The notes below the pieces were generated by a model. The model saw only the letters and a program-made list of their open reading frames with translations. It was not told where the DNA came from and did not search any database. The position numbers and the translations under genes were made by a program. Positions 1 to 34,119 of a DNA stretch of 34,119 nucleotides are shown here, in pieces (the stretch's first letter is position 1; every line of letters starts with the position of its first letter). Origin of the DNA: Smithella sp. PtaU1.Bin162 (lineage in GTDB: Bacteria; Desulfobacterota; Syntrophia; Syntrophales; Smithellaceae). Location: NCBI GenBank assembly GCA_002068015.1, contig MVRV01000163.1:1-34119 (forward strand), read 5' to 3'.

Positions 1-296
1 TACCTCTCTCTTCGCTCCTTAAATTTTACACAAATTATTTTACACTACCTGAGTCCAATTTAAATGATATTGTTTCCCCATTTGCACATAAACTGTCTTC
101 GAATTTTATGAATTTGACCCCGCGGGAACTTCAGGTTGCTTCTTTAATTAAAGAGGGCAAGACCACGAAAGAGATTGCCGAATTCCTGGCCGTATCTGTA
201 AGTGCCATTAATATTTGTCGTTATCGCCTCAGACACAAACTCGGATTAAATTTAACAAAACACAATTTACAAGCTTATTTGACCAGCCTTTCGTAA
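1..296 (+). CDS. LuxR-type regulator, C-terminal part (cut by left edge)
   Basis: The frame is open from the first base (first complete codon at 3), so the ATG at 108 is internal and this is the 3' end of a longer gene. The visible 97 residues end in a GerE/LuxR-type DNA-binding helix-turn-helix: a start like LTPRELQVASLIKEGKTTKE, then a recognition-helix region (VSVSAINICRYRLRHKLG) and a short tail. The lead-in (LNDIVSPFAHKLSS) resembles the linker between a PAS sensor and the LuxR domain in many deltaproteobacterial regulators, so a PAS-LuxR one-component regulator is likely. This is family knowledge, since the sensor part is outside the window. Usually such proteins bind promoter DNA as dimers. 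No convincing terminator follows. The domain call is firm; the full architecture is inferred. Confidence 0.8.
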   Translation, partial: PLSSLLKFYTNYFTLPESNLNDIVSPFAHKLSSNFMNLTPRELQVASLIKEGKTTKEIAEFLAVSVSAINICRYRLRHKLGLNLTKHNLQAYLTSLS

Positions 297-605
297 AAAG
301 ATACCTTGATTTTCGCAATTTATGATCATGGTTGATTTTATATAAGTATTATTTTCCTATTTCATAATCTCGGATAGTATAAACATTTCTCCTGCCTGAA
401 AAAAAATCATCCGCTGAGTAAAATTAATTTCTTTTCGTTAATTTTCCCCCGGGGTTGTGATATAGGGTCGCCGGACGAAAAATTGGTTTAACTTGAGGCC
501 GGACGGTTACCGGCAGCAGAAAATATTTGCTTAAACCCGATCATTTTATTATGCTTAAAATAACACGGAATAAGTTGTATTTAATAAAACATTGAAGAGT
601 GATGA
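297..605. other. AT-rich intergenic region before the PilZ gene
   Basis: No convincing gene is seen here. It contains an AT-rich inverted repeat (AAAATTAA at 420-427 and TTAATTTT at 438-445), a GC-rich weak stem (GCCGG at 498-502 with CCGGC at 510-514) and a possible promoter at 527-555. I looked for the conserved core of c-di-GMP riboswitches, because a PilZ protein follows, and did not find one. Confidence 0.5.
527..555 (+). promoter_or_regulatory. Weak sigma70-like promoter for the PilZ gene
   Basis: TTGCTT at 527-532 and TATGCT at 550-555 are separated by 17 bases. Match to the consensus is moderate for the -10 and poor for the -35. It would give a leader of about 44 bases before the ATG at 606. 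Confidence 0.25.
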
Positions 606-1292
606 ATGCAGAAAGTACCTGAGCTGAAAATCGGAACGAGAATTGATATTGTTTTTGAAAATGAAATTAATACAAGTAATGCCCATTACATGAAAGCATT
701 GATTTATGATATTGAGGGCGGCAAAATTACTATTTCCCAAACAACTCCCGCATTGAATCGTAACTTTCTTAATCGCAGGGTATTGATTACTTTTTTAGCC
801 AGCACGGAAAAGCGTGTCTTGCGTTTCGGAGTCCGGGCAATGCTCACGGATCTGATTGTTAATTATCAGATTAGTTCCGATAAAAATGTCGAAGCGCTTA
901 TTCTCAAAAAAAGCGCGCAGGCGGAACCGATCGACTTCCGCATGCATTTCCGTGTCAAACTGCCTTCCCTAAGCGATATCAGTCTTTTTATAAAAGAAGA
1001 AAAAATTAATTTAATTGATATATCGCTGGGTGGTGCCAGATTTACATGTCCCAAATCCTATCCTTTCAGATATGGTGATCCGGTGAAGCTTAGACTGGTG
1101 ATCGGTTCCAAAGAGTTTGCTTTCGAGGCCCGGGTGCGTAATGTATTGCAGCCTCAGGAATATTCCTCCAATAAAACAATCCAGTATATCGGTGTGGAAT
1201 TTGATCATGACAATAAGCAAATGGAAGCCTTGCTGGGCAAAGCCATTATGGATATTGAAAGGCAGCTGCTCAGCGAAGGAAAAATGACCTGA
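606..1292 (+). CDS. PilZ domain protein, YcgR-like
   Basis: 228 residues. The C-terminal half is a PilZ domain: the RxxxR motif is R112-M-H-F-R116 and the second motif D138-x-S140-x-x-G143 is intact, so both conserved elements for binding cyclic di-GMP are present. The N-terminal 100 residues form a mostly beta domain like the YcgR-N/PilZN domain that precedes PilZ in flagellar brake proteins. The family usually links cyclic di-GMP levels to motility or surface attachment. A motA-motB pair lies about 4 kb away, which fits but does not prove a flagellar role. The ribosome-binding site is a weak GAAGAG before ATG 606. Domain call sure, function inferred. Confidence 0.85.
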   Translation: MQKVPELKIGTRIDIVFENEINTSNAHYMKALIYDIEGGKITISQTTPALNRNFLNRRVLITFLASTEKRVLRFGVRAMLTDLIVNYQISSDKNVEALILKKSAQAEPIDFRMHFRVKLPSLSDISLFIKEEKINLIDISLGGARFTCPKSYPFRYGDPVKLRLVIGSKEFAFEARVRNVLQPQEYSSNKTIQYIGVEFDHDNKQMEALLGKAIMDIERQLLSEGKMT

Positions 1293-1307
1293 CCGTCCTT
1301 CCTGATT

Positions 1308-1335
1308 CCATCAATCAAGTGTTGAGTGGTTTTTT
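1308..1335 (+). terminator. Probable rho-independent terminator of the PilZ gene
   Basis: CCATCAA at 1308-1314 can pair with TTGAGTGG at 1322-1329 (one bulge, one G-T pair), followed directly by a run of T at 1330-1335. It starts 16 bases after the PilZ stop, between two convergent genes. The stem is weak. Confidence 0.4.
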
Positions 1336-1362
1336 GCCGTCCGGGAGAGAAGAGGATTTCTC

Positions 1363-2313
1363 TTACATGCCGAAGTATGCACTGATGTTTTTAGCAATTC
1401 TTTCAACGAGCAGCCTGCGGGCTTCTCTGCTGGCCCAGGCAATATGCGGGGTGATGAATATTTTATATTTATTTTTTATCTTTAAAAGAGGATTGTCCGC
1501 TTGTATCGGTTCGGCGGTCAGCACATCAAGCCCTGCGCCGGCTATCGTGTTTTCGTCTAATGCCCGGGCGAGTGCCGGTTCGTCAACAATGCCTCCCCTG
1601 CCCATGTTGAGGAGATAGGCGGATGGTTTCATCAAGCGCAGGTGCTTTTCATCAAGCAGATTTCTTGTCTTGTCGGTAAGAGGACAGTGAATGGAGACCA
1701 CATCGGATCTCTTCAGCAGATCAGCAAGCGGAATGTGCTGATACCCGGCCGCATGGAGGTTTTTGCCCGATGTGGAGTAATAGACTACATTGGCGCCGAA
1801 AGCTTCGGCGATTTTTGCTACACGCCTGCCGATTGTTCCCATCCCGATTATTCCGAAAATTTTGTTGTTCAGTTCCCAATAAGTATGTCCAAGATGATTA
1901 AATACAAGACTTGCGGCGTATTGGCCGGATTGAACATATTCGTTATAATAAGCGCTTCCGTGCAGTAAAAAGAAAAGCATGGAGAACGTGCATTGAGCCA
2001 CCGATTCGGTGGAATAACCGGCTACGTTTTTAACTGTAATTCCTTTTTCTGCAGCGGAGGTGAGATCGACGTTATTCATACCGGTTGCGGCAACGCAAAT
2101 CAGTTCCAGTTGCGGGCATTTATCCATAACTTCCCGGTCGATGACAACCTTATTGGTGATTACTACGTTGTGTTTTTTTATACGCTCAATGCGCTGTTCA
2201 GGCATTGTATAATCGAAGGAGGTAAATTCGCCCAGAGACTTGATCAGGGAAAGATTGTCCACATCGCCTATGGTAACGGCGTCAAGAAAAGCAATTTTAA
2301 TCGGCTTTTTCAT
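1363..2313 (-). CDS. D-2-hydroxyacid dehydrogenase (glycerate dehydrogenase-like)
   Basis: 316 residues, the usual length for NAD-dependent D-2-hydroxyacid dehydrogenases. The nucleotide-binding motif GMGTIG is at 157-162. The catalytic set of the family is present: R239 in MGRGGIVD, E268 in TAEP and H290 in PHIAWAS. The C-terminal pattern (PHIAWASREARR) is typical of the glycerate dehydrogenase/hydroxypyruvate reductase branch, which interconverts hydroxypyruvate and D-glycerate; other 2-oxoacids are possible, so no symbol is given. The start is supported by AAGGA six bases upstream of the ATG and by a strong promoter further up. It stands alone, convergent with the PilZ gene and divergent from the histidine kinase. 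Cytoplasmic. Confidence 0.85.
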   Translation of the reverse strand: MKKPIKIAFLDAVTIGDVDNLSLIKSLGEFTSFDYTMPEQRIERIKKHNVVITNKVVIDREVMDKCPQLELICVAATGMNNVDLTSAAEKGITVKNVAGYSTESVAQCTFSMLFFLLHGSAYYNEYVQSGQYAASLVFNHLGHTYWELNNKIFGIIGMGTIGRRVAKIAEAFGANVVYYSTSGKNLHAAGYQHIPLADLLKRSDVVSIHCPLTDKTRNLLDEKHLRLMKPSAYLLNMGRGGIVDEPALARALDENTIAGAGLDVLTAEPIQADNPLLKIKNKYKIFITPHIAWASREARRLLVERIAKNISAYFGM

Positions 2314-2639
2314 TAATATCCTTAAAATGTAATAAAAACATATTGTTTACCGAAGTCTAAAGAAAGCATGACATTATGTCAATGAAAAACATGGGAGGTA
2401 ATAAATTCATGAAAGGACCGGCAATTAAAACGGATATCTTTTTTAATTAATTTACAATTTTTGTTAAATATTATGAGATCAACTACCGATATATCCGATG
2501 TAAATTTAAACCAATTTTGAATCCTTGAAGTCAATTTAAACGGCATCAGGGGCAACTATCTGTTTTAAAAGCAAAAAACAATAATATTAAGCCAGTGCGG
2601 TAAAATCCATTATCCTGACAGGTTAAGGAGGGGGAGGAC
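2314..2639. other. Intergenic region between dehydrogenase and kinase; possible 22-codon ORF
   Basis: Apart from the dehydrogenase promoter, the only coding-like item is a small plus-strand frame at 2382-2450 (MKNMGGNKFMKGPAIKTDIF plus two residues), or 13 codons if started at ATG 2409. GGGAGGT at 2393-2399 is a strong ribosome-binding site eight bases... upstream of ATG 2409 (spacer 2400-2408). It lies about 190 bases before the kinase. It could be a leader peptide, a gene remnant or chance. The rest is AT-rich and I see no clear promoter for the kinase. Confidence 0.25.
2354..2382 (-). promoter_or_regulatory. Sigma70-type promoter with overlapping dyad, upstream of the dehydrogenase
   Basis: On the minus strand a perfect TTGACA (2382-2377) is followed after 17 bases by TAGACT (2359-2354), giving a leader of roughly 33 bases before the start at 2313. 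A perfect 13-base dyad, TGACATTATGTCA, at 2369-2381 covers most of the -35 element and would be well placed as an operator. No regulator can be named. Confidence 0.55.
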
Positions 2640-4970
2640 ATGGAGTTTTTCGGAGAACGTTTGATGAAATTACTGCGGAATATTTTAAGCGGCGGACGGC
2701 GCAGCAATCACGATATCGAAATGAGCCGCCGAATAATGATCGCCAATGCTCTGAGCATTATTGGTATAATCATGCTGATTCTCATGGGGTTTATCGGTCT
2801 TGCTCAGAATAACCCGTTGTTGTTTATTACGGATCTTATAGTGGCCGCCCTGCTGATCATCAACATGCTTTATTTGCGCCGGCTGGGAGAGCCGGGCCTT
2901 ATTTTCAGACTGTCTGTCATCAGTTTTGTGGCGGTCTTTTTTTACTATCTATTTGTCAGCGGCGGTGTGGAAAATACGTCTTTTGTATGGGTGTATACAT
3001 TTCCTTTGCTTGCTTGTTTTGTGCTGGGTTCACGGAGGGGAATCTATGCATCGCTGGTTTTTTTTCTGTTTCTGCTGGCCTTTATGTTTTTTGATACTCA
3101 TTTCCCGAATGCGGCATTATATACGTTGAACTTTAAAATACGGCTTGTTGCATCGTATCTTGTTGTATCGTTTTTTGCTTTTGCTTTCGAAAAAATGCGG
3201 GAACTGAGCCAATGCAAACTGGAAGAGAAAAATAAGGAACTGTTGAATTCAATAGAGCGCCTCCGGATTATGGATACTGATCTGCGCAGGGCCGGTGAAG
3301 AACTGGAACGGCGGGTACTTACCCGCACGGCGGAATTATCGCGGTTGAACAGGCAGTTAATCGAGGAAACCGAGGAACGCAAGCGCTCCGAAAAATCTCT
3401 GCACGAGAGTGAACAGAGGTACCGGCATTTGATTGCCAATGCTCCGGCCGGTATCTATGAATTGGATTTAAAATCAAACAGGCTAATCAGTGTTAATGAT
3501 GTTATGTGCCGGTTGTCGGGCTATACAAAAGAAGAGTTTCTCTCTCTTGATCCGATGCAGTTACTGACCGAAGAAAGTCGCAGGATATTCATGCAGCGGC
3601 AGGCGGCAATTTTTGCCGGAAAACCGGTTCCGGCAAGCGTCGAATACGCGGTTCGGAGCAAGGATGGACAAGAATTCTGGGTTATTCTTAGCAGTGAGTT
3701 TTCTTACGAGCCTGAAGGCGGAATCAAGGCAATGGTCGTAATGAGTGACATCACAGAGCGCAAGCGGGTGGAGGCCGAACGGATCCAATTGGAGCGGCGC
3801 CTTCTCGACAGCCAGCGGCTGGAGAGCCTGGGAATTCTGGCCGGAGGAATCGCCCATGACTTTAATAATCTGCTTATGGCCATTCTCGGCAATCTGGAAA
3901 TAGCGCAAATTAATCTTCCGGCGACATCTTCCGCCCGCTTGTCGGTGGGACAGGCCATTCAGGCGACACGCCGTGCTGCTGATCTTACCCGCCAGATGTT
4001 GGCTTATTCGGGTAAGGGGAGCTTCATGATTAAGCCTATGGATTTGAATGAACTGGTGAGGGAAAACACGGAACTTTTCCGGACGGTCGTTTGTAAAACA
4101 GTTACGATGAGCCTTGAGCTCAGTAATGAATCCGCTGTTGTTAAGGCGGATCCCGGTCAGGTGCAGCAGGTTATCATGAATCTGATTACCAATGCCTCGG
4201 AGGCTATCGGCGACAAACAGGGGGATATTACCATTGCCACGGAAATTCTGGATTGTAATGAAACATTTCTGGAAAAAAGCCTGATTCAGGAGAAAGTTCC
4301 GGCGGGCCGATATGTCTGCCTGAAAGTTACCGATGACGGTCAGGGTATGGATGAGAAAACGATTTCCCGTATCTTTGATCCTTTTTTTTCAACGAAGTTT
4401 ACCGGGCGGGGTCTCGGAATGTCGGTGGTGCTGGGAATTGTCCGTGGCCACAAGGGAGCCATCATCATAGAAAGCATGCCGGGACGGGGAACAACCGTAC
4501 AGGTTTTGTTTCCCGCCGGTGAAGCTGTGGCCGAAATCTCCAAACCTTCATCGAATATATCTTCCGCTGCGACTCCTTCCGGAACAATTCTTGTCGTCGA
4601 TGATGAAGAAATGGTGCGATCAGTGTGTGAGGTTGTTCTGCAGCGACTTGGTTACAAGACTTTAAGCGCAGCCGAAGGAGAAGAGGCGCTGATGTTTCTG
4701 CAAAAACACTCCACAGAAATAGTTCTGGTGCTGCTCGACCTTACCATGCCCAAAATGGATGGTTATCGTACGTTTCAGGAAATGAGACGCATCCGTCCGG
4801 ATATTCGGATTATCCTCTGCAGCGGTTATGGTGAAGAAGCAGCCACCGAGCGGTTTGTCCATTCCGGCCTGAACGGATTTATTAAAAAACCTTTTCAGAT
4901 CGGAGAGTTGAAGGAAAAGATTGCGGAAGCACTGGGAGGTCTGGATACGTCTGCTTCAACCGGGATTTGA
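2640..4970 (+). CDS. Membrane hybrid sensor histidine kinase (PAS, HisKA, HATPase, receiver)
   Basis: 776 residues. Order of parts: about six membrane helices at 35-185 with only short loops; a coiled-coil linker at 190-258; a PAS domain at about 258-375 ending in the usual DITERKR; a dimerisation/phosphoacceptor domain with H406 (AGGIAHDFNN); an ATPase domain with N-box N514/N518, G1 box DDGQGM 565-570, FDPFFSTK 579-586 and G2 box GRGLGM 589-594; a C-terminal receiver with acidic D654/D655, phosphoacceptor D700 (LLDLTMP) and K749/K750. All catalytic residues are present. The signal is unknown, and no separate output regulator adjoins it. Start supported by AAGGAGGGGGAGG ahead of ATG 2640. 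Its stop (4968-4970) abuts the stop of the convergent motB with no base between. Confidence 0.92.
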   Translation: MEFFGERLMKLLRNILSGGRRSNHDIEMSRRIMIANALSIIGIIMLILMGFIGLAQNNPLLFITDLIVAALLIINMLYLRRLGEPGLIFRLSVISFVAVFFYYLFVSGGVENTSFVWVYTFPLLACFVLGSRRGIYASLVFFLFLLAFMFFDTHFPNAALYTLNFKIRLVASYLVVSFFAFAFEKMRELSQCKLEEKNKELLNSIERLRIMDTDLRRAGEELERRVLTRTAELSRLNRQLIEETEERKRSEKSLHESEQRYRHLIANAPAGIYELDLKSNRLISVNDVMCRLSGYTKEEFLSLDPMQLLTEESRRIFMQRQAAIFAGKPVPASVEYAVRSKDGQEFWVILSSEFSYEPEGGIKAMVVMSDITERKRVEAERIQLERRLLDSQRLESLGILAGGIAHDFNNLLMAILGNLEIAQINLPATSSARLSVGQAIQATRRAADLTRQMLAYSGKGSFMIKPMDLNELVRENTELFRTVVCKTVTMSLELSNESAVVKADPGQVQQVIMNLITNASEAIGDKQGDITIATEILDCNETFLEKSLIQEKVPAGRYVCLKVTDDGQGMDEKTISRIFDPFFSTKFTGRGLGMSVVLGIVRGHKGAIIIESMPGRGTTVQVLFPAGEAVAEISKPSSNISSAATPSGTILVVDDEEMVRSVCEVVLQRLGYKTLSAAEGEEALMFLQKHSTEIVLVLLDLTMPKMDGYRTFQEMRRIRPDIRIILCSGYGEEAATERFVHSGLNGFIKKPFQIGELKEKIAEALGGLDTSASTGI

Positions 4971-5720
4971 TCATGGTGTAATAAAAGAGAACTGTAATTC
5001 CACCCGCCTGTTTTTCAGCCTGCCTGCATCATTTTCGTTGGAATGTAACGGACGATATTCACCGAAACCTTTTGTGGAAATATTTGCCGGATTGATACCC
5101 AACTGAATGAGTGCTTTGGCGACTTGTGTTGCCCGATCGGCGGACAGTTCCCAATTGGAAGGATAACGTTTGCTGGAGATAGGCCTGTTGTCAGTATGCC
5201 CTTGTATTTCCACGGATAGATTAGGGTGCTTTTGAATGAAGAGGGCCACTTGCGAAAGTAATGGCTGGGCGGAGTATTTAAGCTCGGCTTGTCCGGAATC
5301 GAAAATAATTTGTTCCGGAAAAGTTAAAACAACATTTTGCAGGCGGCGCTCGACCGTAATTCCCGCAATACTTTGATTGTCGTCGATGATACTCAATAAA
5401 CCGGACTCCAGAGAGGCGGTTTCACGAACTGCCGTCGCGGTTGCCGCCGGTTCTTCCACGGCCGGGGGTACAGGTAATGCCTTTTCCACAAGCGGTGCGG
5501 AAGCTGCTACGGGAGTTTTCATTTGCTCTTTGAGGGTGATTCCCAGATAAAGCACAAAAAAGATCATGAGCAGCATGAGCAGATCGCTCAGCGTCAGAAA
5601 CCAGATTTCATTTCCGCCATCCGCCGGGGCGGGTTTGGAAGGTATAAGCAGCGTACGCACTGTCTTTTTAAGAGGTACCTGAGTAAGCGGATTCGGAGAA
5701 AATTTCGATAAACCATTCAT
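4971..5720 (-). CDS. motB: MotB-like flagellar stator protein (OmpA-type peptidoglycan-binding domain)
   Basis: 249 residues. After a charged N-terminal tail there is one membrane helix at about 41-61 that carries D46 (FLTLSDLLML), at the place of the essential proton-carrying Asp of MotB. A Pro/Ala-rich linker follows, then an OmpA/MotB C-terminal domain at about 130-245 with GHTDNRP (174-180), D195-R196 and the closing NRRVELQF. These are the peptidoglycan contacts that anchor the stator in the periplasm. It lies 3 bases after motA on the same strand, so the two are surely co-translated. A non-flagellar MotAB/ExbBD-like role cannot be excluded since no other flagellar gene is in view. Confidence 0.85.
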   Translation of the reverse strand: MNGLSKFSPNPLTQVPLKKTVRTLLIPSKPAPADGGNEIWFLTLSDLLMLLMIFFVLYLGITLKEQMKTPVAASAPLVEKALPVPPAVEEPAATATAVRETASLESGLLSIIDDNQSIAGITVERRLQNVVLTFPEQIIFDSGQAELKYSAQPLLSQVALFIQKHPNLSVEIQGHTDNRPISSKRYPSNWELSADRATQVAKALIQLGINPANISTKGFGEYRPLHSNENDAGRLKNRRVELQFSFITP

Positions 5721-5723
5721 ACA

Positions 5724-6536
5724 TTACCCCTTTCCCTGACTCTGATTTGCCCGTGCCGGGACGGCAAGCCGGAGAGGAGAGGGGTAAAAGTTTGTTGCAA
5801 TACCGGCAAGAGTTTCCATCTTATACTGCATCGCCTGGGGATGTTCATGATCATAGATGTCCATAATTCCTTCGCGGATTATATCCATTCTTAATATATC
5901 CTGATCCATAAATTCCCGCAGTTTGTTGGATAAAGGAACAAAGCAGACATTGGCAAGCACTACCCCGTAAAAAGTGCTGAGCAGGGCGATCGCCATATAC
6001 CCCATTAAGTCCTGCGGATTACTGATATGTTCGTAAACACGAATAAGATTGACAATAGTTCCGGCAAGTCCCATGGCCGGAGCAAGTCTCGCCATGCTGC
6101 AAAGAATTTTATGTGCTGTTTCATAGCGGCTGCAATGTAACAGGGCTTCTTTGTGCAGAATTTGTTCAATGTTCTCCCGTGTAAAACGATAGCTGATCAA
6201 TTCAATGCCGGTTTTGATAAGTCCGGCGGATAAATTTTGTCCCTCCTGCTCCAAGAGACGGATGTCATTTTTTTTATTAATGCGGGCCAGATGAACAAGT
6301 GTGGAAATAGTGGAGTCAATTTCTCCGCGACCGGCAAATGATTTTTTAATGAATCTGCTCGTCATAACCAGCTTTTTGCCGGGGTAGGCCAGGAGTGTTG
6401 CACAAATTGTTCCTCCTAGTACGATCATGAGGGCATTCAGATTGGAAGCGATTCCCAGTTCCTTAACCCCCAGATTAAATGCCAGAAAAAATATGGTTAT
6501 CAAAATCAATAAAGATATAATGGTCTGTCCGATCAT
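5724..6536 (-). CDS. motA: MotA-like flagellar stator protein (proton channel)
   Basis: 270 residues, inner-membrane. Two N-terminal membrane segments (about 4-22 and 34-52), a cytoplasmic stretch at about 55-150, and two further membrane segments around 155-168 and 180-202. The family signature is clear: LAPAMGLAGTI at 151-161 and STFYGVVLANVCFVPL near 187-202; P153 and P201 sit where the two functionally important prolines of MotA fall. With MotB it should form the torque-generating ion channel of the flagellar motor. Start at 6536 has AGGAG nearby upstream. The 191 bases upstream, towards purF, show only a weak stem (CCAGGAA...TTCCGGG) and no clear promoter. Confidence 0.87.
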   Translation of the reverse strand: MIGQTIISLLILITIFFLAFNLGVKELGIASNLNALMIVLGGTICATLLAYPGKKLVMTSRFIKKSFAGRGEIDSTISTLVHLARINKKNDIRLLEQEGQNLSAGLIKTGIELISYRFTRENIEQILHKEALLHCSRYETAHKILCSMARLAPAMGLAGTIVNLIRVYEHISNPQDLMGYMAIALLSTFYGVVLANVCFVPLSNKLREFMDQDILRMDIIREGIMDIYDHEHPQAMQYKMETLAGIATNFYPSPLRLAVPARANQSQGKG

Positions 6537-6727
6537 TGCCGACTCCTGGAAATTGACGTTTGTTGAGTAATTCTGACGCAGGAAATATGCCAGGGATATA
6601 TAAAATTTATTATTTTGCTAACATACTGATTATTAAAAGGATTAAATAGCGGCCGGTCCAAGAGATGATGTGGCCGGGTGTATTGTGGCAATATTTTCCA
6701 GGAATTTTTTTCCGGGTTTGACTATTT

Positions 6728-8149
6728 CTATTCCAGACAAAACTTATTGATGGCCTGGGGCGGTGTAAGGGGGTAGTTGCCGGTATAGCAGGCGAGGCAA
6801 AAACAGTCCTCGTTCATTCCGGTAGCCCTGACCATGCCTTCGACAGTCAGGTAATGCATGGAATCCAGACCGAGAAAATCGGCAATCGCTTTTTCATTTT
6901 CTTTTTTTGCCGCCAGCAATTCTCCCTTGGAGGAAAAATCAATGCCGTAAGGGCAGGGATGAATAGTAGGCGGGCAGCTGATGGCCATATGAATTTCTTT
7001 AACGCCGATTCCCTTCAGGTTCTGTACCCGGTTGCGGCTCGTGGTGCCGCGGATGATGGAATCTTCAACTATTAGCACTTTCTTCCCGGCCAAGAGCTGC
7101 CTTACGGGATTGAGCTTAACGCGCACGCCGAAATCACGCATCAGCTGAGTCGGCTGGATAAATGTCCGGCCGACATAGTGATTGCGGATCATTCCCATTT
7201 CGAAGCCGATACCTGATTCTTCGGCGTAACCGAGGGCCGCATAAGTGCCGGAATCGGGGAAGGGCATCACAATATCAACATTGGGGATGTATTCCCGGGC
7301 CAGTTCATGGCCCAATCTTTTCCGGCATAAATAAACGTTCTGGCCGAAAATCTGGCTGTCGGGACGGGAGAAATAAATCAGCTCAAAGATGCAGTGGCAT
7401 GGTTTCACCGCCGGAAATGGTTGCAGGCTTTTGCAGCCGGTTTCATCAATAATTACAATTTCACCGGGATTAACATCCCGGATATATTTTGCTCCGACGA
7501 GATCAAAAGCACAGGTCTCCGAGGCGACAACAAATCCGCCGTTGATTTTTCCCAGTGCCAGAGGCCGGAATCCCCTGGGATCGCGGGCGGCGATAATTTT
7601 ATTACGGGTAAGCATAAGAATGCTGAAGGCGCCTTCCAGCCTGCCGAGAGCCTCAACCAACGCCTTTTCCAGGCCGTTTTTCAGATGAGGAGCCATCAGA
7701 TGGATGATGATTTCGCTGTCCATCGTCGATTGAAAGATCGATCCGCCGCTTTCCAGTTCTTCGCGTAATTGCCGGGCGTTGATAATATTGCCGTTATGGG
7801 CCAGAGCGTAATACTCATCGGCAAAATGAACCAGAAAAGGCTGGGCATTGGAAAGAACCGAAGATCCGGTTGTGGAATAACGGACATGGCCGATGGCCAG
7901 TTTACCGGGAAGTTTTTGCAATGTAGGTTCCTTGAAAACTTCCGCAGCAAGCCCCATACCTTTGTGATCCCAGACGTGCGAGCCGTCGGAACTGACAATG
8001 CCCGCCGATTCCTGCCCGCGGTGCTGCAGGGCGAAAAGTCCGAAAAAGGTCAGCCGCGATGCGTCTTCATGACCGTAAATACCAAAAATACCGCATTCTT
8101 CGCGGGGACGACCGGATTCATTTAACGTTTCTTCTGATAATGATTGCAT
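6728..8149 (-). CDS. purF: Amidophosphoribosyltransferase
   Basis: 473 residues. First committed step of purine synthesis: PRPP plus glutamine to phosphoribosylamine. An N-terminal class II glutaminase begins at C19 (EECGIFGIYGH), so an 18-residue propeptide must be cut off to free the catalytic Cys. The phosphoribosyltransferase part has the PRPP loop VLIVEDSIIRGTTS at 358-371. Cysteines C253, C399, C451 and C454 match the four ligands of the [4Fe-4S] cluster of the Bacillus-type enzyme, so this is the Fe-S, oxygen-sensitive class, unlike the E. coli enzyme. Last gene of carA-guaA-carB-purF, 43 bases after carB and with a hairpin in that gap. GAGAAAGA is a modest ribosome-binding site. Confidence 0.96.
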   Translation of the reverse strand: MQSLSEETLNESGRPREECGIFGIYGHEDASRLTFFGLFALQHRGQESAGIVSSDGSHVWDHKGMGLAAEVFKEPTLQKLPGKLAIGHVRYSTTGSSVLSNAQPFLVHFADEYYALAHNGNIINARQLREELESGGSIFQSTMDSEIIIHLMAPHLKNGLEKALVEALGRLEGAFSILMLTRNKIIAARDPRGFRPLALGKINGGFVVASETCAFDLVGAKYIRDVNPGEIVIIDETGCKSLQPFPAVKPCHCIFELIYFSRPDSQIFGQNVYLCRKRLGHELAREYIPNVDIVMPFPDSGTYAALGYAEESGIGFEMGMIRNHYVGRTFIQPTQLMRDFGVRVKLNPVRQLLAGKKVLIVEDSIIRGTTSRNRVQNLKGIGVKEIHMAISCPPTIHPCPYGIDFSSKGELLAAKKENEKAIADFLGLDSMHYLTVEGMVRATGMNEDCFCLACYTGNYPLTPPQAINKFCLE

Positions 8150-8164
8150 ATGGTCTTTCTCGAT

Positions 8165-8188
8165 AGAGACGTTGCAGGCGGCGTCTCT
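8165..8188 (-). other. Hairpin between carB and purF
   Basis: A perfect 7-base inverted repeat (AGAGACG at 8165-8171, CGTCTCT at 8182-8188) with a 10-base GC-rich loop lies between the carB stop and the purF start. No T-run follows on the minus strand, so it is not a standard terminator. It could be an RNA processing or stability element that sets the level of purF apart from carB. Confidence 0.45.
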
Positions 8189-8192
8189 GTAA

Positions 8193-11100
8193 TTATTTAT
8201 GATGATATTCCTGCAAGGAACACACTTGCCATTCTTTCTTGAGGATCGCCTTTACCGACTCGCACAAGGCGCGTGCTCCGGCAATGGTTGTTGTATAAAG
8301 GATATTATAAGTAAGGGCACCGCGCCTGATATAATAAGCGTCACGGCTGGATTTCCGTCCGACACTGGTGTTGATGACCAGGGAAATTTCACCGTTCTTA
8401 ATGTGATCCACAATGTTGGGTCGCCCTTCGCTGACTTTCCAGGCCGTTTCGGCTTTTATCCCGTGGAAATTAAGATGTGCCGCCGTGCCGCGTGTGGCCA
8501 TTACTTTAAATCCCATCTCCTCAAAACCACGTGCCACCGGGACTATTTTATCCTTGTGATAGTCATGAACACTGATCAATACCGTGCCTTGTGCCGGTAT
8601 TTTAAAGCCGGCGGCCATTTGCGCTTTGGCGAAAGCCAGGCCGAAGGAGGAGTCGATGCCCATGACTTCGCCGGTTGATTTCATTTCCGGGCCCAACAGT
8701 GTATCGACGTTGGGGAACCGGTTGAAAGGGAAAACGGCTTCTTTAACGGAAACATGCGCCGGTTTTATGGTCCTCATAAAACCCAGTTCCGGAAGCGTCC
8801 GTCCCAGCATAACTTTCGTAGCAAGTTTGGCCAGAGGGACACCGATGGCTTTACTGACAAAAGGAACGGTACGGGATGCCCGCGGATTGACTTCCAGAAC
8901 ATACAGCGTGTTGTCCTTAATGGCATATTGAATATTCATCAGACCTATAACCTTTAATTCGCGGGACAGCAGAATGGTCTGTTTTTCGATTAATTCCAGC
9001 AAATGATTCGGTATGGTCAGGGGCGGCAGAATGCAGGCGCTGTCACCGGAATGGATTCCCGCCTCCTCGATGTGCTCCATAATTCCGGCTACGACCGTGG
9101 TATTACCGTCGCTTATGGCATCGACGTCAATTTCAATGGCATCTTCTAAATACTTGTCGATCAATATCGGATGATCCGGTGAAACCAGCATGGCTCTGCC
9201 CATAAAAGCGGCCAGAGTCTCCGGGTCGTAGACAATTTCCATCGAACGGCCGCCCAGCACGTAAGAAGGACGCACCAGCACCGGATAGCCGATTTGTGCG
9301 GCTGCGGCCAGTGCTTTTTCCACATCGCGCGCCGTGTCGTTTGCCGGCTGATGAAGATTCAGTTTAGTGACGATTTCCTGAAAACGGTCACGATTTTCCG
9401 CCCGGTCGATGGCGTCAGGCGAAGTGCCGATGATGGGCACCCCCGCAGCTTCCAGAGCTTTAGCGAGGTTTAGCGGCGTCTGGCCGCCGAACTGAACGAT
9501 AACGCCATCCGGTTTTTCCATCTGTAAAATATGCAAAACGTCTTCGAGCGTTACCGGTTCAAAGAAAAGTTTGTCGGAAGTATCATAATCCGTACTTACC
9601 GTCTCCGGATTGGAGTTGATCATGATGCTCTCGCAGTTTTCTTCCTTCAGAGCAAAGGAAGCGTGTACACAACAGTAATCAAATTCAATTCCCTGGCCGA
9701 TGCGGTTGGGACCACCGCCGATAATGGCCACTTTTTTCCTATCTGTGGGACGGGTTTCATTTTCCGTTTCATAGGTGGAATAATAATAAGGCGTGAAGGC
9801 AGCAAATTCCGCGGCACAGGTATCCACGAGTTTATAAACCGGCATGATTTTTTCCTTTTCACGCCAGGTACGGATATCCTGTTCCGTCTTTCCCCATACA
9901 TTGGCCAGTGCCCGGTCGGAAAACCCCATCTTTTTTGCCGCGGCCAGCATTTCTACGGAAGGCGGTGAATTTCTTAATTCCTCTTCGGCATCAACTATTT
10001 CCCGAATCTGATGTAAAAACCAGGGATCAATTTTCGTGAGACCCTCGATCTCGGCTACGGTTATTCCCTTTTGCAGAGCCGCCGCGATATAAAATAAGCG
10101 CAGGGAATTCGGCAGAACAAGTTTGCTTTTCAACAAATCCCTGTTGTCCGTTACATCTGCCGGCAGCGGATAGACGAGACTGAAACGGCCGGTTTCCAGT
10201 GAACGGACGGCTTTTTGCAACGCTTCCTTGAAAGTGCGGCCGATAGCCATGGTTTCGCCGACCGATTTCATAGACGTCGTCAGTAAATCTTCCGTATCCG
10301 GGAATTTCTCAAATGTCCAGCGGGGGATTTTGACTACGCAATAATCTATTGTCGGTTCGAAAGAGGCCATCGTCTCGCGGGTAATGTCATTGGGAATTTC
10401 ATCCAGCGTGTAACCAACGGCCAGCTTGGCCGCGATTTTCGCGATGGGGAATCCGGTTGCTTTGGAAGCGAGCGCCGATGATCGCGACACGCGGGGATTC
10501 ATTTCCACGACAATCATTTCACCGGTTTGCGGGTGAACGGCAAACTGGACGTTGGAGCCGCCTGTTTCGACGCCGATTTCCCGCATGATGGCTATAGCTG
10601 CATCGCGCATGTGCTGATATTCACGGTCAGTGAGCGTCTGGGCGGGAGCTACGGTTATTGATTCACCGGTGTGCACACCCATGGCGTCAAAATTTTCAAT
10701 GGAACAGATGATGACGACGTTATCCGCGCGGTCGCGCATTACTTCCAGCTCATATTCCTTCCAGCCCAGCACCGATTCTTCGATCATGACCTCCCCGATT
10801 ATGCTGGCCTCAATGCCGCTTTTGGCGATTGCACTGAGCTCTTCGCGGTTGTAAGCCACACCGCTGCCTGTTCCGCCCAGTGTAAAAGAAGCGCGAACAA
10901 TTATCGGGAAGCCGATTTCGGCGGCAATTTTCATTACTTCCGGCATCGAGCGGGCAAAGCCGCTTTTAGGCATGCGCAGGCCGATTTTTTCTATGGCCCG
11001 CCGGAATTTTTCCCGGTCTTCGGCTTTGTGGATGACATCGAGCGAAGCGCCGATCATTTCCACGCCGTATTCGGTAAGCACGCCGGATTCGGCAAGCGCT

Positions 11101-11399
11101 ACCGCCGTATTCAAGCCGGTCTGGCCGCCCAATGTCGGCAGAAGCGCATCAGGTCTCTCCCGGGCGATAATTTTTGTAACCGTCTCCGGTGTTATCGGTT
11201 CAACATAGGTGCGGTCGGCCATTTCCGGGTCGGTCATGATGGTTGCCGGATTGCTGTTGATCAGTATTACTTCATAGCCTTCTTCGCGCAGGGCTTTACA
11301 GGCCTGTGTTCCGGAATAATCAAATTCGCAGGCCTGGCTGATGATGATCGGGCCGGAGCCGATAAGCAGTATTTTTTTTATGTCGTTTCGTTTAGGCAC
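8193..11399 (-). CDS. carB: Carbamoyl-phosphate synthase large subunit
   Basis: 1068 residues from GTG 11399. Makes carbamoyl phosphate from bicarbonate, ATP and ammonia passed from CarA. Two homologous halves are seen, each with an ATP-grasp domain: the first opens [21 protein letters not shown], the second [23 protein letters not shown]-terminal allosteric domain ([20 protein letters not shown] onward, last about 140 residues) follows. The frame also allows a TTG start at 11417, but that would add six residues lacking in relatives and overlap guaA, whereas GTG gives the usual [11 protein letters not shown]-terminus and a 4-base gap after guaA. G of the common PIIIGQ/PIVIGQ motif is Ser here (PIIISQ). 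It is split from carA by guaA. Confidence 0.96.
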
Positions 11400-11403
11400 T
11401 ATG

Positions 11404-12933
11404 TTATTCCCATTCAATGGTGCTGGGCGGTTTGGAACTTATATCATAAACTACGCGGTTGATGCCGCGGACTTCATTGATAATACGGTTGGCAATGCGC
11501 GCCAGAATATCGTGCGGCAGTTGCGCCCAGTCGGCCGTCATGGCGTCATCACTTGTTACCGCCCTTATCGCCAGAATGTTTTCATATGTGCGCTGATCAC
11601 CCATGATGCCGACGCTTTTTAAAGGCAGGAGTATGGTAAAGGACTGCCAGAGTTTGTAATAAAGATTGTTGGCGCGAATTTCTTCCAGCAAAATCGTATC
11701 GGCTTTGCGCAGCACGGATAAGCGTTGCGCAGTAACTTCCCCGATAATCCGGATGGCGAGCCCCGGTCCGGGAAAAGGCTGGCGAAAGATGACATCATCG
11801 GCAAGTCCCAACTCTTTGCCCAGAAGCCGCACTTCATCCTTAAACAGATGTTTGAGTGGTTCAATCAGCTGCAGATTCATTTTCTTGGGCAGGCCGCCGA
11901 CGTTGTGGTGGGATTTAATGACCGCACTGGGACCGCCGAAGGCGGAGCGCGACTCAATTAAATCGGGATAAAGAGTGCCCTGGGCCAGGAATCTCACATT
12001 TTTTATTTTGTGCGCTTCTTTATCAAAAACTTCAATAAAGGTACGGCCGATTATCTTTCGTTTCTTTTCCGGATCCGTTACTCCCTTTAATTTACTTAAA
12101 AACAACTTTCCGGAACGGGCAAAGCGCAGGTTAATCCGCAAATGTTTTCTGAACATTTCAATGACACGCGGGGCTTCACCTTGACGGAGCACGCCGTTGT
12201 CCACAAACACGCAGGTCAGATTTTTACCGATGGCCCGGTGCAGCAAAACTGCGGCAACGGAGGAGTCGACTCCGCCGGAAAGTCCCAGGATTACTCTGCC
12301 GTCGCCTACCTGGGCACGGATTTCGGAGACGGCATCCTGGATGAACGACTTCATCGACCATGATTTTTTGCAGCGGCAAATGGCGGTCAGAAAATTCGCG
12401 AGCATCTTTGAGCCTGCCTGGGTATGAACGACTTCCGGATGAAATTGCAATCCGTAGAGGTGTCTTCGGGCATCTTCCGCGGCGGCAACCGGTGTATTTT
12501 CCGTGGAGGCCGTGATGGCGAAGCCTGCGGGAAGCCTGCCTATCGTATCGCCGTGGCTCATCCAGCAGCGGGTTTTTTTACCGACTCCGGCAAAAATGCC
12601 TTTGGAATTTTTGACAAGTAATTCGGCAAATCCGTACTCGCGCTTGGCGGAACCGATGACTTTGCCGCCCAGTGAATCGATCATGTATTGCAGGCCGTAG
12701 CAGATGCCCAGTACGGGAATGCCGAGGGTGAAGATGCCGCGGTCCACCCGGGGAGCGCCTTTGGTATAAATGCTGGCCGGTCCACCCGACAATATTATGC
12801 CTTCAGGATGGAGAGCCTGAATTGCGGAAAGTGTAATATCCGGCGGTTCAATCTGACAGTAAACATGATGTTCACGCACCCGGCGGGCAATCAATTGATT
12901 ATATTGAGAACCGAAATCGATAATCAGGATCAT
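11404..12933 (-). CDS. guaA: GMP synthase (glutamine-hydrolysing)
   Basis: 509 residues. Converts XMP to GMP with ATP and glutamine. The N-terminal class I amidotransferase domain has the triad C78 (GICYGLQ), H165 and E167 (LQFHPEV). The ATP-pyrophosphatase domain has its P-loop SGGVDSS at 219-225. The C-terminal dimerisation domain ends in the conserved KPPSTIEWE. The ATG overlaps the carA stop (ATGA at 12933-12930), with AAGGAG eight bases upstream inside the carA end, so translation is coupled to carA. Its position between carA and carB is unusual and joins purine and pyrimidine/arginine genes in one transcript. Confidence 0.97.
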
Positions 12934-14072
12934 GATGCTTTCTCCTTATTGTCTTTCATCAGCCGTACAAACTGCGAGAACAGGTATTCGGAATCATGCG
13001 GGCCCGGAGCGGCTTCCGGATGATACTGTACGCTCATTGTCAGGTCCATTTTCATGCCTTCGGAAGTGCCGTCGTTTAAATTAACATATGTATTATCGGC
13101 CTTGCCGGAAACTGAGGAAGGTACAACGACAAAACCGTGATTTTGGGAAGTTATTTCCACGCGCCCCGTATGCAGATTTTTAACTGGTTGATTAATGCCG
13201 TGGTGGCCGAATTTAAGCTTTTCCGTATAGCCGCCGACGGCCTGGCCGATAATCTGTTGTCCCAGGCAAATGCCGAATACCGGCAGCTTACCCAGAATAA
13301 AGCGGGCGGCCTCGACAATGTAGGGCAGCGCCGCGGGATCCCCCGGACCGTTGGAGAGCAGTACGCCGTCCGGCTGATGAAAAAGAATGTCGCTTCCGGA
13401 AGAACAAGCGGGCAGAACAATGACTTCACAGCCGTTTACTTCCAAGAGCCGCAGAATATTGTATTTAACTCCGCAATCAAGGACAACCACCCGCAATTTT
13501 TTAACCGGTTTTTTCACAGGGATCTTACCTTTATGGAGTGCGCCTTTTTTCCATAAATAGGGCTTTTTGCAACTTACTTCCCGGACTAAGTCGCGGCCGA
13601 CAAGTCCCGGATAAGCTGTAACTTTTTTCAAAAGTGCCGCCGTGTCGCGAGTTTCGGTGGAAATTATTCCTTTCATCGATCCGGAAAGTCTGAGCTTCCG
13701 GGTCAGCGCCCGGGTGTCAATTCCCTCGAGACCTATTTTGCCGTGTTCCTCCAGAAATGCCTGTAAACTTTTACGCATCCGCCAGTTGCTGGGATGGGGC
13801 TGATATTCCCTGACAATAAATCCTTCCAGATGAATACCTGCTGATTCCATATCTTCTTCATTAATGCCGTAATTGCCGATGAGCGGATAAGTCATTGTAA
13901 CGATTTGACCTTTATAGGAGGGATCGGTGATAACTTCCTGATAGCCGGTCATGCCGGTGTTAAAAACAACTTCCCCCAGAGTTTCGCCCCTTCCGGCAAA
14001 GGCAAAACCTTCAAAAACGCTGCCGTCTTCCAGTACCAGCAAAGCACTCAGTTTATTAGTCAACAGGGGCAT
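12930..14072 (-). CDS. carA: Carbamoyl-phosphate synthase small subunit
   Basis: 380 residues. Glutaminase subunit that passes ammonia to CarB. The N-terminal CarA-specific domain is typical ([33 protein letters not shown]). The C-terminal class I amidotransferase domain has C269 (FGICLGQQ), H351 and E353 ([10 protein letters not shown]). A short Lys-rich stretch at about 175-192 links the two domains. First gene of the carA-guaA-carB-purF operon. The ribosome-binding site before ATG 14072 is weak (CAGGTAC). A promoter just after the glnA stop would give a leader of about 114 bases. Confidence 0.97.
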
Positions 14073-14192
14073 TTATTTTGTACCTGATTTTTCCCTTCTT
14101 CTATCATTTACCCGCCGGCGGATGAGGAGTGGACAATGCGCTTTGCTCCTGACACAAAATTTTTTTCCGGCATATCGGAAACCGGGCGAAGT

Positions 14193-14221
14193 CTTCTAGC
14201 TTTTTCCGGGAGACTCGTCAA
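14193..14221 (-). promoter_or_regulatory. Sigma70-type promoter of carA-guaA-carB-purF
   Basis: On the minus strand TTGACG (14221-14216) and TAGAAG (14198-14193) are 17 bases apart, beginning 3 bases past the glnA stop. The predicted leader of about 114 bases before carA holds a short stem (TTTCCG and CGGAAA around a 6-base loop, about 14164-14181) and a 10-base palindrome CCGCCGGCGG. No known riboswitch is recognised in it. Confidence 0.45.
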
Positions 14222-14224
14222 TAA

Positions 14225-15556
14225 TTAAAGCATCGGCAGGTAACGGTCGATTTCGAACTTACTGACATGAGTACGAAAACGGTCCCACTCGAGTTTTTTA
14301 TTTTCGATAAACTTTTCAAAAATGTGTTCACCCAGGGTTTCTTTGACGAGAGAACTGCTCTCGATAAGATGAATGGCCTCATGAAGACTGCCGGGGAGCG
14401 ATACTATTCCGGCCCGCAAACGGGCCTTTTCATCCATTTCATAAATATCCTCTTCCACCGGGTCGGGCAGTTTATATTTTTTTTCAATGCCGGCAAGACC
14501 GGCGGCGAGCATGACGGCAAAAGCCAGATAAGGATTGCAGGCCGGATCGGGTGAACGGAATTCAATGCGCGTTGCTTTTTCCTTTCCCGGTTTATACATG
14601 GGGACACGAATCATGGCGGAACGGTTGCGGCGGGCCCAGGAGACGTAAACCGGGGCTTCATAGCCGGGGACGAGACGTTTGTAGGAATTCACCCATTGAT
14701 TGCAAATGGCCGTTATTTCCGGCGCATGCTTCATCAGGCCGGCGATATAATGTTTGCACAGAGCCGATAGATGGTATTTATCATTGCCGTCAAAAAAAGC
14801 ATTATTGCTTTCCTGAAACAGGGACTGATGGGTATGCATTCCGCTGCCGTTTTCACCGAAAACCGGTTTGGGCATAAAGGTGGCGTAAACTCCGTTCTGG
14901 CGGGCGATTTCCTTTACCGCCGTGCGGTAAGTCATGACTTTATCCGCCATGGTGAGCGCTTCGTCGAAACGCAGATCAATCTCATGCTGGCTCGGCGCCA
15001 CTTCATGGTGCGAGTATTCAACGCGGATTCCCATATCCTGAAGCGCGAAGATGGTCTGACGGCGCAGATCCGTGGCGCGGTCAACGGGCAGGCCGTCGAA
15101 GTATCCGCCCCGGTCCAGATATTCGGTTGATTTTTCGCCGGCAAAATAGAAAAATTCCAGTTCCGGCCCCACATTGAAAGTATAGCCTTTGTCTTTTACC
15201 TTATCGAGCATCCGTTTCAGAACATAGCGTGGGTCACCTGCATAGGGAGTGCCGTCCGGATTGTAGATATCGCAAATCATGCGGGCTACCGGTCGGTCAC
15301 TGGGGCGCCAGGGAATAAGCTGAAAAGTTGTCGGATCGGGAATGGCCAGCATGTCGCTTTCTTCGATGCGGCAGAAACCTTCAATTGATGAGCCGTCGAA
15401 ACCCATTCCTTCCGCCATCCCTTCTTCCAGTTCCGAAGGGCTGATGCTGAAAATTTTCTGCATCCCCAGAACATCGGTGAACCAGAACTGAATGAAACTG
15501 ACATCCTTTTCCTTTACGGCTTTCAATACATCCTGTGGTGTCCAGCAGGTAATCAT
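14225..15556 (-). CDS. glnA: Glutamine synthetase type I (alpha-like)
   Basis: 443 residues from ATG 15556. Forms glutamine from glutamate, ammonia and ATP. Seen: beta-grasp domain with GFDGSS (52-57), GPELEFF with metal-binding Glu (130-136), HHEVAPSQHEIDLR, NGSGMHTHQS and the EFRSPDPACNPYLA motif near residue 340. The open frame continues upstream to 15670, but those 38 residues overlap glnN and match nothing, while AGGAGGT at 15571-15565 sits 8 bases before ATG 15556. The length and the lack of the NLYDLPP motif that holds the adenylylated Tyr place it with GSI-alpha enzymes such as those of Bacillus, which are not controlled by GlnE. It may also have its own sigma54 promoter. Confidence 0.95.
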   Translation of the reverse strand: MITCWTPQDVLKAVKEKDVSFIQFWFTDVLGMQKIFSISPSELEEGMAEGMGFDGSSIEGFCRIEESDMLAIPDPTTFQLIPWRPSDRPVARMICDIYNPDGTPYAGDPRYVLKRMLDKVKDKGYTFNVGPELEFFYFAGEKSTEYLDRGGYFDGLPVDRATDLRRQTIFALQDMGIRVEYSHHEVAPSQHEIDLRFDEALTMADKVMTYRTAVKEIARQNGVYATFMPKPVFGENGSGMHTHQSLFQESNNAFFDGNDKYHLSALCKHYIAGLMKHAPEITAICNQWVNSYKRLVPGYEAPVYVSWARRNRSAMIRVPMYKPGKEKATRIEFRSPDPACNPYLAFAVMLAAGLAGIEKKYKLPDPVEEDIYEMDEKARLRAGIVSLPGSLHEAIHLIESSSLVKETLGEHIFEKFIENKKLEWDRFRTHVSKFEIDRYLPML

Positions 15557-15594
15557 CTTTACGTACCTCCTTGTTCGATCATGTCCGATAAATA

Positions 15595-15612
15595 TGCTGC
15601 TCTTGTGCCGAA
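15595..15612 (-). promoter_or_regulatory. Possible sigma54 promoter of glnA
   Basis: The minus strand reads TTCGGCACAAGAGCAGCA, with GG (15609-15608) and GC (15597-15596) separated by exactly 10 bases, as required for the -24/-12 elements. The -24 part (GGCAC) is good and the -12 part (CAGC instead of TTGC) is poor. It starts 6 bases after the glnN stop and would leave a leader of about 29 bases before glnA. Confidence 0.4.
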
Positions 15613-15617
15613 CATTA

Positions 15618-17786
15618 TTAATTGATGAACAGCATTTCCCAGAATTTCGGCATCGGCCAGACTTCATCATCCATCAGGCTTTCCAGTTCATCGATGTAAT
15701 TGCGCAGTTCGTTCATGGCCGTTTTTACCTTGCTGCACAGCATTTCCGCTTTCCTCTGTTCGTCATGAACACTGTGGACCGCATCAACCTTGGCCAGTAT
15801 TTCCTTATTGGCATTGTATATTTTATTAATCAGGTCAACTATTTTTTTCAGGATTTCCACCTGCGAAGAAAGAACGACCGAACTGCCCAGGGCATCCTTT
15901 GTTTTATTCACGGCACCGGCCAGCGTTTTTTGATAAATCGTTGCCGCCGGGATTACCTGATTCATGCAGATATTGTTCAGGCATTTGACTTCAATCTCCA
16001 GATCTTTGATATATTTTTCCAGATATATCAGATGTCTTGATTTGAGCTCAACTTTGGAAAGCACCTGATATTTTTCAAAGAGATTCAGAGCCTTGTCGGT
16101 AACGAGGGCTTTGAGTGCGACCGGGGTGGTTTTATAATTCGGCAGACCTCTTTTTTCCGCTTCCATCTCCCATTCTTTGGTGTAGTTGTCGCCGTTGAAG
16201 AGAATCGGTTTTATTTCCTTGATTTCTTTCTTTAATATTTCAAAGACGGTTTGGTTAATGTTACCGCCTTTGGCTTTGATTTTTTCGGCAAGATAATCAA
16301 GGCTTTCGGCGACAATAGTATTGATCACTGTGGCCGGGAAAGAAATGGATTGCGAGGAACCCACCGCCCGGAATTCAAATTTATTGCCGGTGAAGGCAAA
16401 GGGTGATGTTCTGTTGCGGTCGGTATTGTCTTTGCTGACGAGCGGCAATGAGGAAATCCCGAGATCAATGATTTCAGCGTTCGTGGCTTTGCTTACTATC
16501 CCTTTTTCAATGTTGCTCAGAATGCCAGTCAGCTGGTCGCCCAGAAAGATGGAGATGATGGCCGGCGGTGCTTCATTGGCGCCCAGCCGGTGATCGTTGG
16601 CGTAAGTGGCGACCGATGCCCGGAGAATGTCGGCATTTTTATAAACGGCGCGGATAACGGCGATTAAAAATACCAGAAACTGAATGTTGTCATGGGGAGT
16701 TTTTCCCGGATTCAGCAGATTATTGCCGTTGTTGTCGGCAAGCGACCAGTTGACGTGCTTGCCTGAACCGTTGATTCCGGCAAAAGGTTTTTCATGCAGG
16801 AGTAAGGCCAGGTGGTGCTTTTTGGACACTGCCTTTAACGTATCCATAACAATATGATTGTGATCGACAGCCAGATTGGCTTCTTCATATACCGGTGCTA
16901 TTTCAAACTGGCAGGGAGCAACTTCGTTGTGGCGGGTTTTGGCCGGTACGGCGAGCTTGAATAGTTCTTCCTCGACATCGTGCATGTAGGAAGATATTCT
17001 TTCCTTGATGCTGCCGAAATACTGATCTTCGAGTTCCTGTCCTTTGGCCGGCGGTGCCCCAACTATAGCCCTGCCGCCCAGAACAAGATCCTGGCGTTTG
17101 AAGAAGTGATCCCGGTCAATCAAAAAATATTCCTGTTCCGGTCCCAGATTGGCGAATACCTTTTTGACATTTTTAGCGCCGAGCAGTTTCAGCATGTTCA
17201 AGGCGCTCTTATTAAGAGCTTTTGTTGACCGCAGGAGCGGTGTCTTTTTATCCAGGGCCTCACCCGTGAAGGAAATAAAGGCGGTGGGGATGCACAAGGT
17301 CGTCGAGATGCCGTTTCTGCGGATAAATGCGGGCGAAGACATGTCCCAGGCCGTGTATCCGCGGGCTTCAAAGGTTGCTCTAATGCCGCCGGAAGGAAAG
17401 CTGGAGGCATCCGGTTCGCCCTGCACAAGCTGCTTGCCGGAAAATTTTTCCATAACCTCGCCGACACCTGTCGGTTCGATAAAAGCATCGTGTTTCTCCG
17501 CCGTCGTGCCGGTCATCGGCTGAAACCAATGGGCAAAGTGAGTGGCGCCTTTTTCCAGAGCCCATTCTTTCATGGCGCAGGCCACAATATCCGCCGTTGC
17601 GGAATCAATGGTTTTGGCTTCGTTAATTGCCTCCATCATTTTTTTATATGCTTCTTTGGGGAGTTTTTCCTTCATTATTTTGTTGCTGAAAGTATCCTCG
17701 CCGTAATATTCCGATACGGGAACAAATTTTTCCTTTTCCACCACATACTTTCTTTCTGCAGCGATCATCAGTTTTGTATTTTTCAT
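15618..17786 (-). CDS. glnN: Glutamine synthetase type III
   Basis: 722 residues, the size of GSIII and much longer than GSI. The GSIII signature FAHWFQPMTGTTAEKHDAF lies at about 84-102. Other catalytic-core motifs are KTRHNEVAPCQFEIAP, GINGSGKHVNWSLADN (about 340) and GANEAPPAIISIFLG. A long helical C-terminal part (about 560-722) is typical of the type. Same reaction as GlnA, but GSIII forms a dodecamer of another geometry. GGAGAGGA ahead of ATG 17786 supports the start. It lies 39 bases after the glutamate synthase gene and 61 bases before glnA, so one operon has two unrelated-looking glutamine synthetases. Confidence 0.95.
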   Translation of the reverse strand: MKNTKLMIAAERKYVVEKEKFVPVSEYYGEDTFSNKIMKEKLPKEAYKKMMEAINEAKTIDSATADIVACAMKEWALEKGATHFAHWFQPMTGTTAEKHDAFIEPTGVGEVMEKFSGKQLVQGEPDASSFPSGGIRATFEARGYTAWDMSSPAFIRRNGISTTLCIPTAFISFTGEALDKKTPLLRSTKALNKSALNMLKLLGAKNVKKVFANLGPEQEYFLIDRDHFFKRQDLVLGGRAIVGAPPAKGQELEDQYFGSIKERISSYMHDVEEELFKLAVPAKTRHNEVAPCQFEIAPVYEEANLAVDHNHIVMDTLKAVSKKHHLALLLHEKPFAGINGSGKHVNWSLADNNGNNLLNPGKTPHDNIQFLVFLIAVIRAVYKNADILRASVATYANDHRLGANEAPPAIISIFLGDQLTGILSNIEKGIVSKATNAEIIDLGISSLPLVSKDNTDRNRTSPFAFTGNKFEFRAVGSSQSISFPATVINTIVAESLDYLAEKIKAKGGNINQTVFEILKKEIKEIKPILFNGDNYTKEWEMEAEKRGLPNYKTTPVALKALVTDKALNLFEKYQVLSKVELKSRHLIYLEKYIKDLEIEVKCLNNICMNQVIPAATIYQKTLAGAVNKTKDALGSSVVLSSQVEILKKIVDLINKIYNANKEILAKVDAVHSVHDEQRKAEMLCSKVKTAMNELRNYIDELESLMDDEVWPMPKFWEMLFIN

Positions 17787-17825
17787 AATTTTTTATCCTC
17801 TCCAAATATAATTAATTTATTCTGT

Positions 17826-20162
17826 CTATTCCAATGGTAAATTCCCCGTGAGTCTCCAGATACCCGTAGGGCATGCCCCGGCGCAGAAACCACAGCCGAT
17901 GCAGCGTTCATTATTTACCGTATACTCAAATTTCCCCTGGTCCAGTTCCTTTCGGGCAATGGCGTTTTGCGGACAGATATTTTCACATATTCCACAATCA
18001 CGGCAGGCGCCGCAGGAGGCACAATGACTCGCGCAGGCGCCGGTGTCGCCGAAATCGGCTTTCCGGGGATCGAAATATTCCGGGTGCACCCGCTGAAAAT
18101 CAAACGGAGGAAGCTTATCATATTTTTCTTTAATTCCGTTTAATAAATCATCAATGTTTCTTGCGGCAACACGGCCGGCACCGATGGCCTCGGTGAGCAA
18201 TCCCGGCTTTACGACGTCACCCACGGCAAAAACCTGTTTGTCACTCGTTTCAAAATTATCGTCAACAACTATAAAGCCTTTAGTCGTGGCGATTTCTTCC
18301 GGCAGAAAAGATAAATCCGGCAGATCTCCTATCGCCACAATGACCGTATCCGCCGGTATTATTTCACCGCTTGTCAATTCCACACCCTTGTCGGTTATCG
18401 CTTTCGTAAAGCGCGGCCAGAGAAATTTTGCTCCGGCCGCTTCGGCATGTTTTCTCTCCACGCCAAATGATGCGGGCTCTTGAACGTCGATAAGGATGAT
18501 GTTTTTCGCTCCCAGCCGGGAGGCTTCTGCAGCGGCGTCGCAGCCTACATTTCCGGCGCCGATAATGACGACGTTTTCGCCCACTTTGGCCTTATCCCGT
18601 TTGCTCATTTTCAAAAAATCAGTTGCCGTAACCGCTTTTTCCATGCCGCTAACCGGCAGCTTGCGCGGTTTCCCGGCACCGGCGGCAATGACAATATAAT
18701 CATATTCGTCTTTTATTTCCTGAAATTTTCCTCTATCTAAAGGCTTTTCCAGATGGATGTGCCGGATATTTTTGGCCAGACGTTTAATTTCGTGCCCGAC
18801 GACCTCATCGGGAATCCGGTTTTTCGGAATGTTTTCCGTAATTTTACCACCAAGTTTCTTTCTGTTTTCCAGAATAACCGTTTCATGGCCTGCCCGCCAC
18901 AGTTGCCAGGCAACAGAAAGACCGGCGGCTCCTCCGCCGATAACGGCTATCTTTTTTCCGGTAGCCTTCCGGGGAGAGGGAGCTTTGGCGTCAAGCGATG
19001 CTTTACCCAAAAGGGCTATGTCAAGCGGCGGCAGATGAACGAGCCCGCGGGTACAATTCTGCATACAGAGATTAGGGCAAAGATAGCCGCAGACGGTTGC
19101 CGGAAAGGGGGTATATTCGAGTGCCAGATCAACGGCTTCATCCATTTTGCCCTGGCGGATCAGTTCCCATCGTTTTTGTACCGGAATGCCGGTCGGACAG
19201 GCGGCCTGACAGGGCGGCAAATATTTTTCATTTTCCCAAACAGGTACAAAGCGGCGCAAGTCACCGGTCGGAGTCAGGCCGATGGGCGAGCGATCGAGAT
19301 TAGACAGGTCTCCGATCAGACCGCCTGCACCCAGTTCTTTTTCCCAGACTTCCCGGCGGTATCCGGTCATATTGCGCAGTGATTTGCCCGTCTTTTCATG
19401 CGGTTTGCGGGCAACGAGAATTTTCCAGTCGTTGCGTTCGGCGGTTAACTGGTCGAATAAATATTGTTTGCCGATTGCTTTTAGAAATTCCTGCAGATTC
19501 GCCTTAAGCCATATCCACTCTTCGTCGGGCAGATTGATCGTCAATTTGGCATTTTGGTTGCTGTAGTTATCCTGATTTCCGCGGAAAAATATCTTGCCGC
19601 CGACCATGCCGACACACGGCCGATAACCCAGCACGGAGCGATCTTTTTCGGCGCCGACACCGCAGACAACGGCGATGCCGCCGGCCATAAATTCAGCAAA
19701 GGAATCACCCACCTTACCGAAAACCCAGAGTTCCGGCGGCTCAAACCGGGGGTTGTGTTTGGTCATGGTCATGCCCCGTGCCCCGATGTCGCCGTCAATA
19801 TAAACTTTACCCTGGGCCATGGCATTGGCTATGCCGTTTGTGGCATTGCCGTGAACAATTATCTTTGCTCCGGCGTTGAGCCAGCCCACATCGTCGGAGG
19901 CAGGTCCGAATACTTCAATTACCGTATTGGGAAATCCCATGGAACCCAGCCTTTGACCGGAAGAACCCAGAACATTAACCTGAACATGGTCATTGCCTGC
20001 TTGCCACAAACGTCCGCCGATTCCGTGCTGGCCGTGCGCGGTAACTTCAATTTGCCGGTAGCCGTCGGCTACGGCCCGTTGAATGCGCTCTTCCAGAATC
20101 CGGGAATCCACACGCAGGCCGTTTTCCAAACCGTTGACTTTAATAGAATCTTTAGAGGTCAT
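17826..20162 (-). CDS. gltD: Glutamate synthase: GXGXG domain fused to FAD/NAD(P)H/ferredoxin subunit
   Basis: 778 residues, a fusion. Residues 1-240 are the GXGXG beta-helix domain normally found at the C-terminus of GltB (repeats such as GHQHGIGGRL, GNATNGIANAM, GDIGARGM). Residues 300-380 are the cysteine-rich GltD N-terminal region (C318, C322, C358, C362, C366, C370). An FAD-binding site GGGAAG is at 409-414 and an NAD(P)-binding site GAGNVG at 535-540. A C-terminal ferredoxin part has C710-C730 (seven cysteines) and C754, C757, C760, C764, enough for at least two [4Fe-4S] clusters. It should feed electrons to the FMN subunit encoded just upstream. Start at 20162 follows GGATAAG. The electron donor (NADPH, NADH or ferredoxin) is not settled by sequence. 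Confidence 0.88.
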   Translation of the reverse strand: MTSKDSIKVNGLENGLRVDSRILEERIQRAVADGYRQIEVTAHGQHGIGGRLWQAGNDHVQVNVLGSSGQRLGSMGFPNTVIEVFGPASDDVGWLNAGAKIIVHGNATNGIANAMAQGKVYIDGDIGARGMTMTKHNPRFEPPELWVFGKVGDSFAEFMAGGIAVVCGVGAEKDRSVLGYRPCVGMVGGKIFFRGNQDNYSNQNAKLTINLPDEEWIWLKANLQEFLKAIGKQYLFDQLTAERNDWKILVARKPHEKTGKSLRNMTGYRREVWEKELGAGGLIGDLSNLDRSPIGLTPTGDLRRFVPVWENEKYLPPCQAACPTGIPVQKRWELIRQGKMDEAVDLALEYTPFPATVCGYLCPNLCMQNCTRGLVHLPPLDIALLGKASLDAKAPSPRKATGKKIAVIGGGAAGLSVAWQLWRAGHETVILENRKKLGGKITENIPKNRIPDEVVGHEIKRLAKNIRHIHLEKPLDRGKFQEIKDEYDYIVIAAGAGKPRKLPVSGMEKAVTATDFLKMSKRDKAKVGENVVIIGAGNVGCDAAAEASRLGAKNIILIDVQEPASFGVERKHAEAAGAKFLWPRFTKAITDKGVELTSGEIIPADTVIVAIGDLPDLSFLPEEIATTKGFIVVDDNFETSDKQVFAVGDVVKPGLLTEAIGAGRVAARNIDDLLNGIKEKYDKLPPFDFQRVHPEYFDPRKADFGDTGACASHCASCGACRDCGICENICPQNAIARKELDQGKFEYTVNNERCIGCGFCAGACPTGIWRLTGNLPLE

Positions 20163-20183
20163 GAGTCTTATCCAATCAGCAAA

Positions 20184-21818
20184 CTATAAAACATATTTTA
20201 TTTTCAGCCGCTCTGCAGCGTGAGCGTCGGCAATGCCTAAAGCGTCGGCCATACCGATGGGCAGTGATGTGGAACGTCCCAGCGGAGCAACTATTTTCTT
20301 TAATTCCGTATCAAAACCGGTAAATACATCAACAATCCGCCGTGCTACCTTTTCCGGATCCAGGCGGCGATCCAGACGGGGATCCTGAGAGGTTATGCCT
20401 TTCGGACAAAGGCCGATATTACAAATGTTGCAGCGGTCGGTCTCCGATCCCAGACATCCTGCCGCCGCCTGCATGATGTATTTACCGGTTTGCACGCCGC
20501 TTGCTCCCAGCATGATGAGAGCGGCGGCGTTTGCGGCCAGATTACCGTTTTTTCCGATGCCGCCTCCGGCAAAGAGCGGGATTTCGTTTTGCTTGCCGAC
20601 TTTTACGAGATTCAGATAAGCATCCCGTAAATTGCTGGCGATGGGATGTCCCATGTGATCCATCGAAACATTATAAGCGGCGCCGGTTCCGCCGTCTTCA
20701 CCGTCGATGGCAAGCCCTGCGGCGTAGGGATTGCGAGTCAGATTATTCAATACCGCAAGCGACGTGCTGGTGGCCGATATTTTCGGGTAAACCGGTACGC
20801 GGAAGCCCCAGGCCATCGACATGGACTGGATCATTTTGGCAACCGCTTCCTCGATGGAATACTTCGTCTGATGAGTCGGCGGGCTGGGCAGACTCACTCC
20901 CTGCGGAACGCCGCGGATCGCCGCAATCAGTTTATTGACTTTATACCACATGAGCAGTCCGCCGTCGCCGGGTTTGGCACCCTGGCCGTACTTGATTTCA
21001 ATAGCACAGGGATCTTCCTTCATATGCGGCAGGGCATGAATTATTTCATCCCAGCCGAAATAACCGCTTGCTATCTGCAAAATGACGTATTTGAGAAAAC
21101 GGGATTTAAGGAGCCGCGGCGGACAGCCTCCCTCTCCGGTGCATATCCGTACAGGCATGCCCATCTCTTCGTTGAGATAAGAAACGCCCATTTGCAGGCC
21201 TTCCCACATATTAGGGGATAGCGCGCCAAACGACATACTGCCGATAATTAAAGGATATATTTCCCGAACCGGCGGCATCCAGCCGTTTTCCCGGCCGGCC
21301 TTGATCATTTCCTCCGGCGGCAGGATCCGTCCCAGCAGTGTACGCAACTCAAATTCGTGACGGCCGGCATCGAGCGCGGGGTCGGTCAGCATGGAAATGC
21401 GGACAAATTTAATTTTATCCAGAACACTGTCTGGCGAATTGCGGCGACCACCCCGGCGGCGCGGTTCCCCGCCGGCGTTTCTGTGATAACGCAGCTTATC
21501 GGGTTCATCACCGTGCATCGGCACAATGGCGTTATTGGGACAAACCAGAGTGCACATACCGCAGCCGACACAGGCATAGGATGGTTCGGTGCGCTGTCGA
21601 ATACCGTGATAAATTTCAAAAACATTGGAAGGCTTTTCGGCAAGTCCCGGGGTAACCTGCACTGACCGTTTCCGGTGTACCCCCAGTTCAATTGCCTGTA
21701 CCGGGCAAACAGACGTACACTGCCCGCAAAGCGTGCATTTTTCCTTATTCCAGAGAATCTGCCAGGGCAGATCTTTGATACTTAATTTAGATGGGGTAAT
21801 GCATCCCATTGATTCCAT
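20184..21818 (-). CDS. gltB: Glutamate synthase FMN/Fe-S synthase subunit (archaeal-type GltB)
   Basis: 544 residues. Two [4Fe-4S] motifs open the protein: C28, C31, C34, C38 and C83, C86, C89, C93. The FMN-binding synthase barrel follows from about 160, with SMSFGALS (194-201), TGEGG (227-231), YGQGAKPGDGG (277-287), DGEDGGTGAA (372-381) and GGGIGKNGN (418-426). C463, C466 and C471 lie where the [3Fe-4S] cluster of glutamate synthase is bound. The subunit reduces the 2-oxoglutarate/ammonia adduct to glutamate. ATG 21818 has AGGAG eight bases upstream and lies inside the end of the preceding gene (37-base overlap), pointing to coupled translation. The separate synthase with ferredoxin domains is the organisation known from archaea and some anaerobes. 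Confidence 0.9.
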   Translation of the reverse strand: MESMGCITPSKLSIKDLPWQILWNKEKCTLCGQCTSVCPVQAIELGVHRKRSVQVTPGLAEKPSNVFEIYHGIRQRTEPSYACVGCGMCTLVCPNNAIVPMHGDEPDKLRYHRNAGGEPRRRGGRRNSPDSVLDKIKFVRISMLTDPALDAGRHEFELRTLLGRILPPEEMIKAGRENGWMPPVREIYPLIIGSMSFGALSPNMWEGLQMGVSYLNEEMGMPVRICTGEGGCPPRLLKSRFLKYVILQIASGYFGWDEIIHALPHMKEDPCAIEIKYGQGAKPGDGGLLMWYKVNKLIAAIRGVPQGVSLPSPPTHQTKYSIEEAVAKMIQSMSMAWGFRVPVYPKISATSTSLAVLNNLTRNPYAAGLAIDGEDGGTGAAYNVSMDHMGHPIASNLRDAYLNLVKVGKQNEIPLFAGGGIGKNGNLAANAAALIMLGASGVQTGKYIMQAAAGCLGSETDRCNICNIGLCPKGITSQDPRLDRRLDPEKVARRIVDVFTGFDTELKKIVAPLGRSTSLPIGMADALGIADAHAAERLKIKYVL

Positions 21819-22912
21819 TTTTCAATCTCCTGCCTTTCGCGGCGTATCAGAACTGTTTCATATTTCATCGGCTGGAAATCAAGATTGATATCTCTCTCCG
21901 GTATTGCCGTATCGAGCCCGCACATTTCCGATGAAAATGCAAAGATTCCGGGTCGGCCGCCCACAACTCCGGGCCTCAGTTTTTTTGAATCCTGTACCAT
22001 GAACAGGCTTTTATCCGGCAGACAGCCCATGACGCAATTCGGGCCGTCGATAATCAGCGGCCGGCAGCTTTGTTTTAATTTTTTCAGCCACAATCCCGCT
22101 GAGTGCTTTTCCAGTTCATCATCTTTCAGAGGCGTAATAATGTGTTTGTACATTTCGATGCCGAGCCCGAGTTTTCTATTCATATAATGCAGAATATGCG
22201 TAAAAACCTCCGAATCGGACTGATAGCCGGTATAACCGGGGAAATTACGCGACATTAAAAATTCCCGAATCGGTACAAAGGCGGTATTTTCGCCGTTAGT
22301 CATGGTGGCTATCCCCTGAATAAAGAAGGGATGGCAGGCGTAAATATCAATAGAATAATTCGTGTTTTGTCTTCCCTGGCTTAAAATCACCCGCGCCTGC
22401 AATTCCTTGCGGTCCAGCCCCAGATATTCGGCAACGGCCAGAGGATCGCCGACTTCTTTGAGCATGATGACATCCGGCCAGAAGCTGAAAATCATCATCG
22501 AATTATCTTTTTCCCCCAGCCGGCGCAGTTGCAACTGTACCATCATGAGACGAAATTGAATTTCAGTTTCGCTTAATCCTTCCCAATCCGCCGGGTATTC
22601 ATAAACCCGAATAACGTAGTTATCTCTTTTGGGTGTTCCCGATGGCGGAAGTTTACCCGGCCGGAAAGAAAGTTTGTATTTGACCATAAAATCCAGGTCA
22701 ATCATGTAACGGTCCAGAGCTTTGATTCCTTCATTGGAAAAAATCCCGGAAAGAATAGGTTCCCCTTTAAAATGTTCGAATTCTCCGCCCAGATCGGTGA
22801 GAAAAAGTCCCACTCCGGAACCGTCATGCCCTTCTTTCATTACATCCAGGGCTCTTATCGCGACCATCGGCGAAAGCGGATTGTTACATGTTACAGCAAA
22901 AAGGCGACACAT
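21782..22912 (-). CDS. gltB: Glutamate synthase glutaminase subunit (class II amidotransferase)
   Basis: 376 residues. The N-terminus is MCRLFAVTCNNPLSP, so after removal of Met the catalytic Cys is the N-terminal residue, as in class II (Ntn) amidotransferases. Further features are MKEGHDGSGVGLFL near 30 and a TNGEN motif near 205. It equals the glutaminase domain of bacterial GltB made as its own chain. It should release ammonia from glutamine for the FMN subunit encoded next. First gene of the nitrogen operon. GGAGG lies a little far (12 bases) from ATG 22912, but AAGGT abuts it. The call rests partly on context, since lone proteins of this fold are hard to tell apart. Confidence 0.85.
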   Translation of the reverse strand: MCRLFAVTCNNPLSPMVAIRALDVMKEGHDGSGVGLFLTDLGGEFEHFKGEPILSGIFSNEGIKALDRYMIDLDFMVKYKLSFRPGKLPPSGTPKRDNYVIRVYEYPADWEGLSETEIQFRLMMVQLQLRRLGEKDNSMMIFSFWPDVIMLKEVGDPLAVAEYLGLDRKELQARVILSQGRQNTNYSIDIYACHPFFIQGIATMTNGENTAFVPIREFLMSRNFPGYTGYQSDSEVFTHILHYMNRKLGLGIEMYKHIITPLKDDELEKHSAGLWLKKLKQSCRPLIIDGPNCVMGCLPDKSLFMVQDSKKLRPGVVGGRPGIFAFSSEMCGLDTAIPERDINLDFQPMKYETVLIRRERQEIEKWNQWDALPHLN

Positions 22913-22973
22913 ACCTTAAACTATCCTCCAATTACATTAAAGGCGTCCGTAAAATTAATAGTTACTCTGTCAA

Positions 22974-22991
22974 TTGCTAAAGTCATGCCAG
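22974..22991 (-). promoter_or_regulatory. Sigma54 promoter of the glutamate synthase/glutamine synthetase operon
   Basis: The minus strand reads CTGGCATGACTTTAGCAA. GG (22989-22988) and GC (22977-22976) are 10 bases apart, and the match to YTGGCACGrNNNTTGCW has only two mismatches. It predicts transcription from about 22964, some 52 bases before the gene at 22912. A sigma54 activator gene lies next door. This is the best promoter in the window. Confidence 0.7.
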
Positions 22992-23113
22992 GATCATCAA
23001 TATATATTGTTTATCTGTTCCAGTCCTTATTCCAGGCTTTTATCCGATATTAGGAGCTCTTCAAACGCCCGCTAAAAAGAACATAAATGTAATTTTGCCG
23101 GACAGCGGAACAT

Positions 23114-23125
23114 ATTTGTACAAAT
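23114..23125. promoter_or_regulatory. Dyad ATTTGTACAAAT, candidate upstream activator site
   Basis: A perfect 12-base palindrome. Its half-sites TTTGT/ACAAA recur with one extra central base in the dyad at 24820-24832, just before the activator gene. This suggests one protein binds both, possibly the activator itself. It does not match the TGT-N10-ACA of classical NifA sites. Confidence 0.35.
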
Positions 23126-23210
23126 TGCCAAAGGCGTAAAGGACTTCGATATATTAAAGGTTTTTTTTCAGATGGAGGCTTAAGCCGGCCGCCGGTTTGT
23201 GTGTGATTGC

Positions 23211-24794
23211 CTACCCTTCTTTATTGATCTCTTTGCTCTTGCTGCGAAAAAGTTTCGGATTGATTCCCATCTTGCCGATTTTATACTGAATAATGCGCTT
23301 TGTCGTTCCCAGGATTTTTGCGGCTTTGGTTTGATTACCGCGGGCTTCTTCCAGGGCATCGATAATCAGGGATCTTTCCTGAGCTTCCACAACGGAAGAC
23401 AATTTGCTTCGGCTTTTTTTGTCCGCCTCTTTTTCTTTGACCTGCAACGAGGGTGGTAAATGTATGCACTCAATGGTATCGGTATGGGAAAGCAAGACGG
23501 CCCGTTCTATGCAATTTTCCAGTTCCCGGACATTGCCGGGCCACTTGTGAGATAGAAACGCCTCAATAGCCGATGTGGAAATTTTCTTAACGTTTTTACC
23601 CATTTCCTTACTGTATTTGAGAATAAAATAATCGGCAAGCAGAATGATGTCGCTGCCTCTTTCCCGCAGAGCGGGCAGATAGATGGGGAAAACATTCAGA
23701 CGGTAATATAAATCAGCCCGAAAACGTTCCGCCAGAATATCCTGTTCCAGATTTCTGTTGGTCGCGGCGATAATCCGTACGTTAATGCTGATTACCCGTG
23801 AAGAACCGAGCGGCTGAAACTTTTTTTCCTGCAAAACACGCAAGAGCTTTACCTGCGCTGCGGCGGAGAGTTCTCCTACTTCATCGAGAAAGATGGTGCC
23901 GCCGTTGGCTTCTTCAAACCGGCCGCGGCGCTGGTGCAACGCACCGGTAAAAGCACCTTTTTCATGGCCGAACAATTCGCTTTCAATCAGCGTATCGGGA
24001 ATTGCCGCACAATTTACCTGTACGAGCGGCCCGTTGTGCCTGGGACTGTTCATGTGAATTGCGCGGGCGATCAATTCCTTGCCGGTTCCCGTTTCTCCGG
24101 TAATCAAAACTGTCGTGTTGGAATCTGCAACCTGGGCAACCAGGCCAAAAACTTCCTGCATGGGCTTGGAATGACCGATAATATCGATGGACGGTGCGCG
24201 GGAACTACCGACAATTTTGCGCAGCCTTCTGTTTTCTTCTTCGAGAGCCCGTATATGCACGGCTTTGGCCATGAGTTCGGCCACGGCCGCGAGCATGGCG
24301 AGTTCCTTATCCAGAATTTCCACTTCGCGGGCAACTTTATCGGCGGAGAGCACTCCGACTACGCGATCGTCGTAAATGATGGGGACACAAAGAAAGGCGA
24401 GCTCCGATCTGTTTAAATGTTTTCGCGCTCCGGTGCGGTCGAGAAAATGAGTGGCTTGTCCCAGATTGGCAATCGCCATCGGGCGGCCTGTTTCCGCCAC
24501 CTTGCCGGTTATTCCTTCGCCGGGCTTGTAGGTTATGTCCATACCGTCGATATCGACATCATGGGCGACATCAAGCCAGGCTTCCTTTTTTTCACGATCC
24601 AGAAGGGAGATCATACCGCGCTGCATTCCCAGGCGGGAACTCATTTCCTGCAGAATCTGTTCCAGTTGATAGCGCAGATCCTGCGGTTGCGCTAAAATCT
24701 TGGCTATCGCGTGTAGTGTCGCCAGTTCTTCATAACTATGAATACTCAAATTGGCCTCTTTTTCAGGGAAATTATTTTTTTTACTCTTGTTCAT
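23211..24794 (-). CDS. Sigma54-dependent activator, GAF-AAA+-Fis (NifA-like)
   Basis: 527 residues from ATG 24794. A GAF sensor domain (about 24-185), a short coiled linker, then the sigma54-interaction AAA+ domain: Walker A GETGTGKE 233-240, GAFTGA 280-285 (contacts sigma54), Walker B GTIFLDEV 299-306, arginine-finger region [13 protein letters not shown] and sensor [12 protein letters not shown] 418-427. The C-terminus is a Fis-type helix-turn-helix at about 486-510 ([15 protein letters not shown]). The order equals NifA and FhlA-like activators; there is no receiver domain, so it is not NtrC. The CX4C linker of oxygen-sensitive NifA is not seen. The frame runs on to 24950, but that part is AT-rich and full of palindromes, so the shorter start is preferred, though neither has a good ribosome-binding site. 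Likely activates the adjacent nitrogen operon. Confidence 0.88.
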
Positions 24795-24819
24795 AAACGA
24801 TTCGGCAAACCGTAGTGTA

Positions 24820-24832
24820 TTTTGTAACAAAA
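24820..24832. promoter_or_regulatory. Dyad TTTTGTAACAAAA before the activator gene
   Basis: A perfect odd palindrome with half-sites TTTTGT and ACAAAA, 25 bases upstream of ATG 24794. It resembles the dyad at 23114-23125 and may be an autoregulatory site. Confidence 0.35.
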
Positions 24833-24836
24833 ATGT

Positions 24837-24852
24837 ACTAATTGCAATTAGT
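24837..24852. promoter_or_regulatory. 16-base perfect palindrome ACTAATTGCAATTAGT
   Basis: A perfect palindrome 42-58 bases upstream of ATG 24794, in the AT-rich space between the activator and the aminotransferase. It is a likely operator; the binding protein is unknown. Confidence 0.4.
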
Positions 24853-24957
24853 TTTTTGTTTCTGTTGATGGATTCGCAATTAATGAGCCAGTTATGTGCT
24901 TTTTTGATAATTTTATCCAAAATAATAAATTTACCAATTATCTTATGCATAGGAGAT

Positions 24958-24974
24958 TTTGCTGAAACAGCAAA
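24958..24974. promoter_or_regulatory. Inverted repeat TTTGCTG-AAA-CAGCAAA
   Basis: A perfect 7-base inverted repeat with a 3-base centre, 17-33 bases upstream of the -35 element of the aminotransferase promoter. A possible operator in the divergent regulatory region. Confidence 0.3.
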
Positions 24975-24990
24975 TTAATAAAAGATATGG

Positions 24991-25019
24991 TTGAAAAAAA
25001 TCGGCAATCACTTTAGAAG
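24991..25019 (+). promoter_or_regulatory. Sigma70-type promoter of the aminotransferase gene
   Basis: TTGAAA at 24991-24996 and TAGAAG at 25014-25019 are 17 bases apart. The predicted leader is about 21 bases before ATG 25047, and contains the ribosome-binding site. Confidence 0.45.
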
Positions 25020-25046
25020 GAATAAACTAAAATTTAAGGAAATAAA

Positions 25047-26192
25047 ATGATAGCAAAGCGGGCTGAAGCATTTACATCTTTCATCGTCATGGACGTCATG
25101 GCGAAAGCCGAGGAATTACAGCGCAAAGGCGAGCATGTTATCCATCTGGAAGTAGGCGAACCTGATTTCTCCACGCCGCAGGTTATTACACAGGCGGCGA
25201 CCGATGCCCTGGCCGATGACAAAACCCATTATACCCATGCGTTGGGCTTGCTGGAACTGCGGCAAGCCATCTGCAATTTCTATTTTCAGGAGTATGGCGT
25301 CAATATTGTGCCCGAGCAGATACTGGTTTCCACAGGCACTTCTCCCGCGCTGTTGTTTGCGATGCTGGCCATTTTAGATTCCGGCGATGAAGTGATTATT
25401 GCCAATCCGCGCTATCCCTGCTACCAGAACTTTATTCGTGCAGCCGGCGGTAAGGTAAAAGAAGTTAAAACCTATCCGGAAGAGGGATTTCAGTATCGGC
25501 CGAAGGACATTAAAAAGAAACTCTCGCCCCGGACGCGGGCGATTATGATCAATTCGCCTTCCAATCCCACCGGTGTCGTCATGAGTAAAGACCAATTGCG
25601 GAGCATGGCTGAGTTCGACAAACAGTATATTATCTCGGATGAAATTTATCACGGATTGGTTTATCAGGACCGCGCTCATTCCATTTTGGAATTTACGGAT
25701 AAGGCTTTTGTCATCAACGGATTTTCTAAATTGTTTGCCATGACCGGCTGGCGTCTGGGTTATTGCATTTTCCCCAGAGAGTTTTCAAAAGTCATGCAGC
25801 GCATTCATCAGAATTTTATGATTTCCGCGAGCGCTTTTGTTCAATGGGCGGGCATTGCCGCTCTTACCAAAGCGCAGGCCGACGTGGCGAAAATGGTAAG
25901 TATCTATAACGAAAGACGCAGGTACATGCTCACACGCCTGAAGGATATGGGTTTTGTCATCCATGTCGAGCCGACCGGAGCGTTTTATGTGTTTGCCGAT
26001 GCCCGGCGCTTCTTTACTGATTCCTATAAAGAAGCGTTCCGGATTGTGGAAGAGGTAAAAGTGGGTGTCACGCCGGGCATTGATTTCGGCAGTGGCGGCG
26101 AAGGATTTTTGCGTTTTTCTTACGCCAATTCCCTGGAAAATATTAAAGAAGGATTAAACAGGCTCGAGAGATATATCGGCAAATATAGGTGA
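25047..26192 (+). CDS. Class I/II pyridoxal-phosphate aminotransferase (aspartate aminotransferase-like)
   Basis: 381 residues, fold type I. PLP-binding residues are visible: N173 (SPSNPTG), D198 and Y201 (SDEIYHG), the Schiff-base K228 (NGFSKLFAMTGWRLGY) and a C-terminal substrate-carboxylate Arg in FLRFSYAN near 358. The LEVGEPDF N-terminal motif (34-41) is typical of the AspC/AlaT-like subgroup that moves amino groups between glutamate and other 2-oxoacids. The exact substrate cannot be told from sequence, so no symbol is given. AAGGA six bases before ATG 25047 supports the start. It is transcribed away from the nitrogen activator, so a link to nitrogen flow is plausible but not shown. It is convergent with mnmG. 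Confidence 0.9.
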   Translation: MIAKRAEAFTSFIVMDVMAKAEELQRKGEHVIHLEVGEPDFSTPQVITQAATDALADDKTHYTHALGLLELRQAICNFYFQEYGVNIVPEQILVSTGTSPALLFAMLAILDSGDEVIIANPRYPCYQNFIRAAGGKVKEVKTYPEEGFQYRPKDIKKKLSPRTRAIMINSPSNPTGVVMSKDQLRSMAEFDKQYIISDEIYHGLVYQDRAHSILEFTDKAFVINGFSKLFAMTGWRLGYCIFPREFSKVMQRIHQNFMISASAFVQWAGIAALTKAQADVAKMVSIYNERRRYMLTRLKDMGFVIHVEPTGAFYVFADARRFFTDSYKEAFRIVEEVKVGVTPGIDFGSGGEGFLRFSYANSLENIKEGLNRLERYIGKYR

Positions 26193-26283
26193 TTTCAATC
26201 TGTAACGATTTTCCGGCCAGGACAATGGTCTCATCAGAGCAGACGTTTTTAAAAGTCGGCTATAAATTGCCTGTTGCCGGGTT

Positions 26284-28155
26284 CTATCGGAAAATCATTT
26301 CCATTTTTTTCATCATGATGAGCACAGCCGAGACGGCGCCTTCGGTCATACCGGGAATGCGTTCCATCTGGCCTATGGTGGCAGGTGCAATGCGGGTGAG
26401 TTTGGTGCGCAGTTCGTTGGACAGCCCTGGAACCGCCGCATAATCAAAATTCGGGGGAATTTTCTTTTTTTCCTGCTCTTTGAGCCGCCGGACGGATTCG
26501 AACTGGCGCTTGATGTATCCTTCGTATTTTGTTTCTATTTCCATCTGCTTTTTGACGAAGAGATCATTTTCCGGCTCCCCGCCGGGGAATTCCGCAAGGT
26601 CATCATAGGCAATTTCATGTCTTTTCAAAAGGCCGTAAAGCGTTGTGGCGTTCACAAGAGGTGGCGATTGCCTGGAGGCAAGTATTTCATTGATCCGGGG
26701 CGACGGTTTGACGGGTGATGATTTCAGTTTTGCGATGCCCTGTTCAATCCGCTTCATTTTATCCTGCAGGTCGCGCAAAAAAATATGGTCAATCAGTCCC
26801 AGTTCGCAGCCCTTGGCCATCAGCCGGATTCCGGCGTTGTCTTCCCGCAGAATCAGCCTGTACTCGGCGCGTGATGTAAACATACGGTAGGGCTCATCCA
26901 CCCCCCGGGTAATGAGATCGTCGATCATTACGGCCATGTAAGCTTCGGAACGATCCAGCAAAAATGGCGGCGCGCCCTGCAGAGCGCGGACGGCGTTAAT
27001 TCCCGCCCAGAGCCCCTGGGCCGCCGCTTCTTCGTAGCCGGATGTGCCGTTGATCTGACCGGCCAGATACAAACCGGAAATCAATTTCGTCTCCAGAGTG
27101 TTTTTAAGCTGGCTGGGCTGAACGAAATCGTATTCGATGGCATATGCCGGCCGCATGATTTCGGCCTGTTCCAAACCGCGGACAGAGTGGACAATCCGGT
27201 ACTGCAATTCGAGGGGCAGGCAGTTGCCCAGGCCCTTGGCATAAATCTCTTCAGTATCCAGCCCTTCGTGTTCCAGCACGACCGGATGATTCTGGCGTTC
27301 AGTAAAGCGCATGACTTTGTCTTCCAGCGAGGGGCAGTAGCGGGCACCGACACCTTTAATGACACCGGCGTAGAGGGGCGAATGCCGGATGTTTTCCCGA
27401 ATTATTTCATGTGTTGCGGTGGATGTGGCGGTGAAATAGGAAGGGAGTCTTTCCGGTCTGAGCGCCTTGGTGGTAAAGGAAAACGGTTGTGGGTCGTGGT
27501 CACTGTCCTGGCGGGTAAGCGGGGTAAAATCAATGGAGGAAGCGCGCAATCGGGGCGGCGTGCCGGTTTTCATCCGCCCGACTTCAAAACCTAGTTCTTT
27601 GAGCTGATGGGCGAGTCCCACCGAGGCCAGTTCTCCGGCGCGGCCCGAAGGAGTCTGTGATGTGCCGATATGCACCAGACCGTTTAAAAACGTCCCGGTA
27701 GTAATGACGACTTTTTTTGCTCCGTAGAAATAGCCGCTGGCATCGAGTACACCTTTAACCGTGCCGTTTTCAACGACCAGCGATTCCACCATGGCCTGGC
27801 GGAGGGAGAGATTCCGCTGTTTTTCCACTGTCGCCTTCATCGTCAGGCGATAGAGTTGCTTGTCGCATTGCATCCGCGATGATTGAACGGCCGGGCCCTT
27901 GGAGGCGTTGAGCAGCCGGAAATGTACGGCGGTTTTATCGGTTACCTTGCCCATCTCTCCGCCCAGGGCGTCTATTTCCTTGACGAGCTGGCTTTTAGCA
28001 AGTCCCCCGACGGCGGGATTGCACGACATGAGGGCAATCGAATCCAGATTGATATTAAATAAAAGCGTCTTTGCGCCCATGCGTGCGGAAGCAAGCGCCG
28101 CTTCACAGCCGGCATGTCCGCCGCCAACCACCAGAATGTCATATTGATCCGCCAA
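26284..28155 (-). CDS. mnmG: tRNA uridine-5-carboxymethylaminomethyl modification enzyme MnmG (GidA)
   Basis: 623 residues. Works with MnmE to modify the wobble uridine of certain tRNAs, using FAD and a folate donor. The FAD-binding motif GGGHAG is at 11-16. Both conserved cysteines are there: C45 in SCNPAVGG and C274 in [11 protein letters not shown]. Other family motifs are [18 protein letters not shown] and the C-terminal helical domain ending with [13 protein letters not shown]. The start is TTG at 28155 with GAGGTG seven bases upstream, and the first residues [16 protein letters not shown] fit the family. MnmE is not nearby. It stands alone, divergent from the radical SAM gene. Confidence 0.97.
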
Positions 28156-28179
28156 TATATTTCACCTCAAATCAAATGC

Positions 28180-28224
28180 TTGCACTTGTTTTATTTTAAT
28201 AGTATTGCGGCAAAAAAAACACAA
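28180..28224. promoter_or_regulatory. Divergent, overlapping promoters for mnmG and the radical SAM gene
   Basis: Plus strand: TTGCAC (28180-28185), 17 bases, TATTGC (28203-28208), leading to TTG 28243. Minus strand: TTGTGT (28224-28219), 17 bases, TATTAA (28201-28196), leading to TTG 28155. Both are moderate matches and they overlap, so the two genes may compete for polymerase. Confidence 0.3.
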
Positions 28225-28242
28225 CATAAAAAAGAGGCAACT

Positions 28243-29181
28243 TTGGCCAAGCCCGATTTCTGGAAAAACAATAAACGCTACTATGATTTGAAAAGCTACT
28301 GGCGCAATCTGTTCGGCTGCACCGTCCATAAGCTGCAGATTGATGCCGGCTTTACCTGCCCCAACCGCGATGGGCGGGTGGCCTCCGGTGGCTGCATTTA
28401 CTGCGACGGCCGGGGATCGAATTTGCGCCGGAAGGGAGCGCTGCCCGATGTTTCCGAACAAATTGCTTCGGGCAAAAAATATTATGCAGCATCAGCATCT
28501 AAATATATTGCTTATTTTCAAACATTTACGAATACTTACGCTTCCGTGGATAAATTACGGACGCTCTATGATGAGGCTTTAGCCGAAAAAGACATAATTG
28601 GACTTTCCATAGGGACGAGGCCGGATTGCCTCGAAACGGAAGTCATGGAATTGTTGAGCGGATATGCAAAAAAGTATCATGTGTGGGTCGAACTCGGTTT
28701 ACAGTCAATTCATGACAAAACATTGCAACTCATTAATCGGGGACATAATTCTAAGCAGTTTCTCGATGCGGTAAATGCTTTGGCTGCTCACGGTTTAAAC
28801 ATTTGTGTGCATATTATCATCGGTCTGCCGGGTGAAAGTGACAAAGATGTGATGGAGACGGGCAAGATACTCGCCACACTCCCGGTTCAGGGAATAAAAA
28901 TTCATTCTCTCTTAGCGCTCGAAGGAACAGCCCTGGGCGATATGTATAAAAAAGGAGCGCTAACCATGATCAGCAGGGAAAAATATGCGGAACTTGCGGC
29001 ATCCGTGCTGGAAGTTCTGCCGCCGCAGATGGTCATTCAGCGCCTGACCGCCGACGGCTACCGCGATATCTTTCTGGCGCCGTCATGGGCAATGAATAAA
29101 CTGAATGTCTTAAATACAATCAACAAAGAGCTGGAGAGAAGAAATTCTTATCAGGGTATTTATTATAAAGGTCAGGAATAA
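28243..29181 (+). CDS. Radical SAM protein of the YhcC/TIGR01212 family
   Basis: 312 residues from TTG 28243. C39, C51 and C54 (FTCPNRDG...GGCIYC) are the [4Fe-4S]/SAM ligands in the long-spaced form of this family. Later motifs (LSIGTRPDCL, WVELGLQSIHD, HIIIGLPGE, KIHSLLALEGT) fit the radical SAM barrel of YhcC and related Elp3-like proteins. The biological reaction is not known to me; a tRNA or other RNA modification role has been suspected for the wider group. The open frame extends to 28114, but that would overlap mnmG and adds an unrelated N-terminus; GAGG sits 6 bases before TTG 28243. Likely transcribed together with or just before hisH (66-base gap). Confidence 0.88.
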   Translation: MAKPDFWKNNKRYYDLKSYWRNLFGCTVHKLQIDAGFTCPNRDGRVASGGCIYCDGRGSNLRRKGALPDVSEQIASGKKYYAASASKYIAYFQTFTNTYASVDKLRTLYDEALAEKDIIGLSIGTRPDCLETEVMELLSGYAKKYHVWVELGLQSIHDKTLQLINRGHNSKQFLDAVNALAAHGLNICVHIIIGLPGESDKDVMETGKILATLPVQGIKIHSLLALEGTALGDMYKKGALTMISREKYAELAASVLEVLPPQMVIQRLTADGYRDIFLAPSWAMNKLNVLNTINKELERRNSYQGIYYKGQE

Positions 29182-29247
29182 ATTAATTATTGTAATTTGA
29201 GCATAAAAATTGCTAATTAGTCCCCCTGATTTACCGGAAGAAAATTT

Positions 29248-29877
29248 ATGATAGCAATTATTGATTATAAGGCCGGCAATCTGACCAGTGTTGCCCGGGC
29301 CCTCGAAAATATCGGGGAAGAATACCTGATTACCGATGAAAGCTGCCTTTTGAAGAAGGCCACTCATGTCATTTTTCCCGGAGTCGGTGCGGCCGGCGAG
29401 GCAATGAATTACTTGCGCGAAAAAAAACTCGCTGCCTGGATCAGGGAATGGGTTAATGAGGGGAAGCCCTTGATGGGTATTTGCCTGGGCACCCAGATTA
29501 TACTGGAGTACAGCGAAGAAAATGATACTTCATGCATCGGTCTGGTTGCCGGCAGGACGAAAAGGTTTTCGGATAAGATGACTGAGAGCGGAATCCCTTT
29601 AAAAATTCCCCATATGGGCTGGAACAGCGTCGCTTTCCGCAGAAGTCATCCGGTCTTCGAAAATATCAATCCGGAAGCGGAGTTTTATTTTGTTCATTCC
29701 TATTATCCGGCTCCGGCCGATGACACCGCCGTTTTGGGAATAACCGGTTACGGGATCAATTTTTGTTCGGTGCTGGCGGTGGAAAATCTTGTTGCTATGC
29801 AGTTTCATCCGGAAAAAAGTGGTCGTCCGGGATTGCAGATCCTGCGGAATTTCTGTGCCTGGAGGCCGTTATGCTGA
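29248..29877 (+). CDS. hisH: Imidazole glycerol phosphate synthase, glutaminase subunit
   Basis: 209 residues. Class I amidotransferase that supplies ammonia to HisF in histidine synthesis. The catalytic triad is C79 (MGICLGTQ), H187 and E189 (MQFHPEKSG). MGWN at 123-126 is the HisH-specific motif near the HisF interface. GGAAG lies upstream of ATG 29248. Its stop overlaps the start of hisF (ATGCTGA), so the two are translationally coupled. No other his gene is in the window. Confidence 0.95.
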
Positions 29878-30650
29878 GTAAACGGATAATTCCCTGCCTC
29901 GATGTGCGGGCCGGCAAGCTCACCAAAGGGATCAGGTTCAAAGGCAATGTGGATATAGGCGATCCGGTGGAGGCGGCGCGGGAATATTACGATCAGGGTG
30001 CGGACGAAATAGTTTTCTACGACATCACAGCTTCCTCAGATGAGCGGAACATCATGATTGATGTTGTCGAGCGGGTGGCGCGGACAATTTTTATCCCGTT
30101 TTCCGTCGGCGGCGGCATTCGTAATCTGGATGACATGCGCAAAGTAATTCTTGCGGGAGCGGAAAAGGTCAGTGTTAATTCCGCTGCAGTGGTTAATCCC
30201 GAAATAATTACCGAGGGCGCCGGGGCCTTCGGCAGCCAGTGTATTGTCCTGGGAATGGATGTGAAAGAAGTGGAAAAAACTAAAAAGATTCCCTCCGGTT
30301 ACGAAATTGTCATTCACGGCGGAAGAAAATTTACCGGCATTGATGCGCTGTGGTGGGCACGAGAGGCGGAAAGACTCGGTGCAGGTGAAATTTGTCTGAA
30401 CTCTATTGATGCTGACGGAACTCAGGACGGCTATGAGCTTAATTTAACGGCGCTGATTTCGGAAAATGTCCATATTCCTGTTATTGCGTCAGGTGGCGCG
30501 GGGAAACCCGAACATCTGGCTGCGGTACTTACGACGGGGAAAGCCGACGCGGCGCTGATCGCTTCCATGGTACATTACCGGACATATACAATTGCCGGGA
30601 TCAAACAATATCTGCACGAACACCAAATCAAAACGAGAATGTCCTGGTAG
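29871..30650 (+). CDS. hisF: Imidazole glycerol phosphate synthase, cyclase subunit
   Basis: 259 residues from ATG 29871. A (beta/alpha)8 barrel that closes the imidazole ring and releases AICAR and imidazole glycerol phosphate. The two catalytic aspartates are at the classical positions D11 (PCLDV) and D130 (LGMDVKE). Phosphate-binding motifs VGGGIR (79-84) and ASGGAG are intact. The frame could be extended 36 residues into hisH, but GGAGG is five bases before ATG 29871 and the normal N-terminus [12 protein letters not shown] begins there. Pairs with hisH. Confidence 0.96.
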
Positions 30651-30665
30651 GGTGATTAATTGTGC

Positions 30666-30695
30666 TTGACGAAAGTCTTTTTATTTTCTTAAAAT
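30666..30695 (+). promoter_or_regulatory. Sigma70-type promoter of pdxS-pdxT
   Basis: TTGACG at 30666-30671 and TAAAAT at 30690-30695, 18 bases apart (17 if the -10 is read one base earlier). The transcript would begin about 70 bases before the pdxS start. The rest of the 122-base gap after hisF is AT-rich with no clear terminator. Confidence 0.5.
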
Positions 30696-30772
30696 TACAA
30701 AATGTAAAAAATGTGATAGGTGTTTTTATCAGTTTGAAATGAACATATTTATCAAGTTAGGAGGCAACTAAA

Positions 30773-31654
30773 GTGGATGCAACAAGACATGAATTGAATA
30801 TCCAGCTGGCGCAGATGTTAAAGGGCGGCGTCATTATGGATGTAACCAACGTGGAACAGGCCAAAATCGCCGAAGAGGCCGGTGCCGTGGCTGTAATGGC
30901 GCTGGAACGCGTACCTGCCGATATTCGCAAGCAGGGAGGCGTGGCCCGCATGTCTGATCCCGCCATGATTGCCGAAATTAAGAAGGCTGTATCCATTCCG
31001 GTTATGGCCAAAGCGCGTATCGGCCATTTTGCCGAGGCACAACTTTTGGAAGCTCTGCGTATTGATTATATTGATGAAAGCGAAGTTTTAACTCCGGCCG
31101 ACGAGGAATGTCACATTGACAAAACGAAATTTTCGATTCCTTTTGTCTGCGGCGCCAGAAATCTGGGTGAGGCCCTGCGCCGGATAGCCGAAGGTGCAGC
31201 CATGATCCGCACAAAAGGTGAGGCCGGAACGGGAAATGTTGTAGAAGCCGTGCGTCATATGCGGACAATGAACCGCGAAATTCGGGAGCTTATCCGGATG
31301 CCCGTAGAGGAAGTAACCGGGTTTGCCAAAACAAACGGCCTGCCTTATGAACTGGCGCTTAAAGTGAGAGAATTGGGAAGACTGCCGGTGGTTAATTTTG
31401 CCGCAGGCGGTATTGCCACTCCCGCCGATGCCGCGCTCATGATGCAACTCGGCTGCGACGGAATTTTCGTGGGATCGGGCATATTCAAATCGGCGAACCC
31501 CGGGGTGCGGGCGCGGGCCATTGTCAAAGCGACCGCTTATTTCAACGATCCGCAGAAAGTGCTGGAAGCTTCGATGGGTTTGGGAGAGGCCATGCCCGGT
31601 CTGGAAATATCGCAAATCCCGCCGGAACAGCGACTGGCTGGGCGGGGCTGGTAA
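30773..31654 (+). CDS. pdxS: Pyridoxal 5'-phosphate synthase, synthase subunit
   Basis: 293 residues. Builds PLP from ribose 5-phosphate, glyceraldehyde 3-phosphate and ammonia (DXP-independent route). The key residues of the barrel are at the family positions: D23, K80 (VMAKARIGH), and K148 in [10 protein letters not shown]. The conserved stretch from GGVIMDVTN through [10 protein letters not shown] is intact. The start is GTG 30773 with a consensus AGGAGG at 30759-30764. PdxS normally forms a dodecamer decorated with PdxT. It makes the cofactor needed by the aminotransferase upstream. Confidence 0.97.
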
Positions 31655-31685
31655 ATTTTCACCGGTTCTTTGAGAATGTGCATTT

Positions 31686-32360
31686 ATGGTTGCAAAGAAG
31701 AACGACAACTCTTCCGGTATTATCGGTATCCTCGATTTGCAGGGTGGAGTTCATGAACACTTGGATCATCTTCACAGGCTGGGCATTGCCGGACGGAAGG
31801 TTAAACAAGCAGCTGACTTTGATAATCTTGCCGGTCTTATAATTCCCGGCGGTGAAAGTTCCTGTATCTTCCGGCTGCTCAATATTTTTGAAATCAAAAA
31901 TCCTTTGCTTGCCGCCTGCAGGCAGGGGATGAAAATATGGGGTACTTGTGCCGGTGCCATATTACTGGCAAAAAAAGTAGTCGGTGAGAACGCCTGTTTG
32001 GGCTTAATCGATATTGAAGTCGAACGCAACAGTTTCGGCAGCCAGCTCGACAGTTTCAAAAGCGAAGCCCGGATTCCCGAAGTGGATGCAGACTCGATTC
32101 CCCTCACTTTTATTCGCGCGCCTAAGATATTGAACGCCGGTAGCACAGTGAAAGTTCTGCTGAAAATCGGCGATTACATCGCGGCGGCGGAAAACGATAA
32201 TATTCTGGTAACCATATTTCATCCCGAATTAACGGCTTCCACCGCCTTCCATCGCTATTTTGCGGCCAAATGCAAAGTGTCTTGCCGGATAAATACCGAA
32301 AGCCGTGCTGATGAAGGTTGGAATTACTGCAGTTGGACCAGACATGCCCGCATTGCCTGA
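31686..32360 (+). CDS. pdxT: Pyridoxal 5'-phosphate synthase, glutaminase subunit (odd C-terminal tail)
   Basis: 224 residues, longer than the usual 190-200. Glutaminase that feeds ammonia to PdxS. The triad is complete: C88 (WGTCAGAIL), H179 and E181 (IFHPELT); the oxyanion region GGESS is at 55-59. The family normally ends soon after HRYF, here at 189-192. The extra 32 residues include a Trp/Cys/Arg-rich end unlike a protein tail and run over a NifX-like start in another frame; a shift of one base after about residue 200 would meet a TAA at once. So the tail may come from a frameshift or deletion. The glutaminase part is intact and probably works. Ribosome-binding site is weak. Confidence 0.92.
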   Translation: MVAKKNDNSSGIIGILDLQGGVHEHLDHLHRLGIAGRKVKQAADFDNLAGLIIPGGESSCIFRLLNIFEIKNPLLAACRQGMKIWGTCAGAILLAKKVVGENACLGLIDIEVERNSFGSQLDSFKSEARIPEVDADSIPLTFIRAPKILNAGSTVKVLLKIGDYIAAAENDNILVTIFHPELTASTAFHRYFAAKCKVSCRINTESRADEGWNYCSWTRHARIA

Positions 32361-32373
32361 TTGCAACGGTTAA
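32311..32373 (+). pseudogene. Possible remnant of a NifX/NifB-type FeMo-cofactor-binding domain gene
   Basis: In the +1 frame relative to pdxT, ATG 32311 opens a 20-codon frame, MKVGITAVGPDMPALPDCNG, then TAA. The start resembles the N-terminus of small dinitrogenase iron-molybdenum cofactor domain proteins, which often begin MKIAITAxGPDLDA followed by a DPRFG motif. The rest of such a domain (about 100 residues) is not present in any frame after it. It could be a deletion remnant or chance likeness. Confidence 0.3.
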
Positions 32374-32420
32374 TTTATAAAATGTGGTAAAAGTATTGGT
32401 AGTAGAGTAAGATAGCATTC

Positions 32421-33335
32421 ATGGATGTCAGATTTATCAACCCTTTTCTGTACGGTACCGAAGAAGTACTTTCCAAGATGGTTTCTATATCGCCTGTCGC
32501 CGGCAAACCGTTTGTGAAAACAGATGATACCGCTCACGGTGATGTCTCCGGCATCATCGGTATGACCGGTGATGCCGTAGGTTCTCTGGCCATTACTTTC
32601 AGTGAAGAAAGTATTATTTATATTGCCGGTAAAATGCTCGGTGAAAATTATAAGGATCTGAACAGGGAGGTACTGGATACCGTAGGGGAGCTTACCAACA
32701 TGATTTCCGGTGCCGCCAGAAAAATGATGGAAAAAGATAATCTGAAAGTCATTGCCGCTATTCCCACGATTGTCTTCGGCAAATCTCATACGGTACGCCA
32801 TATTGTTAAAGGTCCCAGCATTGTCATTCCTTTTTCGACGGAAAAGGGATCATTTGTCCTCGATATCTGTCTTCAATCCCAGATTAAGCAAAAAGAAGCG
32901 CAGCTTCCTGCGAATAAATCAGCCAATACCAAAATAGCCGAAAGCGGTAAGCCGTCTTTGCCCAAAACCGGGCCGGGAATAATAACGCAGGAAAAAATTG
33001 AAATTGATTTGAACAAACCGATAGCTCTGGAAAGCAAAGATATAGGAGAACGCCTCAATAGATTAAAACAGATTTTATCCGAGGTTCTGTCTACAAGAGA
33101 GACAATGGAAAAACAGCTCAGAGATCAACCCTTTATGGAAACAGCACAAAGGATGCGTTATAAGAAAGCACTTCCCGCTTATGAAGTTAAAATTAAAAGG
33201 TTAAAGCTGGATATATCGGCTGCGGAAACATTGTTCCGGATGTCGAAGGAAGATCTGGAAAATCCGAAAATCAAGCCTCATTTCCAGCATTATCCTACAA
33301 AGCAGGCCACTCCCAAACCGGAGAATAAAAAGTAG
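32421..33335 (+). CDS. CheX-like chemotaxis phosphatase domain with long C-terminal extension
   Basis: 304 residues. Residues 1-150 look like a CheX/CheC-type domain (FINPFLYGTEEVLSKM; helix VLDTVGELTNMISGAARKMM; later IPFSTEKGSFVLDICLQ). The E-x-x-N catalytic motif of CheX phosphatases is E90-L-T-N93, so dephosphorylation of a CheY-like receiver is plausible. Residues 150-200 are a low-complexity, Lys/Pro-rich linker. Residues 205-280 are strongly helical, charged and probably coiled coil. The last about 30 are basic and disordered. I do not recognise this C-terminal part; CheX is normally only about 150 residues. Weak ribosome-binding site. Possible target: the receiver of the kinase at 2640-4970 or a CheY outside the window. 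Confidence 0.75.
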   Translation: MDVRFINPFLYGTEEVLSKMVSISPVAGKPFVKTDDTAHGDVSGIIGMTGDAVGSLAITFSEESIIYIAGKMLGENYKDLNREVLDTVGELTNMISGAARKMMEKDNLKVIAAIPTIVFGKSHTVRHIVKGPSIVIPFSTEKGSFVLDICLQSQIKQKEAQLPANKSANTKIAESGKPSLPKTGPGIITQEKIEIDLNKPIALESKDIGERLNRLKQILSEVLSTRETMEKQLRDQPFMETAQRMRYKKALPAYEVKIKRLKLDISAAETLFRMSKEDLENPKIKPHFQHYPTKQATPKPENKK

Positions 33336-33356
33336 CTTTTTTGAGCTCGGTAATTC

Positions 33357-34119
33357 ATGAATATTCTTCAATCCATCGAAAAAATTTTCTTTGCCAACGG
33401 CCGCTACTGGGGCGGGCTCAATTCCTCACTTTATAACAGCGGATCAATCTGGGCTATGAATACAGGCATTGAATCAGCTGATCTTAATATGGTCTGGAAC
33501 GAAAAACCTCTGACTGCCGGAAACTTAAAGGATATTCAGTATATTAAAAATCATTTCCGGAAAGCCCGGTTGCCCTTCTGGTGGTGGGTTTTTCCGGGAG
33601 CTTCGTCCCTCAATACAGGCAATATGCTGAAAGCGGAAGGCCTGTCTCTTGTAGTGAGCGTTCCCTCCATGTTTGCCAATTTAACTTCCCGGGCCGGCGA
33701 GAGTACCGATAATAATCTGCAGATTCGGCAAATTAAAAACAAAGAAGATCTGTCCTTATGGGAAGAAGTTTCCTTTGCAGGCTTTGACTTTCCGCGGGAG
33801 ACAAGAAAACAGTATCACCGGTTTGTCGGTACGTTCAACCTCAAATCCGATTCGCCGCAGAAGTTTTTTCTTGCTTTTGTGAATCGTCAGCCGGTTGCTA
33901 CCTCGTTATTGTTTATGCATGAAAATGCGGGCGGGATTTACTTTGTCTCCACATTGTCTTCCGAGAGGAAAAAAGGGATTGGTCTTACTTTGACTCTGGC
34001 GACCATGCGTTTTGCAAAAAATGCCGGAGCCGCCTTCGTTACTTTGCAATCATCCCCCGACGGTTTACGGGTTTACAAGCAGGCTGGGTTTAAGGAATAT
34101 TGTAAAGCTGACGTATACA
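33357..34119 (+). CDS. GNAT-like acetyltransferase, N-terminal part (cut by right edge)
   Basis: 254 codons are visible from ATG 33357 and the frame is still open at the window end. Residues 120-250 resemble a GNAT N-acetyltransferase: the acetyl-CoA motif is SERKKGIGLTLTLATM (202-217), preceded by strand FLAFVNRQPVATSLLF and followed by GAAFVTLQSS and VYKQAGFKEY, a typical end of the fold. The N-terminal 110 residues, with a WWW stretch at 75-77 and MFANLTS, are like a degenerate first GNAT half seen in some acetyltransferases. The substrate is unknown. It starts 21 bases after the CheX-like gene, so probably in the same transcript. The ribosome-binding site is poor. Confidence 0.7.
   Translation, partial: MNILQSIEKIFFANGRYWGGLNSSLYNSGSIWAMNTGIESADLNMVWNEKPLTAGNLKDIQYIKNHFRKARLPFWWWVFPGASSLNTGNMLKAEGLSLVVSVPSMFANLTSRAGESTDNNLQIRQIKNKEDLSLWEEVSFAGFDFPRETRKQYHRFVGTFNLKSDSPQKFFLAFVNRQPVATSLLFMHENAGGIYFVSTLSSERKKGIGLTLTLATMRFAKNAGAAFVTLQSSPDGLRVYKQAGFKEYCKADVY

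Follow-up and report, generated by a model that had tools for sequence, protein, structure and literature searches.

The closest precedent for the locus analysed here, likened to it by description and not by orthology, would appear to be the predicted DVU1949 regulon of Desulfovibrio vulgaris. In the parts of Kazakov et al. 2015 (PMC4641369) drawn on here, DVU1949 is a one-component sigma54 regulator with a GAFTGA motif, its predicted regulon spans nine operons labelled nitrogen metabolism and transport, autoregulation is proposed, the gene shares a transcript with DVU1952 and, in four genomes, with iorAB as well, and its vicinity is reported to contain no conserved sigma54 promoter. For Geobacter sulfurreducens, an RpoN promoter was predicted before the glutamate synthase (GOGAT) operon GSU1235-GSU1239 and one was found by primer extension for glnB-glnA (PMC2725144); the portions of that report used here name no GAF activator linked to the RpoN regulon, unlike the arrangement described below. 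Among NifA-like GAF activators, the GAF domain of Azotobacter NifA binds 2-oxoglutarate, and the ligand of the GAF domain of Nlh1 is described as unknown in the consulted sections of the same review (PMC9866876).

We analysed a stretch of 34,119 nucleotides from Smithella sp. PtaU1.Bin162 (the window), in which the gene of a GAF-AAA+-Fis activator (ACT) lies directly upstream of an operon for glutamate synthase (glt) and glutamine synthetase (GS). As far as the description of DVU1949 drawn on here extends, the two are alike as one-component sigma54 regulators with GAFTGA, nitrogen targets and proposed autoregulation; they differ in that the ACT gene is preceded by a sigma54-like site, whereas no conserved sigma54 promoter is reported near the DVU1949 gene. 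The DVU1949 targets reportedly include a glutamate synthase of the three-gene type and an amt gene. The regulatory features and the activator gene are as follows:

22975..22990, minus strand: sigma54 -24/-12 element of the glutamate synthase operon, TGGCATGACTTTAGCA (conserved sequence match)
23079..23092, minus strand: proximal putative enhancer dyad, TTACATTTATGTTC, centred 95 bp ahead of the -24 TGG
23108..23121, minus strand: distal putative enhancer dyad, GTACAAATATGTTC, 29 bp beyond the proximal one and 124 bp from the -24 TGG
23211..24794, minus strand: ACT, GAF-AAA+-Fis activator (probable start 24794, not the listed 24950)
24819..24847, minus strand: sigma70-like TTGCAA-N17-CAAAAT before ACT, its spacer filled by a dyad
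24825..24838, minus strand: single dyad, GTACATTTTTGTTA, proposed autorepression operator
24875..24890, minus strand: sigma54-like element before ACT, TGGCTCATTAATTGCG, conserved in the family

An earlier note on this DNA had proposed that the GOGAT-GS operon has a sigma54 promoter and, next to it, the gene of a GAF activator. The site it had read on the minus strand was confirmed at 22975-22990: TGGCATGACTTTAGCA has the exact GG-N10-GC spacing and two mismatches to TGGCACG-N4-TTGCA, and its GC end lies 63 bp ahead of the ATG at 22912. Since matches to TGGCAC-N5-TTGC with at most two mismatches were no commoner in the window (26) than in shuffles (34.7), the lone match is not significant; therefore we examined conservation of the element, a check in orthologous upstream regions that had been set beforehand. 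The family set consisted of activator-gene loci from 30 genomes, in 17 of which (own included) the glutamate synthase gene adjoined within the fetched stretch; all 17 kept the element with one or two mismatches, its GC end being 38-83 bp ahead of the start codon. Family and order-level relatives together provided 29 activator-to-glt intergenic regions (24 in a less redundant subset). A site with at most three mismatches within 150 bp of the start was present in 24/29 regions (shuffle mean 0.23, maximum 2), and one with at most two mismatches in 20/29 (shuffle mean 0.05, maximum 1); the respective counts in the less redundant subset were 19 and 16 of 24, and the shuffles, like the Fisher tests, ignore the relatedness of the genomes. 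Five of the 29 regions (L120, L122, L127, L132 and L134) were without a site at this distance and at most three mismatches; sites with four mismatches are present in L120, L132 and L134. RpoN is encoded in the genome (TIGR02395, 446.3 bits against a cut-off of 277.35). The check did not refute the proposed promoter, which is supported by its conservation.

The gene upstream proved to be what the note had described, a GAF-AAA+-Fis activator: GAF, sigma54-interaction AAA+ (PF00158) and Fis HTH_8 (PF02954) domains were found, and the GAFTGA loop is intact and invariant in nine sequences. By architecture, ACT is a predicted enhancer-binding protein. Its start is probably 24794 because i) the further-upstream alignments of many relatives contain stop codons, and ii) conserved promoter-like elements sit inside the longer open reading frame (ORF). 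The best solved homologue is 9qq6_C (E 3.8e-110), and orthologues, sought in 79 genomes (own included), share 77-88% identity within the family.

The term "NifA-like", also from the note, holds for homology and for architecture, GAF-AAA+-Fis being shared with NifA of the NifL-NifA systems. As a true NifA, ACT was rejected at 492.9 bits, below the nifA equivalog cut-off of 528.85, and a NifA role was rejected as the best nifH match in the genome reached 46.7 bits against a cut-off of 394.35. The ACT-associated dyad, ACA-N4-TGT, is moreover unlike the NifA site, TGT-N10-ACA. In its GAF region ACT resembles NifA and Nlh1 (4g3k, E 1.1e-17; GAF domains compared), the latter being, with Nlh2, a NifA-like GAF activator of Aquifex aeolicus. 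A reasonable guess for the signal at the ACT GAF domain is 2-oxoglutarate or a P-II protein. As an NtrC, ACT was rejected for want of the N-terminal receiver domain: its N-terminus is a GAF domain only. In other respects it may work like NtrC, through paired enhancer sites and sigma54 on GS and amtB-glnK targets; paired sites stand before both the GS operon and amtB-glnK in this genome. The further proposal of a GAF sensor "rather than NtrB/NtrC" was weakly tested: no ntrC equivalog exceeds the cut-off in the genome, a weak result because only 1/14 control genomes passes, and NtrC-family regulators are many.

A 14-bp dyad, GNACAWWWWTGTNC, occurs in the activator-to-glt regions, mostly in two copies. 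A first count gave 67 dyads over the 29 regions (shuffle mean 3.8, maximum 9). At a stricter threshold, 22/29 regions held two dyads spaced by 27-33 bp (in 18 of them by exactly 29 bp) and seven held no such pair, while 200 dinucleotide shuffles of the 29 regions produced no region with a pair; in the reduced set of 24, the pair was present in 18 regions (15 at exactly 29 bp). In the window both dyads lie upstream of the target promoter, as expected for an enhancer-binding protein, and they are likely docking sites of ACT. A third dyad lies ~22 bp ahead of the -24 element in L043, L050, L053, L054 and L057, where binding might interfere with polymerase.

The 3.6 Mb genome from which the window comes has the exact 29-bp pair at a single place, ahead of glt. 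With at most two mismatches, the 29-bp pattern was found at four places; as the reversed control also gave three, only the exact place was kept. The 30-bp pattern was found at five places, against one for the control: two with one mismatch (before amtB, and inside an ORF, the latter being set aside as a target) and three with two mismatches. At the amtB place a P-II gene (glnK) accompanies amtB (the genome has two P-II genes in all), and the promoter combines a sigma54 site, TGGCATTATCCTTGCC, with dyads 75 and 105 bp from its TGG.

When 59 relatives (own included) were scanned with the paired-dyad pattern, 45 places were assigned by the following gene: 21 to glutamate synthase, nine to amtB (four confirmed by Pfam, the rest by reading), two to carA (one confirmed), one to NrpR and glutamate dehydrogenase (GDH; NrpR confirmed), five to a TorF-like porin, two to a PPDK_N-domain gene (one confirmed), one before an activator gene, and four to others. 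One of the 21 (G023) follows an activator gene at a contig end, glt being off the contig; in G032 the pair is ~0.6 kb ahead of an activator gene, and the places G064 C25, G064 C18, G069 C2 and G053 C83 have no clear nitrogen link. P-II was found beside amtB in two relatives (Pfam). Because paired dyads front amtB here and in relatives, we rejected a purely local circuit: the "local nitrogen circuit" suggested earlier is too narrow, given the pairs before amtB-glnK in this genome and before amtB, carA, NrpR-GDH and other genes in relatives.

The TorF-like porin, behind paired dyads in L229, L234, L269, L270 and L271, is a possible further target, and at four of these five loci a KefB-like gene (by reading) comes next; of two copies tested, one matches TIGR02001, under its cut-off. 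A PPDK_N-domain protein is encoded repeatedly next to the activator gene or after a dyad pair (L224:1694-2604, L266:1946-3700 and L103:4271-6859, the last of 862 aa). NrpR, an archaeal nitrogen repressor, has homologues at L106:7425-8426, L254:294-1307, L273:610-1611 (NRD1_2, Pfam) and in L116 (by reading), which in several relatives adjoin GDH and/or the activator gene.

We also fetched 20 stretches without the three-gene glutamate synthase (L102-L121). Near the activator in 13 of them is an ammonia-assimilation or glutamine gene of another kind: another glutamate synthase, GltB/GltD, GDH with an NrpR-type regulator, GSIII, GSI or carA (neighbours in L108, L112, L113 and L116 assigned by reading). 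No such gene was recognised in L102, L104, L107, L110, L111, L114 and L115, several of these stretches being short, and none of the window's other genes was near the activator homologues in L135 and L136.

The leader of ACT itself carries a different layout. In 30/30 family loci a sigma54-like site (at most four mismatches) lies 59-61 bp upstream of a single dyad (shuffle mean 0.005, maximum 1; reduced set, 19/19), and in 30/30 that dyad fills the 17-bp spacer of sigma70-like hexamers, which match at just 3 to 5 of 6 positions; a generic sigma70 scan did not call the element at 24819-24847. Among order-level relatives the layout was mostly not seen at the thresholds used. Since a protein on the spacer dyad should block the sigma70-like promoter, we propose autorepression plus a second, sigma54 start, with ACT probably repressing its own gene. 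Such a leader resembles the analogous dual promoter glnAp1/glnAp2. Divergent from the ACT gene is an aminotransferase gene (window 25047-26192), a neighbour that persists in several relatives without an adjoining glt operon.

Downstream of the glt promoter, the genes run as follows:

21782..22912, minus strand: first glutamate synthase gene, amidotransferase-like by reading and position (no Pfam or NCBIfam match)
20184..21818, minus strand: glutamate synthase, Glu_synthase and ferredoxin domains (domain matches)
17826..20162, minus strand: glutamate synthase, GXGXG and FAD/NAD oxidoreductase domains (domain matches)
15618..17786, minus strand: glutamine synthetase type III, GSIII (domain matches)
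14225..15670, minus strand: glutamine synthetase type I, GSI (listed ORF; true start probably further in)
12930..14072, minus strand: carA (by reading; the homologue in L268 has CPSase_sm_chain)
11404..12933, minus strand: guaA (by reading)
8193..11417, minus strand: carB (by reading)
6728..8149, minus strand: purF (TIGR01134, 489.6 bits; cut-off, 350)

The order carA, guaA, carB was found again in relatives, and hairpins between GSI and carA were at chance level (one found; shuffle mean 0.6). At window 2640-4970 lies a hybrid histidine kinase with MASE6, PAS, HATPase_c and receiver domains.

The computed sites are conserved, as is their spacing, and they co-occur with ACT and nitrogen genes; from this we infer that ACT binds and loops the DNA, activates the operon and represses its own gene, and likewise how far the operon extends and what the signal is. 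We consider it probable (roughly 80%) that the unit is the sigma54 promoter-enhancer of an ammonium-assimilation circuit run by the one-component ACT, which would also serve amtB-glnK and its own gene. Under nitrogen limitation, ACT would bind the two 14-bp dyads 29 bp apart (~95 and 124 bp from -24), contact sigma54-RNA polymerase at 22975-22990, and so switch on glt-GSIII-GSI and probably also carA-guaA-carB-purF; the same ACT would act on amtB-glnK elsewhere in the genome, and would control its own gene through the sigma54-like promoter and repression via the single dyad in the sigma70-like spacer. The interpretation in the earlier note, which overlooked the enhancer dyads and ACT's own promoter region, is as a whole partly supported.

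A different explanation, which we regard as unlikely, is that the sigma54 promoter is real and is driven by another enhancer-binding protein (e.g., an NtrC-type response regulator), ACT controlling only itself or something else. The genome offers candidates: it has 43 sigma54-interaction domain matches, of which 41 reach at least 210 bits, and numerous response regulators of the NtrC family. On the other hand, the same dyad fronts ACT's own gene in all 30 family loci, and the pair tracks ACT among the 59 scanned genomes, being present in 31/43 with an ACT orthologue versus 1/16 without (reversed pattern, 3/59); that single genome, G027, seems to correspond to the contig of L152, on which only a 3' piece of an activator gene is present. 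We also took the best 80 named loci for the first glt gene (Smithella, Syntrophus, other Syntrophales, Syntrophobacterales and Desulfobacterales), dropping eight with less than 700 bp upstream to leave 72. With a linked ACT, 39/39 loci had the sigma54 site, 29/39 the dyad pair and 29/39 both (10 had no pair); without one, the counts were 8/33, 9/33 and 4/33 respectively.

Three of these four exceptions are in genomes with an unlinked ACT orthologue (>730 bits); the fourth, L172, has both features, yet its genome record contains no ACT orthologue (the best match reaches 472 bits), a case of sites without ACT that favours another activator. The same explanation gains from the 22 genomes searched for lacking a glt-linked activator: an ACT orthologue is present, unlinked, in 11 of them (658-776 bits), and of these 11 only three have both site and pair ahead of glt, while eight do not have both. 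Moreover, L203, L210, L211, L213 and L214, which include Desulfobacterales-type records, have a dyad pair ~31 bp apart upstream of glt and no linked activator; in L203, L210, L211 and L214 a sigma54-like match lies >200 bp ahead of the glt start, and a search of these four genomes found no ACT orthologue (at most 480 bits). Because L172, L203, L210, L211 and L214 hold sites without an ACT orthologue, a related protein may read a similar motif, and the pairs in L203, L210, L211, L213 and L214 are perhaps read by a different regulator. The link between ACT and its sites is tight in Syntrophales and looser outside.

Considerably less probable is a minor role for the sigma54 site, with most expression of the operon due to read-through from ACT or to a sigma70 promoter yet to be mapped. 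Read-through could occur because no terminator-like hairpin was found between ACT and glt, which are on the same strand; however, conservation is strong both for the sigma54 site and for its distance from the dyads. That the GG-N10-GC match arose by chance, such matches being equally common in window and shuffles, is contradicted by the 17/17 and 24/29 conservation and is scarcely credible.

Smithella, Syntrophus and other syntrophic bacteria live close to the energy limit. Judging from literature listings, we found no paper on their nitrogen-assimilation regulator, nor, judging by title and abstract, one describing this Syntrophales circuit. Beyond regulation by ACT at this locus, we tentatively suggest, as a broader reading that may well prove wrong, that in Syntrophales a NifA-type GAF sensor replaced NtrB/NtrC as the main regulator of ammonium assimilation, with one and the same protein activating at the dyad pair (29-bp pairs at the sigma54 promoters of glt-GS and amtB-glnK) and repressing its own gene at the single dyad within a sigma70 spacer, and that enzymes were swapped (three-gene GOGAT, other GOGATs, GDH) as the regulator stayed. 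Conserved across many syntrophic bacteria along with the regulator gene and the likely docking sites, the switch probably does an NtrB/NtrC-like job. The analysis yields a concrete regulator, motif, spacing rule and target list, and suggests that the use of NifA-type GAF regulators is not confined to nitrogen fixation and can extend to nitrogen control in general.
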